Source: Streptomonospora nanhaiensis
GTDB taxonomy: Bacteria; Actinomycetota; Actinomycetes; Streptosporangiales; Streptosporangiaceae
Length of the DNA stretch: 64,000 nt
Assembly (NCBI RefSeq): GCF_013410565.1
Contig: NZ_JACCFO010000001.1
Location: 1,736,001-1,800,000 of the forward strand
Direction: 5' to 3'
Made by a program: the position numbers and the translations under genes. The notes below the pieces were generated by a model. That model did not search any database, was not told the DNA's origin, and saw nothing but the letters and a program-made list of their open reading frames with translations. The number at the start of each line of letters is the position of its first letter. Position 1 is the stretch's first letter. Shown here piece by piece: positions 1 to 64,000 of the stretch.

Positions 1-73
1 ACCCCGCGGCCTAGGCCCGACCGCTCCGACCGGCCCCGCCGCGCCTGTCAGTGGGATGGCGCACACTGGCCGC

Positions 74-493
74 ATGGGTGTTCTCCTCCACTACTCCGCC
101 ACGCGCGGCCGGGCCCTCACCGCCGGCGAACGCGCGCGCCTGGCCGCGCTGGCCGAGCGCACGTGGCAGGCACTGCGCGACGACCTGCGCGGCCGCCTGC
201 CCGACTGGCACGCCCGCGCCCAGGTCCCGCCGTCCCTCGACCGCCCCGAGCTCATCGCCGAGGGCCCCCGCCTCTACCCCGAGGACTCCCTCGAACCCGG
301 TGAGATCCTCGCGGGGGCGAGCAAGGTCTCCCACTCCGGGTGCGGCGAGGAGCCGGTGATCGTGCAGGTGGAGCACCTGGTGGCGATGCTGACCCTGATG
401 CGCCGCGCGCTCCCCGACGCCGTGTGGCGCGTGCGCGTCGACGACCACGACCTGCCGTGGAACGCCCGCGCGCAGTGCTACGAACTGGACTGA
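74..493 (+). CDS. Small hypothetical protein
   Basis: Encodes about 139 residues starting MGVLLHYS, compositionally protein-like and rich in charged residues, with no signal peptide or membrane segment visible. I do not recognise a family and assign no function. An in-frame ATG at 56 would add six residues; neither start has a convincing ribosome binding site, and I prefer 74 because the sequence from there looks more like an ordinary N-terminus. It is followed by about 370 bases without a gene that hold the cellulase promoter region, so it is probably a single-gene unit. It could be a conserved actinobacterial hypothetical; the reading frame is judged real mainly from the amino-acid composition. 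Confidence 0.55.
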   Translation: MGVLLHYSATRGRALTAGERARLAALAERTWQALRDDLRGRLPDWHARAQVPPSLDRPELIAEGPRLYPEDSLEPGEILAGASKVSHSGCGEEPVIVQVEHLVAMLTLMRRALPDAVWRVRVDDHDLPWNARAQCYELD

Positions 494-865
494 CAAACCT
501 GGCCGGCCGCGCCGCCGCGCCCCTCCCCCGGCCCCGTCCGCGCCGCCGCGCGCACCGGCCGCCGCCGCGCGGCCCAACGGGTGCGGGTTACCGCCGTGCC
601 GCACTTGAGACCGGTTTGTTACGGAGCATCCGCCTCGGGGACGGAAGCCGAGCTGGGAAACGGCGCCCCGCTAGCAGGTGAACCGATTCGACGGCCGGCG
701 GCGCGCCGGTGCTCACTGTGTGTGCATTGACACATCCGCAATGCCGCTGTCACGATTCGGCTACGCATGGGAGCGCTCCCAATCCGCTCCCGCACGCTCG
801 GAGACCCGCGAAGGAACCCCGTCCATCCCCCTCATCCCCCATCCCTTTCAACGCGAGGACTCTCA
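494..865. other. Intergenic region upstream of the cellulase
   Basis: About 370 bases without a credible gene. It holds the CelR-type palindrome at 768-781 and the ribosome binding site GAGGAC at 855-860 for the cellulase. A short half-site resembling gamma-butyrolactone-receptor boxes (ACCGGTTTGT, 610-619) is present but has no matching partner arm. Confidence 0.6.
768..781. promoter_or_regulatory. CelR/CebR-type operator, perfect 14-bp palindrome
   Basis: The sequence TGGGAGCGCTCCCA is identical to the palindrome bound by the LacI-family cellulase repressor CelR of Thermobifida and CebR of Streptomyces. It lies 84 bp upstream of the cellulase start codon. Those repressors release this box when cellobiose is present, so cellobiose-inducible expression of the downstream gene is inferred. 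No celR gene is in the window. Confidence 0.9.
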
Positions 866-3760
866 ATGAGCCCAGTTTCCCCCCGCGTCCGACACGCGGC
901 GGGGGCGGTCACGGCCGCCTCCGCCCTGGCCCTCTCCCTGCTCGCCGGCGCGCCCGCCGCCGCCGACGAGGCCGAGCAGGTCGTCAACGGCGGCTTCGAC
1001 AACGGCACCACCGGCTGGTGGCACACCGAGAACACCCCGGCCCAGGTGGTCGACGGCCGCCTGTGCGCCGAGGTCGAGGGCGGCACCGTCAACGCCTGGG
1101 ACGCCATCGTCGGCCAGGACGACATCGACCTTGCCGAGGGCGAGTCCTACGAGCTGACCTTCACCGCCTCGGCAACCACCGACGTGGCCGTCCGCGCCCT
1201 GGTGCAGGAGCCGGTCGCGCCCTACACCACCTACCTCGCCGAGCGCCCCGTGCTGAGCGGTGAGGCGCAGACCTTCAGCTACGTCTTCACCTCCACCACC
1301 ACCCGCGACGACGCCCAGCTCGCCTTCCAGCTCGGCGGCGCCGACGAGGCGTGGACCTTCTGCCTGGACGACGTGTCGCTCACCGGCGGCGCCGAGCCGC
1401 CCGAGTACGACCCCGACACCGGCCCGCCGGTGCGGGTGAACCAGGTCGGCTACCTGCCCGACGGCCCCAAGAACGCCACGCTGGTGACCGAGGCCACCAC
1501 GGCGCTGCCCTGGGAGCTGGCCGACGCCTCCGGCGAGGTGGTGGCCGAGGGCGAGACCGTGCCCGAGGGCGTGGACCCCAGCTCCGGCGAGAACGTGCAC
1601 TCCATCGACTTCGGCGACTACACCGGCGAGGGCACCGGGTACACGCTCACCGCCGACGGCGCCACCAGCCACCCTTTCGACATCTCCGGCGCCTTCTACG
1701 AGGACCTGCGGGTGGACGCGCTGTCGCTGTACTACCCCCAGCGCAGCGGCATCGAGATCAGCGACGAGATCATGCCCGGCTACGGCCGCGAGGCCGGCCA
1801 CGTGGGCGTGCCGCCCAACCAGGGCGACACCAGCGTGCCGTGCGCGCCGGGGTCGGGCTGCGACTACGAGCTGGACGTCTCCGGCGGCTGGTACGACGCC
1901 GGCGACCACGGCAAGTACGTCGTCAACGGCGGCATCTCGGCCTCCCAGGTCATGAGCGTGTGGGAGCGCACCACCTACGCCGACACCGCCAGCCCCGACC
2001 GCCTGGGCGACAACACCCTGCCGCTGCCCGAGCACGACAACGGCGTGCCCGACGTGCTGGACGAGGCGCGCTGGGAGATGGAGTTCCTGCTGAGCATGCA
2101 GGTGCCCGAGGGCGAGGACCTGGCGGGCATGGCCCACCACAAGATCCACGACGCGGAGTGGACCGGCCTGCCGTTGATGCCGGCCGACGACCCCCAGCCG
2201 CGCTACCTCCAGCCGCCCTCCACGGCGGCCACGCTGAACCTGGCGGCCACCGGCGCCCAGTGCGCCCGGGTGTTCGAGCCCTACGACGCCGACTTCGCCG
2301 CGCGCTGCCTGGCGGCGGCCGAGACCGCGTGGCAGGCGGCGCTGGACAACCCCGAGGTCTACGCCCCGGCGACCGGTGTCGGCGGCGGCCCCTACAACGA
2401 CGACAACGTCGAGGACGAGTTCTACTGGGCGGCGGCCGAGCTGTTCATCACCACCGGTGAGCAGGTCTACGAGGACGCCGTCATGGACTCCCCCCAGCAC
2501 ACCGAGGACGTGTTCACCGCCGCCGGCTTCAGCTGGGGCGCGGTGGCCCCGCTGGGCCGGATGAACCTGGCGGCGGTGCCCAACGACCTGCCCGACCGCG
2601 ACCGCGTGGTCGACTCGGTCGTGGCCGGCGCCGACCGGTACCTGGAGACCGTGGCCGAGCACCCCTACGGCCTGCCCTACGCCCCCGAGGACGGCGAGTT
2701 CGTCTGGGGCTCCAACAGCCAGGTGCTGAACAACATGGTGGTCATGGCCGCGGCCTTCGACCTCACCGGCGACACCGCCTACCGCGACGGCGTCGTGGAG
2801 GGCATGGACTACATCCTGGGCCGCAACGCCCTCAACCAGTCCTACGTGACCGGCTACGGCGAGAACGCGGCGGAGAACCAGCACAGCCGCTGGTACGCCC
2901 ACCAGCTCGACCCGGACCTGCCCAACCCGCCGCCGGGCACGCTCTCGGGCGGGCCCAACTCGGTGGAGAGCACGTGGGACCCGGTCGCCCAGGAGAACCT
3001 GGAGGGCTGCGCCCCGCAGTTCTGCTACATCGACGACATCGAGTCCTGGGCCACCAACGAGCTGACCATCAACTGGAACGCGCCGCTGGCGATCGTGGCC
3101 TCCTTCGTCGCCGACCAGACCGGCGGCGGGGGCGACCCCGAGGACCGCACGCCGCCCAGCGCTCCGGGCGCGCCCAAGGCCTCCGACGTCACCGCCGACG
3201 GCGCCACCCTGGCCTGGGAGCCGGCGACCGACGAGGGCGGCAGCGGCCTGGCCGGCTACGACGTCTACCGGGTCACCGGCGACGGCGCCGAGCGGGTCGG
3301 CACCACCCGGGAGCCGGAGTTCGCGGTCACCGGTCTGGAGCCCGAGACCGAGTACACCTACCGCGTCGTCGCCCGCGACGGCGCGGGCAACGAGTCCGAG
3401 CCCAGCGCGAGCGTCACGTTCACCACCTCCCCCGAGGGCGGCGGGGGCGAGACGTGCGCGGTGGACTACCGCACCCACGACTGGAGCGGCGGCTTCACCG
3501 GGTCGGTGACGGTCACCAACACCGGTGACGCGCCCATCCGCGCCTGGGAGCTGGCGTTCGACTTCACCGCGGGCCAGACGCTCACCCACGGCTGGAGCGC
3601 CGAGTGGGCGCAGCGCGGCGCCACCGTCACGGCCAAGGGGATGTCGTGGAACCGCGACATCGCCCCGGGCGCCTCGGTGACCGCCGGCTTCAACGGCCGG
3701 TGGAGCGGGAGCAACCCCGCGCCCGAGGAGTTCACCGTCAACGGCGAGACCTGCGCCTGA
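866..3760 (+). CDS. Secreted GH9 cellulase with CBM4, Ig-like, Fn3 and CBM2 modules
   Basis: Endo-type beta-1,4-glucanase acting on cellulose outside the cell. The 964-residue product starts MSPVSPRV, preceded at good spacing by GAGGAC. A Sec signal peptide covers about residues 1-33. A CBM4-like module ([16 protein letters not shown]) covers roughly 34-170. A CelD-type Ig domain starting [14 protein letters not shown] covers about 190-285. The GH9 catalytic domain follows with the hallmark [13 protein letters not shown], the catalytic-acid region [19 protein letters not shown], then a fibronectin type III module and a C-terminal CBM2 ([18 protein letters not shown]...). This order matches Thermobifida fusca Cel9B. 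The CelR box upstream and the hairpin just after the stop make it a monocistronic cellobiose-controlled unit. An upstream in-frame ATG at 767 is rejected because it would put 33 non-signal residues in front of the signal peptide and lies within the operator. Confidence 0.95.
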
Positions 3761-3778
3761 CGGCGGGCCGGCCGGAGC

Positions 3779-3803
3779 CCCGGCGCGGCCTCGCCGCGCC
3801 GGG
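3779..3803 (+). terminator. Hairpin terminator after the cellulase
   Basis: A perfect 11-bp stem (CCCGGCGCGGC / GCCGCGCCGGG) with a 3-base loop begins 19 bases after the cellulase stop. No T-run follows, which is usual for high-GC actinobacteria. Confidence 0.6.
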
Positions 3804-3954
3804 CACACCGACCCCCACCGGCCGGCCCGCGGCGGCCGGGGCGCCCCCACCCCCGCCCCGGCCGCCGTTCCCGCCGCCCTTCCCCGCGCCCGGAGCGCGG
3901 TGGAGGCGGCGGGGACGCGCGCATGGGCGGGCGGCGGGTGGGCAGCGTCCCCCC

Positions 3955-4431
3955 ATGGACACCACCGCAACGCTCGCCGCCCTGGCCTCGGCCGCGGGGC
4001 GGGGCATGCTCGCCGGGGTCGCGGGCACGGCCGCCATGACGGTCTCCAGCACGCTGGAGGCCCGGCTGCGCGGCCGGGGCGGCAGCAGCACCCCCGAGCA
4101 GGCGGCGGGCGCCGTACTGGGCGTGCGGCCCCGCGACGAGAGCGGCGAGCGGCGCTTCAACACGCTGGTCCACTGGGGCTACGGCACGATGTGGGGCGCC
4201 GTGCGCGGCGTCATCGGCGCGGCCACCGGCGCCGCCGGGGTGCCCGCGGCCCTGGCGCACCTGCTCGTGGTCTGGGGCGCCGAGCAGGCCGTGCTGCCCG
4301 CCACCGGCTCCGCTCCCCCGGCGTGGCGCTGGGGCGCCGCCGAGGTGGGCGTCGACCTGCTGCACCACGCCGTCTACGCCGCCGCGGCCGGCGCCGCCTA
4401 CGACCTGCTGACCGCGGCCGGCCGGCCCTAG
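3955..4431 (+). CDS. Small integral membrane protein
   Basis: Encodes 158 residues starting MDTTATLAALASAAGRGMLAGVAGTAAMTVSSTLEA. Hydrophobic stretches at about residues 15-35, 75-105 and 125-155 suggest three or four membrane segments. It resembles small actinobacterial membrane proteins of unknown function (DUF1440-like appearance), but I cannot name the family with certainty. The longer upstream reading frame is rejected because it would run through the cellulase terminator. It stands alone, about 195 bases before the next gene, with no clear regulatory site. Confidence 0.65.
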   Translation: MDTTATLAALASAAGRGMLAGVAGTAAMTVSSTLEARLRGRGGSSTPEQAAGAVLGVRPRDESGERRFNTLVHWGYGTMWGAVRGVIGAATGAAGVPAALAHLLVVWGAEQAVLPATGSAPPAWRWGAAEVGVDLLHHAVYAAAAGAAYDLLTAAGRP

Positions 4432-4626
4432 ACTCGGCCGCGTCCGCGCCGCCCGCCCCGCGGCGCGGCCGGCGGGTAGCGGCGGGCGGGGCGGGTACCT
4501 GATCCCGCGGCGCCCGCCGGACGTGCGCGCGGGCGCGGTGCCGGGGACGACCGTGCGGACCCCACCGCCGGCTCCGGTTCCACCACCCCTCGCCGCCGCC
4601 GCGCGGCCCGGACCAGGAGCACGCCC

Positions 4627-5499
4627 ATGCCCCACCACGATTCCCGACCGCCCGTCGTCCTGCTGCCCGGCTTCTGGCACGGCACCTGGTGCTGGGCACC
4701 GGTGGCCGCCGAACTCACCGCGCGCGGGCGGCGCGCCGTCGCGGTGGACCCGCCCGGGCACGGCCTGGACACGCGCCCGCCGGTCTCGGCGCGGGCGCGG
4801 CCCTTCGACCCCGACGCCTTCGCCACCGAGCCGTCGCTGACGGCGGGGATCACCCTGGAGTCGGCGGCCGCCGACGTGGTGGCGCGCGTGGCGCACGTGG
4901 GCGGCGGCGGGCCGTGCGTGCTGGTGGCCCACAGCGCGGCCGGGCCGGTGGCCGTCCAGGCGGTCGAGCAGGCGCCGCACCTGTTCGCCCGCGTCGTGTA
5001 CGTGTGCGCGTTCATGCCCACCGCCGGGCTGCCCGCCATGGCCTACATCGGGGCGCCGGAGAACGCGGGCGAGAAGGCCACGCCCGCGCTGCGCGCCGAC
5101 CCCTCCACCGTGGGCACGATGCGGCTGGACCCGGGCTCGCCCGACCCCGACTACCGCGTGCACCTGCGCGACCTGTTCTACAACGACGTCGACGCCGCCG
5201 TGGCGGACGCGGCGATCGCCCTGCTGTCGCCCGACGGCCCCATCGGGGTGATGGCGGGCACCCCCGAGGCAACCGAGCAGGGGTGGGGCTCGGTGCCGCG
5301 CACCTACGTGGTGGGCACCCGCGACAACGCCCTCCGCCCCGGCCTCCAGCGCCGCTTCATCGCCGAGGCCGACGCCCGCTTCCCCCGCACCGCCACCGAC
5401 ATCGTGGAACTGGACTGCTCGCACTCGCCGTTCCTGTCGATGCCCGAGCGCCTGGCCGAGATCGTCGACACGGCCGAGGAGCGCGACGCGCGCGGCTGA
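4627..5499 (+). CDS. Alpha/beta hydrolase (esterase-like)
   Basis: A 290-residue cytoplasmic alpha/beta hydrolase. It opens with the strand and oxyanion region VVLLPGFWHGTWCWAPVAAEL, followed by the strand AVAVDPPGHGLD. The nucleophile elbow is LVAHSAAG, with serine in H-S-A-A-G, and a C-terminal catalytic histidine lies in LDCSHSPFLSMPERLAEIV. The start ATG has AGGAG eight bases upstream. This subfamily contains small-ester hydrolases and plant-like salicylate/methyl esterases; the substrate here is unknown. The neighbouring genes give no pathway context and it looks like a single-gene unit, convergent with the next gene on the minus strand. Confidence 0.85.
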   Translation: MPHHDSRPPVVLLPGFWHGTWCWAPVAAELTARGRRAVAVDPPGHGLDTRPPVSARARPFDPDAFATEPSLTAGITLESAAADVVARVAHVGGGGPCVLVAHSAAGPVAVQAVEQAPHLFARVVYVCAFMPTAGLPAMAYIGAPENAGEKATPALRADPSTVGTMRLDPGSPDPDYRVHLRDLFYNDVDAAVADAAIALLSPDGPIGVMAGTPEATEQGWGSVPRTYVVGTRDNALRPGLQRRFIAEADARFPRTATDIVELDCSHSPFLSMPERLAEIVDTAEERDARG

Positions 5500-5600
5500 G
5501 CGCGGCCCGGCAGCGGGCGCCGGGACGCGGCACCGCCCGGCGGGCGGCGCGCCGGACGCGCCGGGGGCGCCGCCCCGGCCCCCGGCGCGCGCGGGCGGGC

Positions 5601-6512
5601 TCACCGGTAGCGGTCGAACCCCTCGTCGTCGGCGAACCCGCGCAGGGCGCGCCGGGTGCGCGGGCGGGCGGCGCCGGAGCGGCGCTCGGCCACGGCCAGC
5701 ATCAGCAGGATCGCGAACACCGCGACCCCGACCCCCACCATCCACAGGACCGTGGGGGCGTCCACGCCCCGGCCCGCGGGCACCGGGGCCGCGCCCGGGG
5801 GCAGGGTCGCGCCCAGCAGCAGGCCCTCCCCCGCCCGGAGGGGGCCGGCGCTGAACCGCGCGCGTGTGCCGCCGGGGCGCGCGGCGCAGGGCCGCTGGGC
5901 GCCGGGGGCGCCGGCGCGGCAGTCGGCCGCCGCCACGCCCCCGGCCGCGCGGACCTCGGCGCGCACGCGCTCCACCGGCAGCGCCCCGCCGGCCGGCCAC
6001 AGGGCGTGCTCCAGGCGCGGGCGGCCGTCGGGGAGCGGGAACAGCAGGCGGTCGTAGCGGTAGTGCAGCACGACCGTGCGCGGCCCTTGGCCCTCGGCGC
6101 CCGCGCCGCCCAGGCGGACCGTGACGGCCGCGGCCGTGGCGGTGACGGCGACCGGGCCCAGGCCGGCGTCGTCGGCGACGCGCACGCCGGCCAGGCCCAG
6201 CGGCCGGGTCTGCCCGTCCACGCGGCCGCGCGCCGGGATCTCGCGGCGCACCGGGCGGTGCGGCGGCGCGCCGAGGCGGAAGGTGACCTCCTCGCGCACC
6301 CGCACCGCGCCCTCGCCGGTGACGGTGATGTCCACGTCCAGCCGCGTGACGGCGTGCCCCTCGGCCGCCGCCCCGCCCCGTGCGGCCGCGGCCGCGGTGC
6401 CCGGCCCGGCCAGCGCCAGCACCGCCGCCGCGCATCCGGCGGCGGCCGCCCGCAGCGCGGCCCGCGCCCCGTGGCGGCCCGCCGCGCGCCCCGCGGCCGC
6501 CCCCGCCCCCAT
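5601..6512 (-). CDS. DUF2207-like exported protein with C-terminal membrane anchor
   Basis: About 303 residues. The N-terminus (MGAGAAAGRAAGRHGARAAL...) runs into a signal-like hydrophobic stretch ending near GPGTAAAA. The central part has the DUF2207-type pattern (VTRLDVDITVTGEGAVRVREEVTFRL, RTVVLHYRYD). Near the C-terminus a membrane helix (VLWMVGVGVAVFAILLMLAVAE) is followed by a basic tail ending FADDEGFDRYR. DUF2207 proteins are membrane-anchored with an outward domain, and their function is unknown. The start at 6512 is favoured by GAGG six bases upstream; an in-frame ATG at 6524 is also possible. Convergent with the upstream esterase; about 230 bases separate its start from the divergent exchanger gene. 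Confidence 0.7.
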   Translation of the reverse strand: MGAGAAAGRAAGRHGARAALRAAAAGCAAAVLALAGPGTAAAAARGGAAAEGHAVTRLDVDITVTGEGAVRVREEVTFRLGAPPHRPVRREIPARGRVDGQTRPLGLAGVRVADDAGLGPVAVTATAAAVTVRLGGAGAEGQGPRTVVLHYRYDRLLFPLPDGRPRLEHALWPAGGALPVERVRAEVRAAGGVAAADCRAGAPGAQRPCAARPGGTRARFSAGPLRAGEGLLLGATLPPGAAPVPAGRGVDAPTVLWMVGVGVAVFAILLMLAVAERRSGAARPRTRRALRGFADDEGFDRYR

Positions 6513-6744
6513 CGCCCGCCTCATACCCTCTGGGATCGATCCGGGGGCGCCGGGGTTCCCCGGCGGGCGGCGCGCGCGGCGACCGCATGCGGACACCGCG
6601 CGGGAACTGCAGTGACGCTCCGCGTCGTGACGCACCCCACTCAACGCGCCGGCCGCTCGACGGTCGAGGGCGATATATCGGGTACGGGACCCTGCGGACC
6701 GCACCGCCTCAAGAAAGGGGACCACGTGCACGCAGGGGTGGCCG

Positions 6745-7752
6745 TTGTGGGCCAGCGCCCTGGTGATGGCGGCCGCCGCCGCGGCGCTGCTCATCGGCGG
6801 CGGGCCGTTCACCCGCCTGGTGGACCGCCTCGCCGACCGCACCGGGCTCGGCGGGACGATGGCCGGGATCATCCTGGTCGGCGCGGTGACGGCGCTGCCC
6901 GGCCTGATCACCAGCGTCCTGGGCGCGGCCCGGGGCGACGCCGAGTTCGCCATGAACAACGCGCTGGGCGGTATCGCCCTGCAGACGGTGTTCATCGCCC
7001 TGGCCGACGTGTTCTACCGGCGGGCCAACCTGGAGCACGCCGCGGCCTCGCTGCCCAACCTCCTCGCGCCCATCGGGCTGTCGATCCTGCTGTCCACCGT
7101 GCTGCTGGCCGGCGCCGGACCGCAGGTCACCGTGCTGGGCGTGCACCCGGTGTCGGTGCTGCTGGTGTTCCTGTACTGGTACTGGCTGCGGCTGTCGCGC
7201 AAGGTCGGCGACGACCCCATGTGGCGGGTCACGCCCACGCGCAACACCCAGCACGACGAGCCCGACCCCGCGTCGCGGCGGCCCGGGGAGTCGCTGCGGT
7301 CGATGTGGCTGAAGTTCGCCGGCCTCGCCGCGCTGGTGGCCCTCACCGGATACGCCACCGGTGAGGCCGGCCTGGCGCTGACCGAGCAGACGGGGCTGTC
7401 CAGCGGCGTGGTGGGCGCGGTGGTCACCGGGTTCGTCACGTCGCTGCCCGAGCTGGTGACCGTGCTCTACGCGGTGCGCATCCGCGCCCTGCACCTGGCC
7501 ATCGGCGACATCATCGGCGGGAACGGGTTCGACGTGCTGTTCCTGTCGGCCAGCGACGTCGCCTACCGCGAGGGCTCCCTCTACGGCGCCATGACCCAGG
7601 GCGTGGTGCTGCTGGTGTCCCTGGGCATCGTGCTCAACCTGCTCGTGGCCGCCGGGCTGATCCGCCGCCAGGAGCACGGCATCGGGTTCGAGGGCGTGGC
7701 GATGTTCGCCTTCTACGCCCTGGGCATCGGCTTCCTGATGGGGATGGGCTAG
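6745..7752 (+). CDS. CaCA-family Na+/Ca2+-type cation exchanger
   Basis: A 335-residue polytopic membrane protein with two inverted alpha-repeats typical of the Ca2+:cation antiporter family. Repeat 1 has VGAVTALPGLITSVLG and repeat 2 has TGFVTSLPELVTVLYA followed by GDIIGGNGFD. About ten membrane segments are visible, with a basic cytoplasmic loop near residues 150-180. The first repeat carries Gly where the cation-binding Glu of the PE motif normally sits, whereas repeat 2 keeps it. The start is taken as TTG 6745 with AGGGG at 6734-6738; ATG 6766 is an alternative. Its stop overlaps by four bases the stop of the convergent CDF gene. The transported ion cannot be inferred from sequence. Confidence 0.8.
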   Translation: MWASALVMAAAAAALLIGGGPFTRLVDRLADRTGLGGTMAGIILVGAVTALPGLITSVLGAARGDAEFAMNNALGGIALQTVFIALADVFYRRANLEHAAASLPNLLAPIGLSILLSTVLLAGAGPQVTVLGVHPVSVLLVFLYWYWLRLSRKVGDDPMWRVTPTRNTQHDEPDPASRRPGESLRSMWLKFAGLAALVALTGYATGEAGLALTEQTGLSSGVVGAVVTGFVTSLPELVTVLYAVRIRALHLAIGDIIGGNGFDVLFLSASDVAYREGSLYGAMTQGVVLLVSLGIVLNLLVAAGLIRRQEHGIGFEGVAMFAFYALGIGFLMGMG

Positions 7753-8702
7753 GGCGTGCGCGGTACCGGCCCCTGCTGCGCGGCGCCCCCGGCGCGCAGC
7801 AGGTCGGGCTCGATGTAGACGAGCCCGGCGATGGGCACCGCCGCGCGGATCCGCTCCTCGGCGGCGTTGATGGCCCGCACCACGTCGACCGCGTCGTCCT
7901 CGGTGTCCACGGCGATCTTGGCGGCCACCAGCAGCTCCTCGGGGCCCAGGTGCATGGTGCGCATGTGGATCACGGTGTCCACGTCCTCGCCCGCCAGCAG
8001 CGCCCGCCGGATGCGCCCCACGTGCTCCGGGCTGGCCGACTCCCCGATGAGCAGGCTCTTGACCTCCACCGCCAGCACCACGGCGATGGCCACCAGCAGC
8101 AGGCCGATGGCGCCGGTGCCCAGGCCGTCCCACACGCCGTTGCCGGTGGCCAGGGTCAGGCCCACCCCCAGCAGCGCGAACACCAGGCCCAGCAGGGCGC
8201 CGGTGTCCTCCAGCAGGATCACGGGCAGCTCGGGCGCCTTGGCGCGGCGGATGAACGCGAACCATCCGGCGTCGCCGCGCACCGCGTTGGACTCCCGCAC
8301 GGCCGTGCGCAGCGCGGTGCCCTCCATCGCCATCGACACCAGCAGCACCGCCACGGGGACCCAGTGCCAGGCGGTGATGGGGTGCGGGTCGGCGATCTTG
8401 TGCCACGCCTCGTAGAGGGCGAAGCACCCGCCCAGCGAGAACAGCACGATGGCCACGAGGAAGGCGTAGACGTAACGCTCGCGGCCGTAGCCGAAGGGGT
8501 GCTCGGCGTCGGCCCGGCGGCGCGCCCGGCGCCCGCCCACCAGCAGCAGCGCCTGGTTGCCGGAGTCGGCGACGGAGTGGATGGACTCCGCCAGCATCGC
8601 CGACGACCCCGTCAGCACATAGGCCACGAACTTGGTGGCGGCGATCCCCAGGTTGGCGCCCAGCGCCGTGACCACCGCGCGTGTGCTTCCCTCAGCGCTC
8701 AT
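7749..8702 (-). CDS. Cation diffusion facilitator (CDF) metal transporter
   Basis: A 317-residue inner-membrane divalent-metal exporter. Six membrane segments lie in residues 1-210, with LAESIHSVADSGNQALLLVG in TM2 carrying the metal-binding pattern HSVAD and ILLEDTGALLG in TM5. A cytoplasmic dimerisation domain follows (DVDTVIHMRTMHLGPEELLVAAKIAVD). The start has GGGGGAAG just upstream. CDF proteins typically exchange Zn2+, Fe2+ or Mn2+ for protons; the metal is not predictable here. The gene is transcribed toward and overlaps the stop of the exchanger gene. Upstream it is insulated from the kinase gene by a 19-bp hairpin, so it has its own promoter. Confidence 0.88.
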   Translation of the reverse strand: MSAEGSTRAVVTALGANLGIAATKFVAYVLTGSSAMLAESIHSVADSGNQALLLVGGRRARRRADAEHPFGYGRERYVYAFLVAIVLFSLGGCFALYEAWHKIADPHPITAWHWVPVAVLLVSMAMEGTALRTAVRESNAVRGDAGWFAFIRRAKAPELPVILLEDTGALLGLVFALLGVGLTLATGNGVWDGLGTGAIGLLLVAIAVVLAVEVKSLLIGESASPEHVGRIRRALLAGEDVDTVIHMRTMHLGPEELLVAAKIAVDTEDDAVDVVRAINAAEERIRAAVPIAGLVYIEPDLLRAGGAAQQGPVPRTP

Positions 8703-8798
8703 GACTTCCCCCCGTCGCGTCGCGCTGCTGAGGCGCCCGCTACCCCGCGGGCGCGCGAACCCGCGCATCCTACGCTCGCGGCCGCCGGGGCAGGGAGG

Positions 8799-8839
8799 GC
8801 GCCCCCGCCGGTCCGCGGCGCGCGGACCGGCGGGGGCGC
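8799..8839 (-). terminator. Strong hairpin terminator after the Ser/Thr kinase
   Basis: A perfect 19-bp inverted repeat (left arm 8799-8817, right arm 8821-8839, loop GCG) starts three bases beyond the kinase stop codon and lies before the CDF start. It is one of the most stable structures in the window. Confidence 0.85.
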
Positions 8840-8842
8840 GCC

Positions 8843-11257
8843 TTAGCCCTCCGTGGGCGCCAGCGCCATGACCGGTCTGGTGCCGAGGTGGTGGGAGAAG
8901 CCCGTGGCGCCGGGGTCCTCCACCGGTTCGGCGGTGGTGCAGTTGCCCAGCATCCGGCCGCCGTGGCCGCCCTCCGGCAGGGAGGGCGTGATCTGCTCGC
9001 AGGCGTACTCGCCGATCAGCAGGGTCTGCACGCCGGTGCCGGAGTAGTCCATCAGCATCTCGCCCTCGCCCGCGGCGAAGGACTCCGCCAGGTCCATGGC
9101 CTCGGGGCAGGACATGTCCCAGACCTGGGGCCGCACCTCGTAGGACGCGCCCTCGGCCTCGACCCGGCCGCACACCGGCGACACGATGACGGCGTTCACC
9201 TGGGGCAGCGCGTCCTGGCTCGCCATCGTGGTGTCGGCGGGCTGGGGGTCGCTGACCTCGACCGCCTCGTCGACGGCGGTGAAGTCGATCCGCACCTCCC
9301 ACTCCTCGTGGGTGTGCTCCAGCCGCAGCGGCTGCCCGGTCTCGGGGTCCACCCACAGCCGCCCGGTGGTCTGCGAGCGCTCCACCCGCCCCTCGGAGAG
9401 CACCTGGGCGGTCATGGGGCCGGAGTAGACCCGGGCGGCCGAGGCGCCGACCTGCTCGGGCTCCTCCTGCTCGGCCAGTTCGCCCGACTCCGCCAGCGAG
9501 GCGAGGGAGTCGCCGATCAGCTGCGGGCCGTAGGCGGCGGCCGGGTAGTCGGCGGGGTCGGCGAGGTCGGCCGGGTCGGTGGGCTCGGCCAGGGGGTCCT
9601 CCGCGACCGTGCCGTAGACGTAGACGGCGCCGTCGACGTTGGCCACGGCCACCACCGACTCCTGGGGCACGCCGCGGCCCCGGGTGGACTCGTCGCCCGG
9701 CAGGAAGTAGCCGCTGGCGAGGAACACCGGCCGCTCCCCGCCGGCGTAGGAGTACACCATCTCCGAGCGGCTCTGCTCCACCAGCTCCTCGGGGGCGACC
9801 CCCTGGGCGGCGGCCTCCTGCTCGGCGTACTCGGCGGTGTACTGGCGCACGACCTCGGCGGAGAACCCCCGGCCCTGCTCCAGGTGCTGGGCCGCCGTCT
9901 GCACGGCCTCCTCCGGGCTCGGCCCGGCCCAGGCGGTGTAGCCGGCGATCCCGCCGGCCACCACGCCCCCGCCCACGACGATGGTGGCGGTGGCGGCGGC
10001 GATCTTGCCCAGCGCGATGCCGGTGGCCCCCTGGGTGGCCGCCCCGCCCGCGCCGGTGCCGCCCAGGCCGCCCAGCCCGCCGAGCGCCCCCGCGCCTCCG
10101 GCGGTGCCGCCCGCGCCCGTACCGGAGGCGCCGGCCCCGCCCGCCGCGCCGGCCAGGGCGGCGGCCCCGGCGACCGTCGCGCCGGCCGCCGCGGCGCCGG
10201 CCCCCAGCGTGATCCCGGCCGCGGCCGCCCACAGCGCGGGCTCGTGCCATCCGGCGTCCACGCCGTGCCAGTACCGGGCCAGCGCCGAGCGCAGCCGGTC
10301 GGCCAGCGGCCGGGTGCGCTCGGCGAGCCCGCCGGCGGCGGCGTCCGCGCCCTCCGCGTCGGACACCAGGTCCAGCAGCGCGGTGAACGCCTCCAGCGCG
10401 GCGGGGCGGTCCTCGGGCCGCTTGGCCAGGGCCCGCTCCACCAGCGGCAGCAGGTCCTCGGGCACCCCGTCGAGGTCGGGCTCGCCGGTGAGGACGCGCT
10501 CCTTCAGCTCGGCCGGCGTGCCCGTGCCGAAGGGGGCGCGCCCGGTGGCGGCGAGCACGACCAGGCCGCCCCAGGCGAACACGTCCACCGGCGGGGCGGC
10601 GGGCGCCCCCCGGTAGCGCTCGGGGGCCACCCAGCCGGGCGTGCCGTAGGAGGCGGCGGCATCGGGACCCTGCGCGTCGTCGGGCGCGGTGGCGATCCCG
10701 AAGTCGACGATCTTGGGGCCGTCGGGCGCCAGGATGACGTTGCCGGGCTTGATGTCGCGGTGCACGATCCCGGCGGCGTGGACGGCGGCCAGCGCCTCGG
10801 CGGTGCCGGCGGCGAACGCCCGCAGCATCGCGCCGTCGAGGGTGCCGACCTGGCGGACGTGCTGGTGGAGGTTGCGGCCGGGGATGTAGTCGGTGGCCAC
10901 CCACGGGCTGGGCGCGTCGGGGTCGGCGGCGTGCACGGCGGCCGTGCACACGCCGTTGGCGCGGCGCAGCAGCGCGACCTCGCGGGCGAAGGCGGCGCGG
11001 AACCCGGGGTCGGCGGCGTGCTCGGCGTGGACGGTCTTGACGGCCAGGCACCGGCCGTGCTCGTCCAGGCCGCCGTAGACGGCGCCCATGCCCCCGGCTC
11101 CGATGCGGCCGATGACGCGGTAGGGGCCGACGGTGCGCGGGTCCTCGGGCCGCAGGGGGCTCAGCTCCACGGGGAGCGGGGCGGCGGGCGGGGCCGGGGC
11201 GGGTGCGCCGGTGTGGGGGGCCGTGGGCTCGCCGGGAGTGGCGGAGGCGCCGCTCAT
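8843..11257 (-). CDS. Membrane Ser/Thr protein kinase with extracytoplasmic sensor-like domain
   Basis: An 804-residue Hanks-type kinase. After a Pro/Ala-rich leader, the catalytic domain spans about residues 43-300. It has the glycine loop IGRIGAGGMGAVYGG, catalytic lysine in CLAVK, catalytic loop HRDIKPGNVIL, the DFG motif in IVDFGIA and the APE motif in WVAPERY. A Gly/Ala/Thr-rich linker follows, then one membrane helix (ATIVVGGGVVAGGIAGYTAWAG) and an outer domain of about 370 residues with LppX/LolA-like alternating strands and repeated conserved polar residues, of unknown ligand. All kinase catalytic residues are present. The start ATG 11257 has AGAAAGG about 11 bases upstream. It is a single-gene unit closed by a hairpin; the DUF2236 gene lies 281 bases upstream on the same strand. 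Confidence 0.9.
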   Translation of the reverse strand: MSGASATPGEPTAPHTGAPAPAPPAAPLPVELSPLRPEDPRTVGPYRVIGRIGAGGMGAVYGGLDEHGRCLAVKTVHAEHAADPGFRAAFAREVALLRRANGVCTAAVHAADPDAPSPWVATDYIPGRNLHQHVRQVGTLDGAMLRAFAAGTAEALAAVHAAGIVHRDIKPGNVILAPDGPKIVDFGIATAPDDAQGPDAAASYGTPGWVAPERYRGAPAAPPVDVFAWGGLVVLAATGRAPFGTGTPAELKERVLTGEPDLDGVPEDLLPLVERALAKRPEDRPAALEAFTALLDLVSDAEGADAAAGGLAERTRPLADRLRSALARYWHGVDAGWHEPALWAAAAGITLGAGAAAAGATVAGAAALAGAAGGAGASGTGAGGTAGGAGALGGLGGLGGTGAGGAATQGATGIALGKIAAATATIVVGGGVVAGGIAGYTAWAGPSPEEAVQTAAQHLEQGRGFSAEVVRQYTAEYAEQEAAAQGVAPEELVEQSRSEMVYSYAGGERPVFLASGYFLPGDESTRGRGVPQESVVAVANVDGAVYVYGTVAEDPLAEPTDPADLADPADYPAAAYGPQLIGDSLASLAESGELAEQEEPEQVGASAARVYSGPMTAQVLSEGRVERSQTTGRLWVDPETGQPLRLEHTHEEWEVRIDFTAVDEAVEVSDPQPADTTMASQDALPQVNAVIVSPVCGRVEAEGASYEVRPQVWDMSCPEAMDLAESFAAGEGEMLMDYSGTGVQTLLIGEYACEQITPSLPEGGHGGRMLGNCTTAEPVEDPGATGFSHHLGTRPVMALAPTEG

Positions 11258-11538
11258 GGGGTCGGGGGCCTTTCTGGGTGGTTCGGGCCGCCGGCGCGCG
11301 GTGGCGCGCCGGGGGTCGGGATGGCCCGGCCGCACCGGCGCGGCACCGGCGGACCGGGTGTGTGCCGCCGCGGCCGTCGCGCCGCGGAACGGACGGGATT
11401 CAGCGGACCGCGCCGCCGCGCGCGTCCACACACCGGTCGTGAGGGTGGCCTTGCAGCGAAACGGTAGATTACGGCACTGACCGGCGTCGCGCCGCTGGCC
11501 GGAGGCGGCCACGCCGCCCCGCCGGGGGCGCGGCGCGG

Positions 11539-12732
11539 CTACCCGCCGGTGTCGGCGCCCGCGGCGGCCGCGCGGTACTCGGCGGTCTCCAGGTGGGCGA
11601 ACTCGGTGCGGCGGTAGGCGGTGTAGCCGGCCAGGGCGCGCTCCCAGGACTCCGGGGTGGCGCGCTCCAGCTCGCGCACGCGGGCGTTGGACACGGCCAG
11701 CAGCGGCGCGAACGGGCCGATGTCCTCGGCCGCCAGGCCGAGCGCGTCGGCGGCGGTGTCGCCCTGCAGCAGCCGGGTGAGGGCGTGCAGCATGCGGCGG
11801 GCGGCGGGGGCCTCCAGACCCAGGACCGAGCCCAGCCGGCCGCCGGCCAGCGCCTCGATGAGGGCGTGCACCAGGGCGCGGGCGCTGTCGTCGGGGGCGT
11901 CGTTGGCCGATTCCACGAGGTCGAGCAGGGCGCCGGCCGAGGCGTGGTCGGCGGCCTCGGCGTATAAGCGGGGGTCGAGTCCCATCAGCGCTGCGACGGT
12001 GTGCCAGTAGCGGTAGAGGCCGCGCTCCTCGTCGGGGGTGAGCACGATCCCCACGCGCTCCAGGGCGCGGAAGGGCACGACGGTGAAGTCCAGCCAGGTG
12101 CGCGCCAGGTCGACCTGGTTGACGGGCACGCCCCAGCGCGCGGTGTCCCAACCGCGCCGGCGGGCGGACGCGCGCACGCGGGCGTGCATGAGGCGCACGT
12201 GCACGCTGTCGGTGTAGCCGGGGGCGCCCCGGCGCAGGCCGCCGGGCACGATGGCGTTGGCCCGCCACAGGCCGGTCTCGGCCAGCCGCCGCGCGGCGTC
12301 GCCGGTCAGCCGGCCCGTGCCGGTGAGGACCCGGGCGATGGCGGGAGAGCTGTAGGTGTGCACCAGCGAGCCCAGCGCGAAGCCCATGCGGCTCCAGAAC
12401 GGGTCGACGGTCATGGAGGCGAGGTCGCCGCGGTCCAGGAGCGCGGGGTCGGCCGCCGCGACGGCGGCCTCGGAGTCGGCGAGCAGCGCGGCCACGGCGG
12501 GCGGCGGGTCGGTGAGGGCGGCCAGGCCGTCGCGCAGGCCGGCGGCGAGCGCGGCGCGGGCGGGCCCGGCCCAACCGCGGTCGGCGAGTTCGGCGGCGGC
12601 GGCGTCGGCGAGGGGGTCGCCCGTCTGGAGGCCCGCGCCCACCAGCCGCAGGCCGGCCGCGCCGTGGCGCCGCGCCAGGGCTTCGGGGTCGCGCACGCGC
12701 GGCGGTGCCGCGGTGGAGGGGTCGTCGGTCAT
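11539..12732 (-). CDS. DUF2236 oxygenase, MpaB / latex-clearing-protein family
   Basis: A 397-residue, mostly helical protein. It has the family signature PFWSRMGFALGSLVHTYSSPAIARVL, then GYTDSVHVRLMHARVRA with the histidine expected to ligate heme, followed by NQVDLARTWLDFTVVPFRALERVGI. Family members are b-type heme oxygenases; characterised ones include the rubber oxygenase Lcp, while many actinobacterial copies have no known substrate. No Tat or Sec signal is seen, so it is probably cytoplasmic, unlike the secreted Lcp rubber oxygenases. The start is supported by GGGAAGG seven bases upstream of ATG 12732. It is monocistronic, with a long non-coding region upstream. Confidence 0.85.
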   Translation of the reverse strand: MTDDPSTAAPPRVRDPEALARRHGAAGLRLVGAGLQTGDPLADAAAAELADRGWAGPARAALAAGLRDGLAALTDPPPAVAALLADSEAAVAAADPALLDRGDLASMTVDPFWSRMGFALGSLVHTYSSPAIARVLTGTGRLTGDAARRLAETGLWRANAIVPGGLRRGAPGYTDSVHVRLMHARVRASARRRGWDTARWGVPVNQVDLARTWLDFTVVPFRALERVGIVLTPDEERGLYRYWHTVAALMGLDPRLYAEAADHASAGALLDLVESANDAPDDSARALVHALIEALAGGRLGSVLGLEAPAARRMLHALTRLLQGDTAADALGLAAEDIGPFAPLLAVSNARVRELERATPESWERALAGYTAYRRTEFAHLETAEYRAAAAGADTGG

Positions 12733-13912
12733 GGCTGCCTTCCCACAGTCCGCCCACGCCGCGGGCGTGATCACCGAGGGCAGACTACCGAGCCGCGCGG
12801 TCGGCGGGGCCGGCGCGGCCGGCGCGCGGCGGTCGGATATTCACCACGTCCCGGAAATCGCGAAATTCCTTCACATTCCCGGTGTGAAGTGCGGGAAACC
12901 GGGGTACCCGGCGGGCCCGAGACCACTGGAAAGGGACCGACCGAATTTACCGGAGAGGAGGTGTACATACCGTTCGGCGGCGGTGCGCCCCCGCAATTCA
13001 CGCGGCGCCTCCGCCCTGAGAATAGCGCGGACCGGCGCCGTTCACCGAGGGTCACGCCGGAGGCGGCGAGCCGCGCCCGCGCGCCGCATCGCCCAATGCG
13101 CGGGCAACCGCGCTGTTTCCTGCTGGTTCGCCCGGGATCGCCCATGCGGCGGCAAACGCGGCGGGGGAATTGCCGGGAGTTGATCTTCGTCTGCGGGGTC
13201 GGCATTCCGGTCGCGGACGCGGGGCAACGGCAATGAGTTCGGCCGCTGGCCGACATCGGCCGGTGAGCGGCGGCCACCTTGCGTGCATGCCAGGATACAA
13301 AGGGAGAGGTCACCGGCCCCCGGCAGGTCAGACCATGATCGAATTCCGGGGCGGCGCGCGGAAATGCCCGACCGGCAGGCGAACGCGCCGTGTTATCACC
13401 GGCATATCGCCGGGGCCGACCAGGCCGTGGCCTATGCTGATCGCGTGCGGGCGGTTCGCAATGACCGCACCGGCCGGGGAAAGCAACGGCGCGGCCCCAC
13501 TCGTTCCACCACGGCATATGCTCCGCACGGCCCGACCCCTCCGGGCCCCGAAACTTCAACTTCCCGAAACAATAGCAGCAGGACAGGGAAATCAGGCCGT
13601 GATAGAAAATCCGAAAGCATGAATGAGTCTTCAATTCCTGTTCACCCGGCCATCGCCGCCGCTATGGTGGAGTCGCAGCGGGGTACCTGTCGAGCCCGGT
13701 ATCCCAGCGCCCCCGGCACGTGAACTCCGGCTACCGCGGCCACCCGCCCGGTTCACTGCCAAAACACGCAGAGGAATGGCTCACGGTCATGATGGTAAAG
13801 TCCGGAACGCAGCCGAGTCCCCCTCTCCCCCGTCCCGCACCGGCGCCGATCGCACAGTGCATTCCGTTCATGGCCCACCGCAACTTCCGGCAAAGCGCTC
13901 CGTGAGGTTCCG
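12733..13912. other. Long intergenic region, no convincing gene
   Basis: Almost 1.2 kb without a reading frame I trust. Frames are short or have skewed composition, and GC is locally lower than in the neighbouring genes, especially 13550-13640. A minus-strand frame starting near 13620 (MLSDFLSRPDFPVLLLLF) is the only one with a protein-like start, but it decays quickly into Arg/Gly-rich shadow sequence. The stretch holds the inverted repeat at 12869-12889 and the duplicated 25-mer just before the response regulator. Confidence 0.5.
12869..12889. repeat. 7-7-7 inverted repeat, possible operator
   Basis: CTTCACA and TGTGAAG flank seven bases, about 140 bp upstream of the DUF2236 oxygenase start on the minus strand. 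Perfect arms of seven with a spacer of seven are typical of a dimeric regulator site, but no regulator can be named. Confidence 0.45.
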
Positions 13913-13983
13913 TTGACTATTCGGATTGTCTTGGCAGACGACCACACACTTTTGCGTGAAGCGCTCCGTGAGGTTTTGTTGAC
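13893..13983 (+). repeat. Direct repeat spanning the response-regulator start
   Basis: A 25-base sequence at 13893-13917 (AAGCGCTCCGTGAGGTT followed by CCGTTGAC) recurs at 13959-13983 (the same 17 bases followed by TTGTTGAC), 23 of 25 identical, offset 66 bp. The first copy holds the ribosome binding site GTGAGG and the TTG start. The second lies in frame inside the receiver domain (EALREVLLT). Confidence 0.75.
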
Positions 13984-14551
13984 GGAAGGCGACTTCCGGA
14001 TCGTCGGCGAGGCCGGCGACGGCGAGTCCGTCGTGGAGTGCGTCTCGCGGGTGCGGCCCGACGTGGTCCTGCTCGACGTCGACATGCCGCGCAGCTCCCC
14101 CGTCCAGACGGCCACCCGGCTGCAGGCGGTGTCGCCGGGCACGGCCGTGATCGTGCTGACCATGTACGACGAGCCGCAACTGGTCAAGGACATGCTCCAG
14201 GTGGGCATCAGCGGCTACCTGCACAAGGGGATCAGCCGCCGCGACCTGATCGCGGCCATCCACAGCGCGGCCAACGGCCAGCAGCAGGTCACGATGTCGG
14301 TCTCGCGCGACACCATGGTGTCGGTGGGGTCGAACTCCTCGGGCCTGCTCTCCGAGCGCGAGCAGGAGGTCCTGTCGCTGGTGGCCGTGGCCATGAGCAA
14401 CCGGCAGATCGCCATGCGGCTGTCCATCACCGAGGGCACCGTCAAGCGGCACCTGCGCAACATCTTCGGCAAGCTCGGCGCCGAGTCGCGCATGGACGCG
14501 GTCAACAAGAACAAGGCCGTGGTGGCCGACCGCTACCACCGCCGGGCCTGA
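13913..14551 (+). CDS. NarL/FixJ (LuxR-type) response regulator, orphan
   Basis: A 212-residue two-component response regulator. The N-terminal receiver (residues 1-120) has IVLADDH acidic residues, the phosphoacceptor Asp in VVLLDVDMP, the switch Thr in VIVLTMYDE and the conserved Lys in YLHKG. The C-terminal LuxR HTH (about 145-205) reads LSEREQEVLSLVAVAMSNRQIAMRLSITEGTVKRHLRNIFGKL. The start is TTG 13913, five bases after GTGAGG. No kinase is adjacent; the only histidine kinase in the window is the soluble one at 46459, also orphan, so a split pair is possible. It lies at the left edge of the PKS region and may control it. A hairpin follows the stop. Confidence 0.9.
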   Translation: MTIRIVLADDHTLLREALREVLLTEGDFRIVGEAGDGESVVECVSRVRPDVVLLDVDMPRSSPVQTATRLQAVSPGTAVIVLTMYDEPQLVKDMLQVGISGYLHKGISRRDLIAAIHSAANGQQQVTMSVSRDTMVSVGSNSSGLLSEREQEVLSLVAVAMSNRQIAMRLSITEGTVKRHLRNIFGKLGAESRMDAVNKNKAVVADRYHRRA

Positions 14552-14588
14552 GCGCCCGCCCCCGCCCGCTCCCCTCCTTCTCCCCGCA

Positions 14589-14626
14589 CCCCGCCGCCCG
14601 GCTCCGCGGGGCCGGCTCCGGCGGGG
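14589..14626 (+). terminator. Hairpin terminator after the response regulator
   Basis: Outer arms CCCCGCCG and CGGCGGGG enclose further self-complementary sequence (CCGGC ... GCCGG), giving a long stem-loop about 40 bases after the stop codon. Confidence 0.5.
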
Positions 14627-14766
14627 GCCGCCCCTGGCGACCACGCGGTGCGCCGCACCGGCCACCAGGCGAAGTGGGCTACCATACACGCCGGTACGCC
14701 CGAAACGCGCAGCGGGCAACGGGACGGCCGCCTAGGGATCCGCGGCACGGAGAGTGTAACCTTATG

Positions 14767-14788
14767 GATAGCGATACTGTCCGCTATC
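14767..14788. promoter_or_regulatory. MerR-type operator upstream of the MerR gene
   Basis: GATAGCG and CGCTATC form a perfect 7-bp inverted repeat separated by eight bases (ATACTGTC), 57 bp before the MerR start codon. The same 7-8-7 architecture with near-identical arms recurs twice upstream of MMPL1 (35437-35458 and 35515-35536). The inference is that this is the binding site of the adjacent MerR regulator, which would then be autoregulated. Confidence 0.75.
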
Positions 14789-14844
14789 ACAGTGGACCGT
14801 GCGCGTGGCCACCGAAGGCGGCGACAACGTAGGGAGGCCGGTCC

Positions 14845-15552
14845 ATGCGGATCGCGGAGCTGAGTCGGAGTACAGGCGTGCCCGCGCCGACGATCAAGTA
14901 CTACCTGCGCGAAGGACTCCTGCCCCCGGGCGAGCGCACCAGCCGCAACCAGGCGCAGTACGACGAGCGCCACGTGCGCCGCATCAAGCTGGTGCGCGCC
15001 CTGGTCGAGGTCGGCGGCCTGTCCATCGCCACCGCGCGCGACGTGCTGGCCCGCATGGACGCCCCCGAGCACGGCCTGCTCACCTCCCTGGGCAAGGTGC
15101 AGTTCGCCATGTCCACCCCGCCCTCGGCCACCGTCGAGGACGAGGTGTGGGACGAGGCGGTGCGCCGCGTGGACGAGCTGATCGAGCGCCGGGGCTGGCG
15201 CTCGGTGCCCTCCAACCCCGCCCGCAAGACCCTCGCCTCGGTCCTGGCCACCCTCCAGCGCCTGGGCCAGACCGACAAGCTCGACCTCCTCGACAGCTAC
15301 GCCGACGCCGCCGAGCGGATCGTCGACGACGAGATCGAGGTGCTGCTGCGCCGACCCGACCTCGACAGCCTGGCCGAGGGCCTGGTCGTGTGGATCGCCC
15401 TGGGCGACGTCATGTTCAGCGCGCTGCGCCGCATCGCCCAGGAGAGCGCCGCCACGCCCCGGCTGCCCGACTCCGGCGAGGCCCCTGGCGGCACCTCCGC
15501 GGACGCCGACGACTCCGGCACCGGACCCGAGGGCCCGGCACCGGAGTCCTGA
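14845..15552 (+). CDS. MerR-family transcriptional regulator
   Basis: A 235-residue regulator. The N-terminal winged helix has MRIAELSRSTGVPAPTIKYYLREGLLPPGERTSRNQAQYDERHVRRI, the classic MerR pattern with the YLREGLL turn, then a helix (LVRALVEVGGLSIATARDVL) leading to a helical effector domain of about 150 residues. The acidic, Gly/Pro-rich tail from about residue 210 is probably disordered. No metal-binding Cys cluster is seen, so an organic effector is more likely than a metal. Ribosome binding site AGGGAGG precedes ATG 14845. The shared operators at 14767-14788 and in the MMPL1 promoter suggest that it controls itself and the export pump. It converges on the HAD gene with a shared hairpin between them. 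Confidence 0.9.
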   Translation: MRIAELSRSTGVPAPTIKYYLREGLLPPGERTSRNQAQYDERHVRRIKLVRALVEVGGLSIATARDVLARMDAPEHGLLTSLGKVQFAMSTPPSATVEDEVWDEAVRRVDELIERRGWRSVPSNPARKTLASVLATLQRLGQTDKLDLLDSYADAAERIVDDEIEVLLRRPDLDSLAEGLVVWIALGDVMFSALRRIAQESAATPRLPDSGEAPGGTSADADDSGTGPEGPAPES

Positions 15553-15558
15553 CGGGTG

Positions 15559-15590
15559 GCGCGGTGCCCCCGCGCGGGCGGGCACCGCGC
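15559..15590. terminator. Bidirectional hairpin between the MerR and HAD genes
   Basis: An 11-bp perfect stem (GCGCGGTGCCC-like outer pairs around GCGGTGCCC / GGGCACCGC) with a 10-base loop fills the 41 bases between two convergent stop codons. Confidence 0.75.
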
Positions 15591-15593
15591 CGG

Positions 15594-16259
15594 TCATCCG
15601 GCGGCCGGCGCCGGCGCCATCAGCCGGCGCAGCTCCGCCACCGCCGCGCCGGTGCCGGCGAACCGGATCGCCTGCCAGCCCGCCGCCACGGCCCCCTCGC
15701 AGTTCTTGGCCAGGTCGTCGACCAGCAGGCACTCCTCGGGCCGCACCCCGGCGCGCTCGGCGGCGAGGTCGAACATGTCCTTGCCGGGCTTGCGCCGGCC
15801 CACCTCGAACGACATCACCACGTCGTCGAAGACCGACTCCGGCGGCACCATGCGCCGCCAGTGCGCGTCCCAGGCCGGGGGCATGTTGGAGAGCATGCCG
15901 ACGAACACGCCCCGCGCGCGCAGCGCGTGCAACTCCTCCAGCCAGACCTCGTTGGTCTCGCGGTCGTCGAACCAGGTGTCGGCGAGGGACACCAGCGAGG
16001 CGTCGATGCCGTCGGAGTCCCGCAGCACCTGGGCCACCTCGCCCAGCCACTCCTGCTCGGTCACCAGCGGGGTGTCCAGCGGCAGCATCATGTCGTCGGT
16101 GCCGTAGCGGGCGGTCACCGCGAACACGGCCCGCATCAGCGGTTCGGGCGGCAGCCCGGTCTTGGCGCAGAACGCGGCGAAGGTGTGCTCGACCGGCGGG
16201 GTGAGGACACCGCCGAAGTCGGTCCAGACGGCCTTGATGGTGGTCGGTTCGATCGTCAC
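15594..16259 (-). CDS. HAD-superfamily hydrolase
   Basis: A 221-residue HAD-IA type hydrolase. Motif I is VWTDFGGVLTPP (nucleophile Asp), motif II is VGMLSNMPP (Ser), the motif III lysine lies in RRKPGKDMFDLAAERAGV, and motif IV is CLLVDDLAKNCEGAVAAGW. Motif I is DxG rather than DxD, as in several sugar-phosphatase-like HADs. The substrate is unknown. Because AfsA-type pathways need a phosphatase to remove a glycerol-derived phosphate, this is a candidate for that step, as speculation from location only. The start is GTG 16259 with GGGGA seven bases upstream. It lies downstream of the membrane-protein gene on the same strand, 165 bases away. Confidence 0.85.
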   Translation of the reverse strand: MTIEPTTIKAVWTDFGGVLTPPVEHTFAAFCAKTGLPPEPLMRAVFAVTARYGTDDMMLPLDTPLVTEQEWLGEVAQVLRDSDGIDASLVSLADTWFDDRETNEVWLEELHALRARGVFVGMLSNMPPAWDAHWRRMVPPESVFDDVVMSFEVGRRKPGKDMFDLAAERAGVRPEECLLVDDLAKNCEGAVAAGWQAIRFAGTGAAVAELRRLMAPAPAAG

Positions 16260-16423
16260 TGGGGTGTCCCCGTTCAACTGTGCGTGCGCGTGGGCGCGGG
16301 TTCGGGCGTGGATGGTCGGCGTGGGCCTGTCAGCGGGGGTCCGCCGGGCGGGGCGCGGCTGCCGGGGCGGGCGGCGGGCCGCCCGCCCCGGCAGCCGGGT
16401 CGCGAGAGTCAGCGGGCGGGGGG

Positions 16424-17563
16424 TCAGGCCGCCGGCGCCGAGGAGGGGGCGCGGTCGGCCGCGGCCCGCCCCGCGGCGGGCGCGCCGTACTCGGCCGGGC
16501 GCGTGGCCAGGCCGCCCAGCAGGGCGCCCAGGCAGGCGGTGAACACCACGGTGCCGGTCCACATCTCGGCCGGCCAGCGGATGCCCTCGGCCAGGTGCAG
16601 GCCCAGCATCTGGAAGGACCACACCAGGGCGGGGAAGAGCGCGCCGGCCAGCGGCAGGCGCAGCAGGGCGGTGGTGCCCCGGCGCCGGTCCAGCAGCACC
16701 AGCAGGCCGTCGGCCGCGGCGGCGCCGGCGATGGCCAGCACGGCCGCCAGGGTGTGCACGTCGGGCAGCTGGTTGATGGCCAGGAAGTAGACGATCACGC
16801 CGGTGGTCACGGCGGTGCCCATGCCCGGCAGGGCGGCGCGGCGGCGCAGCATGAGGATGAGCGGGATGGTCAGCAGCAGCGTGGTGATGAAGTAGGCGGT
16901 CACGCCCTGCACCGCGACGTACTCGTCGGGGGTGTCCACGATGCCGCCGTAGTCGCCGAGCTGGGGCGCGTAGGCCACGGTGGGCGCGCCGGTCATGAAG
17001 GCCGAGACGTAGGTGAGCAGCACGGTGGCGGCGATGGCGGACATGGCCGCCGACACGATCCCGGTCACCGCCCGCCAGCCGTTCTCGCCCGAGGCCCACC
17101 ACGAGCGCAGCGGGCTGGTGACCAGCAGGAGGCCGCCGATGCTGACCAGGGTGTGGCTGGGGCTGAAGGAGGGCAGCAGGCCGATCTCGATGCCCAGGAT
17201 CTCGTGCCAGAGCATGTCGCCCACGCCGCCGGCGCCGAAGACCAGCACGCCCAGCGCGCCGACCCGGTAGCCGTTGGGCCAGCCGTCCCACCACCAGCGG
17301 GGATGGCGGTCGCGCCGCCGGTAGGCGAGCAGGAACGTCCAGGCGACCGTGGCCAGGAACCCGGTGTAGAGCACGGCGTGCCACCAGGTGAAGAAGCCCT
17401 CCAGGGTCTCGATGACGTTCTTGTGCGCCCAGCCGTCGAGGGTGACGCCGATGGTCATGACGCCGCCCAGCAGGACGGTCACCCAGTCGTCGCGCTGCGA
17501 CGCCATTCCGCTGCCGGCGCTGAGCGGGCCGGAATCCCGGCCGAGAACGGTGCTGCGGTCCAT
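16424..17563 (-). CDS. Polytopic membrane protein of unknown function
   Basis: A 379-residue integral membrane protein with about nine hydrophobic segments, for example VTVLLGGVMTIGVTLDGWAH, FFTWWHAVLYTGFLATVAWTFLLAY and AYFITTLLLTIPLILML. Conserved-looking polar residues lie in membrane segments (GWAHKN, GDMLWHEILGIE, SPSHTLVSIGG), including His and Glu. Such His/Glu placement is seen in membrane enzymes and metal-dependent proteins, but I recognise no family. The start ATG 17563 has a strong AGGAGG eight bases upstream. It is divergent from the PKS operon across a 395-base promoter region, which suggests co-regulation with it. Possible roles in export or resistance are guesses. Confidence 0.75.
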   Translation of the reverse strand: MDRSTVLGRDSGPLSAGSGMASQRDDWVTVLLGGVMTIGVTLDGWAHKNVIETLEGFFTWWHAVLYTGFLATVAWTFLLAYRRRDRHPRWWWDGWPNGYRVGALGVLVFGAGGVGDMLWHEILGIEIGLLPSFSPSHTLVSIGGLLLVTSPLRSWWASGENGWRAVTGIVSAAMSAIAATVLLTYVSAFMTGAPTVAYAPQLGDYGGIVDTPDEYVAVQGVTAYFITTLLLTIPLILMLRRRAALPGMGTAVTTGVIVYFLAINQLPDVHTLAAVLAIAGAAAADGLLVLLDRRRGTTALLRLPLAGALFPALVWSFQMLGLHLAEGIRWPAEMWTGTVVFTACLGALLGGLATRPAEYGAPAAGRAAADRAPSSAPAA

Positions 17564-17958
17564 GTGGCCTGCCTCCTCGGATTCCCTCCGGGTCGCCGCT
17601 CGGTGTGCGCCGTTGTTTTGCCTGGCCCCGGCTGTTTTGCGCACGTCCGGTGGCCGAGAGTAGCGGCAAACCCGCCGGAAACCAGCTGTGAATTACTTTG
17701 CCAATGGATTCTCGCACTGCGCACTCAAGTAGCGGTGAATTGCGGATCAAAGCGCGGTGCAGTTGCCATACAGGTCCCCCTACACCGCAATGACGCCGCT
17801 TGCGCAGGCCATCGCCGCAGCTAGATTATGGCTTCGATGGCGAATCCAGCAAGAGCCGGCACCGTTGACGCGGCCCCCTCCGCGGATTTCCCCGTCGATT
17901 TCCCAGCTTTCCCGTTGTCTTTGGATTTCTGTCACCGGCCAGCTAAGGGTAGGCGTAG
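17564..17958. other. Divergent promoter region before the PKS operon
   Basis: About 395 bases without a gene, less GC-rich than its surroundings. It contains the plus-strand promoter candidate at 17800-17827 and, near 17664-17680, two AAACC motifs spaced 11 bp that faintly resemble SARP heptamer spacing. Confidence 0.5.
17800..17827 (+). promoter_or_regulatory. Candidate sigma-70 promoter of the PKS operon
   Basis: TTGCGC (17800-17805) and TAGATT (17822-17827) are separated by 16 bases, giving a plausible -35/-10 pair. The implied leader to the acyl-AMP ligase start is about 125 bases. Confidence 0.45.
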
Positions 17959-19710
17959 ATGAAGGTTGTCCCGAAGGCGTCGACTCTCGCCGAATCGCTT
18001 TCCGCACAGGCGCGGGAGCGCGGTTCGGCGACCGTCTACCGGTTCCTGCCGGACGGCGAGAACGAAAAACGCGCGCTGACCTTCGCCGAGCTCGACCTGG
18101 AGGTGCGGGCGATCGCCGCCCACATCCAGCGGGCGGTGGCCCCCGGCGAGCGCGCGCTGGTGCTGACCTCCGAGTCGGCCGACTTCATCCGCGCGTTCCT
18201 GGCCTGCCAGTACGCCGGGGTGATCGCGGTGCCGGTCTACCCGCCGCTGCCGCTGAACTCCCTTCGCAAGACCGAGACACTGCGCGCCATCGCGCGCGAC
18301 GCCGGGGTCGCGGCGGTGCTGTCCAGCTCCACCGTCGGCTACCGGGCGCACTTCGCCACGGCCGCCCCCGAGTTGGCCGCCGCCGCGTGGATCGCGGTGG
18401 ACGCCGTCCCCGACCACGACGCCGCCGACTACCGGCCGCACCGCGCCCGGCCCGCCGACGTGGCGTTCCTCCAGTACACCTCGGGATCCACCGCCCTGCC
18501 CAAGGGCGTGGTGGTGACCAACGAGGCGCTCATGCACAACCAGGAGTACATCCGCCGCGCCGGGGACTACACCCCCGAGACGGTGATCGTGAGCTGGCTG
18601 CCGCTGTTCCACGACATGGGCCTGATCGGGACCGTGCTGCCGGCGGTCTACGTGGGCCTGGAGGCGGTGCTGATGCCGCCGCTGGCGTTCGTGCAGCGGC
18701 CGGTGCGCTGGCTGCGCGCCATCAGCCGCTACAGGGCGACGGTGGCCGGCGGCCCCAACTCCGGCTACGACCTGTGCGTGCGGCGCGTGCGCCCCGAGGA
18801 CCGCGAGGGGCTGGACCTCAGCGGCTGGCGCATCGCGTTCAACGGCGCCGAGCCCGTGCGGGCCGCCACCCTGGAGTCCTTCACCGCGGAGTTCGCCCCC
18901 CAGGGCTTCGACGGGCGCGCGTTCTACCCCTGCTACGGGCTGGCGGAGAACACCCTGATGGTCACCGGTTCGCGGATCGCCGACCCCCCGGTCACCCTGG
19001 CGGTTGACCTCGCGGTGCTCCAGAGCGAGCGCCGCCTGGCCCTGGGCGGCGGGCACCGGCTCGTGGGCTCGGGCCGCCCCCTGGAGGGCCGGCGGCTGGC
19101 GATCGTGGACCCCGAGACCCACCTGGAGGCGGCCCCCGGCACGGTCGGCGAGATCTGGTCGGCCGGCCCCGACGTGGCCGCCGGCTACTGGAACAACCCC
19201 GAGGAGACCGAGCGCGCCTTCCGGGCGCACCTGGCCGACACCGGCGAGGGCCCGTTCCTGCGCACCGGCGACCTGGGCGTGCTGCACGAGGGCGAACTGT
19301 TCGTCTGCGGCCGGTTGAAGGACGTGGTGATCGTCGAGGGCCGCAACCACTACCCGCAGGACATCGAGGCCACCGTCGAGGCCGCGCACCCGGCCGTGCG
19401 GGTCAACTGCGTCGCCGCGTTCGCCGTGGAGCGCGACGACGCCGAGCACCTGGTGGTGGTCGCCGAGATCGACCCCGCCCACCGGACCGTGGACCTCGCC
19501 GAGGTGGACCGCGCGGTGCGCGCCGCGGTCGCCGGCGCGCACAGCGTCCCCGTCGGGGAGGTCGCCTTCGTGGCGCCCGGCGCCGTACCCAAGACCACCA
19601 GCGGCAAGGTGCAGCGCCGCGCCTGCCGCGCCGCGTTCGAGCAGGGCGCGCTGACCCCGGCCCGCGGGACGTCCGCCCAGGGGTCGCGGCAATTCGAGGG
19701 AGCCAAGTGA
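17959..19710 (+). CDS. Fatty acyl-AMP ligase (FAAL) loading the PKS
   Basis: A 583-residue adenylate-forming enzyme that activates a fatty acid with ATP and passes the acyl group to an acyl carrier protein. The nucleotide-binding loop is FLQYTSGSTALPKGVVV. The core has SWLPLFHDMGLIG and PVYPPLPLNSLRKTETL, typical of FAAL rather than acyl-CoA ligase, followed by FYPCYGLAENTLMVTG. The hinge and C-terminal domain begin near LRTGDLGVLHEGELFVCGRLKDVVIVEGRNHYPQDIE, with the catalytic lysine region VPKTTSGKVQRR close to the end. It is the first gene of the PKS operon and its stop overlaps the next start by one base. The direct partner is therefore the N-terminal ACP of PKS1. Chain length of the substrate cannot be read from sequence. 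Confidence 0.95.
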   Translation: MKVVPKASTLAESLSAQARERGSATVYRFLPDGENEKRALTFAELDLEVRAIAAHIQRAVAPGERALVLTSESADFIRAFLACQYAGVIAVPVYPPLPLNSLRKTETLRAIARDAGVAAVLSSSTVGYRAHFATAAPELAAAAWIAVDAVPDHDAADYRPHRARPADVAFLQYTSGSTALPKGVVVTNEALMHNQEYIRRAGDYTPETVIVSWLPLFHDMGLIGTVLPAVYVGLEAVLMPPLAFVQRPVRWLRAISRYRATVAGGPNSGYDLCVRRVRPEDREGLDLSGWRIAFNGAEPVRAATLESFTAEFAPQGFDGRAFYPCYGLAENTLMVTGSRIADPPVTLAVDLAVLQSERRLALGGGHRLVGSGRPLEGRRLAIVDPETHLEAAPGTVGEIWSAGPDVAAGYWNNPEETERAFRAHLADTGEGPFLRTGDLGVLHEGELFVCGRLKDVVIVEGRNHYPQDIEATVEAAHPAVRVNCVAAFAVERDDAEHLVVVAEIDPAHRTVDLAEVDRAVRAAVAGAHSVPVGEVAFVAPGAVPKTTSGKVQRRACRAAFEQGALTPARGTSAQGSRQFEGAK

Positions 19711-22700
19711 TGTTTGACCGCGATGCCGTCGCCGACTGGCTGATCCGGCGGATCTCGGAGGTGCTGGAGGTGCCCGCCGAGACGGTGGCGCCCGACACCC
19801 CGTTCATGCAGATCGGCCTGTCCTCGGTGCAGGCGGTGGAGCTGACCGACGACCTCCAGCGCTGGACCGGGCTGACCATCCCCCCGACCTTCGCCTACGA
19901 CTACCCCACCATCGCCGAGGCCGCCGCGTTCGTCGCCGCCGAGGCCGCGGGCGCCGCGCCCGAGGCCGCGCCGGCCGCGGAGCGGCCCGCGGTGTCGGCC
20001 GGCGAGCCGGTCGCGATCGTGGGCATGGGCTGCCGCATGCCGGGCGGCGGCGGCCTGGAGGGCTACTGGAAGACCCTGCTGGAGGGCGTCGACGCCATCA
20101 GCGAGGTCCCCGCCGACCGCTGGGACGCCGCGGCGCTCTACGACCCCGACCCCGCGGTACCGGGCAAGATGAACACCCGCTGGGGCGGGTTCGTCGACGG
20201 GGTCACCGACTTCGACAACGAGTTCTTCGGGCTGACCGCGCGCGAGGCCGGGCGGATGGACCCCCAGCAGCGCATGGTCCTGGAGGTCGCCTGGGAGGCG
20301 CTGGAGGACGCCGGGATCGCCCCGGCCGGGCTGGCGGAGTCGGCCACCGGCGTGTTCATGGGGGCCTCCACCTACGACCACGGGGCGGCGCTGCTGTCCT
20401 CGGGCGCGGAGTCCGAGCCCTACGACGGCACGGGCGGCGCGCTGAGCGTGGTGGCCAACCGGCTGTCCTACTGCCTCAACCTGCGCGGCCCCAGCATGGC
20501 GGTGGACACCGCCTGCTCGTCCTCCCTGGTGGCCGTGCACCTGGCCTGCCAGGCGCTGCGCAACGGCGAGGCCGACCTCGCCATCGCCGGCGGCGTCAAC
20601 GTGATCACCAGCCCCAAGATCGCGCTGAGCTTCAGCAAGGGCGGCCTGATGGCGCCCGACGGCCGGTGCAAGACTTTCGACCACCGCGCCGACGGCTACG
20701 TGCGCAGCGAGGGCGTGGGCGCGGTCGTGCTCAAGCCGCTCTCGCGCGCCCTGGCCGACGGCGACCGGATCTACGCGCTGGTGCGCGGCGGCGCCGTCAA
20801 CCAGGACGGGCGCACCAACGGGCTGGCCGCGCCCAACCGCCTGGCCCAGGAGGCGGTGCTGCGCGCCGCCTACGCGGCCGCCGGGGTGGACCCCGCCGAG
20901 GTCGACTACGTCGAGGCGCACGGCACCGGCACCGCCGTGGGCGACCCCATCGAGGTGGGCGCCTTGGGCACGGTGCTGGGCGCCGGGCGGCCCGCCGACC
21001 GGCCGCTGCGGGTGGGCTCGGCCAAGTCCAACGTGGGCCACCTGGAGGCGGCCGCGGGCGTGGCCGGGCTGATCAAGACCGCTCTGGCGCTGTACCACCG
21101 CACGCTGCCGCCGAGCCTGCACTTCCAGAGGCCCAACCCCATGCTGGGCCTGGACCGGCTGCCCGTCGCCGTGCAGACCGAGGCGGCCGCCTGGCCCGGG
21201 CGCGCGGGCGGGGCCCCGCTGGCGGGGGTCAGCTCCTTCGGTTTCGGCGGCACCAACTCCCACGTGGTGCTGGCCGCCGGGCCCGAGCCGGCCGCCGGCG
21301 CGGCGGTCTCGGCGGCCGCCGAGACCGCGGCCGGCGCGCGCGGCGCCGAACCCGAGGCGCCGGTGCGCAGCCACCTGGTGCCGGTGTCGGCGCGCACGGA
21401 GGCCGCGCTGGCCCGCCGCGCCGCGGCGTGGGCCCGCCTGGCCCGCGCCAACGCCGACGACCCGTCCTGGCTGCCCCGCGCCGCCGCCGCTGCCGCGCTG
21501 CGCGGCGACCACGACCGGCACCGCGCCGCCGTGGTGGCCGCCGACGCCGCCGAACTGGCGGCCGGCATGGACGCGCTCGCCGCCGGCGAGCGGGCCGCCG
21601 ACGTCTGCGGCCCCAACACGGTGTCGCGCCGGGCCCGCCGCCCGGTGCTGGTGTTCCCCGGCCAGGGCTCGCAGTGGGAGGGCATGGGCCGGCTGCTGGC
21701 CGCGTCGGTGCCGGCGTTCCGCGCGGCGATCCGCCGCTGCGACGCCGAGATCGCGCGCTGGCTGGGCCGCTCGCTGTGGAGCGACGACACCGGGCTGGTC
21801 GCCAAGGGCACCGCCGAGGTGCAGCCGGCGCTGTTCGCCATCGAGGTCGCCCTGGCCCGCACCTGGCTGGCGTGGGGGCTGGCCCCGGCCGCCGTGGTGG
21901 GCCACAGCATGGGCGAGATCGCGGCGGCGCACGTGTCGGGGGCGCTGTCGCTGACCGACGCCGCGCGGATCGTGGTCGAGCGCAGCGGCCTGCTCACCGA
22001 GCTCTCGGGCAAGGGCGGGCTGGCGCTGGTCGAGCTGGACCTGGACGAGGCCGAGGCGATGGTGCGCGGCCGGGAGCACGAGCTGGCGGTCGCCGCGCTC
22101 AACGGCCCCCGGGCGACCGTGCTCTCGGGCGACCCCCAGGCGCTGGACGGGGTCATCGCCGACCTGGAGGGACGCGGGGTGTTCGCCCGCCGCATCACGG
22201 TGGAGTTCGCCGCGCACAGCCCCCAGGTGGAGCCGCTGCAGCCGCGCCTGCGGGCGGCGCTGCGCGGGATCGCGCCGGGCCCGGCCGAGACCGAGCTCTA
22301 CTCCACGGTCACCGGCGAGCCCGTCGACGGCCGCGAGCTGGGGCCGGAGTACTGGGAGCGCAACGTGCGCGCCACGGTGCGGTTCGCCCCGGCGCTGGAG
22401 CGGGTGCTGGCCGACGGCCACGACACGTTCATCGAGGTCGCCCCGCACCCGGTGCTGATCCGCTCGGTCACCGAGACCGCCGGCGCCTCCGGCGGCGCCG
22501 ACGTGGCGGTGGTGTCCTCGGTGCGCCGCGACGAGGACGAGGCGCGCGGCATGCTGCGCGCCCTGGGCGAGCTGTACACCGTGGGCGTGGCGGTGGACTG
22601 GACCGCCCTCTACGGCGGGACCGCCGAACACGTGGACCTGCCCCCGCACGGCTGGGACCACCGGCGCTTCCCGCTGCTGCGGCCCACCGGCACCCCGGCC

Positions 22701-25480
22701 GGGCTGCCGGGCGCAGGCGGCGCCGGCGCGGCGGCCGACGGGCTGCTGGGCCCGCGCATCCCCGTGGGGGCCGACCCCGCCCTGCGGCTGTGGGGCCTGC
22801 CGCTGGACCTGGCCTCGGCACCCGAGCTGGCCGACCACGTGGTCGACGACATCCCGGTCGTGCCCGGCGCCTACTGGCTCTCGGCCGCCGCCCAGGCGGC
22901 CGCGGCCGCCGCGCCGGGCGGGCCGGTGCTGCTGGAGGAGGTGGCCTTCGTGCAGCCCTGCCCCCTGGTGGGCGAGCGCGACCCCGGCCTGCAGCTGGCC
23001 CTGCGCCCCTCCGACGAGGGAGGCGACACCCTGCTGATCACCTCGTTCCGCGCGGGCGCCCCGGTGGTCCACGCGCGGGGCGTGCTGGGCGCCGCCGGTG
23101 GCGCGCCCGAGCACCCGCCGCTGGCGGAGCTGCGGGCGGCCTGCTCCGCACCGGAGTCCGTGGACGCCCTCTACGAGCGGCTGGGCGGCACCGGCCTGCA
23201 CTACGGCCCGCGCTTCCGGGGGCTGGCCGAGCTGTGGGCGGGCTCCGGGCAGGCGCTGGGCCGGATCGCGCTGCCCGACGGCCTGGGCGCCGGCGCGCCG
23301 CCGCTGCACCCGGCGCTGCTGGACGCCTGCTTCCACACCGTCGCGGCGGCCGTGGGCGAGCGCCAAGGCGAGCTGCCGCTGCCCTCGGGCGCCGAGCACG
23401 TGTGGTCGCGCCAGGACGCCGCCCCGCTGCGCGCGGGCTGGGTGCACGCGCGGGTGGTGGCGGCCCGGGGCCGCGACGTGGACACCGAGGTCGCCGTGTT
23501 CGACGACGCCGGAACGCCGGTGTGGTCGGCGCGGCGGCTGCGGGTGACCATGGCCGCGCGCCGCCGCGCGGCCGAGGAGGGCCGCCTCTACCAGGTGCGC
23601 TGGCAGCCGGTGGAGCCACCGCGCCCGGCGGCCGGCGCGGGGGCCTGGCTGCTGCTGGCCGACCGCGGCGGCGCCGCGCGCGCCCTGGCCGACCTGCTGG
23701 CCCGGGCCGGCGACCGCAGCCTGGTCGCCGTCCCCGGCGCCCCCGCCGCGCCCGACGAGCGCTCGCTGGAGGAGGCCGGCTACGCCGGCCTGCTCGCCGA
23801 GGCCGCCGCGCTGGGCGCGCCGCTGCGCGGCGCGGTGGACCTGCGGGCGCTGCCGGCCAGCGGCGCCGAGCCGGCGGGCGAGGCGGCGCTGGACGAGGCG
23901 GCGCTGCGCCGCCACGCCGCCGAGGCGCTGGAGCTGACCCGGGCCCTGGCCGAGGCCGCGCGCGCCGGCCGGGCGCCGCGCCTGTGGCTGGCGACCTCCG
24001 GCGCCCAGACCGCCTTCGGCGGCTCCGGCGGCGCCGGGCTGCCCGGCGCCGCGCTATGGGGCCTGGGCCGCGTGGTCGCCAACGAGCACCCCGAGACCGG
24101 CTGCACCGTGGTCGACCTGGACCGCCCGGTGCGGCGCGGCGACCTGGAGGCGTTCGCGGCGCTGCTGCGCGCCGAGGACCCCCCCGCCCAGGTGGTGCTG
24201 CGCGACGGCGCGTTCGCGCCCCGGTTGGCGCCGCTGCCCTCGGCCGCCGCCGCGGCCGAGGCCCCCGTGCGCGCGGACCGCACCTACCTGCTCACCGGCG
24301 GCCTGGGCGCTCTTGGCCTGCAGACCGCCCGCTGGCTGGTGGAGCGCGGCGCCCGGCACCTGCTCCTACTGGGCCGCTCCGCGCCCTCGGAGCAGGCGCG
24401 GGCCGCCGTCGCCGAACTGGCCGCCGACGGCGCCCGGGTGCGCGTGGAGCAGGCCGACATCGCCGACGCCGCCGCCCTGGGCGCGGTCCTGTCCGGGCTG
24501 GGCACCGACTCCCCCGACCTGGGCGGGGTGTTCCACCTGGCGGGGGTCCTGGAGGACACCCTGGTCGCCGACCTGGGCGGCGACGGCCTGCGCCGCGCCA
24601 TGGCGGGCAAGGCGCTGGGCGCCTGGAACCTGCACACCCTCACCCGCGGCCGGCCGGTGGAGCACTTCGTGCTCTTCTCGTCCATGGCCGCGGTGCTGGG
24701 CTCACCGGGGCAGGGCGCCTACGCCGCCGCCAACGCGTTCCTGGCGGCGCTGGCCGGCGAGCGCGCCGCGCTGGGCCTGCCCGCGCTGTGCGTGGACTGG
24801 GGGCCCTGGGGCGGCTCGGGCCTGGCGGTGAGCGCGGGCGGCGTGGACCGGCTGGCGGCGCGCGGTGTGCCGCCGCTGACCGGCGAGGTCGCCTTCGAAC
24901 TGCTGGACGAGGCCATGCGCGGCGGCGCGCCCAACGTGGTCGCGGCGGCGTTTAACTGGGCCGACATCAGCCGCACCGGTGCGCTGCCGAGCGTGCGGCT
25001 GCTGCTGGGCGACCTGCTGCCCGCCGACGGCGCGGCCGCGGCCCTGCGCGGCAGCGCCCGCGCGGCGGTCCTGGCGCTGGAGACCCACGAGCGGCGCGCC
25101 GAGGCGCTGCGCGGCTTCCTGCTGGAGCAGGTCGCCTCGGTGCTGGGTGCCCCGGCCGCCCGCCTGGACAGCGGGGTGCCCTTCCAGGAGCTGGGCTTCG
25201 ACTCCCTGATGGCGGTGGAGCTGCGCAACCGGCTGGAGTCGGCGCTGGAGGTCCGCCTCTCGGCCACGATGGTCTTCGCCCATCCCACCGTGGACGATCT
25301 GACCGCCGGCCTGCTGGACCGGCTGGCCCCCGACATCACCGCCGCCGCGGCCCAGGGCCCCGGCGCGGCGGCCGAGGACGGCCCGGGCGACGACGCCGAC
25401 GGCCTCGCCGAACTGGACGACGACCAGCTCTCCGCGCTCCTGGCCGAGGAGCTGGGCGTGCTCGACACGATGGAGGAGCA

Positions 25481-25484
<4 letters not shown>
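19710..25484 (+). CDS. Type I polyketide synthase, ACP-KS-AT-DH-KR-ACP
   Basis: A 1924-residue modular PKS. An N-terminal ACP (FMQIGLSSVQAVEL, Ppant Ser39) receives the FAAL-activated acyl chain. KS spans about 99-525 with Cys269 in VDTACSSSL and His404 in VEAHGTGT. AT spans about 640-945 with VFPGQGSQW, Ser733 in GHSMGE and the specificity region FAAHS, closer to the methylmalonyl-type YASH than to HAFH. DH starts around 1015 with LADHVVDDIPVVPGAYWL and has LLDACFH as its second motif; the usual Gly in HxxxGxxxxP is Asp. KR (about 1525-1710) has TGGLGALG, an LED motif and the catalytic Tyr in GQGAYAAANAF. The C-terminal ACP carries Ser1832 in GFDSLMAVEL. No ER is present, so an alpha,beta-enoyl product is predicted. 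The start ATG 19710 has GAGGGAG seven bases upstream; the next gene overlaps in ATGA. Confidence 0.95.
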
Positions 25485-28572
<3,088 letters not shown>

Positions 28573-28576
<4 letters not shown>

Positions 28577-28671
28577 CCGCCGCCGGCGCCCCCGACGGCG
28601 CCTCCGCCACCCCCGACCGAGCCGAGTCCGGCGCCGGGTCCGCCCCGGCCGCCGGGAGGGAGTCCAGATGA
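28573..28671 (+). CDS. 32-residue mini-ORF bridging PKS2 and thioesterase
   Basis: Starts in the ATGA that ends PKS2 and ends in the ATGA that starts the thioesterase, so all three would be translationally coupled. The peptide (MTAAGAPDGASATPDRAESG...) is Ala/Gly/Pro-rich with no recognisable motif. It may only keep ribosomes moving to the thioesterase start, or be a chance frame; GGGAGGGAG near its 3' end also serves the thioesterase directly. Confidence 0.35.
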
Positions 28672-29453
28672 CCATCGCCTCCGCACCGCGAAAGACCGCC
28701 GCCCTGCTGCGCACCCGCCCGGCGGTGCTGCGGGCCGCCGCGCCGCAGCCGGCCGCGACCGTGCGGTTGGTGTGCTTCCCGCACTCCGGCGGCGGCCCCG
28801 CCGCCTACCACCGCTGGGCAGCCGCGCTGGCGCCCGACATCGAGGTGTGGCCGGTCACCCTGCCCGGCCGCGCCGGGCGCGCCCGCGAGCCGCTGGCCGG
28901 CGCGTGGGGGCCGCTGGTCGAGGAGGCCACGGCCGCCGTCCTGGAGGAGGTGCCCGGCCCGGTCGCGCTGTTCGGCCACAGCCTGGGCGCCGCCCTGGCC
29001 TTCGAGGTGGCGCGGGCCATGACCCGCGCCGGCGAGCCGCCGGTGCACCTGCTGGTGTCGGCGCGCACCGCGCCGCAGCAGCCCCGCTTCCGGATCGACC
29101 TGCCGGCGGGCAACGCCGAACTGCTCGACGCGGTCGACCGGGCCTACGCGGGCGTGCCCGCGGCGGTGCGCGACTCCGCCGAGCTGCGCGACCACTTCAC
29201 CCCGATCCTGCGGGCCGACCTGGAGTTGTCCAACTCCTACACCTACCGGCCCGGCCCGGCGCTGCCCTGCCCGATCACCGCCCTGGGCGGCGAGACCGAC
29301 GCCACGGTGTCGGCCGCCGACCTGGCGGGATGGGGCGACCACACCCGCGCGGGCTTCGAGGCCCACCTGTTCCCCGGCGGCCACTTCTACCTGGAGAACG
29401 CCCCGGCCCGGGTGCTGGACACCGTCTGGCGCAGCGTCGTCCGCCCGGCCTGA
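28668..29453 (+). CDS. Type II thioesterase
   Basis: A 261-residue alpha/beta-hydrolase thioesterase of the stand-alone editing type. It has VCFPHSGGGPAAYHRWAAAL at the first strand, PGRAGRAREPL, the nucleophile elbow LFGHSLGAALAFEVA, an Asp in ALGGETDATVS and the catalytic His in LFPGGHFYLEN. Such enzymes remove wrongly primed or stalled acyl groups from PKS carrier proteins and usually do not release the final product. The start is ATG 28668 overlapping the mini-ORF stop, with GGGAGGGAG upstream. It closes the FAAL-PKS transcription unit: two strong hairpins follow in the gap to the AfsA-like gene. Confidence 0.93.
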   Translation: MTIASAPRKTAALLRTRPAVLRAAAPQPAATVRLVCFPHSGGGPAAYHRWAAALAPDIEVWPVTLPGRAGRAREPLAGAWGPLVEEATAAVLEEVPGPVALFGHSLGAALAFEVARAMTRAGEPPVHLLVSARTAPQQPRFRIDLPAGNAELLDAVDRAYAGVPAAVRDSAELRDHFTPILRADLELSNSYTYRPGPALPCPITALGGETDATVSAADLAGWGDHTRAGFEAHLFPGGHFYLENAPARVLDTVWRSVVRPA

Positions 29454-29476
29454 CCGGCGGGCGCGTTCGCGCCCTT

Positions 29477-29551
29477 CGCCCCGGCGCGCGGCGCGGCGGC
29501 CGCGCCGCGCGCCGGGGCGGACGGCGCCGGGCCGCCCGCGCGGCCCGGCGC
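29477..29551 (+). terminator. Two tandem perfect hairpins between thioesterase and AfsA-like genes
   Basis: Hairpin 1 has 18-bp perfect arms (29477-29494 and 29502-29519) with a 7-base loop. Hairpin 2 has 12-bp perfect arms (29524-29535 and 29540-29551) with a 4-base loop. They lie 23 bases after the thioesterase stop and should end or strongly reduce transcription before the AfsA-like gene. Confidence 0.7.
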
Positions 29552-29615
29552 TCCCGGCGGGCACCCCGACCCCGTATTCGATCCGCAGTCCGCGCCGAGC
29601 AGGAGATCACGCCCT

Positions 29616-30602
29616 ATGACCGAATCGACCCAGGCCCTCGCGCCGCCCCTCGACGCCCTCAGCTTCGAGCAGACCGTGCCGTGCTCGGTGGCCCACCGCC
29701 GGGCGCTGGGCGAGGTGTTCGTCGCCGACTCGGCGGCGGGCCCCGACGGCGACGTCTTCCTCGCCCTCCAGCTGCCCCGGGCGCACACGCTGTGGTTCGA
29801 CCGGACGACGCCCTTCCACGACACCTTCTCGGTGGCCGAGGCCGCCCGCCAGGGCTCGTTCGTGGCCCTGCACCGGCACCTGGGCGTGCCGGTGGGGCTG
29901 CCCTTCACCCTGCAGCGCTTCGAGTTCGCCGTGGCGGACCTGGAGTGCTACCGCGACAGCGGGACCGCCCCACTGGAGGGGATTCTGCGCTACACGGTGG
30001 CCGACCGCGCCGACCGGGGCGCCGACTTCAGCCAGATGCGGCTGCGCGGCGAGGTCGCCGTCGGCGGGCGGCAGGCCATGACGATCGACGCCGACGTCGT
30101 GTTCCTGGCCCGCGACGACTACGCCGCGCTGCGCCGCTTCCAGCTCTCGCGCAAGCCCGCCGGGGAGCCCTACACCCCGCCGCCGGCCTTCGCCCCGGAG
30201 CTGGTGGGCCGGCTGGACCGGCGCAACGTGGTCGTCGGCGACTCCCCCGCCGCGAGCGGGGCCGGCGAGGCGCGGTTCGCGTTCGTCGTGGACCGCACCC
30301 ACCCCTCGTTCTTCGACCACGACTACGACCACGTGCCGGGGCCCTTCATCGTGGAGGGGTTCCGCCAGGCCGCGCTGGTCACCGCCACCCGCACCGGGGC
30401 CGCGGACTCGCCGCTGATGGCCGTCACCGGCTGCTCCACCCGCTTCACCAGCTTCGGGGAGTTCGACTCCCTGCTGGAGTGCACGGCGGCCGTGGCCGAG
30501 GTGTCGGCCGAGGGGGCCGTGACCGTCGAGGTGGGGCTGCACCAGTTCGGCAAGCGCCTGGCCGAGGGGCGGGTCGAGCTGACCCCCCTTCCGGGGAGGT
30601 GA
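29616..30602 (+). CDS. AfsA-like A-factor biosynthesis hotdog protein
   Basis: A 328-residue protein with the two hotdog repeats of the AfsA family (PF03756). Repeat 1 runs from TVPCSVAHRRALGEVFVADSA through FLALQLPRAHTLWFD to FSVAEAARQGSFVALHRHLGVPVGLPFTLQRFEF. Repeat 2 contains RTHPSFFDHDYDHVPGPFIVEGFRQAALVTA. AfsA transfers a beta-ketoacyl group from ACP to the hydroxyl of dihydroxyacetone phosphate, and the ester then cyclises to a butenolide. Here it stands directly after a PKS whose last module leaves a beta-keto group. That suggests it takes the polyketide as acyl donor instead of, or in addition to, a fatty-acid-derived one. Start ATG 29616; GCAGGAG lies about 12 bases upstream. Alternatively it is an ordinary signal-butyrolactone synthase that controls the cluster; no receptor gene of the ArpA type is nearby. 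Confidence 0.9.
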   Translation: MTESTQALAPPLDALSFEQTVPCSVAHRRALGEVFVADSAAGPDGDVFLALQLPRAHTLWFDRTTPFHDTFSVAEAARQGSFVALHRHLGVPVGLPFTLQRFEFAVADLECYRDSGTAPLEGILRYTVADRADRGADFSQMRLRGEVAVGGRQAMTIDADVVFLARDDYAALRRFQLSRKPAGEPYTPPPAFAPELVGRLDRRNVVVGDSPAASGAGEARFAFVVDRTHPSFFDHDYDHVPGPFIVEGFRQAALVTATRTGAADSPLMAVTGCSTRFTSFGEFDSLLECTAAVAEVSAEGAVTVEVGLHQFGKRLAEGRVELTPLPGR

Positions 30603-30604
30603 GC

Positions 30605-30847
30605 GTGCCCGCGGTCGCGGAGGTCCCCGGTACCGGCGACGCCGAGGACGCCACCGAGGTCGTCCTGGTCGGCGGGCCCGCGGACATCCCCGCGGAACTG
30701 CGCGTCCACCGGCTCCGGGCCGGGGAGTCCACGATCAAGCTCCTGCACAACGGCGGCTACGAGCACTTCGAGTGCGTGGTCTCCACACTGGGGCGCGGCC
30801 GGCCCCCCGTCTTCCAGTGGACCGGGCGCACCCGCATCGCCGAGTGA
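30605..30847 (+). CDS. DUF5988-like small protein
   Basis: About 80 residues. The conserved part is VVLVGGPADIPAELRVHRL ... LLHNGGYEHFECVVS ... PPVFQWTGRTRIAE. The pattern of an N-terminal VxxGGP strand, a GYEHF box and a terminal F-x-W-T-x-R-T-x-I-A-E matches a small-protein family (recalled as DUF5988) often found beside actinobacterial PKS and NRPS genes, function unknown. The start is taken as GTG 30605, six bases after GGAGG; an in-frame GTG at 30599 overlaps the AfsA-like stop. It is clearly cotranscribed with the AfsA-like gene and is the last gene before a terminator, so it is probably an accessory protein of the same pathway. Confidence 0.75.
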   Translation: MPAVAEVPGTGDAEDATEVVLVGGPADIPAELRVHRLRAGESTIKLLHNGGYEHFECVVSTLGRGRPPVFQWTGRTRIAE

Positions 30848-31164
30848 GGCCCCTGCCGTCCGCCGCCCTCGCCCCTCCTCCGACCGACCACCGCCCCGCG
30901 GGGCCCGCACGCAGACCCCTGAGCGCCCCCGTCCGGCGCCGAGAAGAACCGGGCCGACCCGCCCGGTTCTTTTCGGTTGGCCGCGGCGGGGGCGCGCGGT
31001 GGCGGGCGGCGCCCCCGGTTCGCCGGAGCGCCGGCCGGCGCCGGGACGCCCCGCCCGGACGCCCCCGCCCCGTTCGTCCCCGCGGGTACCCCCCGCCCCG
31101 TCCCCGAGGCGGGCACCCACCCGTACCCGCACGCCATGACCGAAGGTCAGGAACAGGAGACAAC
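30848..31164. other. Intergenic region with terminator
   Basis: About 317 bases without a gene. It holds the intrinsic terminator at 30942-30975 and, before the next start, the ribosome binding site AGGAGA (31155-31160). Nothing else is recognisable. Confidence 0.6.
30942..30975 (+). terminator. Intrinsic terminator closing the AfsA-like unit
   Basis: An 11-bp perfect stem AAGAACCGGGC / GCCCGGTTCTT with a six-base loop, followed by TTTC. This is a classical Rho-independent terminator, unusually AT-tailed for this genome. Confidence 0.9.
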
Positions 31165-32412
31165 GTGAAATCGACAGGTGGACCCGCACCTGGCCCGGTG
31201 GACGTCCGGACGCGCTCGCTCGCGCCGGATCTGACCCGGGGCTACATGCTGCTGCTCATCGCGCTGGCCCACGCTCCGCTGTTCATCGCCACCGGTGAGG
31301 CCACCGGCGCCGACCGGATGGTGGAGACGGTGCGCACGCTGCTCGTGGACCAGCGGGCCCGCCCGCTGTTCGCCTTCCTGTTCGGCTACGGCCTGGTGCA
31401 GATCATGCTGCGCCAGCAGGCGCGCGGCGCCGAGGAGTGGGGGCCGATCCGCCGGATCATCAGCCGCCGCGGCCTGTGGATGGTGGTCATCGGGCTGGCC
31501 CACACCCTGCTGTTCGTGGACATCATCGCCGTCTACGGGCTGGTGTCGATCCTGTTCGTGGGCCTGCTGCGGGTCTCCGACCGGGCGCTGCTGTGGGGGG
31601 CCGGCCTGGCCATGCTGCCCACGCCGGCCATCGGCTGGATCGTGGCGGGCGGCGCCCTGGCCGGGGAGCCGGGGATCATCACCACCTCCATGACCATGCA
31701 GGACCCCTGGGTGTCGGCCGCCCACCGGTTCCAGTCACTGCCGGTGGAGTTCGCCGGACGCATCCTGGGGGTCACCCCCGCGCTGCTGATGGGCTTCTGG
31801 GCGGCGCGGCGGCGGATCCTGGACGAGCCGGCGCGCTACCGCCGCCCCCTGGTCGTCACCGCCGTGGCCGGGCTGGGCACCGCCGTGGTCGGCGGGCTGC
31901 CGGCCGCGCTGATGTACTCGGGCGCGTGGACGCCGCCGCCCGCGCCCCTGGACCAACTGCTGGCGACCCTGCACTACCCTGCCGGGTTCGCCGGCGGGCT
32001 GGGCTGGGCGGCGCTGATGGGCCTGCTGGCGCTGCGGCTGGACGCGGCCCGGGGGCGCCTGGCCACCGCCGTGGAGGCGCTGGGCCAGCGGTCGATGAGC
32101 TTCTACCTGCTGCAGTCGGTGGTGTTCGTGCTGCTGTTCACCCCTTACGCGCTGAACCTGGGCGCCGAACTGAGCGTGACCGAGGCGTCCCTGGTGGCGG
32201 TGGGCGTGTGGACGGCCTCCCTGGTGCTGGCCGACCTGATGCGCCGCGCGGCGCACCGGGGCCCGGCCGAGATCCTGCTGCGCCGGTTGACCTACGGACG
32301 GCCCGCGCCCGCGGGGGCCGCTGGGGGTCCGGGGGGTGCGGGGGCCGCGTCGGCGCCCGGCGCCGGACCGGCGGCCCGGGGCCCGGCACCGGGGGCCGGG
32401 CCCCGGGCCTGA
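31165..32412 (+). CDS. DUF418 membrane protein
   Basis: A 415-residue integral membrane protein of the DUF418 / YeiB family. The N-terminal part has RSLAPDLTRGYMLLLIALAHAPLFI, then RARPLFAFLFGYGLVQIMLRQQARG and RRGLWMVVIGLAHTLLFVDIIAVYGLVSIL, the standard family pattern. The C-terminal conserved stretch is ALGQRSMSFYLLQSVVFVLLF. About ten membrane segments are visible, and the last 35 residues are a Gly/Ala/Pro-rich tail. The start is GTG 31165 five bases after AGGAGA. Members are of unknown function, possibly acyl transfer or transport. It lies between the PKS block and the pump block; a role in the pathway is possible but unsupported. A perfect 15-bp hairpin follows. Confidence 0.88.
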   Translation: MKSTGGPAPGPVDVRTRSLAPDLTRGYMLLLIALAHAPLFIATGEATGADRMVETVRTLLVDQRARPLFAFLFGYGLVQIMLRQQARGAEEWGPIRRIISRRGLWMVVIGLAHTLLFVDIIAVYGLVSILFVGLLRVSDRALLWGAGLAMLPTPAIGWIVAGGALAGEPGIITTSMTMQDPWVSAAHRFQSLPVEFAGRILGVTPALLMGFWAARRRILDEPARYRRPLVVTAVAGLGTAVVGGLPAALMYSGAWTPPPAPLDQLLATLHYPAGFAGGLGWAALMGLLALRLDAARGRLATAVEALGQRSMSFYLLQSVVFVLLFTPYALNLGAELSVTEASLVAVGVWTASLVLADLMRRAAHRGPAEILLRRLTYGRPAPAGAAGGPGGAGAASAPGAGPAARGPAPGAGPRA

Positions 32413-33015
32413 CCGACGAAGGAGGGCCGCCCGGCGCCCGGCGCCGGGCGGCCCTTCGGCGCGACAGGGCAGGCCAGGACAGGACATGGTGGCCGGCGGA
32501 CTTCCGGTCTGGGACGGCGACCACCGGACCTCGCGGCGGGGGCCGAGGCGGCGACGAGGGCGGCGAGGGTGAGCAGGGCCCGGGGCGGCGAGCAACGGTC
32601 CTCACAGCGGGGGTCAGGGCGCCAACGGGGCGGCGACGGCAGGCAGGGGCCGAGGACACCGATAAGCGGCGCTGTTCGTGGTCGGCTGCGGTCGCGTCGG
32701 GGGCGGCGAGGGCGTGCGGGGAGGGGCCGCGCCGTGAAGACGTAAGGTCGGCGGCGTGGAGGCTTGGCGGATGATGCGGCCGGGACGGTGACCGAAACCC
32801 GGATGTCGCCGGTATACAGGACGGCGCTTTGTCGCCCTCTGCCCCTTTCGCGCCCTCGCAGGGTCATCCCGAAGGCACCCACCAGGCCACACGGAAGTCC
32901 GAGTGACCACATGGTGAGACACCCAGGGCTCCCACCACCCCCTCGCCGCCACGCCGCGTACACCAGCCACCCACCCCCGGACCGGCGTGCGCCCGCCCCC
33001 GGGGCGCGCAACGGC
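32413..33015. other. Intergenic region, no convincing gene
   Basis: About 600 bases between the DUF418 stop and the MMPL1 terminator. After the hairpin at 32423-32455 no reading frame shows protein-like composition. A minus-strand stretch near 32550-32590 reads like a short signal peptide (LLTLAALVAASAPAA) but has no credible gene around it. It may be decayed sequence. Confidence 0.5.
32423..32455 (+). terminator. Hairpin terminator after DUF418
   Basis: A perfect 15-bp stem AGGGCCGCCCGGCGC / GCGCCGGGCGGCCCT with loop CCG, starting 11 bases after the stop, followed by TTC. Confidence 0.8.
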
Positions 33016-33054
33016 GGAGCCCGCCGTCCCGGCTGGGCCGGGGCGGCGGGCTCC
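33016..33054 (-). terminator. Hairpin terminator after MMPL1
   Basis: Outer arms GGAGCCCGCCG and CGGCGGGCTCC (11 bp, perfect) continue inward with CCCGG/CCGGG, giving a stem of about 17 bp. It lies about 40 bases beyond the MMPL1 stop on the minus strand. Confidence 0.75.
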
Positions 33055-33092
33055 TGGTCTCGGCGGTGGACGGAGCCGCCGGCCGCGCGGGG

Positions 33093-35366
33093 TCAGGTCG
33101 CGGCGGTCTGGCCCTTGGGGGCCACGGCCGAGTCTCGGGCGGGCGACGGCGGGGTCCCCGGCGCGGCCGGGTCGTCATCGTCGTCGCCGCTCTCCTCGGG
33201 GATGCCCCAGCGCTGCCACCAGCGGGCCATGGGCGCCGGCGCCCACCAGGCCCACCGGCCCAGCAGCCGCATGGTGGCGGGCACGAGGAGTCCGCGCACG
33301 ATGGTGACGTCGACGGCCAGTGCGATCACCAGGCCGACGCCGATCATCATCAGCACGCTGATGCGGGTGAGCATGAACGAGGCGACCACCACGCCCAGCA
33401 GGATCGCCGCGGCCGTCACGATGCGCGCGGTGTGCTGGACGCCGTAGGCCACCGACTCCACGGTGTCGCCCGTCTTGAGGTAGTTCTCGCGGATGCGGGC
33501 CAGCATGAACACCTCGTAGTCCATGGCCAGGCCGAAGGCCACGGCCGCAACGAGGAGCGGCATGTTGGCGTCGATGTAACCGGGCGACTCGAACCTCAGC
33601 AGGCCTGAGAGGTATCCCTCCTGGAATATCAGCACCATGCCGCCGTAGGCCGCCGACAGCGACAGCGCGTTGAGGACGAGCGTCTTGATCGGCAGGATCA
33701 CCGACCCGAAGGCCATGAACAGCACCACGAACGACACGACCGCGATGATGAGGCCCATCCAGATCAGCCGCTCCCAGAGCATGTCGAGCATGTCGACGAC
33801 ACCGAAGGGGCGGTTGGTGAACAGGGCCTCGGCGCCCTCCGGCGGGTCGAGCGCGCGCAGCTCCTCGGTCATGGGCCCGGCCTCGGGGCCCATGGGGTCC
33901 ATCAGGTAGTACAGGGTGATCCGGGCGAGGTCGCCGTCGGTGCCGGTGACCGAGCCGCGGGTGATGCCCTCGGTGGCCACCATCTCGTCGGTGAACTCCT
34001 CCAGCTGCGCCTGCGCCTGGGGCGTCTCGGCGGAGCCGGGCATGCGCACGACCACGGTGACGATCTTGCTGGGGTCGAACCCGAAGTCCTCCGCCAGCTC
34101 CTCGGTGACCACCAGGCTGTCGGTGCCCGGCGGCAGCGCCCACTCGGCGGGCCGCGCCCAGTTGGCGCTGAGCAGCGGCAGGCCCAGGGTGATCAGCACC
34201 AGCACCAGCGACACGGTGGTGAGCACCGGCCGGCGCATGACGGCGTGGGCGGTGCGGTACCAGCCCTGGCCGCCGCCTTCGGCGCCGTGCCGCGCGTCGC
34301 GGCGGCGGCCGAACCGCGGCAGCGGCACCCGCAGGGAGTTGACCCGGGGGCCGACGATGTAGAGCAGGGCGGGCAGCACGGTGACGGCCGCGATGACCGC
34401 GAAGATCACCACGCTGACACCGGCCCAGGCCAGCGACATCAGGAACCGCGACGGGAACACCAGCAGGCCGCCCAGCGTGGCGGCGACGGTCAGACCCGAC
34501 ACCACCACGGTGCGCCCGGCGGTGGCCATGGTGCGGGTGACCGCCTCGGCCACCGGCTGGCCCTTGGCCAGCTGCTCGCGGAACCGGTTGACGATCAGCA
34601 GCGCGTAGTCGGTGGCCAGGCCCAGGCCCAGCACGATGACGACGTTGATCGCGATGGTGGACAGGTCGACGAACCCGCCGACCAGGCGCAGCACGGCCAG
34701 CGATCCGACGGCCACCACGATGGCGATGGACAGCGGCAGGAGCGCGGCGATCACGCTGCGGAAGACGAACAGCAGCAGGACGAGCAGCAGCGGCGTGGCG
34801 ACCAGCTCGATGACACCCAGGTCCTCGGCGCTGATGCCGTTGAACTGGTCGTTGACCGCGATCAGCCCGCCGAAGCGCTCCTCCAGCTCCTCGACCTCCA
34901 GCAGCGCCTCGAAGTCGGTGTTCTGGTAGTGCTCGACCCGCTCCTCCTCGCTGCTCCCGGGCAGCTGGAAGGTGATGTAGGTCTTGTGGCGGTCCTCCGA
35001 CACGTAGTCGTCGGCCTCGATGGGCCCGGGTCCGGGCTCCCAGTGGCTGCGCTGCCAGTCGTAGGCGTCGGCGGGGACGCGGGCCACCGCCTCCTCGACC
35101 AGGCGGCGGAACTCGGGGTCGTCCACCGTCATGTCGTCGCTCTCGTAGACGACGATGACATCGGCGGTGTTGCGGCCGAGGTCGCCCTCCTGGAGGATCT
35201 CGTCGGCCTGCGTGGACTCGGCGTGGGGGTCGTCGAGCCCGCCTCCGCCGCCGAGCGTGCCCCCCGCCCCGGCCCCCCAGACCCCGCCGAGGACGATGAA
35301 CAGGACGGCGACGGCTAACACCCATCGACGGTGCCGGATGCAGAACTGGCCTAGTGCGGAAAACAT
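33093..35366 (-). CDS. MMPL/RND-type membrane transporter 1
   Basis: A 757-residue, 12-segment membrane protein of the MMPL family, which uses the proton gradient to export lipids and lipidic natural products. The N-terminal helix (RRWVLAVAVLFIVLGGVWG) is followed by a first outer domain. A five-helix block contains GLGLATDYALLIVNRFREQLAKG with the proton-relay D-Y-A pattern and GRTVVVSGLTVAATLGGLLVFP, and a second half repeats it (FGLAMDYEVFMLARIRENYLKTG). The tail is acidic. The start ATG 35366 has AAGGA six bases upstream. The upstream region contains two MerR-type operators, linking its expression to the MerR gene at 14845. Export of the PKS product is the likely role. Confidence 0.93.
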   Translation of the reverse strand: MFSALGQFCIRHRRWVLAVAVLFIVLGGVWGAGAGGTLGGGGGLDDPHAESTQADEILQEGDLGRNTADVIVVYESDDMTVDDPEFRRLVEEAVARVPADAYDWQRSHWEPGPGPIEADDYVSEDRHKTYITFQLPGSSEEERVEHYQNTDFEALLEVEELEERFGGLIAVNDQFNGISAEDLGVIELVATPLLLVLLLFVFRSVIAALLPLSIAIVVAVGSLAVLRLVGGFVDLSTIAINVVIVLGLGLATDYALLIVNRFREQLAKGQPVAEAVTRTMATAGRTVVVSGLTVAATLGGLLVFPSRFLMSLAWAGVSVVIFAVIAAVTVLPALLYIVGPRVNSLRVPLPRFGRRRDARHGAEGGGQGWYRTAHAVMRRPVLTTVSLVLVLITLGLPLLSANWARPAEWALPPGTDSLVVTEELAEDFGFDPSKIVTVVVRMPGSAETPQAQAQLEEFTDEMVATEGITRGSVTGTDGDLARITLYYLMDPMGPEAGPMTEELRALDPPEGAEALFTNRPFGVVDMLDMLWERLIWMGLIIAVVSFVVLFMAFGSVILPIKTLVLNALSLSAAYGGMVLIFQEGYLSGLLRFESPGYIDANMPLLVAAVAFGLAMDYEVFMLARIRENYLKTGDTVESVAYGVQHTARIVTAAAILLGVVVASFMLTRISVLMMIGVGLVIALAVDVTIVRGLLVPATMRLLGRWAWWAPAPMARWWQRWGIPEESGDDDDDPAAPGTPPSPARDSAVAPKGQTAAT

Positions 35367-35436
35367 GGTCGTCCTTGCCTCTCCCTCGGTGATCGCCCGC
35401 CGTCGGACTGGAGCGAAGATCGAATGACGGTACTCA

Positions 35437-35458
35437 AATAGCGACGCTACCCACTATC
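35437..35458. promoter_or_regulatory. MerR-type operator, MMPL1 promoter, proximal
   Basis: AATAGCG and CACTATC separated by eight bases, 71 bp upstream of the MMPL1 start. The geometry and arms match the site in front of the MerR gene with two arm mismatches. Confidence 0.65.
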
Positions 35459-35468
35459 GGTACCGACC

Positions 35469-35519
35469 CTATCCATTTTCCCGGCAAGGCAGGGAGTCCG
35501 CAAGAGGGAAAACGGATAG
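35469..35519. repeat. Long inverted repeat inside the MMPL1 control region
   Basis: CTATCCATTTTCCC (35469-35482) and GGGAAAACGGATAG (35506-35519) pair at 13 of 14 positions around a 23-base spacer. Homology extends outward with a three-base offset (GTACCG on each side). The structure lies between the two MerR-type operators and contains further GATAG half-sites. It could be a cooperative operator array or a cyclase transcript terminator. Confidence 0.6.
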
Positions 35520-35536
35520 CGGTACTGCTCACTATC
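35515..35536. promoter_or_regulatory. MerR-type operator, MMPL1 promoter, distal
   Basis: GATAGCG and CACTATC separated by eight bases (GTACTGCT), 149 bp upstream of the MMPL1 start and 18 bp beyond the cyclase stop. One arm mismatch against the MerR-gene site. Confidence 0.7.
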
Positions 35537-35553
35537 GTAGCGATGGGCGTCCG

Positions 35554-36624
35554 TCAGAGGAAGGCCATGGCCCGCACGGGTGCGCCGAATCCGCCGCGCA
35601 GCTTGGGCACGCCGACGATGAGGGTGGCCCCGCGCTCGGGCACCTGGTCCAGCGCGGCCAGGTTCTCCAGCCCGTAGCGGCCCGTGGTCAGCAGCGTGCG
35701 GTGGGTCAGCGGCTCCACCCGGGTGCCCACGTCCAGGCTGGTGGTGTCGGTGCCGAACCCGACGATGTCGCGCTCGGCGATCAGGAACTCCGCCGCCTCC
35801 ACGCTGACGCCGGGAAAGCGCATGACCTCGGCCGCCCGGTCGAACTGGAGGAACGCCTCGGCGTCGTCCACCCGCCGGTACCAGCCGCTGTCCATGGCCA
35901 CGAACGCGCCCTCGGGGATGCGGCCGTGCTCGCGCTCCCAGCCGCGCAGGTCGTCCACGGTCAACTCGGTGGTGTTCTCCCGCTCGGCGCGGTCGGCGAT
36001 GCGCACCACCACCAGGGGGGCGACCAGGTCCTCCAGCCGGATCTCGTCGGCGGTGGCCAGGCCCGCCTCGGAGTGCGCCGGCACGTCCATGTGGGTGCCG
36101 GCGTGCTCGTTGAAGGTCCACTCCGCGGAGTTGAACCCCATCACGTCCTCGAACATGACCTGCCGCTGCTCGGGCTTGCGCACGTAGAACTGGAACACCG
36201 GGAAGTCCGCGCTGAGCGGGTGGGTGAGGTCCACGATCCGCCGGCCGCCCCGGCGCAGCATGTCGGGGACCGACTCCGGATAGTCGGAGGGGGCCGGGGG
36301 GTCGGCCGGCGCGGCCGCGGCCGCCGCCGGCGAGGCGGCGAGCACGGCGGTGCCGGCCAGGCCCAGCGCACCGGCCACGGCGGCCCGCAGCGCGGTGCGC
36401 CGGGAGGTGGCGGCGCGGCCGGGCGCCGCTGAGGCGTCCGCCTCGGCCGCGCGGGCCTGCGGCCCGGCCGGGCGGGGGCGGCGGTCCACGGTGCTTCCGG
36501 CGTGGCCGGGGTGTCCGTCGGTGCGGGCGCCGGCCTCCGGCGCGTCCGCGCCCGCCTGGTGGCACCGGCACACGTGCTGGTCCTGCGCGCCGATCGCGGC
36601 CAGGATCACTTGGGGCGAGCACAT
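35554..36624 (-). CDS. Exported cyclase-family (kynurenine-formamidase-like) hydrolase
   Basis: A 356-residue metal-dependent hydrolase of the cyclase family. The hallmark HxGTHxDxPxH appears as HAGTHMDVPAH, with further family blocks RIVDLTHPLSADFPVFQF, GAFVAMDSGWYRR and DIVGFGTDTTSLD. The N-terminus MCSPQVILAAIG is typical of actinobacterial relatives. After an unusually long spacer of about 65 residues comes a twin-arginine signal (SRRTALRAAVAGALGLAGTAVLA), so export by Tat is likely. Family members hydrolyse amides or lactones, or carry out cyclisation. The start ATG 36624 has GAGGAG eight bases upstream. It is 26 bases downstream of MMPL2 on the same strand, so the two are probably cotranscribed. 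The enzyme may act on the exported product; substrate unknown. Confidence 0.88.
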   Translation of the reverse strand: MCSPQVILAAIGAQDQHVCRCHQAGADAPEAGARTDGHPGHAGSTVDRRPRPAGPQARAAEADASAAPGRAATSRRTALRAAVAGALGLAGTAVLAASPAAAAAAPADPPAPSDYPESVPDMLRRGGRRIVDLTHPLSADFPVFQFYVRKPEQRQVMFEDVMGFNSAEWTFNEHAGTHMDVPAHSEAGLATADEIRLEDLVAPLVVVRIADRAERENTTELTVDDLRGWEREHGRIPEGAFVAMDSGWYRRVDDAEAFLQFDRAAEVMRFPGVSVEAAEFLIAERDIVGFGTDTTSLDVGTRVEPLTHRTLLTTGRYGLENLAALDQVPERGATLIVGVPKLRGGFGAPVRAMAFL

Positions 36625-36650
36625 GGTGCGACTCCTCGTCGTGGGGGTGG

Positions 36651-39011
36651 TCAGGTCCGGCCGGTGGGCCCGGAGGGCTCCATGGACGGCTCGGCGGGCG
36701 GTTCGCCGCCGGGTCGGGCGGCCGCGGGCGCGGGAGCGGCCGCGGGGACCGGGCGGTGCGGGGCGGGGCCGGCGGGATCGGCGGGCGGCGCGTCCGGCTC
36801 CGGTTCGTCGCGCAGGCCGAAGCGCCGCTGGAAGCGCTGGAGCGGCGCGGGCGCCCACCAGGTGGCGCGCCCGGTCAGCGCCATCAGGGCCGGCAGCAGG
36901 AACCCGCGCACCACGGTGGCGTCCATGAGGATCGCCAGGGCCACGCCGATGCCCAGCATCTGCATGTTGGTGATCTGGGAGGAGCCGATGCCGAACAGCA
37001 CCACGGCCAGGATCAGCGCGGCGGCGGTGACCAGGCCGCCGGTGCGCTGGAGGCCCAGGGCGATCGCGGCGCGGTGGTCGCCGCCGCGGTCGTACTCCTC
37101 CTTGATGCGCGACAGGACGATGATGTTGTAGTCCATCGACAGCCCGAAGGTCAGGCAGAACATCAGCACCGGCAGCGTGGTCTCGATCTGGCCGATGGGG
37201 TCGAACCCCAGCAGCGCCGCGCCGTTGCCGTCCTGCCAGATCCACACGGCCGCGCCGAACATCACCGTCAGGCTCAGCCCGTTGAGGACCAGGGTCTGCA
37301 CCGACACCAGGACGCTGCCGGTGAACAGGAACATCAGGACCAGGGCGGCGACGACGATGATCGCCAGCGCCACCGGCAGCCGCTCGGCCAGCGCGTCCTG
37401 GGCGTCGAAGAAGGTCGCCGCCTGCCCGGTCACCAGCGCGCCGGGGATCTCGCGCAGCTCCTCGACCAGGGCCCGGCTCTCGGGCGAGACCGCGGCGATG
37501 TCCTCCTCGGGCACCACCGAGAACGCCATGCGGTCCCCGGCGATGCGCTCGGTGTCCACCGGGGTGGGCGCGTAGGCCAGGGCGCCCTCCTGGAAGGTGC
37601 CCAGCGGGGTGACGACCGCGAACACCCCGTCCATCTCCGACAGCTCGGCGGCGCGGGTGGGCACCAGCAGCGGGTCCTCGGCGGGGTCCTCGGCGGTGAC
37701 GGGCAGCAGCACGTCGATGCCGCCGTCGGCGCGGCCGGGGAACTCCTCCTCGGCGGCCTCGGCGACCTGGCGCGACTCGGAGTGGCCGGGCAGCTGGCGG
37801 TGGTCGGCCGGCCCCAGCTCCACCCGCAGGAACGGCACCGCCAGCAGCAGGAGCAGCGCGGTGGTGCCCACGGCGAACAGCGGCGCGCGGCGCATGACCG
37901 CCACCGCCAGGCGGTACCAGGTGCGCCCGCTCTGCCGCTCGTCGGACTCGGTGGCCGCGGCGCGGCGGCGCAGCCGCAGCATCCGGTAGACGTCGAGCGC
38001 GTCGATGCGGTCGCCCAGCAGCACCAGCGCGGCCGGCACCAGCACCAGCACGGCCGCCGCGCAGAACAGCACCACGGGGATCCCGGCGTAGGCGAAGGAC
38101 CGCAGGAAGTACTGCGGGAACACGAGCATGGACGACAGCGCCACCGCGACCGTCAGGGCCGAGAACACCACGGTGCGCCCGGCCGTGGCGATGGTGGCGC
38201 CCACGGCGCGGCGGACCTCGGGGCGCCGTTCGCGCTCCTCGCGGTAGCGGCGCAGGAACAGCAGCGCGTAGTCGATGGCCAGCCCCAGCCCCAGGCCGGT
38301 GGCGAGGTTCTGGGCGAAGATCGACACGTCGGCGAACTCGGTGATCACCCGCAGCACGCCGTTGGTGGTGGCGATGGTGACCACGCCGACGATGAGGGGC
38401 ACCAGCGCGGCGACCACGCTGCGGAAGACGAACAGCAGGATCACCAGCGTGATCGGCAGCGCGAACAGCTCGCCGCGCACGGTGTCGGCCTCGACGGTGG
38501 ACTCGGTCTCGGTGCGCACCGCCGCCTCGCCGCCCAGCTCCACGGCGACGTCGCCCTGCTCGCCGCGGAACTCCGGCGCCAGGCGGGTGAAGGTCTCGGA
38601 GACGGTGTTCTCGTCGCCGGTGATGCGGGCGGTGATCATCGCGGCCTGGCCGTCGGTGGAGCGCAGCGGCAGCGCGCCGCTTGTCCAGTAGGAGGTGACC
38701 CCGGTGACCCCCTCCTCGGCCTCCAGCCGCTCGACCAGGTCCTCCCCGGCCGCGACCACGTCGGGGTGCTCCACGGGGGTGTCCTCGGCGGTGGGGCGCA
38801 CCAGCAGCACGAGGTTGGGCCGGCTGCCGGGGAAGCGCTCGTCGATGACCTCGGTGGCCCGCGCCGACTCCGAGGACAGGTCCTCGGTGCCGCCGCTGAG
38901 CAGCCGGGACGCGGCGCCGGAGCCCAGCACCATCATGGCCGCCACGAAGGCGAGCGAGACGACCAGCACGAGCACGGGCCGCGCTGTCAGCTTGTCGAGT
39001 CTTGCGAACAT
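36651..39011 (-). CDS. MMPL/RND-type membrane transporter 2
   Basis: A 786-residue MMPL-family exporter with two homologous halves. Half 1 has the N-terminal helix LVLVVSLAFVAAMMVLG, an outer domain and GLGLGLAIDYALLFLRRYREERERR with GRTVVFSALTVAVALSSMLVFP. Half 2 has TFGLSMDYNIIVLSRIKEEYDRGG. Proton-relay Asp-Tyr pairs are present in both. The C-terminal 60 residues are a Pro/Ala-rich acidic tail. The start ATG 39011 has GGAGAG seven bases upstream. It is only moderately similar to MMPL1 by eye, so it is not a recent duplicate. It forms an operon with the Tat-type cyclase and follows the FAD monooxygenase, from which a 10-bp hairpin separates it. Confidence 0.93.
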   Translation of the reverse strand: MFARLDKLTARPVLVLVVSLAFVAAMMVLGSGAASRLLSGGTEDLSSESARATEVIDERFPGSRPNLVLLVRPTAEDTPVEHPDVVAAGEDLVERLEAEEGVTGVTSYWTSGALPLRSTDGQAAMITARITGDENTVSETFTRLAPEFRGEQGDVAVELGGEAAVRTETESTVEADTVRGELFALPITLVILLFVFRSVVAALVPLIVGVVTIATTNGVLRVITEFADVSIFAQNLATGLGLGLAIDYALLFLRRYREERERRPEVRRAVGATIATAGRTVVFSALTVAVALSSMLVFPQYFLRSFAYAGIPVVLFCAAAVLVLVPAALVLLGDRIDALDVYRMLRLRRRAAATESDERQSGRTWYRLAVAVMRRAPLFAVGTTALLLLLAVPFLRVELGPADHRQLPGHSESRQVAEAAEEEFPGRADGGIDVLLPVTAEDPAEDPLLVPTRAAELSEMDGVFAVVTPLGTFQEGALAYAPTPVDTERIAGDRMAFSVVPEEDIAAVSPESRALVEELREIPGALVTGQAATFFDAQDALAERLPVALAIIVVAALVLMFLFTGSVLVSVQTLVLNGLSLTVMFGAAVWIWQDGNGAALLGFDPIGQIETTLPVLMFCLTFGLSMDYNIIVLSRIKEEYDRGGDHRAAIALGLQRTGGLVTAAALILAVVLFGIGSSQITNMQMLGIGVALAILMDATVVRGFLLPALMALTGRATWWAPAPLQRFQRRFGLRDEPEPDAPPADPAGPAPHRPVPAAAPAPAAARPGGEPPAEPSMEPSGPTGRT

Positions 39012-39075
39012 CAGGTTTCTCTCCGGCTCGAACAGGCAGGTGGGTGCGCTCGGGTCGTGCGGTGGGGGCGCGGGA

Positions 39076-39106
39076 CGGCGGCGGGCCGGACTCCGACCCG
39101 CCGCCG
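39076..39106 (-). terminator. Hairpin after the FAD monooxygenase
   Basis: CGGCGGCGGG and CCCGCCGCCG (10 bp, perfect) around an 11-base loop, 31 bases beyond the monooxygenase stop on the minus strand. It may partly uncouple the monooxygenase from MMPL2. Confidence 0.55.
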
Positions 39107-39136
39107 GGTGCCGCCGCGGGCGCGGCGGCCGGGTGG

Positions 39137-40771
39137 TCAGGCGCCGGGCGCCTGCGCCAGGCGCGGCGCGGCGGGGGCCACCGGCCGCAGCAGCTCGGCG
39201 GCCGCCAGCTCCCGGGAGGTGCCGGCGACGTAGCCGTCGGGGCGCACGAGGACCACCCGGGCGCCGGCGAGGTCGCCGGAGGGGCCGGGGTAGTCGGCGG
39301 GCAGCAGGTAGGTGTGCTCGGGCGGCAGGCCGCCGCCCTCGGCGCGGGCGTGGTCGGCGGGGGTCAGCAGTACGTGGGCGCTGACGCGGTCGGCCAGGGG
39401 CGCGGCCTCGGCGAGCACGGCGGCGGCGCCGGCGGTGTCGGCGCCGGGCAGGACGAGCAGGGTGTGCCGGGGCGACTGGAGGAGCGTGGAGACGCGGGTG
39501 CGCCCGCCTCCGGAGGCGGGCACCAGCTCGGCGTCGGCCAGGCCGCGGCGCAGCGCGCGGCGTCCGCCGCCGGGGCCCACCGCCGGGCTCTTGCGGTAGT
39601 CCAGGTCGATCTGGGCCATGGCGGGGACCAGGCGGCGCTCCAGCAGGCCGCTGCGGGCGGCGCGGCCCATGAGGGTGTCGCGCGCCCAGCGGGCGATCGG
39701 CGAGCGGACGGTCCACAGCCGGGTCTGGGTGTGGGAGGAGCGCATGACGTCGGCGGCGACGGGTTCGCGCTCGGCCTCGTAGCTGTCCAGCAGCGTGTCG
39801 GCGGCGCCGCAGCCCTGGATCACCAGGGCGAGCTTGAAGGCGAGGTTGGCGGCGTCCTGGATGCCGGTGTTGAGGCCCTGCCCGCCGGCGGGGCTGTGCA
39901 CGTGGGCGGCGTCGCCGGCGACCAGGCAGCGCCCGGCGCGGTAGCTGGTGGCCTGGCGCAGGTGCACCAGGAAGCGGGTGCTCCACTGGAGGTCGTGGAC
40001 CTTGAGCGGGAAGGGGGCGCGCTCGTCGGCGAGCCGCTGCAGCTCCTCGGCGGTGGGCGCGGTCTCCAGGTCGCCCACGGTGGTGGCGTCGGCGAAGATG
40101 CGCAGCTTGCCGTCGGGCAGCGGCACCAGCACCAGGACGCCGGCCGGGTCCAGGATGTAGTGGGCCTCGCCGGGGACGACGGGGTTGTCGATGTCGCCGT
40201 CGCCCAGGATGAAGCTGCGCCCGTAGGTGCTGCCGCCGAAGGCGATGCCCGACAGCCGCCGGACGGTGCTGTGGTTGCCGTCGCAGCCCACCACCCAGGC
40301 CGCGGTCAGCTCCTCCTCGTCGCCGTCGGGCCCCTCCAGGCGGACCTCGACGTGGTCGCCGCGGTCGGTGAGGGCGGTCAGGGCGGTGTTCCACTCCACG
40401 GCGCCGCCCAGCTCGGCCAGGCGGGCGACCATGACCTCCTCGACCTGGGGCTGGGTGATGATGAGGGGGTTGGCGGCGCCCTCGGCGACGGACCCGGCGC
40501 CGAAGCGCACGGTGGCGAAGTTGCGGCCGCGCGACCAGTAGCGGGCGGCGGTCATGGGGATCCCGCGGGCGATGACCTCGTCGGCGATCCCGTGGCGGGC
40601 GAGGACGTCGAGCGCGCCGTCCCACATGGTGAGCGCCCGGGCCTGGTGGGTGGGCCGGTTGGCGGCGCGGTCGACGACGCGGCAGTCCACGCCCTGCCGC
40701 AGCAGCTCGCTCGCCAGCGCGAGTCCGGTGGGGCCGGCGCCGACGACGAGCACCGGAACGGTTGGCTTCAC
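39137..40771 (-). CDS. FAD-dependent aromatic/polyketide monooxygenase
   Basis: A 544-residue group A flavoprotein monooxygenase of the PheA/TfdB, UbiH-like type. The N-terminal FAD dinucleotide motif is VLVVGAGPTGLALASELLRQG, the DG motif region is AAWVVGCDGNHSTVRRL, and the second FAD motif is CLVAGDAAHVHSPAGGQGLNTGIQDAANLAFKL. A thioredoxin-like C-terminal domain follows. It would hydroxylate a polyketide or aromatic substrate with NAD(P)H and O2; a tailoring role in the cluster is inferred from position. The start is GTG 40771 (VKPTVPVLV), eight bases after AAGGAG; an upstream TTG at 40795 is disfavoured because it lies before that site. Divergent from SARP1 across a 372-base region with a perfect palindrome at 40826-40840. 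Confidence 0.92.
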   Translation of the reverse strand: MKPTVPVLVVGAGPTGLALASELLRQGVDCRVVDRAANRPTHQARALTMWDGALDVLARHGIADEVIARGIPMTAARYWSRGRNFATVRFGAGSVAEGAANPLIITQPQVEEVMVARLAELGGAVEWNTALTALTDRGDHVEVRLEGPDGDEEELTAAWVVGCDGNHSTVRRLSGIAFGGSTYGRSFILGDGDIDNPVVPGEAHYILDPAGVLVLVPLPDGKLRIFADATTVGDLETAPTAEELQRLADERAPFPLKVHDLQWSTRFLVHLRQATSYRAGRCLVAGDAAHVHSPAGGQGLNTGIQDAANLAFKLALVIQGCGAADTLLDSYEAEREPVAADVMRSSHTQTRLWTVRSPIARWARDTLMGRAARSGLLERRLVPAMAQIDLDYRKSPAVGPGGGRRALRRGLADAELVPASGGGRTRVSTLLQSPRHTLLVLPGADTAGAAAVLAEAAPLADRVSAHVLLTPADHARAEGGGLPPEHTYLLPADYPGPSGDLAGARVVLVRPDGYVAGTSRELAAAELLRPVAPAAPRLAQAPGA

Positions 40772-41143
40772 GGGATCGGCTCCTTCGTGTGACAAACGGC
40801 GGGCTGCGCAGGTGTACTCCTACGTGCTCAAGGATTGAGCAGGTGCAGCGCGCCGTTCATCGCCACGCGGACGCATTCGCTGTGCCACTTCGGGTCCGCG
40901 CAATACCACTAAAGAAACATTTTCTTCCCACCTTGGATGCTTCTACCTGTTGGCCTGCGGAACCCGGCTGCTAGAAATGTCGTTGAAGCCCGTTTTCCCG
41001 GGAAGCCCCGAAAGCCCAGCCAGCATACACGTGGTCTGCGTCACAGAGAACCCGTCCTGAAAAAGCTCTGTGCGAACAGTAACCGATCGCTCACGCATTC
41101 GACAATCGCTTACTTCCGAATTGATGAAGATACGAGGGCTTAG
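40772..41143. other. AT-richer divergent regulatory region
   Basis: About 370 bases between the monooxygenase and SARP1, clearly lower in GC than the flanks. It holds the palindrome at 40826-40840. Two ATCGCT motifs (41086 and 41105) lie near the SARP1 start. No reading frame is convincing. Confidence 0.55.
40826..40840. promoter_or_regulatory. 6-3-6 palindrome upstream of the monooxygenase
   Basis: GCTCAA GGA TTGAGC is a perfect inverted repeat 55 bp upstream of the monooxygenase start. It is a plausible operator for an unidentified dimeric regulator. Confidence 0.45.
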
Positions 41144-41953
41144 ATGATTTACTTCAGCGTTCTCGGCTCGTTGGAGCTGAGGACGGATTTCGGAGTCCGG
41201 TTACCGAACGGCGTCAAGGTGCGCAAGGTTCTCGCACTGCTGCTGCTCCGCGCCAACCAGGTGGTCGACGTCGACACCCTGGCCGAGGAGCTGTGGGACG
41301 ACCGCCCGCCGCAGAACGGCACGGGCACCATCCGCACGCACGTCTACCACCTGCGCCGGGCGCTCGCCCAGGACCCGGCCACCCGCGAGCTGGCCGAGAT
41401 GCTCACCACCGAGCGCACCGGCTACCTGCTGCGGCTGCAGCCCGAGCAGCTGGACGCCACGCTCTTCACCGAGTACGTCGAGCAGGGCCGCGCCCTGCTG
41501 CGGCAGGACCGGGTGGAGGACGCCGCGCGCCGGCTGCGCGAGGCGCTGGGGCTGTGGCGGGGGCGGGCCCTGGCCAACACGTCGGTGGGCCCGGTGCTCT
41601 CGCGCCACGTCACCTACCTGGACGAGGTGCACCACCACGCCCTGGAGCTGCGCATCGAGGCCGACATGCTGCTGGGCCGGCACCGCGAGCTGGTGCCCGA
41701 GCTGCGCTCCCTCATCGCCGCCAACCCGCTCAACGAGTGGTACCACGACCAGCTCATCACCGCGCTGCACCGATCGGGGCGCCGCGGCGAGGCACTGGCC
41801 GCCTTCCACGACCTGCGCCGCGTGCTCAACGAGGAGCTCGGCCTGGAGCCGTCCGAGGAGGCGCAGCGCCTCCAGCACGAGATCCTGATGGCCGACGGCC
41901 GCCGGGGCGCCCGCGCCGTCGCGGTCCCGGCGCGCTTCCGCGCGGTCTCGTGA
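41144..41953 (+). CDS. SARP-family pathway activator 1
   Basis: A 269-residue Streptomyces antibiotic regulatory protein. The N-terminal OmpR-like winged helix (residues 1-95) has VLGSLELRTDFGVRLPNGVKVRKVLALLLLRANQVVDVDTLAEELWDDRPPQNGTGTIRTHVYHLRRAL. A bacterial transcriptional activation domain (about 100-250) follows, with RLREALGLWRGRALAN, EADMLLGRHRELVPELRSLIAANPLNEWYHDQLITALHRSGRRGEALAAFHDLRRVLNEELGLEP. There is no ATPase or TPR extension, so it is a small SARP. SARPs bind direct repeats spaced 11 bp, and such repeats occur at 43151-43191 in front of the KASIII operon. The start ATG follows GAGGG by five bases. The second SARP begins 98 bases downstream. Confidence 0.93.
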   Translation: MIYFSVLGSLELRTDFGVRLPNGVKVRKVLALLLLRANQVVDVDTLAEELWDDRPPQNGTGTIRTHVYHLRRALAQDPATRELAEMLTTERTGYLLRLQPEQLDATLFTEYVEQGRALLRQDRVEDAARRLREALGLWRGRALANTSVGPVLSRHVTYLDEVHHHALELRIEADMLLGRHRELVPELRSLIAANPLNEWYHDQLITALHRSGRRGEALAAFHDLRRVLNEELGLEPSEEAQRLQHEILMADGRRGARAVAVPARFRAVS

Positions 41954-42051
41954 GCTCCCGTCCCGTCCCGGCCGCGCCGCTCGGCCCGACCCCGTCGGCC
42001 ACGGGAGGCGCGGCCCGCCGCGCCTCACCCCGCACGACCCTGAGGAGTGCA

Positions 42052-42837
42052 GTGCACAGCGAGATCCAGATCGAGATCCTTGGCAACGTGTCCATCGTGG
42101 CGCGCGGCCAGCGCCATCCGGTCCGTGCCAACAAGGTGCGGACGATGCTGGCCACCCTGGCCCTCAGCCCCGGCGTGGCCATCTCCCACGACGAGCTGTG
42201 CGACGAGCTGTGGTCGACCAACACGCTCGGCAACTCCCGCAACGCGCTGCAGGCCCACGCCACCCGGCTGCGCCGGCTGCTGCAGGGCCCGGCGGCCACC
42301 CGCGGGGCGGGCGCCGACCTGCTGCGCAGCGTGCGCAACGGCTACGTCCTGGACGTGGCGCCCGAGGCGGTCGACGGCAACCGGTTCCTCGACCTCGCCG
42401 CGCAGGGGGGCGCGGCGGTGGCCGCCCACCCCGAGCGGGCCGTGGAGCTGCTGCAGCGCGGCCTGGAGCTGTGGCGCGGCCCGGCCCTGCTGGACGCCGG
42501 CGACGGCCTGCGCTGCCGCGCCGCGGCCGCCCTGTTCGACGAACGCCGGCTCACCGCCTGGGAGGACCTGGTGGCCGCCCGGCTGGCCGTGGGCGACGAG
42601 CGCCGCGCCGTTCCGGAGCTGCGCCTGCTGGTGGGCCAGCATCCGCTGCACGAGCGCTTCTGCGAGCAGCTCATGCTCGCGCTGTACCGCTGCGGCCGCC
42701 AGGGCGAGGCGCTGGAGCTGTTCCACCGCACCCGCCGCCTGCTCAACGCCGAGCTGGGCCTGGAGCCTGGGCTGCCGCTCCAGCGCCGCTACTCCGAGAT
42801 CCTCAACCACGACCCGGCGCTGGCGCCCGCCGGCTGA
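42052..42837 (+). CDS. SARP-family pathway activator 2
   Basis: A 261-residue SARP with the same build as its upstream neighbour. The winged helix has IEILGNVSIVARGQRHPVRANKVRTMLATLALSPGVAISHDELCDELWS and NALQAHATRLRRLL; the activation domain has LLQRGLELWRGPALLD, EDLVAARLAVGDERRAVPELRLLVGQHPLHERFCEQLMLALYRCGRQGEALELFHRTRRLLNAELGLEP. The start is GTG 42052, four bases after GAGGAG. The two SARPs share the fold but are clearly diverged, so they may bind different repeats or act as a heteromeric pair. It is followed by a long hairpin and then by the SARP-box promoter of the KASIII operon. Confidence 0.93.
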   Translation: MHSEIQIEILGNVSIVARGQRHPVRANKVRTMLATLALSPGVAISHDELCDELWSTNTLGNSRNALQAHATRLRRLLQGPAATRGAGADLLRSVRNGYVLDVAPEAVDGNRFLDLAAQGGAAVAAHPERAVELLQRGLELWRGPALLDAGDGLRCRAAAALFDERRLTAWEDLVAARLAVGDERRAVPELRLLVGQHPLHERFCEQLMLALYRCGRQGEALELFHRTRRLLNAELGLEPGLPLQRRYSEILNHDPALAPAG

Positions 42838-42866
42838 GGCCGGCCCGGCGCCCCGCCGCACCACCA

Positions 42867-42910
42867 CGGGCCCGCACCCCGCGCGCAGCCGCGCTCCGGG
42901 GGCGGGCCCG
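42867..42910 (+). terminator. Hairpin terminator after SARP2
   Basis: CGGGCCCGC / GCGGGCCCG outer arms plus inner CCCCG / CGGGG give a stem of about 14 bp starting 30 bases after the stop. Confidence 0.65.
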
Positions 42911-43150
42911 CGCCTGTTCGCCTGCCGCGGCGGCCGCCCTGGGGGCCGCCGCGGCACGGTTCCATCGGGGGCGGGCGCCCGGCGCACGCCCCGGGGGCGC
43001 CGGGCTTCCCGCCCGCGCGGGGCCGGCGGGCGCCGGCCCGGGGCGCGGGGCCGCCCGGCGGGCGGTGCGCCGGCCATCGTCGCCGCCGCCCCTGACACGG
43101 CGCTGACCGCCGCCTGACCCTCTCTAGGCTGCGGCGATGCGCCCGCGGAG

Positions 43151-43191
43151 GCGTCAGCCCGGCGTCAGCGGCGTGTCAACCGGCGATCAGC
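43151..43191 (+). promoter_or_regulatory. SARP-type operator: four repeats spaced 11 bp
   Basis: TCAGC, TCAGC, TCAAC and TCAGC begin at 43154, 43165, 43176 and 43187, an exact 11-bp period. The heptamers read like SGTCARC with 4-base spacers. This is the textbook geometry of SARP binding sites overlapping a -35 region. It lies about 95 bp upstream of the mini-ORF and 165 bp upstream of the KASIII start, so one or both adjacent SARPs probably activate this operon. Confidence 0.8.
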
Positions 43192-43286
43192 GCGCTCGGA
43201 GAGACTCAAAGCGCGACTCGCCGGACCGCCGACCGGCCGCGGGCCCGCGATCCCAGCCGCCGTGCCGCCGTAAGGAGCGCGCGACC

Positions 43287-43358
43287 ATGACCGCACACCG
43301 CAGTTCCCCCCACTCCGCCGGCCGCCGGCGGCCCCCCGGCCGGGCGGGCGCGCGATGA
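43287..43358 (+). CDS. 23-residue mini-ORF coupled to KASIII
   Basis: ATG 43287 follows AAGGAG by nine bases. The frame (MTAHRSSPHSAGRRRPPGRA...) ends in the ATGA that starts KASIII, which has no ribosome binding site of its own. It is probably a translational entry leader for KASIII rather than a functional peptide. Confidence 0.45.
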   Translation: MTAHRSSPHSAGRRRPPGRAGAR

Positions 43359-44356
43359 CCCGCGCCGCCGTGCTCGCCGGGGTGGGCTCCTACCTGCCCC
43401 CGCGCCGTGTGACCAACGACGACCTGGCCGCCGCCATGGACACCAGCGACTCCTGGATCCGCACGCGCACCGGGATCCGGCAGCGGTTCTTCGCCTCCGA
43501 GGGCATGGCCACCTCCGACCTCGCCGTCGAGGCCGGCGCCCAGGCGCTGAAGTCGGCCGGCGAGACCACCGCCGACGCCGTGGTGGTGGCCACCATGACC
43601 CCCGACCGCCCCTGCCCGGGCACCGCGCCGACGGTGGCCACCCGGCTGGGGCTGGGCGGCGCCATGGCCTTCGACATCAACGCCGTGTGCACGGGGTTCG
43701 TCTACGGGCTGGCCACCGCGCAGGGCCTGATCACCGCGGGCACGGCCGAACGCGTGCTGCTGATCGGCGCCGAGACCCACTCCAGCGTCCTCAACCCCGA
43801 CGACCGCTCCACCTCGGTCATCTTCGGCGACGGCGCGGGCGGGGTGCTGCTGCGCGCGGGCGAAGCCGACGAGCTGGGCGCGCTGGGCCCCACGGTGCTG
43901 GGCAGCGACGGCGAGGGCGCCGACCTGATCACGGTGCGCGCCGGCGGCTCGCGCCAGCGGCTGTCGGGCAGCCCGCCCGGCCCCGCCGACCACTACTTCG
44001 CCATGCAGGGCAGGGCGGTGTTCTGGCACGCCGTGACCCGCATGGCCGAGTCCTGCCGGGCGGTGCTGGAGCGCGCCGGCCGGCGGCTGGACGAGGTGGA
44101 CCGGCTGGTCAGCCACCAGGCCAACCTGCGGATCATCAACCACCTCGCCGACGAGCTGGGCGTCCCCCGCGACCGGGCGCTCGTCAACATCGACCGCGTC
44201 GGCAACACCGGCGCGGCCTCCATCCCGATCGCGCTCGCCGAGGCCGACGCCGAGGGAGTGCTGCGCGCGGGCGAGCACGTCCTGCTCACCGCCTTCGGCG
44301 GCGGGCTGACCTGGGGCTCGACCGTGCTGACCTGGCCGGGGCTGCAGCGGACCTGA
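43355..44356 (+). CDS. KASIII (FabH-like) 3-oxoacyl-ACP synthase
   Basis: A 333-residue FabH-type condensing enzyme. It catalyses the first condensation of an acyl-CoA or acyl-ACP starter with malonyl-ACP, or an acyl transfer. The catalytic triad is visible: Cys112 in DINAVCTGF, His in LVSHQANLRI and Asn in NIDRVGNTGAASIPIAL. The N-terminal pattern VLAGVGSYLPPRRVTNDDLAAAMDTSDSWIRTRTGI is standard for the family. The start is ATG 43355 inside the ATGA that ends the mini-ORF. It is the first full gene of a KASIII-ACP-KASII operon behind a SARP-type operator, so it belongs to the biosynthetic cluster rather than to primary fatty acid synthesis. It may supply the chain activated by FAAL, as inference. 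Confidence 0.93.
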   Translation: MTRAAVLAGVGSYLPPRRVTNDDLAAAMDTSDSWIRTRTGIRQRFFASEGMATSDLAVEAGAQALKSAGETTADAVVVATMTPDRPCPGTAPTVATRLGLGGAMAFDINAVCTGFVYGLATAQGLITAGTAERVLLIGAETHSSVLNPDDRSTSVIFGDGAGGVLLRAGEADELGALGPTVLGSDGEGADLITVRAGGSRQRLSGSPPGPADHYFAMQGRAVFWHAVTRMAESCRAVLERAGRRLDEVDRLVSHQANLRIINHLADELGVPRDRALVNIDRVGNTGAASIPIALAEADAEGVLRAGEHVLLTAFGGGLTWGSTVLTWPGLQRT

Positions 44357-44433
44357 CCCGGCCCGCCCCGGCCGCGCCGCGCCACGCGGCCGGCCTCGAC
44401 CACGCAACACCCAACCAACGAGGAGCCTGGACC

Positions 44434-44685
44434 ATGAGCACGACCACGACCTACGACCAGCTTGTCGACATCCTGGTCACCCGCTTCGAGGTGAGCCGCG
44501 AGGACATCTCCCCCGACGTCACGTTCGAGGACCTGGAGATGGACTCCCTGTTCCTGGTGGAGCTGCTGCTGGTCATCCAGTCCGAGATGGGCGTGACCAT
44601 CAGCGAGGACTCCGCGTCGCCCAGCGACACCGTGGGCCAGGCCGCCAAGCTCATCGAGGCCGCGACCGCGGCGGCGGGATCGTGA
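44434..44685 (+). CDS. Acyl carrier protein
   Basis: An 83-residue stand-alone ACP. The phosphopantetheine site is Ser38 in DLEMDSLFLVELLLVIQ, followed by the acidic helix EMGVTISEDSASPSDTVGQAAKLIEAA. It starts at ATG 44434 after GAGGAG, 77 bases behind KASIII. The final TGA overlaps the KASII GTG start (GTGA), showing tight coupling. It should carry the growing chain made by the flanking ketosynthases. It is distinct from the PKS carrier domains and from a housekeeping AcpP, judging by its placement. Confidence 0.92.
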   Translation: MSTTTTYDQLVDILVTRFEVSREDISPDVTFEDLEMDSLFLVELLLVIQSEMGVTISEDSASPSDTVGQAAKLIEAATAAAGS

Positions 44686-45911
44686 GGCGCCCCGACGTCG
44701 CGGTGACCGGGCTGGGCCTGGTCACCGCGGCGGGGATCGGCACCGCCGCCAGCTGGGCGGGGGTGTGCTCGGGGGCCTCCGCGGCCGCCCGGAACCCCGA
44801 GCTGGCCGGGCTGCCGGTCGACATCTCGTGCACAGTCCCCGACTTCAGCCCCAACAAGCTGGTGGGCAAGCGGGCCTCGCTGATCTACGACCGGTTCGTG
44901 CAGATGGCGATCGTCGCCGCGCGCGAGGCGGTCGCCGACTCCGGCCTCGACCCCGCCACCTGGGACGGCGCCCGGGTGGGCGTGGTGCTGGGCTGCGGCA
45001 TGGGTGGGCTGCGCAGCTACGACCAACAGCACAAGCGGATGCACGAGGTCGGCCCGCAGGCGGTGTCGGCCCTGCTCATCCCCATGATGATCCCCAACAT
45101 GGCCGCCGGGCACCTGGCGCTGCAGTTCGGCGCCACCGGGCCCAACTTCGTGACCGCCACCGCGTGCGCCTCGGGCGCCACCGCGATCGGGTGCGCGCTG
45201 GGGCTGCTGCGCGACGGCACCTGCGACGTGGTGATCACCGGCGGGACCGAGGCCGGGGTCCTGCCGGTGGTGACCACCGGGTTCGCCCAGATGGGGGCAC
45301 TGTCCACCAAGCGGCTCGACGCACCGCAGACGGCGTCGCGCCCCTTCGACGCCGACCGCGACGGGTTCGTGATCGGCGAGGGCAGCGGCATCCTGGTGCT
45401 GGAGCGCGCCGAGCACGCGCGGGCGCGGGGCGCGCGCGTGCACGCCCGGCTGGCGGGCTACGGCGCCTCCGACGACGCCCACCACATCACCGCCCCCGAC
45501 CCCGAGGGCGTGGGCGTGACCCGCGCGCTCACGGCGGCCCTGGCCGACGCGGGGGTCTCCCCCGCCGACGTCGACCACGTCAACGCCCACGGCACCTCCA
45601 CTCCGCTCAACGACGCCGCGGAGGCGCGGGTGCTGCGCCGGCTCATCGGCGACCGGGCGGCGGTGACCTCCACCAAGGGGGTAGTGGGGCACACGCTGGG
45701 CGCGGCCGGCGCGATCGAGGCGGTGTTCTCGGTCCTGGCCGTCGAGCACAGCACGGTGCCGCCCACCGCCAACCTGGAACACCAGGATCCCGAGATCGAC
45801 CTCGACGTGGTTTCGGGGGCGGCGCGCGAGCACAAGTCGAATGTCGCGGTGAGCAACTCCTTCGGCTTCGGCGGACAGAACGCGGTTCTGGTTTTCACGT
45901 CGGCGGCCTAG
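44682..45911 (+). CDS. KASII (FabF-like) 3-oxoacyl-ACP synthase
   Basis: A 409-residue FabF-type elongating ketosynthase. The active Cys162 is in TATACASGATAIGCAL, with His in NAHGTSTPLND and VVGHTLGAAGAIEA, plus Lys in TSTKGVVGHT and the terminal FGFGGQNAVLVF. All condensing residues are present, so it is a ketosynthase alpha rather than a chain-length-factor homologue. The start is GTG 44682 overlapping the ACP stop. KASIII, ACP and KASII form a compact elongation set that lacks its own malonyl transferase, ketoreductase and dehydratase, so these must be borrowed from primary metabolism, or the set makes a beta-ketoacyl-ACP. A hairpin terminator follows. Confidence 0.93.
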   Translation: MRRPDVAVTGLGLVTAAGIGTAASWAGVCSGASAAARNPELAGLPVDISCTVPDFSPNKLVGKRASLIYDRFVQMAIVAAREAVADSGLDPATWDGARVGVVLGCGMGGLRSYDQQHKRMHEVGPQAVSALLIPMMIPNMAAGHLALQFGATGPNFVTATACASGATAIGCALGLLRDGTCDVVITGGTEAGVLPVVTTGFAQMGALSTKRLDAPQTASRPFDADRDGFVIGEGSGILVLERAEHARARGARVHARLAGYGASDDAHHITAPDPEGVGVTRALTAALADAGVSPADVDHVNAHGTSTPLNDAAEARVLRRLIGDRAAVTSTKGVVGHTLGAAGAIEAVFSVLAVEHSTVPPTANLEHQDPEIDLDVVSGAAREHKSNVAVSNSFGFGGQNAVLVFTSAA

Positions 45912-46458
45912 CCGCCGACCGGCCGGAAGACGCGTGGACGCGGCGGGTGTGTAACACGACCGAAACACCCCGCCGCGTTCCCGTGCCGCACCGATGGAAA
46001 GGGAATCAAACTTTCCACTTGGCATCCGCATCCGGCCATTCCGGGAAAGCGAATTTGGCGACGAATATGCCGATTTCTCCGGTAACCGCGTATCGTATGA
46101 TTCCGACACCGCGGCCGAATGGAGGAGGTCCCCACGTCCGCCTCGCGCTTTCCGCCGCACGCGGCCGCGGCCGGTTCGCACAGCCACCGTCGCGGACCGT
46201 TCGGGGGCACGGACAGCCGGTCCGGCGCCGCGCGCCGGGCGCACCGCGGCGGGGGGACGAGCGGGGACGAAGGGGCAGCAAGCGGCCACCCGGGCGATCG
46301 CGCCCAGCGGTTCGCTTGGGCACGACGAGCAGGCGGGGGCGGGCGCCGGGGCGCGGTACGCGGCCGGCGGTCCACGGACCGGGCGCGCGATGGGCGCCAC
46401 CCTGATAAGGGGCGGCCGCCCGCGCGACCGAGCGCGCACCCCCCGAGGTCGGAGGGGC
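45912..46458. other. Intergenic region before the histidine kinase
   Basis: About 550 bases. It begins with the KASII terminator (45938-45978). A lower-GC segment around 46010-46110 is likely to hold the kinase promoter (for example GTAACC ... TATCGTATGAT). The frame that extends upstream from the kinase is Arg/Gly/Pro-rich and not protein-like. Confidence 0.55.
45938..45978 (+). terminator. Terminator of the KASIII-ACP-KASII operon
   Basis: ACGCGGCGGGTGT pairs with ACACCCCGCCGCGT (one bulged C) around a 14-base loop, 26 bases after the stop, followed by TTCCC. Confidence 0.75.
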
Positions 46459-47580
46459 ATGCCAGGCAACAGTAGGGCGAAGAGCGTACGCCGGGGGCTC
46501 CTGCGCAAGGCGCGCGGGCACTCCCACCGCGACCGCAAGGAGAGGGTGCTGGAGGCGTTCCGGTCCCGGCTGCTGACACTGGGCGGCGCCGTCCCCGACC
46601 CCAAGTCGATGGAGGAGGTCCTGCGCCAGGCCGACGCCGCGCTGGAGGACTGCTTCGCCAGTGTGCGCAGCGGCACCGTCATCATCGACCACGGCAGCAT
46701 CCCCCGCCGGTCGATGTCGCAGGACCGCGCCGACTGCGCCGAGCTCGACACCGCCGAGGTGCTGCGGGTCACCGACATCCTGTTCCAGGTCGCCTCCGAG
46801 GCCGCCACCGAACTGTTCCGCGACGAGCCCGACGGCGTGCACGCCGTGGCGCTGTGGCTGCGCGCGCTGCACGAGAGCATCTCGGTGCGGGTGATCGGCC
46901 TCATCCAGGGCCACGACGGCGGCGTGCGCCGTCCCAGCCAGGAGATGCTGGCGGCCGACCGCCGCCGGCTGGCGCGCGACGTCCACGACTGGATCGGCAG
47001 CGGCATCAGCCTCGTGCACCGCAACCTCGACCTCTACGAGGTCTACAGCGAGCGCGGTTCGCCCGAGGCCCAGACCCGTTTCACGATGGCCCGCAAGGCG
47101 CTCAACGACCTCATGGACGACGCCCGCCGGCTCGTGGCCGAACTGCGGACCTACCGCGCCAACGGCGACATCGCCGAGAAGCTGCGGATGTTCGCCCGCT
47201 GCGCGCTGCCCGAGACCAAGTTCGACGTGCGCATCAACGGCGACGAGGCGCTGGTGCCCCGCCACCAGCGCGAAGAGCTGTTCGTGATCATCCGCGAGTG
47301 CATCCGCAACGTCGACAAGCACGCCGACGCCTCGCGCGCCTCGGTGGTCGTGGAGATCATGCCCGAGACGGTCAGCGTGGTGGTGGAGGACAACGGCGTC
47401 GGGTTCGCGGTCGAGGACCCGCCCGGTCCCGCCGACCCCACCGGCGGCCACGGGCTGATCTCCATGCGCGAGCGGGTCGAGCAGCTCGGCGGCGACATCA
47501 AGATCGGCAGCGGCCCCATGGAGGGCACCCGCGTCGAACTGACCGTCCCCCTCCCCTGGGCCCAACGCACCGCCTCGTGA
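46459..47580 (+). CDS. Soluble NarX/DegS-type histidine kinase, orphan
   Basis: A 373-residue sensor kinase without membrane segments. The N-terminal about 180 residues form a helical sensing region of unknown ligand (RSRLLTLGGAVPDPKSMEEVLRQADAALEDCFASV...). The HisKA_3 dimerisation helix carries the phospho-His in ADRRRLARDVHDWIGSGISLVHRNLDLYE. The HATPase domain has the N box IIRECIRNVDKHADAS, G1 VVVEDNGVGF and G2 GGHGLISMRERVEQLGG. This class pairs with LuxR-type response regulators; none is adjacent, but the orphan LuxR-type regulator at 13913 lies at the other end of the cluster. The start ATG 46459 has GGAGG just three bases upstream, short but the best option. Confidence 0.85.
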   Translation: MPGNSRAKSVRRGLLRKARGHSHRDRKERVLEAFRSRLLTLGGAVPDPKSMEEVLRQADAALEDCFASVRSGTVIIDHGSIPRRSMSQDRADCAELDTAEVLRVTDILFQVASEAATELFRDEPDGVHAVALWLRALHESISVRVIGLIQGHDGGVRRPSQEMLAADRRRLARDVHDWIGSGISLVHRNLDLYEVYSERGSPEAQTRFTMARKALNDLMDDARRLVAELRTYRANGDIAEKLRMFARCALPETKFDVRINGDEALVPRHQREELFVIIRECIRNVDKHADASRASVVVEIMPETVSVVVEDNGVGFAVEDPPGPADPTGGHGLISMRERVEQLGGDIKIGSGPMEGTRVELTVPLPWAQRTAS

Positions 47581-47716
47581 CCGGCCCGCCCGGTCGCGGG
47601 TCCACCCGGATCCGCCAACCAGGCACGCCGGGCCAGCCCGGAATGACCGGTATGCCCGGCTCACCGGGTGCGCCCGGCACCCGACGCCGGGGGAAGGGCG
47701 GGGGCGGACGGCGCCC

Positions 47717-47804
47717 GAGGCACCGAGGCACCGAGGCACCGAGGCACCGAGGCACCGAGGCACCGAGGCACCGAGGCACCGAGGCACCGAGGCACCGAGG
47801 CACC
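47717..47804 (+). repeat. Tandem repeat, 11 perfect copies of an 8-bp unit
   Basis: GAGGCACC is repeated eleven times without a mismatch (88 bp). Since eight is not a multiple of three, every copy change shifts any reading frame through it. It lies 137 bases after the kinase stop. Confidence 0.95.
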
Positions 47805-48100
47805 GAGGGCAGCATGCCCGCAGGGTGGCGACCATCGGCACCGCCCCGAGTGGCCGGGGCGGCAACGGGGCACCAAGGGCAGCGCGCGAGCCCGGCCAGC
47901 GGCAATCGCCCGGGCGCCGAATGGCCAAGGCCCCGACGAGGCGCCAAAAGGCAGCGGGCCGCCGCGCGCGGGCATCGCGCGCCATCCCGGGACGGCCAAG
48001 GCGGCACCGGACCGGCGGCTGAGGAGGCGCGACGAGTCAGCACCGATGGACGGCGCGCGCCGCCGAAGGCGCCGGGAAAGCGACTACCCAGGCCATTCAT

Positions 48101-48113
48101 CTCACCTAGTGAG
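48101..48113. repeat. 5-3-5 palindrome CTCAC-CTA-GTGAG
   Basis: A perfect short inverted repeat 17 bp before the 13-bp repeat pair, in the same lower-GC segment. It could be a regulator half of the same element. Confidence 0.4.
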
Positions 48114-48130
48114 ACAGATGAGCTCCGAGC

Positions 48131-48184
48131 GCGACGATCTAGCATCCCCGGCCGCACAAAGCACCGAAAACGCTAGATCGTCGC
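48131..48184. repeat. 13-bp perfect inverted repeat with 28-bp spacer
   Basis: GCGACGATCTAGC (48131-48143) and GCTAGATCGTCGC (48172-48184) are exact reverse complements. The segment is AT-richer than its surroundings. Possible identities are an operator pair, a recombination or attachment site, or a relic of a mobile element; none is supported by an adjacent recombinase. Confidence 0.75.
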
Positions 48185-48717
48185 ACTTCAATTCCGACAT
48201 AGCACCACAAAACAAACTGACACCGGCCCCTTGCCTCTCACATCGTGGACAACTGCACCCTTGTGCCGCCCCCAAAGGCCTCCCCCGGCTCTCAGAATCC
48301 GGCATAAGCCCCATAAAGGAACGGCACGTGCCCGCGATCCAGCGGTTTTCGCCTCCCGCACGCCACAGAGCCGGTGGGCGACCACGACCGAAGGAGCCCG
48401 CCGCCCTCGGCGCCCCGTCACCACACCAGCCGCCCGCCCCCGGGAGGATGCCCGCTCCCCCAGCCACCCGCCGTCCTCGCCGCCCCCGTCACCACCCCCA
48501 CCACTGAGACGAGCACCGACCACCGCCCACCCAAGCCACCCCTCCCCAGTGCCGTCCGCGCACTCAGCGCCCTTGGTGCCCCACGCCACGCGCCACCGCT
48601 CGCACACTCCTGAACAGGGGCGACACCCCTGCCGTCGCCAAGGTTGCCCCCGCGCGGCACGCCCGCCGGGCCGGTTCTCATCTCTTTCTCATCCGACTCC
48701 GATTCCCTGGACGCCCG

Positions 48718-49057
48718 ATGACCACCCGACCCAGAGTCCTCGTCGTGGACCACGAACCCAACATCGTCGACATGGTGACCACCGTGCTGGACTTCCACGG
48801 CTTCGCCGCGTCCTCGGCCGCCACCGCCGCCGAGGCGGTCCAGGCCGCGCGCCTGCGCCGGCCCGACCTCGTCGTCCTCGACGTCATGCTGCCCGACGGC
48901 GACGGCTTCGAGGTCTGCCGCGTCCTGCGCCGGGAGCTGCCCCGGCTGGGCATCGTCTTCCTCACCGCCAAGGACGCCCACACCGAGCGCGTCGCCGGGC
49001 TCACCTACAGCGGCGACGACTACGTCACCAAGCCCCTCAACATCGACGAACTCCTGG
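48718..49057 (+). pseudogene. Response regulator truncated to its receiver domain
   Basis: The first about 113 codons encode an intact OmpR-type receiver: VLVVDHEPNIVDMV, phosphoacceptor Asp in LVVLDVMLPDGDGFEVC, switch region IVFLTAKDAHTERVAGL, and the conserved Lys in YVTKPLNIDELLA. At that point, where RVRA and a DNA-binding winged helix should follow, the sequence changes into the 3' part of an MMPL gene in another frame. The DNA-binding domain and presumably a partner kinase are missing. The fused frame continues to 49524 as Arg/Gly-rich shadow sequence and should not be read as protein. The receiver fragment could still be translated, but its regulator function must be lost. Confidence 0.85.
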
Positions 49058-49369
49058 CGAGTCGCCGCGGTGATCATGGTGGCGGTGTTCTCGGCGTTCG
49101 TGTTCGGCCACAACGAGATGGTCCGGCCGATCGCGTTCGCGCTGGCCGTGGGCGTGCTGCTGGACGCCTTCCTGGTGCGGATGACCCTGGTCCCGGCGGT
49201 GATGGCGCTGTTCGGCCGGGCGGCGTGGTGGCTGCCGCGCTGGCTGGACGCGCTGCTGCCCAACGTCGACGTCGAGGGCGAGCGGCTGGCCCCGGTGCCG
49301 GCCGGTGGGGCGGCCGGCGCGGACGAGGAGCGCGCCGCCGAGGACGAGCGCGGCGCCGCCCGCCGCTGA
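49058..49369 (+). pseudogene. 3' fragment of an MMPL transporter gene
   Basis: About 103 codons encode the typical C-terminal end of an MMPL exporter: RVAAVIMVAVFSAFVFGHNEMVRPIAFALAVGVLLDAFLVRMTLVPAVMALFGRAAWWLPRWLDALLPNVDVEGERL (two membrane helices, the RxTLVPA motif and the conserved WLPRWLD tail), then an acidic low-complexity end. Nothing upstream matches the remaining roughly 600 residues. The 5' end is the junction with the truncated response regulator. A strong hairpin follows, apparently the original terminator of the MMPL gene. Confidence 0.85.
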
Positions 49370-49379
49370 GAGCGCCGCG

Positions 49380-49417
49380 GCGCGGGCCCGGCTCCCCTGC
49401 GGGGGCCGGGCCCGCGC
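49380..49417. terminator. Hairpin between MMPL fragment and ABC transporter
   Basis: GCGCGGGCCCGGC and GCCGGGCCCGCGC (13 bp, perfect) with inner CCCC/GGGG pairing. It lies between convergent transcription units and probably serves both strands. Confidence 0.75.
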
Positions 49418-49485
49418 CCGTGGGCGCCCGGCCCCGTCCGCCGGGCGGCGGACGGGGCGCGCGCCGTGGACTCCTCGGCCCGCCG

Positions 49486-50304
49486 CTACACCCCCTTCCG
49501 CATGGCGCGGGTGCCCAGCACTAGGCCCACGACCGCGATGGCCACCGCCGCCAGCGCGCCGTAGGCCACCGACGGGTCGGTGAAGTCGCCCGCGAACAGG
49601 GCGCGCTCGGCGTCGGCGATGTAGGCGACCGGGTTGGCCGCCGCCGCGGCCCGCAGCCAGGCCGGGCCGAAGTCCAGCGGCAGCAGCACGCCCGAGAGCA
49701 GCAGCAGCGGGAACAGCAGCATCTGGGTGACCATGTAGAACAGTTCGCCGTTGGGCTGGGCGGCCATGGCCAGGCAGAAGGACAGCGCGCCCAGCCCCAC
49801 CCCGAAGACCGTGAGCAGGACCAGCCCGGCCGCGATGCCGGGCGCGTGCACGGTGAAGCCCATCGGCACGGCCAGCGCCATGATCAGCACCGCCTGGGCC
49901 ACCAGCAGCACCGACTCCTTGAGGGTGCGGCCGATCAGCATCGCCGTGCGGTTGAGCGGGCTGACCATCATCCGCTCCAGCGAGCCGCCCAGCAGTTCGG
50001 TGAGCAGGTTGTAGCCCGCCATCATCGGCCCGAACAGGCACTGCAGGACGAGGATGCCCGGCACGAACCACTGCCACGGCGCCTCACCGCCGCCGAACCC
50101 GCCGGTGCCGCCCAGCAGCGGGCCGAACAGGAACAGGAACAGCAGCGGCTGGGCCATCGTGAACGCCAGGCCCAGCGGCTCGCGCAGGGTCGGGGTGATC
50201 TCCCGGGAGAACACGGTCCACACGTCGCGGACGAACGAGGTGCGCCGCACCGGGACGACGTCGCCGGAGTCGGTGCCGGGGGCGGCGGCGGTGGTCGCGG
50301 TCAT
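49486..50304 (-). CDS. ABC-2 type transporter permease (DrrB-like)
   Basis: A 272-residue ABC-2 membrane subunit with six membrane segments. The N-terminal cytoplasmic part leads into WTVFSREITPTLREPLGLAFTMAQPLLFLFLFGPLL. The family pattern GGSLERMMVSPLNRTAMLIGRTLKESVLLVAQAVLIM and the C-terminal NPVAYIADAERALFAGDF are visible. Together with the ATPase encoded just upstream it forms a DrrAB-type exporter, typical of self-resistance and export of lipophilic natural products. Its ATG overlaps the stop of the ATPase gene (ATGA), so the subunits are translated in a coupled way. The substrate is unknown; it could serve the nearby cluster or act as a general drug exporter. Confidence 0.93.
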   Translation of the reverse strand: MTATTAAAPGTDSGDVVPVRRTSFVRDVWTVFSREITPTLREPLGLAFTMAQPLLFLFLFGPLLGGTGGFGGGEAPWQWFVPGILVLQCLFGPMMAGYNLLTELLGGSLERMMVSPLNRTAMLIGRTLKESVLLVAQAVLIMALAVPMGFTVHAPGIAAGLVLLTVFGVGLGALSFCLAMAAQPNGELFYMVTQMLLFPLLLLSGVLLPLDFGPAWLRAAAAANPVAYIADAERALFAGDFTDPSVAYGALAAVAIAVVGLVLGTRAMRKGV

Positions 50305-51380
50305 GCGCGGTCCCCTTCCGGTGCGGCGGCCGGTGCGGCCGTGGGCTGGGCTGCGGTTCCGGGAGTGCCGGCGGTGCCGGCGGCGTCGGCCGTACCGTCG
50401 GCGAGGGCGGTGTCGGCGGTGCCGCCGCCCTCGGCCTCGCGCAGGGTGCGCCCGGTGAGGGCGAGGAAGACGTCGTCGAGGGTGGGTCGGGCGGTCTCGG
50501 CGGTGGCGACCCGCACGCCCTCGCCCTCCAGCGCGCGCAGGAGTTCGGGCAGCGCCGCCTCGGCGCGGGGCACCCGCACCCGCACGGCGCCTCCCTCGGT
50601 CTCGACCCGGTCCGCGCCGAAGATCCGGCCGGCGGTGGCGGCGGCGCGCGCGGTGTCGCCGGGCTCCTGGGCGGTGAGGGTCACCCGGTCGCCGGCCAGG
50701 TCGGCCTTGAGGCGGGCGGCGGTGCCGTCGGCGATGACGCGGCCGTGGTCGATCACGACCACGCGCTCGGCCATGGTGTCGGCCTCCTCCAGGTAGTGGG
50801 TGGTCAGGAACAGGGTCATGCCGTACTGCTCGCGCAGCCGCAGGATGTGCCGCCACACGTCGGCGCGGGTGTGGGGGTCCAGGCCGGTGGTGGGCTCGTC
50901 CAGGAACAGCAGCGGCGGGCGGTGGATGAGGCCCAGTGCGATGTCCAGGCGGCGGCGCTGGCCGCCCGACATCGTGGAGGGCCGGCGGGCGGCCAGCGGC
51001 GTGAGGTCGAGCATGTCCATGACCTCGGCGGCCCGGCGCCGCGCCTCGCGCCGGGTCAGGCCGTAGGCGTAACCCTGGGCCACGAGTTCGTCGCCGGCGC
51101 GGAACTGCTCGCCGGCCCCGCTGTTCTGGCCGACGTAGCCGATGCGGGCGCGGACGCCGTCGGGGTCGGCGGCGATGTCGCGGCCGGCGACGGTGGCCGT
51201 GCCCGAGGTGGGCGGCAGCAGCGTGGTGAGCATCCGCAGGCTGGTGGACTTTCCGGCCCCGTTGGGGCCGAGGAACGCGACGAGTTGGCCCTGCTCGACG
51301 TCGAGGTCCAGGCCGCGCACGGCCTCGACGACCTTGCGCTTGACCGTGAAGCGCCGGGTCAGGCCCCGGGCGTGGATCAT
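50301..51380 (-). CDS. ABC transporter ATP-binding protein (DrrA-like)
   Basis: A 359-residue ATPase subunit. The Walker A is FLGPNGAGKSTS, the Q loop lies around IGYVGQNSGAGEQFRAGDELV, the signature is TMSGGQRRRLDIAL, Walker B is LLFLDEPTTGLDP and the switch His is in LFLTTHYLEEA. The DrrA-type C-terminal extension with RPTLDDVFLALTGRTLREAEG follows, then an unusual 40-residue Gly/Thr/Ala-rich tail. The start ATG 51380 has GGAGG four bases upstream. It is the first gene of a two-gene exporter operon. Regulation is not visible; the upstream region contains no clear operator. Confidence 0.95.
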   Translation of the reverse strand: MIHARGLTRRFTVKRKVVEAVRGLDLDVEQGQLVAFLGPNGAGKSTSLRMLTTLLPPTSGTATVAGRDIAADPDGVRARIGYVGQNSGAGEQFRAGDELVAQGYAYGLTRREARRRAAEVMDMLDLTPLAARRPSTMSGGQRRRLDIALGLIHRPPLLFLDEPTTGLDPHTRADVWRHILRLREQYGMTLFLTTHYLEEADTMAERVVVIDHGRVIADGTAARLKADLAGDRVTLTAQEPGDTARAAATAGRIFGADRVETEGGAVRVRVPRAEAALPELLRALEGEGVRVATAETARPTLDDVFLALTGRTLREAEGGGTADTALADGTADAAGTAGTPGTAAQPTAAPAAAPEGDRA

Positions 51381-51720
51381 GTCGCCTCCGTGGATCGGTG
51401 TGGGAGTGGGCAGAGGGGGCAGACCGGGAAAGGGAATCGGGCCCGTTCGGGCACGCTGAATACACCCCTTGGGCATGAGTGGTCGAGGAACCCTCAATTT
51501 TTAGCCGGGATTCCACACCCAAGCAAATGCGAACGCCACATTCACGTTTTCCTGACCTGCGAAAACACCACTCACGGCCACTCGGGGAAATGGCCGCGGC
51601 AGGGCGGATCCGCACGCCGAGCGCCCTTTTTCACAAAACGCGGCGGCGGGCATGAAAAATCGCCGCCGCCCGCGGTGGGGCGGCGGCGACCGGGGTCGGG
51701 CCGAACCGGCGGAGCCGGGG
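51381..51720. other. Intergenic region
   Basis: About 340 bases. The 51480-51600 part is less GC-rich and probably holds the ABC operon promoter. The right end holds the SIS-gene terminator (51655-51688). Confidence 0.5.
51655..51688 (-). terminator. Rho-independent terminator of the PTS/SIS operon
   Basis: CGCCGCCGCCC / GGGCGGCGGCG (11 bp, perfect) with a six-base loop. Read on the minus strand it is followed by ATTTTTC, a real T-run, 33 bases after the SIS stop. Confidence 0.88.
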
Positions 51721-52470
51721 TCAGCCGAGTTCGGGGACGCGCGGCAGGTAGCGCTCCAGCAGCCGGGCGTTGGAGTCGTCGCCGCCGTCCATGTTGGAGG
51801 ACCGCCACAGCGGCAGCCGCAGCCCCGCCGCCGCGGCGCGGTCGTGCAGCTCGGCCAGCAGCAGGTTCCACAGGTAGGCGTTGGCCAGGCTGGAGAACGC
51901 GCCGGTGACCGGGATCGAGGGCGGATAGGCCACGTCGCCGGGGCGCACCCCGGTGTCGAGCACGTGGTCGGCCTCCTCGCTGAGCGTGGTGCCCGCCCGC
52001 CGGGGCGCGGCGGCGTTGCACGCGCGCGAGGTCACCGCCACCACCGGGATCCGGCGGTCGGCGGCCTCGCGGGCCAGCTCCACGGGGTAGGGGTTGACGC
52101 CCGATGTGGAGAACACGAACAGCACGTCGGAGCCGCCGGGCTCGGCCTTGGCCATGACCTCGGCCGCCAGGCCGGGGCGGCGCTCGGCGGCGGTACTCGC
52201 CGAGGCGCCGTGCACCGGCAGCAGTGCGGGCGCGTACAGCGGCTTGACGATCGCCAGGCCGCCGGCCCGGTAGAACGCCTCGGTCACGGCGTTGAGGGAG
52301 TGGCCGGCGCCGCCGACCAGGATGACGCCGTCGCCGCGCACCACGCGCTCCATCAGCACGTCGGCGACCTCGGCCAGGGCCGCCTCGTTCAGGTGCTGGA
52401 CACGGGCCAGCTCCTCGCGCATCAGCGCGCCGAAGTCGGCGTCCTCCACCGCGTTGGCCTGTGGCTCCAC
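51721..52470 (-). CDS. SIS-domain phosphosugar-binding protein
   Basis: A 249-residue SIS-domain protein (UPF0309-like). The first nucleotide/sugar-phosphate loop is DGVILVGGAGHSLNAVTEAFYRAGG and the second is SDVLFVFSTSGVNPYPVELAREA, followed by IPVVAVTSRACN, the normal SIS pattern. Such proteins isomerise, cleave or bind phosphosugars. It ends the operon of the PTS IIB and IIC genes, so it most likely processes the sugar phosphate that the PTS imports. The start is GTG 52470 with AGAGGA eight bases upstream, 59 bases behind the IIB gene. The exact reaction cannot be deduced. Confidence 0.88.
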   Translation of the reverse strand: MEPQANAVEDADFGALMREELARVQHLNEAALAEVADVLMERVVRGDGVILVGGAGHSLNAVTEAFYRAGGLAIVKPLYAPALLPVHGASASTAAERRPGLAAEVMAKAEPGGSDVLFVFSTSGVNPYPVELAREAADRRIPVVAVTSRACNAAAPRRAGTTLSEEADHVLDTGVRPGDVAYPPSIPVTGAFSSLANAYLWNLLLAELHDRAAAAGLRLPLWRSSNMDGGDDSNARLLERYLPRVPELG

Positions 52471-52529
52471 CGTGCGGGTCCTCTCCGGGGAAGTGGGGGC
52501 GGGTCGGGGGTGCGGGTGCGGCGGGCGGC

Positions 52530-52829
52530 TCACAGCCAGCCCTGGCCGGACAGCTCGCCGCGGAGCTGCTCGGCCAGGCCGCTCTTGTCCAGGAAGTTGT
52601 CGACGCTGACCACGACCGGGGCGATCCCGGCCAGCTCGCCGGTGTGCATGCCCTGGCCGATGATCACGTCCGCGTTCATGCTGCGGGCGCTGGAGATGTC
52701 GGTGTTCTGCACGGACGCCTCGACGCCCAGGTCGCGCAGCGCGTCCTCGGCGGTCATCTTCAGGATGAGGCTGGATCCCATGCCGACTCCGCAGACGGTC
52801 AGGACGGACAGCGGGCGGGACGCGGACAT
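52530..52829 (-). CDS. PTS IIB component, ascorbate/lactose-type
   Basis: A 99-residue cytoplasmic IIB protein with the phosphocysteine loop LTVCGVGMGSSLILKM at residues 11-26, typical of the ascorbate (UlaB-like) and related PTS. It passes phosphate to the incoming sugar via the membrane IIC encoded upstream. No IIA gene is in the operon, so the IIA must come from elsewhere. The ATG at 52829 follows AAGGAG closely. The operon order is IIC, IIB, SIS. Confidence 0.9.
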   Translation of the reverse strand: MSASRPLSVLTVCGVGMGSSLILKMTAEDALRDLGVEASVQNTDISSARSMNADVIIGQGMHTGELAGIAPVVVSVDNFLDKSGLAEQLRGELSGQGWL

Positions 52830-52889
52830 GTGCGGTCTCCTTGGCGGTGGTGTTCGGTCGTGGTCGCGGGGGGCGGTGCGGGCGGCGGG

Positions 52890-54413
52890 TCAGCCGCGCG
52901 GCGGCTCCTCCGAGCCGGCCGGGGCGGCGGTGTCGGTGGCGGCCGCGCCGGGGGCCGTGGCGGCGTCGGCGGTACCGCCGGCCTCGGCGGGCTCGGCGCT
53001 CTCGGCTTCGCGCTCGGCCCGCTCGCGCTCCTCGCGCTCGCGGCGGCCCTCGCGCACCGACAGCCAGGTCAGGAGGCCCACGGTCACCGCCGCCACGGCG
53101 ATGGGGATCGGCCAGACGCCGGGCACGACCGCGCCGACGCCGATCAGCAGCCAGGCGATGAAGTACCAGTCGGGGTCGGCCAGCGTGGCGAGTTCGGGCG
53201 CGGTGGTGCCGAGCATGCCCCAGGTGACGGCCTGGCCGACGGCCAGCAGCACGCCGTTGAGGACGCCGCCGATCAGGGCGCCGCGCCATCCGGCGACCGC
53301 GTTGCCGAACACGCCGCCGGCCCCGCCGCCGAAGAACAGCATGATCATCGGGGGCACGAGGGTGAACCAGCCGAGCCCGGCGAAGACGCCCAGCAGCACC
53401 AGGAAAGTGCCGGTGCTGGCGACGAACCCGAGCATGACGGCGGTGGGCGCGAAGGGGAACAGGGTGGGGATGTCGAGGGCCGGCTTGGTGCCGGGCACCG
53501 CCTTGTCGCCGATGCCCTTGAACGCGGGCACGATCTCGGCGAGGAACATCCGCACGCCGTAGAGCAGGATCGCGATGCCGCCGGCGAAGCGCAGCGCGGC
53601 GATCACGCCCCAGGCCCAGGGGTCGATGTCGGGGTCGTAGGCCGCGGCGGCCTCGGCCACCACCCGGTCGTCGGCGAAGGCCATGGCCACCAGCAGGATC
53701 ACGCCGATCACCAGGGCGGTGCTGACGTTGACGTCCTTGAAGAAGGAGAGCTGGCGCGGCAGCTTCAGGTTCTCGGTGCTGTGCCGCTCGGGGTCGCCGA
53801 AGGGGCGGGCCACCAGCGCGGTGAGCAGGCCCAGGGAGGAGGTGGTGTGGCCGAAGCCGAAGTCGTCGCGCCCGGTGACCCGCCGCATGAACGGGCGCAT
53901 CCACAGCGGCTGGAGCGTCCAGTAGCAGGCGATGAGCACGGCGCCCACCACCACCAGGACCGGCTGGGAGAGGTCGCCGAACGCCTCCACCAGGCAGGCG
54001 GTGATCACCACGCTGATCCAGAACATCAGGTGGCCGGTGAGGTAGACGTAGCGGGCGGCGCGGAAGACGCGCACCAGCACGACGTGCAGCGCGAAGCCGA
54101 GCGTGATGATGAGCGCGACCGTGCCGCCGTGGCTGGCCAGGAAGTCGTCGAGGGTGTTGTCGGAGGATGGCGGCTCCAGGCCGACCGCGCTGGAGACGAT
54201 CGTCTGGAAGCTGCTCAGGCCGCCGGTGAACAGGTCGACGCCCACGAACAGGATGATGATCCCGAGGGTGGCGCGCAGCGCGCCGCCGACGATGTCCTCG
54301 ATGCGCTTGCCCTGCAGCACCAGGCCCAGCAGCGTGATCAGCCCGATGAGGACGGCCACCTGTCCGAAGACGTTGTTGGCGATCCAGATCAGGACGTCGC
54401 GTACGGTATCCAT
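52890..54413 (-). CDS. PTS IIC component, ascorbate family (UlaA-like)
   Basis: A 507-residue membrane permease of the ascorbate-type PTS. It has about eleven membrane segments, for example IWIANNVFGQVAVLIGLITLLGLVLQGK, FGFGHTTSSLG and AEIVPAFKGIGDKAVPGTKPALDIPTLFPFAPTAVMLGF, the last being the characteristic UlaA block. The C-terminal 70 residues are an acidic Ala/Glu-rich tail that is not part of the family core. The start ATG 54413 has GGAGGAGTG directly upstream. It is the first gene of the operon, under a GntR-like operator at 54473-54482. The true sugar may not be ascorbate, because the SIS partner is unusual for the ula system. Confidence 0.92.
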   Translation of the reverse strand: MDTVRDVLIWIANNVFGQVAVLIGLITLLGLVLQGKRIEDIVGGALRATLGIIILFVGVDLFTGGLSSFQTIVSSAVGLEPPSSDNTLDDFLASHGGTVALIITLGFALHVVLVRVFRAARYVYLTGHLMFWISVVITACLVEAFGDLSQPVLVVVGAVLIACYWTLQPLWMRPFMRRVTGRDDFGFGHTTSSLGLLTALVARPFGDPERHSTENLKLPRQLSFFKDVNVSTALVIGVILLVAMAFADDRVVAEAAAAYDPDIDPWAWGVIAALRFAGGIAILLYGVRMFLAEIVPAFKGIGDKAVPGTKPALDIPTLFPFAPTAVMLGFVASTGTFLVLLGVFAGLGWFTLVPPMIMLFFGGGAGGVFGNAVAGWRGALIGGVLNGVLLAVGQAVTWGMLGTTAPELATLADPDWYFIAWLLIGVGAVVPGVWPIPIAVAAVTVGLLTWLSVREGRREREERERAEREAESAEPAEAGGTADAATAPGAAATDTAAPAGSEEPPRG

Positions 54414-54470
54414 TCACTCCTCCAGGGGCGCGGACACGGTGCGGGACCAGGGAACGCACACTGGTCCGGT

Positions 54471-54484
54471 CCGGTCTATACCAG
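54471..54484. promoter_or_regulatory. GntR/DasR-like operator before the PTS operon
   Basis: CCGGTCTATACCAG contains GGTCTATACC, close to the GntR-type core TGGTCTAGACCA used by DasR and relatives. It lies about 60 bp upstream of the IIC start. A second partial copy (ACTGGTCCGG) precedes it. Repression by a GntR regulator released by a phosphosugar is inferred. Confidence 0.6.
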
Positions 54485-54650
54485 CCTGGCGCTTATCTGA
54501 TCATTACGTCAATGCACGCCAAAGACTTTTCGGTAAAACCGGCACCTCTGAGGCACCCGCCGTGCCTCCGCCCCGCACGCCCCCGTCCGCGCCCCCGGTG
54601 CCGACGCCCGCCTCGGCGCCGGCACCGGGCCGGGTTCACCGCACCCGCTG

Positions 54651-55331
54651 CTACCAGGCCACGGCGAGGTGGACCCGCCGGTGGCGGGGCTCCTCCACCT
54701 CGTCCAGCACGGCCACGGCGAAGTCGGGGTAGGAGATCCGCGCCTCGGCGTCGCCCCGCGGGACCACCCGGTACCGCCCGCGCCGCGGACCGTCGTGGTC
54801 GAAGTCGCCGGCCGGGCTCACGTAGAGCCAGTCCACGCCGTCCCCGCCCGCGCGCAGCTCCGCCAGGCCCGCCGCGTGGGCGTCGCAGAACGGCCGGAAC
54901 TCCTCGGGCACGCCCAGCACGTCGATCAGCGGGCGGCCCGAGGCGTCCGGCAGCAGGCCGCCCAGGCCCACCACGACCAGCCGCCCCGTCCGCGTCGTCC
55001 GCGCCGCCGCCAGCAGCGCCCGCGCCGACATGGTGAAGAACGCGTGCGGGTCGGTCCCCTGCCCGTAGGCGGCCGCCGTGCTGACCACCGCGTCGTGCCC
55101 CTTGGCGGCGGCCGCCACCGCCGCCTCGTCGGCGGCGTCGGCGGCCACCAGCCGCACGCCCTCCCCCGCGAGGCCGCCGTGCGCGGCGGGGTCGCGCACG
55201 GCGGCCGTCACCTCGTGGCCGCGCCCGCGGGCCTCGGCCACCACCCGGCGCCCCGCCCGGCCGCCCGCGCCGAACACCGCGATCCGCAGCGCTGCCCCCG
55301 TACCCCCGCCGTGCCCGCCCGTGGTCTCCAT
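54651..55331 (-). CDS. NAD(P)-binding SDR-like oxidoreductase
   Basis: A 226-residue Rossmann protein of the NAD(P)H-binding, atypical SDR type. The cofactor loop is IAVFGAGGRAGRRVVAEARGRGHEVTAAVRDP, followed by VSTAAAYG and RLVVVGLGGLL. It resembles YwnB/BVR-B-like reductases, frequently found divergent from HxlR regulators as here. The start ATG 55331 is followed on the other side by the HxlR gene, about 120 bases away, so control by HxlR is likely. Substrate unknown; there is no link to the AfsA-like gene apart from proximity in the window. Confidence 0.87.
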   Translation of the reverse strand: METTGGHGGGTGAALRIAVFGAGGRAGRRVVAEARGRGHEVTAAVRDPAAHGGLAGEGVRLVAADAADEAAVAAAAKGHDAVVSTAAAYGQGTDPHAFFTMSARALLAAARTTRTGRLVVVGLGGLLPDASGRPLIDVLGVPEEFRPFCDAHAAGLAELRAGGDGVDWLYVSPAGDFDHDGPRRGRYRVVPRGDAEARISYPDFAVAVLDEVEEPRHRRVHLAVAW

Positions 55332-55410
55332 CGCCGGCCACCGTCCCTTCGCCTCTGGTCTCGACCCGCCGGGCCGTGGAACCCGGCGGTGGCGGCACCG
55401 TAGCCCGGGA

Positions 55411-55432
55411 GGTGGTTACCGCTCGGGTACCG
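55411..55432. promoter_or_regulatory. Possible HxlR operator between divergent genes
   Basis: GGTTACC and GGGTACC flank four bases in the HxlR/SDR intergenic region, an imperfect inverted repeat. Weak on its own, supported only by its position. Confidence 0.3.
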
Positions 55433-55454
55433 CGGCGCGGGGTAGCCTCGCCGC

Positions 55455-55925
55455 ATGCGCAGGGAACTCACCGCCGACATGGTCGACGAGGTCTGCCCCT
55501 CGGGGCTGAGCCCCTTCCGCGTCGGCGACAAGTGGGCCGGGCTGGTGCTGAAGCTGCTGGAGGACGGCCCGCGCCGCTTCGGCGAGCTGCGGGTGCCGCT
55601 GCACCGGGTCAGCCTCAAGGTGCTGACCGCGTCGCTGCGGGCGCTGGAGCGCGACGGCCTGGTCTCGCGCACCGAGCACACCGGCCAGGGGCGCCGGGTC
55701 GAGTACGACCTGACGCCCCTGGGGCGCAGCCTCCTCGGGCCCCTGGCCGTGGTGTGCGCCTGGGCCGAGGAGCACTGGGAGGAGCTGCTGGACGCCCGGG
55801 AGTCCTACGACCGCGCGGCGGCGCGCGGCGGCGAGGCCAGCACCGCCGCGACCCCGGCGGCCACGGCGGCGGCCAGCGCCCCGGCGGCCAGCAGGGTCGC
55901 CGCGTCGGGGGCCAGCGGCGCCTGA
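55455..55925 (+). CDS. HxlR-family transcriptional regulator
   Basis: A 156-residue MarR-like winged-helix regulator. The HxlR pattern is clear: VGDKWAGLVLKLLEDGPRRFGELRVPLHRVSLKVLTASLRALERDGLVSRTEHTGQGRRVEYDLTPLGRSLLGPL. The last about 40 residues are Ala/Ser/Thr-rich and overlap on the other strand the end of the membrane-protein gene by 121 bp. The conserved fold ends near residue 115, so the tail is probably a consequence of lacking an earlier stop. It likely controls the divergent SDR gene. HxlR proteins often sense reactive electrophiles or redox stress. Confidence 0.9.
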   Translation: MRRELTADMVDEVCPSGLSPFRVGDKWAGLVLKLLEDGPRRFGELRVPLHRVSLKVLTASLRALERDGLVSRTEHTGQGRRVEYDLTPLGRSLLGPLAVVCAWAEEHWEELLDARESYDRAAARGGEASTAATPAATAAASAPAASRVAASGASGA

Positions 55926-56863
55926 CCGCGCAGCGCCTGCCACAGCAGCAGGCCGCCCAGCCCCGCGTAGCCCAGGCCGGCCACCACCACGAGCCGGGCG
56001 CGCACCCCGGCCAAGCGCAGCCGGGGGAACCGGTCGGCGGCCGCGAGCAGGCCCGCCGCGACCAGCGGCAGCACCTGGAGGGCGTGGATGCCGACGAAGT
56101 GCGCGACGCGCAGGTCGCCCTGGCGGGTCTCCCAGCCGGTCACCGGCATTGACCCCGCGCCGGTGCCGCCGACCCCGTGCGATCCCACCATCGCGACCTC
56201 GGCGCCGCTCTCCATGGCCTGGATCTGCTCGGGGGTGGGCGCGGTCATCAGGTAGCCGGTGGACATCCCGGCGAGCGAGACGAGGACGCCCAGGCCGATG
56301 GCCCAGGTCATGGCGGTGTCGGCGCGGCGCTGGAGCACCAGCAGCACGCCCAGCGCCAGCGTGAGCAGCCACCCGGCGTAGGCGGCGCCGCCCATGATGC
56401 CGTAGAGGGTGCCGTCCAGGGCGCCGGAGACGTTGAAGTGGCTGGGCACCCCGCGCGCGGCCTGGACGGTGATCACGGCGATCTCGGGCACGAGGAAGAG
56501 GGCGACCAGCGCGGTGCCCAGCCACCACAGCGTCCGGCGGAACCGGCCGACGTGGGCGAGCATCGCGGCGACGGTCCCGGCGTAGAGGCCGAAGGACACC
56601 GCGAACTTGAAGGGCTTGGCCCAGGTGGGCTCGCCCTCCACCACCCGGCCGTCCAGGAGCGCCCCCGCGGCGCACCACAGCGCCAGGACCGCCATGGCGA
56701 GGGCGAACCAGGCGAGCGGCCGGTGGCCCTGGAGCAGGGTGCGCCACAGCGCCCCGCCGCGCGGCGGGCGCCGCCGCTCGGCGGAGGCGGGGGTCGGCGC
56801 CGAGGGCGCCGCTGCGCCGTGCGGTCGCGGGGTGGGGGAGGGGGTCCTCGTCGGGGTGTTCAC
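55805..56863 (-). CDS. Polytopic membrane protein of unknown function
   Basis: A 352-residue integral membrane protein with about nine hydrophobic segments. Examples are PLAWFALAMAVLALWCAAGALLDG, TLWWLGTALVALFLVPEIAVITVQ, GTLYGIMGGAAYAGWLLTLALGVLLVL, and a C-terminal pair ending AAAVAAGVAAVLASPP. A conserved-looking segment is FVGIHALQVLPLVAAGLLAA. The N-terminus is Pro/Thr-rich (MNTPTRTPSPTPRPHG). I do not recognise the family firmly. Its 3' end overlaps the HxlR tail on the opposite strand. An 18-bp palindrome at 56984-57001 lies about 120 bp upstream and may be its operator. Confidence 0.78.
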   Translation of the reverse strand: MNTPTRTPSPTPRPHGAAAPSAPTPASAERRRPPRGGALWRTLLQGHRPLAWFALAMAVLALWCAAGALLDGRVVEGEPTWAKPFKFAVSFGLYAGTVAAMLAHVGRFRRTLWWLGTALVALFLVPEIAVITVQAARGVPSHFNVSGALDGTLYGIMGGAAYAGWLLTLALGVLLVLQRRADTAMTWAIGLGVLVSLAGMSTGYLMTAPTPEQIQAMESGAEVAMVGSHGVGGTGAGSMPVTGWETRQGDLRVAHFVGIHALQVLPLVAAGLLAAADRFPRLRLAGVRARLVVVAGLGYAGLGGLLLWQALRGQAPLAPDAATLLAAGALAAAVAAGVAAVLASPPRAAARS

Positions 56864-56983
56864 GGCTGCCGGTCCCTTCGCGCGGACGGGTGTTCAGGGC
56901 TGTGACCGGCAGTCTCGTGCCCGGCGGGGTGCGGTGTCGGTAGTGCGCGCAGGCGTGGGCGCCTCGCCGGCACCCGAAACCGG

Positions 56984-57001
56984 GGTGGTGCGGGCACCAC
57001 C
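56984..57001. repeat. 8-2-8 perfect palindrome, possible operator
   Basis: GGTGGTGC GG GCACCACC is perfect. It lies upstream of the minus-strand membrane-protein gene. Confidence 0.45.
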
Positions 57002-57454
57002 GCCTTCGGGCGCCCCCGGGCCGGCCGCAGGCCCCGCGCCGCTCGCGGTCGGGCGCGGGCTCCGGTTGCGGGCGGTCCGATTCAACGGTCCGCGCCCGGC
57101 GGGCGCGGTGCGGACACGGCGCGGGGGCGGGGCGCCCCGCACACCTCCGCCGCGAGCGGCGCGGGCCGCGAGCAGCGCGAAGGCGCCCCCGGCGCCCCGG
57201 CCCCGGGGGGCCGGGCGCCGCGTCCGCTGCGGCGGGCCGGCCGCTTGTGCCCGCGCGCCGACGCTGACCCGCGGGGTTCGCGCCCGCGCGGGCGGGCCGC
57301 GCCGGTAGCCTCGCCGCACGTGCCGCCCCCGCCCGCGCGGGCGCCGCCCTCCTGGCCGTCCCCGGACCGGGCGGCGGCCCACCGCACGCCCGCACGGTTT
57401 CCGCACACCCGCGCAGTCCCCCGCACACGTCGCACCAAGGAACCTCTCCCCCGA

Positions 57455-57481
57455 TGTCACACGAGAACCCGCTGCCCCGTC
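57455..57481 (+). promoter_or_regulatory. Perfect ECF41-type promoter
   Basis: TGTCACA (57455-57461), sixteen bases, CGTC (57478-57481) matches exactly the consensus reported for ECF41 sigma factors. It sits immediately upstream of the sigma gene itself, overlapping the ATG at 57454, so autoregulation of the sigma-AhpD-SDR operon is inferred. Confidence 0.82.
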
Positions 57482-57489
57482 CTCATGGC

Positions 57490-58359
57490 GTGGACAGTGA
57501 AACCGATCTCGCGGCCGAGTTCCACGCGATCCGGCCCCGCCTCCTCGGCGTCGCCTACTCCCTGCTGGGCAGCGTCGAGGAGGCCGAGGACGTGGTCCAG
57601 GAGGCGTGGCTGCGGCTGGACCGGTCCGAGGCCGGGCAGATCGCCGACGTCACGGGCTGGCTGGTGACAACGGTCTCCCGCCTGGCCCTGGACACCCTGC
57701 GGTCGGCGCGCCGCCGCCGGGAGACCTACGTCGGCCCGTGGCTGCCCGAGCCCGTGGTGGACGCGGGCGACCCGGCCGACCGCATCAGCCTGGACGAGTC
57801 GCTGAGCATGGCCATGCTGGTGGTGCTGGAGTCGCTCAGCCCCGCCGAGCGCACCGCGTTCGTGCTGCACGACGTGTTCGGGCTGGCCTTCACCGAGGTC
57901 GCCCAGGCCGTGGGCCGCTCGCCGGCGGCCTGCCGCCAGCTCGCCGCGCGGGCGCGGCGGCACGTCACAGCGCGGGCGCCGCGCTTCGCCGTCGACGCCG
58001 GCGAGCACCGCCGAGTGGTGGAGGCGTTCCAGCGCGCGGTCGAGGGCGGCGACCTCGGCGCGCTCCTGGGCCTGCTCGACCCCGCGGCGGTGCTGCGCAG
58101 CGACGGCGGGGGCCGGGTGCGCAGCGCGCTGCGGCCGATCGAGGGCGCCGACAAGGTCGCGCGCTTCCTCATGGGCGTGCAGGCGCGATCGGCGGGCCAG
58201 GACCTGTCCACCCGCGTGCGCCCCGTGAACGGCCGGCCCGGGCTGGTCCAGTACCACGGCGGCCGGCCCGTCCGCGTGGCGGCGCTGAGCGTCGCCGAGG
58301 GGCGGATCACCGAGATCGACATCGTGTTGAACCCCGAGAAGCTGAGGAGTGCCCGATGA
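57490..58359 (+). CDS. ECF41-family sigma factor (SigJ-like)
   Basis: About 289 residues. Sigma region 2 covers residues 5-75 (FHAIRPRLLGVAYSLLGSVEEAEDVVQEAWLRLD ... VTGWLVTTVSRLALDTLRSARRRRE), and region 4 about 100-155 (LSPAERTAFVLHDVFGLAFTEVAQAVGRSPAACRQLAARARRHV). A C-terminal SnoaL-like extension carries the ECF41 hallmarks DGGGR (DGGGK-type) and NPEKL (NPDKL-type), which tune activity in place of an anti-sigma factor. I place the start at GTG 57490, nine bases after the -10 element CGTC, which would make the mRNA nearly leaderless. An in-frame ATG at 57454 overlaps the promoter and would add twelve non-conserved residues. The AhpD-like gene overlaps its stop, the usual ECF41 partner. 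Confidence 0.9.
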   Translation: MDSETDLAAEFHAIRPRLLGVAYSLLGSVEEAEDVVQEAWLRLDRSEAGQIADVTGWLVTTVSRLALDTLRSARRRRETYVGPWLPEPVVDAGDPADRISLDESLSMAMLVVLESLSPAERTAFVLHDVFGLAFTEVAQAVGRSPAACRQLAARARRHVTARAPRFAVDAGEHRRVVEAFQRAVEGGDLGALLGLLDPAAVLRSDGGGRVRSALRPIEGADKVARFLMGVQARSAGQDLSTRVRPVNGRPGLVQYHGGRPVRVAALSVAEGRITEIDIVLNPEKLRSAR

Positions 58360-58820
58360 GCCAGCGCATGAACGTCATCAAACTCGCGCCGGACGCCTAC
58401 AAGGCCGTGTCCGGGCTGGAGGCGTGGCTGCGCGCCAGCACGCTGCCCACCGGCACGCTGGAACTGGTCAAGATCCGGGTCAGCCAGATCAACGGCTGCG
58501 CGTTCTGCGTGGACATGCACACCCACGACGCCCGCAAGGAGGGCGAGTCCGAGGAGCGGCTGCTGGCGCTGCCGGTCTGGTGGGAGTCGCCGCTGTTCAC
58601 CGATGCCGAGCGCGCCGCGCTCGCCCTCGCCGAGGAGGCCACGCGGCTGAGCGACCGCCGCGACGCGGTGTCCGACCCGGTGTGGGAGGAGGCGGCGCGG
58701 CACTACGACGAGGAGACGCTGGCGGCGCTGGTGCTGGCGGTCGCCGCGATCAACTTCTGGAACCGCGTCGCCGTGACGACCCGGATGGTCCCGGGCTCCC
58801 ACCGGCCGTCGGCGTCGTGA
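58356..58820 (+). CDS. Carboxymuconolactone decarboxylase / AhpD-like protein
   Basis: A 154-residue all-helical protein of the CMD/AhpD family. The redox motif is QINGCAFCVDMHTHDAR (CxxC followed by His), the rest matches the LALPVWWESPLFTDAERAALALAEEATRLSDR pattern. Such proteins act as alkyl-hydroperoxide-related disulfide reductants or decarboxylases. It is the classical ECF41 partner gene (the COE group), cotranscribed here with the sigma gene by ATGA overlap and controlled by the same ECF41 promoter. The next gene overlaps it by GTGA. Confidence 0.93.
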   Translation: MSQRMNVIKLAPDAYKAVSGLEAWLRASTLPTGTLELVKIRVSQINGCAFCVDMHTHDARKEGESEERLLALPVWWESPLFTDAERAALALAEEATRLSDRRDAVSDPVWEEAARHYDEETLAALVLAVAAINFWNRVAVTTRMVPGSHRPSAS

Positions 58821-59704
58821 CGCGCGTCCTGGTCACCGGCGCCACCGGCCGCCTGGGCGGGGCCGTGCTGCCGGTCCTGGTGGGGGCCGGCCTGGAGGTC
58901 CGCGCGGCGAGCCGGCGCCCGCACCCCGGCGGTGCGGACGCCGGGGCCGCCCGGCCGGGCGCCCGTGCGGGCAACGGCGCGGCGGCGGGCGAGGGACGTC
59001 CGGCGGTGGCGGCCGAGGAGCGGCTCCCGGCGGCTCAGGGGCGCGGACCGGAGTGGGTGGTGGCCGACCTCGCCACCGGCGCGGGTCTGGCCGCCGCCGT
59101 GGCGGGCGCCGACACCGTGGTGCACCTGGCCTCGGCGCCCTACAAGGGCCGCTACACCGAGCGGGTGGACGTGGACGGCACCCGCCTGCTGCTGGAGGCC
59201 GCGCGCGGGGCCGGGGTGGGCCACGTGCTGCACCTGTCGATCATCGGGGTCGACCGGGTGCCGTGGGGCTACTTCCGCGCCAAGCTGCGCGCCGAGCGGG
59301 AGGTCCGCACGGCGGGCCTGCCCTGGACGATCCTGCGCGCCGCCCAGTTCCACGGCCTGGTGGACGACGCGCTGAGCGCCATGGCGCGGCTGCCGGTGAT
59401 GGCCGCCGACCGGGGGGTCACGACCCAGCCGGTGGACGTCGCCGACGTGGCCGAGCGGGTGCTGGCACTGCTGCGCGCCGGGCCGTCGCGGGCGGTGGAG
59501 GAGTTCGCCGGGCCGGAGGTGCTGGCGATGGACGAGGCGGTCCGCCAATGGCAGCGCGCCCGGGGCGCGCGCCGCCCGGTGCTGCCGGTGCGCCTGCCCG
59601 GCGCGCTCGGCCGGGCGTTCCGCGCGGGCCACCTGACGACCGCCGCGCGGCCCGCCGGCACGGTCACCTTCGCGGACTACCTGGCCCGCACGCCGCGCCG
59701 CTGA
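58817..59704 (+). CDS. NAD(P)H-binding SDR family protein
   Basis: A 295-residue atypical SDR. The cofactor loop is VLVTGATGRLGGAVLPVLVGAGLEVRAASRRP. An Ala/Gly/Arg-rich insertion of about 40 residues (roughly 36-75) separates it from WVVADLATGAGLAAAVAGADTVVHLASAPY. Then YFRAKLRAEREVRTAGLPWTILRAAQFHGLVDD is typical of NmrA/TMR-like proteins. It is the third gene of the ECF41 operon, starting at GTG 58817 inside the GTGA overlap. Flavin- and NADP-type oxidoreductases are common in ECF41 operons. The low-complexity insertion is unusual and may be a recent expansion. Confidence 0.88.
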   Translation: MTRVLVTGATGRLGGAVLPVLVGAGLEVRAASRRPHPGGADAGAARPGARAGNGAAAGEGRPAVAAEERLPAAQGRGPEWVVADLATGAGLAAAVAGADTVVHLASAPYKGRYTERVDVDGTRLLLEAARGAGVGHVLHLSIIGVDRVPWGYFRAKLRAEREVRTAGLPWTILRAAQFHGLVDDALSAMARLPVMAADRGVTTQPVDVADVAERVLALLRAGPSRAVEEFAGPEVLAMDEAVRQWQRARGARRPVLPVRLPGALGRAFRAGHLTTAARPAGTVTFADYLARTPRR

Positions 59705-59874
59705 GGCGGCCGGGTGGACCGGCCCGCGCGGTGCCTGCGCGGACGGTCCGCCGGGAGCCGCCGGTGCGCGCGGCCGCCGCCCCGGGCGGGAAGGCGGGGG
59801 CGGGTCGGCGGGCGGCGCGCGGGACGCGCACCTGCGGCCGGACGGCCCGCCCCCGGATGCCCGGCCGGCCGGGG

Positions 59875-60348
59875 TCAGCCCTTCTTCTCGACCAGTTCGG
59901 CCAGCTTCTCCATGTCGGCGCGGGCGCCGTGCTCCATGCCGGCGGCGACCATGCCGTCGCGGTCCTCGACCGACTGGAACACCGACACCGACGTGTACCT
60001 CGTCCCGCCCTCGACCTCCTCCAGGGTGGCGGTCTCCAGCAGCACGTGGCCGGGCATGCCGAGGAACTCCATGGTCTGCACGATGCGCTCGTCGGGCACG
60101 ACGTCGTGGAACACGCCCTGGAAGGCGTACTCGTTGCCGTCCTTGTCGCGGTTGACGAAGCGCCACGTGCCGCCGGGGCGGGGGTCGTGCCGCTCGACGT
60201 TGGTGCCGCCGTCGAGGGCGCCCCACCACTGGCTCAGCGCCTCGGCGTCGGTGAGGGCGGCGAAGACGGTCGCGCGGTCGGCGTTGAAGACCCGCGACAT
60301 CACGATGTCCTGGCGGCCCGGCTCCACGATCAGTTCAGTCTCGCTCAT
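59875..60348 (-). CDS. SRPBCC (AHSA1-like) domain protein
   Basis: A 157-residue START-like helix-grip protein. The signature is IVMSRVFNADRATVFAALTDAEALSQWWGA, with GGTWRFVNRDKDGNEYAFQGVFHDVVPDERIVQTMEF and a C-terminal helix GMVAAGMEHGARADMEKLAELVE. Members bind hydrophobic ligands or act as co-chaperone-like proteins. It overlaps by 14 bases the ArsR gene upstream, a widespread two-gene arrangement. No catalytic residues are identifiable. Confidence 0.92.
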   Translation of the reverse strand: MSETELIVEPGRQDIVMSRVFNADRATVFAALTDAEALSQWWGALDGGTNVERHDPRPGGTWRFVNRDKDGNEYAFQGVFHDVVPDERIVQTMEFLGMPGHVLLETATLEEVEGGTRYTSVSVFQSVEDRDGMVAAGMEHGARADMEKLAELVEKKG

Positions 60349-60697
60349 TGTCCTGCCCTTTCTCCTGCCGCCGTGATCCGGCGATGTTCTGGATGACCTG
60401 GTCCAGGCGGTCCATGCGGGCGCGCTGGACGTGGCGGTAGCGCTCGATCCACTCCGAGGCGGTCTGCAGCGGCGCCCGTTCGAGCCGGCAGGGCCGCCAC
60501 TGGGCGTCGCGCCCCCGGCTGATCAGCCCCGCCCGTTCGAGCACCTTCAGGTGCTTGGAGACCGCCTGGACACTGATGGCGAACGGCTCCGCCAGCTCGT
60601 TGACGGTCGCCTCGCCCTGGGCCAGGCGGGCGAGGATCGCCCGCCGTGTGGGGTCGGCCAGGGCGGCGAACGTCAGGCTGAGTTCGTCGTCTGCCAT
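60335..60697 (-). CDS. ArsR-family transcriptional regulator
   Basis: A 120-residue winged-helix repressor with LSLTFAALADPTRRAILARLAQGEATVNELAEPFAISVQAVSKHLKVLERAGLISRGRDAQWRPCRLE. No metal-binding Cys pair is present (a single Cys occurs in the wing region), so it is of the non-metal type commonly paired with an SRPBCC gene. It should bind the palindromes at 60711-60742 and 60767-60782 immediately upstream of its start and repress its own operon. Confidence 0.93.
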   Translation of the reverse strand: MADDELSLTFAALADPTRRAILARLAQGEATVNELAEPFAISVQAVSKHLKVLERAGLISRGRDAQWRPCRLERAPLQTASEWIERYRHVQRARMDRLDQVIQNIAGSRRQEKGQDNERD

Positions 60698-60710
60698 CTT
60701 CCTGTTCCGC

Positions 60711-60742
60711 GTTCAACCTCTCGGTTTATCAACCGACAGGTT
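60711..60742. promoter_or_regulatory. ArsR operator, 14-bp arms
   Basis: TCAACCTCTCGGTT and AACCGACAGGTTGA pair with one mismatch around TATC, 14 bases before the ArsR start. Very likely the autoregulatory site. Confidence 0.8.
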
Positions 60743-60766
60743 GAGTATCTTCCATGCCGTTCCCCC

Positions 60767-60782
60767 TGTCAACCTTTGGGTT
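60767..60782. promoter_or_regulatory. Second ArsR-type site
   Basis: TCAACC TTTG GGTTGA repeats the outer half-site of the larger operator 25 bp further upstream, close to the end of the TetR gene. Possibly a cooperative second site. Confidence 0.6.
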
Positions 60783-60818
60783 GAAAGCAGAGGTCAGCGA
60801 CTTGAAGGCGTGGCCACC

Positions 60819-61472
60819 TCAGCGCAGCCAGCGCCAGCCCAGCTCCTCCTGGGTGGCGGGCGGCCCGGGCAGGTCGGCGGCCTCGTCGGCCTCGGCGTCG
60901 AGCCCCTGCACCAGCAGGGCCAGGTAGCGCCGGCGCAGGAGGCGGGTGCGGCCGGGATCGGGGAACCGGATGGCGGCGCAGCCCTCCAGGACCAGGGTGA
61001 CGTCCTCCACGGCGAACCCGGCGCGCAGGCGCCCGGACTCGCGCGCCCGCGCGACCAGCTCGGCGGTCAGCTCGCCGCTGCGGGCGGCGTCGGCCCCCAT
61101 CTCCGCGGTGGGCGCGAAGGACCCCGCCAGGTGCACGGTGAGCGAATGCAGGTCGGCGTCCACCACGGCCCGCAGGAACCCGGTGAAGGCGGCCCAGCCC
61201 TCGGACTCCTCCAGTGCCGCCTCGGCCTCGGCGATGTAGCGGCGCAGACCGTCGTGGCAGACCTGGCGCAGCAGGTCCTCCTTGCCGCCGTAGCGGCGGT
61301 AGAGGGCGCTGATGCCTACGCCCGCGCGCGCGGCGACGGCCGACACCGGCGCCTTGGGATCGGCGAGGAAGACCTCGCGGGCCGCGGTGACGATGGCCTC
61401 GTCGTTGCGCGCGGCCTGGCCGCGCCGCCCCGGCAGGCCCGGTCCGGCGGAGGAAGCGGTGTGGTTCGGCAT
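60819..61472 (-). CDS. TetR-family transcriptional regulator
   Basis: A 217-residue TetR regulator. The HTH (about 20-70) reads RNDEAIVTAAREVFLADPKAPVSAVAARAGVGISALYRRYGGKEDLLRQV. The ligand-binding domain is all-helical with no recognisable ligand motif. It is divergent from the epoxide hydrolase gene across 90 bases containing two palindromic sites, so it should repress both. It is not of the ArpA/ScbR butyrolactone-receptor type. Confidence 0.92.
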   Translation of the reverse strand: MPNHTASSAGPGLPGRRGQAARNDEAIVTAAREVFLADPKAPVSAVAARAGVGISALYRRYGGKEDLLRQVCHDGLRRYIAEAEAALEESEGWAAFTGFLRAVVDADLHSLTVHLAGSFAPTAEMGADAARSGELTAELVARARESGRLRAGFAVEDVTLVLEGCAAIRFPDPGRTRLLRRRYLALLVQGLDAEADEAADLPGPPATQEELGWRWLR

Positions 61473-61490
61473 GCCCCCAACCTAGCACTG

Positions 61491-61508
61491 GAACGGATCA
61501 TTCCGTTC
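61491..61508. promoter_or_regulatory. TetR operator 1 (perfect palindrome)
   Basis: GAACGGA TCAT TCCGTTC, perfect 7-bp arms, 18 bases upstream of the TetR start codon. Confidence 0.82.
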
Positions 61509-61527
61509 TGCTAAGGTTGCACCCATC

Positions 61528-61547
61528 GGAACAAATCATTCCGTTCC
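61528..61547. promoter_or_regulatory. TetR operator 2
   Basis: GGAACAAATCATTCCGTTCC shares the core ATCATTCCGTTC with operator 1, 37 bp away, just upstream of the epoxide hydrolase ribosome binding site. Confidence 0.78.
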
Positions 61548-61562
61548 AAACAGAGGAGAGCC

Positions 61563-62681
61563 ATGAGCGCCGCCACCATCCGCCCCTTCCGCGTCGACAT
61601 CCCCCAGGCCGCCCTGGACGACGTGGCCGACCGCCTGCGCCGGGCGCTGTGGCCCAACGAGGTCCCCGGCTCCGGCGACCGCTACGGGATGCCCGCGGGC
61701 CGGGTCCGCGACCTGGCCGCCCACTGGCTCGACGCCTTCGACTGGCGCGCACTGGAGGACCGGCTCAACGCCTACCCGCAGTTCACGACCGAGATCGAGG
61801 GCCAGACCATCCACTTCCTGCACGTCCGCTCCGAGCGGCCCGACGCCGTGCCGCTGATCCTGACCCACGGCTGGCCCGGCTCGGTCCTGGAGTACCTGGA
61901 CGTCATCGCCCCGCTGACCGCGCCCGAGTCCCCCGACGACCCGGCGTTCCACCTGGTCATCCCCTCGCTGCCCGGCTTCGGGTTCTCCGGCCCCACCAGC
62001 GAGCCCGGGTGGGGCACCCACCGCACCGCCCGCGCCTGGGTGGAGCTGATGCGCCGCCTGGGCTACGAGACCTACGGCGCCGTGGGCAACGACGGCGGTT
62101 CCATGGTCTCGCCCGAGGTCGGCCGGCTGGCGCCCGGCAACGTGGCGGGGGTCCACGTCACCCAGCTCTACGCGTTCCCCTCGGGCGACCCGGCCGAGAT
62201 GGCCGACCTCAGCGAGGCCGACCAGGCCGCGCTCAAGGTGCTCCAGTGGTTCTACGAGAACAAGTTCGCGTTCAACGTGCTGCACAGCCAGCAGCCGCAG
62301 ACGCTCGCGTTCGCGCTGGCCGACTCCCCCGTGGGGCTGCTCGCCTGGCAGGCCCAGCTCTTCGACGACACCCTCGACCCCGACTTCGTCGTGGCCAACG
62401 TGGCGCTGTACTGGCTGACCGGGACTTCGGGCTCGGCCATGCGGTTCTACTTCGAGGACGCCCACAGCGAGGACAAGCCGACCGGGCCCACCACCGTCCC
62501 CACGGCCCTGGCGATGTTCGAGGGCGACTTCGTCTCGATCCGCCGGTTCGCCGAGCGCGACCACGCCAACATCGTGCGGTGGAACTCCTACCCCGGGGGC
62601 GGCCACTACGCCGCCCACGCGGTACCCGACGTGCTCGCCGGCGACATCCGCGCGTTCTTCGCGGCGCTTGCGCGCGGCTGA
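61563..62681 (+). CDS. Epoxide hydrolase family alpha/beta hydrolase
   Basis: A 372-residue hydrolase with an N-terminal EHN domain (about 1-105: IRPFRVDIPQAALDDVADRLRRALWPNEVPG) and an alpha/beta core. The oxyanion motif is LTHGWPGSVLEYLD, the nucleophile lies in AVGNDGGSMVSPEVGRL (Asp), and the histidine is in YPGGGHYAAHAVPD. Tyrosines in the lid that activate the epoxide are plausible (FYENKFAFN). It would open epoxides to diols, probably in detoxification. ATG 61563 follows GAGGAG. Control by the divergent TetR is indicated by two operators. A hairpin terminator lies right after the stop. Confidence 0.9.
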   Translation: MSAATIRPFRVDIPQAALDDVADRLRRALWPNEVPGSGDRYGMPAGRVRDLAAHWLDAFDWRALEDRLNAYPQFTTEIEGQTIHFLHVRSERPDAVPLILTHGWPGSVLEYLDVIAPLTAPESPDDPAFHLVIPSLPGFGFSGPTSEPGWGTHRTARAWVELMRRLGYETYGAVGNDGGSMVSPEVGRLAPGNVAGVHVTQLYAFPSGDPAEMADLSEADQAALKVLQWFYENKFAFNVLHSQQPQTLAFALADSPVGLLAWQAQLFDDTLDPDFVVANVALYWLTGTSGSAMRFYFEDAHSEDKPTGPTTVPTALAMFEGDFVSIRRFAERDHANIVRWNSYPGGGHYAAHAVPDVLAGDIRAFFAALARG

Positions 62682-62689
62682 CACGCGGA

Positions 62690-62716
62690 AGGGCCGGGCG
62701 CCACGCGCCCGGCCCT
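62690..62716 (+). terminator. Hairpin terminator after the epoxide hydrolase
   Basis: AGGGCCGGGCGC / GCGCCCGGCCCT, perfect 12-bp stem with a three-base loop. Confidence 0.8.
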
Positions 62717-62727
62717 GCCCCCGATAC

Positions 62728-62760
62728 GGGCGGCGCCGACCCCGGGGGCCGGCGCCGCCC
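62728..62760 (-). terminator. Hairpin terminator after the MFS gene
   Basis: GGGCGGCGCC / GGCGCCGCCC, 10-bp perfect stem with a GC-rich inner part, seven bases beyond the MFS stop on the minus strand. Confidence 0.7.
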
Positions 62761-62766
62761 GCGCCT

Positions 62767-63984
62767 CTAGGCGGCGGCCTCGGCCGCGCGGCGCCGGCGG
62801 CGCTCCCCCAGGAGGGTGGCGCCGAGCGCGGCGAGGGCCACCGCCGAACCCCCGGTCATGGCCACGGCCATGGCGGGTCCGTCGTTGCCCAGCACCCCCA
62901 CCACCGGGGCGATGAACGCGCCGAGCCCGAACTGCGCGGCGCCCAGCAGGGCCGCCGCCGTGCCCGCCGCCTCGCCGTGGCGCGACAGCGCCAGCGCGGG
63001 CGCGTTGGGCAGCACGAACCCCACCGCGGCCAGCACGAACCACAGCGGGACGATGAACCCGGCCATGCCGCCGACCCCGCTGTAGGCGAACGCGGTCAGC
63101 ACCGCGCCGAACGCCGTGGCCGCGACCAGCGCGTAGAGCACGATCTGGCGGGCGGTGAAGCGGTTGAGCAGCACGACGTTGAACTGCGAGGCGCCGATGA
63201 TGGCGACCGCGCCGACGCCGAAGGCGATGCCGAACTCCTGCTGGTTGAGCCCGTACTGCTCCTGCAGCACGAACGCCGAACCCGAGACGTAGGCGAACAG
63301 CGCCGACATCCCCAGCGCGGCCACCAGCGCCATCACCAGGAACTCGCGGTCGGTGAGCAGCGCGCCGTAGGTGCGCAGCACCGGCCGGATCTCGCCGGCG
63401 CGCCGCCGCTCGGGCGGCAGGGTCTCGCGCAGGGCCAGGACCGCCACGGCGAGCAGCAGCACCCCCAGCACGGCCAGCGCCGCGAAGACGGCGCGCCAGG
63501 ACCCCGCGAGCAGGACCGCGCTGCCCAGGGACGGCGCCAGGATCGGGGCGGCGCCCATGACCAGCATCAGCCGCGAGAGCACGGTGGCGGCCGAGCGGCC
63601 GGAGAACAGGTCGCGGACCACGGCCATGGCCACGACCATCGCCGCGGCGGCACCCGCGCCCTGCACGACGCGCAGCGCGCCCAGCACCGCGACGTTGGGG
63701 GCGAGCATGATCAGCAGGGACGACGCGATGTGCAGCACGGTCCCGGCGATCAGCGGGAGGCGGCGCCCCACGCTGTCCGACAGCGGGCCGACGACCAGCT
63801 GGCCCAGCCCGAGCCCGAGCAGGGTGCCGGTGAGGGTGAGCTGCACGGCCGAGGAGGAGGCACCGAGGTCCTCGCCGATGGCCGGCAGCGCCGGAAGGTA
63901 GAGGTCGATGGTGAGCGGCCCGAGGGCCACCAGGGCGCCGAGAACGAGGATGACGCGCAGCTTCTGCCAGCCGCTCGGCTCCAC
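62767..63984 (-). CDS. MFS exporter, Bcr/CflA drug-resistance type
   Basis: At least 405 residues, twelve membrane segments. The N-terminus has LVALGPLTIDLYLPALPAIGEDLGASSSAVQLTLTGTLLGLGLGQLVVGPLSDSVGRRLPLI, the DHA1 Bcr/CflA pattern with the D-x-x-G-R-R loop. Motif C-like sequence is seen around MLVMGAAPILAPSLGSAVLL. The most downstream start usable in the window is GTG 63984, but the frame stays open to the right edge (codons RASAS), so the real start may lie beyond the window. It is a proton-driven exporter of drugs or small molecules, convergent with the epoxide hydrolase gene. No regulator is visible in the window. Confidence 0.92.
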   Translation of the reverse strand: MEPSGWQKLRVILVLGALVALGPLTIDLYLPALPAIGEDLGASSSAVQLTLTGTLLGLGLGQLVVGPLSDSVGRRLPLIAGTVLHIASSLLIMLAPNVAVLGALRVVQGAGAAAAMVVAMAVVRDLFSGRSAATVLSRLMLVMGAAPILAPSLGSAVLLAGSWRAVFAALAVLGVLLLAVAVLALRETLPPERRRAGEIRPVLRTYGALLTDREFLVMALVAALGMSALFAYVSGSAFVLQEQYGLNQQEFGIAFGVGAVAIIGASQFNVVLLNRFTARQIVLYALVAATAFGAVLTAFAYSGVGGMAGFIVPLWFVLAAVGFVLPNAPALALSRHGEAAGTAAALLGAAQFGLGAFIAPVVGVLGNDGPAMAVAMTGGSAVALAALGATLLGERRRRRAAEAAA

Positions 63985-64000
63985 GGACGCACTCGCGCGC

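Follow-up and report, generated by a model that had tools for sequence, protein, structure and literature searches.

A free-standing AfsA-family protein follows a FAAL-polyketide synthase line in Streptomonospora nanhaiensis and is a candidate butenolide-forming release enzyme

The FAAL-PKS-AfsA locus

We analysed a 64,000-nt stretch of the Streptomonospora nanhaiensis genome (the window). A first-pass annotation had placed six genes at positions 17959–30847, encoding a FAAL, an ACP-KS-AT-DH-KR-ACP protein (PKS1), a KS-AT-ACP protein (PKS2), a thioesterase (TE), an AfsA homologue and a DUF5988 protein. Pfam, motifs and codon-position GC bore out all six as placed, with codon-position GC backing each as a gene (Table 1). 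The extent of the cluster had been drawn too small, as HAD, PF01494, PF04199, MMPL exporter and SARP genes recur with FAAL-PKS-AfsA.

Table 1. Features of the window, with family assignments and proposed roles
Feature	Coordinates	Strand	Assignment, role or distribution
HAD-family phosphatase	15594..16277	-	PF00702; proposed to dephosphorylate the AfsA product
FAAL	17959..19710	+	PF00501 and PF23024; proposed loader of a fatty acid onto the first ACP
PKS1	19707..25484	+	ACP-KS-AT-DH-KR-ACP (Pfam domains)
PKS2	25481..28576	+	KS-AT-ACP and linkers only (Pfam); proposed beta-ketoacyl-ACP supplier
Stand-alone thioesterase	28668..29453	+	PF00975, motifs GHSLG and PHSGG; proposed editing enzyme
AfsA-family two-hotdog protein	29616..30602	+	PF03756 twice; proposed trans-acting phosphorylated-butenolide synthase off-loading PKS2
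DUF5988 small protein	30599..30847	+	PF19450, 76.3 bits
DUF418 membrane protein	31198..32412	+	Also adjoins the Nocardiopsis and S. mangrovi clusters
MMPL exporter	33093..35366	-	PF03176; homologues in the S. mangrovi, Nocardiopsis, G121 and Nonomuraea clusters
PF04199 cyclase-like protein	35554..36624	-	70–77% identical in G121, G009, Nocardiopsis and Nonomuraea
Second MMPL exporter	36651..39011	-	Also in S. mangrovi and Nocardiopsis
PF01494 flavin monooxygenase	39137..40771	-	Pfam; proposed tailoring of the butenolide
SARP regulator 1	41144..41953	+	PF03704
SARP regulator 2	42052..42837	+	PF03704
KSIII, ACP, KSII set	43355..45911	+	ACP at 44434..44685; possible rival beta-ketoacyl-ACP source, or part of a neighbouring pathway

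Several fatty-acyl-AMP ligase models were among the best NCBIfam matches of the FAAL, all scoring below their own cut-offs. A motif scan of PKS1 found the motifs of KS, AT, DH, KR and ACP. Six of seven PKS1 proteins carry FAAHS in their AT, which we take to fit neither AT-specificity motif cleanly. Pfam found no KR, DH, ER or TE domain in PKS2; the line therefore ends in an unreduced, TE-less module, the ending looked for in PBS-type polyketide chain release. The PHSGG motif of the stand-alone TE presumably points to an editing enzyme. We set aside release by this TE because its motifs resemble those of editing thioesterases and some related loci have no TE gene before AfsA (S. hoynatensis, N. 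anaemiae, G163 and G150, as judged at the locus itself). A counter-case to rejecting TE release everywhere is Streptomyces NBRC 109706, which retains an integrated TE.

The AfsA protein scored 112.8 bits against PF03756 (cut-off 24) over two stretches, which places it in the superfamily. It scored 168.9 bits against the ScbA/BarX equivalog NF041195, below the cut-off of 200. Its predicted structure model is a double hotdog, and each half carries E-x-x-R-Q: E75/R78/Q79 in helix 70-88 and E247/R250/Q251 in helix 242-259. Both triads are invariant across 11 aligned sequences, and we take these residues of the hotdog helices to be catalytic. ETxRQ is the ScbA motif, found in 693 of 985 homologues according to the accessible part of one report (PMC10569655). 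Sequence searches for a solved AfsA structure gave no match at E <= 1 in one case and four matches at E <= 10 in another, the best of which (5cpg_A, 0.0033) is a hydratase and was rejected. A viral fold library added one hotdog thioesterase at E <= 0.001, of no help beyond that.

AfsA is encoded by a gene of its own and is not fused to the last PKS module. The 162-nt gap between TE and AfsA holds a strong hairpin (z -4.3), so AfsA may be separately expressed. As a conserved element the hairpin was dropped, the corresponding value in S. mangrovi being z -0.83.

Related loci in other actinomycetes

Homologues of FAAL, PKS1, PKS2, TE and AfsA occur in identical order in other genera, so the arrangement is not due to chance. 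The first-pass annotation had named comparative genomics as a check, and FAAL-PKS-AfsA neighbourhoods do recur, with FAAL directly upstream in 8 of the 11 loci where the contig permits a check. In a tree of 54 AfsA proteins, built by a quick search without bootstrap from rows picked by likeness to the window AfsA, the 13 labelled as adjoining a type I PKS formed one clade (SH-aLRT 99, one change). Labels were assigned in this analysis, those of L080–L105 from about 1.5 kb of flank; repeats of one gene, genes of more than 450 aa (G016, G075 and G103) and hits without a locus were excluded. Members of the clade come from Streptomonospora, Nocardiopsis, Nonomuraea, Streptomyces, Frankia, Nocardia and further relatives.

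The PKS protein before AfsA ended in an unreduced, TE-less module at 12 of 13 loci, ten identified by Pfam (window, L034, L035, L036, L037, L054, L055, L058, L059 and L076) and two by motifs (S. mangrovi and Frankia, the Frankia protein being cut by the contig end). The exception, within the same clade, was NBRC 109706, with AT-ACP-TE upstream of AfsA and a KSIII gene beside the neighbour of AfsA. A permissive DH motif gave a single match in each of the PKS2 proteins of G121 and G009, in which Pfam finds no DH, and the ACP motif pattern missed two PKS2 proteins in which Pfam finds an ACP. By the codon-GC gene calls of this analysis, which set all gene starts in relatives, AfsA overlapped the upstream gene by 4 nt in 6 of 13 loci (G121, G009, Nonomuraea, S. 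hoynatensis, N. harenae and NBRC 109706).

Close homologues of the HAD phosphatase (E <= 1e-30, at most 14 candidates scored per genome) were found in 11 of 200 family genomes, that of the window included. All 11 lay less than 14 kb from AfsA and seven adjoined it; two of the matches (G121 and G067) contain a stop codon. Among the AfsA-bearing family genomes, 26 of 37 had no homologue at this threshold. A HAD homologue also adjoined AfsA on both Streptomyces plasmids whose neighbours were read, out of 21 matching plasmid records, several others of which are from Vibrio. For S. hoynatensis, N. harenae, N. anaemiae, NBRC 109706, Frankia, G163 and G150, the stretches read held no called homologue of the window HAD close to AfsA; the Frankia locus has a HAD of a different Pfam family, PF12710, 6.5 kb downstream of AfsA.

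Homologues of the PF01494 protein in clusters beyond the genus share 61–72% identity with it. At three PKS-free loci (L038, L039 and L082) such a homologue adjoins HAD after AfsA, and L038 also has a homologue of the second MMPL exporter. SARP1 recurs in S. mangrovi, Nocardiopsis, G121, G009 and Nonomuraea, and SARP2 in S. mangrovi and Nocardiopsis.

The predicted start of the DUF5988 gene overlaps the AfsA end by 4 nt, and DUF5988 also adjoins AfsA in S. mangrovi and Nocardiopsis. Nine DUF5988 matches were found in 7 of 60 genomes, two of them adjoining AfsA (the window's genome and G080). By coordinates, DUF5988 lay about 107 kb from AfsA in G021 and more than 4 Mb away in G222, and G003, G013 and G028 had DUF5988 without any AfsA match. 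We dropped DUF5988 as an AfsA partner because it also occurs without AfsA.

Candidate release route and alternatives to it

In the route that we propose, FAAL would activate a fatty acid and load it onto the N-terminal ACP of PKS1, which would add one unit and reduce it to an enoyl thioester. PKS2 would add one more unit and leave it unreduced, its ACP then carrying a 3-oxo-4-enoyl chain. The separate AfsA protein would take this chain off the TE-less PKS2 and combine it with dihydroxyacetone phosphate (DHAP) to give a phosphorylated 2-acyl butenolide, from which the HAD phosphatase would strip the phosphate. The flavin monooxygenase, perhaps together with the PF04199 protein, would modify ring or tail, the MMPL proteins would export the butenolide, and the stand-alone TE would clear stalled chains. 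We infer the catalytic steps, C3 donor, chain length and final structure; they are read from the genes, domains, motifs, neighbourhoods and HAD-AfsA co-location observed.

We regard this route, from beta-ketoacyl-ACP on PKS2 through AfsA off-loading to HAD and flavoprotein tailoring and MMPL export, as the best explanation and put its probability slightly above even. Off-loading by AfsA is backed by the PKS-linked AfsA clade, the recurrent unreduced terminal modules, the gene overlaps, the co-located HAD and the lack of an ScbR-type receptor over the cut-off. The first-pass annotation had proposed PKS2 as donor and AfsA as off-loader; on sequence comparison this is still the best reading, with the integrated TE of NBRC 109706, the KSIII/ACP/KSII-type genes of the window and some relatives, the TE-AfsA gap and its hairpin, the loci lacking a window-type HAD and the sub-cut-off ScbA/BarX score standing against it. 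The annotation also predicted an enoyl butenolide with a fatty tail; given the recurring HAD, PF01494, PF04199, MMPL and SARP genes, a bare butenolide is probably not the final product.

The main rival is that KSIII/ACP/KSII genes feed AfsA, here and in some relatives. AfsA would draw on the KSIII-ACP-KSII set of the window or on fatty acid synthesis and the TE would hydrolyse the PKS chain, so that the cluster would make either a pair of products or a single one assembled from two chains. Both S. mangrovi and Nocardiopsis retain the set, and genes of these types also occur at other PKS-bearing loci: besides the KSIII gene of NBRC 109706, ACP and KSIII-like genes precede the PKS of N. anaemiae, and G163 and G150 each have one ACP and two KSII-like genes upstream of their PKS. 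In the stretches read, AfsA was moreover found without a type I PKS beside KSIII, ACP and KSII genes in L040, L051 and an S. goshikiensis plasmid, and beside KSIII and KSII, with no ACP listed, on another plasmid. However, FAAL-PKS-AfsA persists in G121, G009, Nonomuraea, S. hoynatensis and N. harenae, where the stretches read yielded no called homologue of the set, and in six loci it is the upstream gene of the PKS series that AfsA overlaps. We consider this rival unlikely.

A second alternative casts AfsA as the synthase of a gamma-butyrolactone-type hormone that would turn on the cluster, with no role in building the PKS product. Reports of AfsA-type genes regulating antibiotic production are widespread, going by the accessible parts of two sources (PMC6930871, PMC5974925), and the cluster has two SARP genes. 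Yet the window's genome, with its one AfsA gene, lacks the receptor of an AfsA/ArpA hormone system: no ScbR/ArpA-type protein exceeded the cut-off of NF041196, the single receptor model used, the best scoring 68.9 bits against 150. Of the 12 genomes with the cluster that were searched, a set outside which Nonomuraea lies, one had such a receptor over the cut-off; in the ScbA-like branch, by contrast, 5 of 10 neighbouring genes tested were ScbR-type receptors. The AfsA clade of the window travels instead with PKS genes. Weakened by the absent receptor and the AfsA tree, a hormone synthase is quite improbable here.

Ranked last, close behind the hormone synthase and likewise quite improbable, is a hotdog enzyme that acts on the chain in some other way, by hydrolysing it, dehydrating it or condensing it with another sugar partner. 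This reading is suggested by the best fold matches of the AfsA model (acyl-ACP and acyl-CoA thioesterases) and by AvrD-like MmyD, proposed in the accessible text of PMC12593393 to use a pentulose. It is opposed by PF03756 scores over the cut-off on both halves, the conserved E/R/Q triads and the HAD co-location, which together point to a phosphorylated product.

Likeness to known AfsA-type systems

AfsA-type release from a PKS is already known as a fused domain; a separate protein serving a cis-AT, FAAL-primed line would be new here. Within the literature searched, mostly outside subscription journals and partly available, we found no FAAL-PKS system with a stand-alone AfsA. The salinipostin spt cluster includes an AfsA homologue that takes part in building an unusual butyrolactone.

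The nearest parallel is the gladiostatin/gladiofungin PKS of Burkholderia gladioli, described here from the accessible parts of two reports (PMC7756379, PMC7756420). There, an AfsA-type (PBS) enzyme uses a C3 unit derived from DHAP to free the beta-ketoacyl chain held by the last ACP, as proposed for the window, and the cluster has putative phosphatase genes, like the HAD gene here. The fused domain releases 3-ketothioesters from ACP with DHAP in vitro (PMC7756379). In Burkholderia the AfsA-like domain is fused C-terminally to a trans-AT PKS, whereas the window encodes it as a protein of its own, following a two-protein cis-AT line primed by FAAL; unlike the Burkholderia cluster as described there, that of the window includes flavin monooxygenase and MMPL genes and has an actinomycete host. 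The gladiofungin authors also noted orphan assembly lines with terminal AfsA domains in Gloeobacter, Paenibacillus and Ruminiclostridium (PMC7756420, PMC7756379).

Other comparisons, likewise from the accessible text, concern further AfsA-type systems. The methylenomycin furan and AHFA systems (MmfL-MmfP-MmfH and AhfaL-AhfaP-AhfaH) unite a butenolide synthase, a phosphatase and a flavin-dependent monooxygenase (PMC7037778), a trio that AfsA, HAD and PF01494 match in one cluster at the level of gene families. They use a substrate from fatty acid synthesis and have TetR-type regulators (PMC7037778), whereas the window system is PKS-linked and has no ScbR-type receptor over the cut-off. The SRB, SAB and A-factor/ScbA systems also pair an AfsA-family enzyme with a proposed phosphatase step (PMC12301235, PMC7756379); they are hormone systems with a receptor, unlike the window, where AfsA scores below the NF041195 threshold and the receptor search gave nothing over its cut-off. 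In MMF (PMC7037778), SRB (PMC12301235) and SAB (PMC7756379), the AfsA-type step is followed by a phosphatase that is either proposed or required.

We tentatively suggest, at a likelihood somewhat short of even, that the stand-alone AfsA clade consists of trans-acting phosphorylated-butenolide synthases releasing cis-AT polyketides, and that other proteins may take the slot that follows the unreduced module. If the proposed route holds, actinomycete AfsA enzymes would comprise hormone synthases as well as free-standing butenolide-forming release enzymes of ordinary cis-AT polyketide lines, and caution would be due in taking each AfsA gene in a cluster for a regulator. A HAD phosphatase of the window type adjoining AfsA would then flag pathways of this kind. 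Being free-standing, the release enzyme might be simpler to combine with other assembly lines than a fused domain is.

In a class draw of 394 genomes (at most five candidates scored per genome), AfsA matches exceeded 500 bits in the window's genome, G080 and G221, all members or near copies of the search profile's own rows, and the next match reached 212 bits; this gap shows only that the draw held no further close member. In genome G086 an ACP-PKS1-PKS2 line of similar build has its FAAL downstream and lacks AfsA; of its parts, only PKS2 is closer than generic (at most four candidates scored per genome for PKS2 and six for FAAL). A class III aminotransferase protein occupies the AfsA slot of this line, which is why the slot may be exchangeable.

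Genes and extent of the cluster

The host genome (G000) comprises 6.28 Mb in two contigs, with the window at G000:C1:1736001-1800000. Gene calls and domain models recovered all six genes of the first-pass annotation, each with the domains it had been given. PKS1 and PKS2 contain the active-site motifs, and Pfam resolved PKS2 as KS, AT and ACP, with no KR, DH, ER or TE. The extent first proposed (17959-30847) proved too narrow, as homologues of further window genes surround AfsA in relatives. Homologues of the HAD-family phosphatase, MerR regulator, PF04199 protein, PF01494 flavin monooxygenase and SARP lie around AfsA in G121, G009, Nonomuraea gerenzanensis and Nocardiopsis sp. NRRL B-16309; an MMPL exporter homologue is also nearby in all of these except G009, where the contig ends beyond HAD. 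In a second cluster form (S. hoynatensis, Frankia CIT1, Nocardia harenae and Streptomyces NBRC 109706), a different PF01494 flavoprotein gene lies immediately 5' of AfsA, followed in N. harenae and NBRC 109706 by amine-oxidase-like and short-chain dehydrogenase genes.

The nearest named relative found was Streptomonospora mangrovi (AfsA 94% identical); two of six genomes of the genus, counting G000, have this AfsA gene. The TE-AfsA gap folds more strongly than its shuffles in the window (z -4.3) and not in S. mangrovi (z -0.83); its hairpins could be a terminator or attenuator. The two overlapping frames of the N. gerenzanensis PKS1 could reflect a sequencing error or a break.

Features of the window and of loci (L) read in other genomes
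Feature	Location	Remark
Family 9 glycosyl hydrolase	window 866-3760	Cellulose-binding domains
HAD phosphatase	window 15594-16277 (-)	
379-aa protein	window 16424-17563	No Pfam match; ~60% identical homologues beside the same cluster in G121 and Nonomuraea
GC-rich hairpins	window 29466-29560	Inside the 162-nt TE-AfsA gap
KSIII, ACP, KSII	window 43355-45911	After the SARPs
PKS1, N. gerenzanensis	L076 10374-16192	Read as two overlapping frames
PKS before AfsA, NBRC 109706	L057 370-2604	Integrated TE domain at its end, then KSIII and flavoprotein genes
HAD-family protein, Frankia CIT1	L056 12603-13271	PF12710; 6.5 kb after AfsA; unlike the window HAD
Long AfsA genes (G016, G075, G103)	L043 9742-11553; L048; L028	Called as 595-608 aa
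ACP and two KSII-like genes, G163	L074 9794-12554	Upstream of the modular PKS preceding AfsA; G150 likewise
AfsA neighbourhood, S. goshikiensis plasmid	L117 974-9377	Two KS genes, ACP, KSIII and acyl-CoA carboxylase genes adjoin AfsA, HAD and FabG
ACP-PKS1-PKS2-like line, G086	L118 7704-18984; L119 2953-4578	After PKS2: class III aminotransferase protein, desaturase, P450, FAAL

Association of AfsA with an unreduced module

A quick tree covering 54 AfsA proteins placed in one clade (SH-aLRT 99) the 13 that we had labelled as neighbours of type I PKS genes; the label changed once on the tree, and none of 500 shuffles reached so low a count. The sister group, at a support that is not firm (SH-aLRT 88), consists of three AfsA-HAD-flavoprotein loci (L038, L039 and L082) with no PKS within the stretches read, which suggests that an AfsA-HAD-flavin pathway may have been joined to a FAAL-PKS front end. 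Among 200 family genomes, AfsA matches stood at 94%, 60%, then 41-43% (PKS-linked), then 37% or less. At 6 of the 13 loci, the beginning of AfsA and the stop of the gene before it share 4 nt.

By Pfam, the module before AfsA is KS-AT-ACP in the window, L034, L035, L054, L055, L058, L059 and L076, and KS-ACP in L036 and L037. Judged by motifs, the same unreduced module is present in S. mangrovi (93% identical) and Frankia (truncated at the contig end). NBRC 109706 counts against the pattern, having AT-ACP-TE upstream and KSIII and flavoprotein genes between that PKS and AfsA. G163 and G150 stand out in that an unreduced KS-ACP protein again precedes AfsA although the rest of their PKS differs.

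The AlphaFold2 model of AfsA (alignment of eight rows; pLDDT 77.4, pTM 0.82) is a double hotdog whose best PDB matches are acyl-ACP and acyl-CoA thioesterases; the conserved E-x-x-R-Q triads sit on the central helix of each half. In the long G016 AfsA, PF03756 is the sole domain shown, with its best stretch in the C-terminal part, so either its N-terminal region is long or the start was called wrongly.

The next-best match to the window PKS2 (50% identical, 837 bits; the following one 46%, 696 bits) comes from G086, a genome with no AfsA match. Its line reads ACP, KS-AT-DH-KR-ACP, KS-AT-ACP, with FAAL downstream; PKS1 and FAAL are only ~42% identical to those of the window, not above generic. 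After PKS2 comes a gene for an 871-aa protein that contains a class III aminotransferase domain; thus, a similarly built line exists with another enzyme where AfsA or TE-AfsA stands in the window.

Proposed donor, release and phosphatase

The strongest alternative is that AfsA is fed by KSIII/ACP/KSII-type genes rather than by PKS2. S. mangrovi and Nocardiopsis retain those of the window, similar genes occur at the G163, G150, N. anaemiae and NBRC 109706 loci, and elsewhere they adjoin AfsA with no type I PKS within the stretches read. The stretches read of G121, G009, Nonomuraea, S. hoynatensis and N. harenae yielded no call of such a gene. Could G163 and G150 hold a mixed type I/type II line? 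The S. goshikiensis plasmid AfsA is possibly another PKS-fed one. Release of the PKS2 chain by the separate AfsA protein is our best reading, towards which we lean modestly. In the Burkholderia precedent the AfsA domain is fused to the PKS, whereas the window encodes a separate protein; the authors of that work had themselves pointed to further lines that end in AfsA domains (PMC7756379, PMC7756420), so the window system would vary a known kind of release. The final structure may be a butenolide or else a furan of the kind made in the MMF pathway.

We searched the window HAD in the same 200 family genomes (E <= 1e-30). It matched in 11, G000 counted, each time on the contig that carries AfsA: the distance to AfsA is 18-260 nt in seven genomes and 11.6-13.5 kb in the four PKS clusters. 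Of the 37 genomes with AfsA, 26 had no such HAD. Twenty-one plasmid records also matched, and the two opened, both Streptomyces, show HAD adjoining AfsA. No homologue was called in the stretches read at 7 of the 13 PKS-linked loci. In published schemes a phosphatase acts after the AfsA-type step (PMC7037778, PMC12301235, PMC7756379), and we regard the window HAD as the pathway's phosphatase, with a presumed substrate.

AfsA and a possible hormone role

G000 carries a single AfsA gene, and its best ScbR-family match scores 68.9 bits, below the cut-off of 150. The search took in 12 cluster-bearing genomes, among which G009 alone exceeded the cut-off, with two Nocardia just under (142.5 and 140.1). 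On the ScbA-like branch of the AfsA tree, ScbR receptors made up 5 of the 10 neighbouring genes tested. A second, distant AfsA is present in four of eight other genomes, and a hormone role is therefore possible there.
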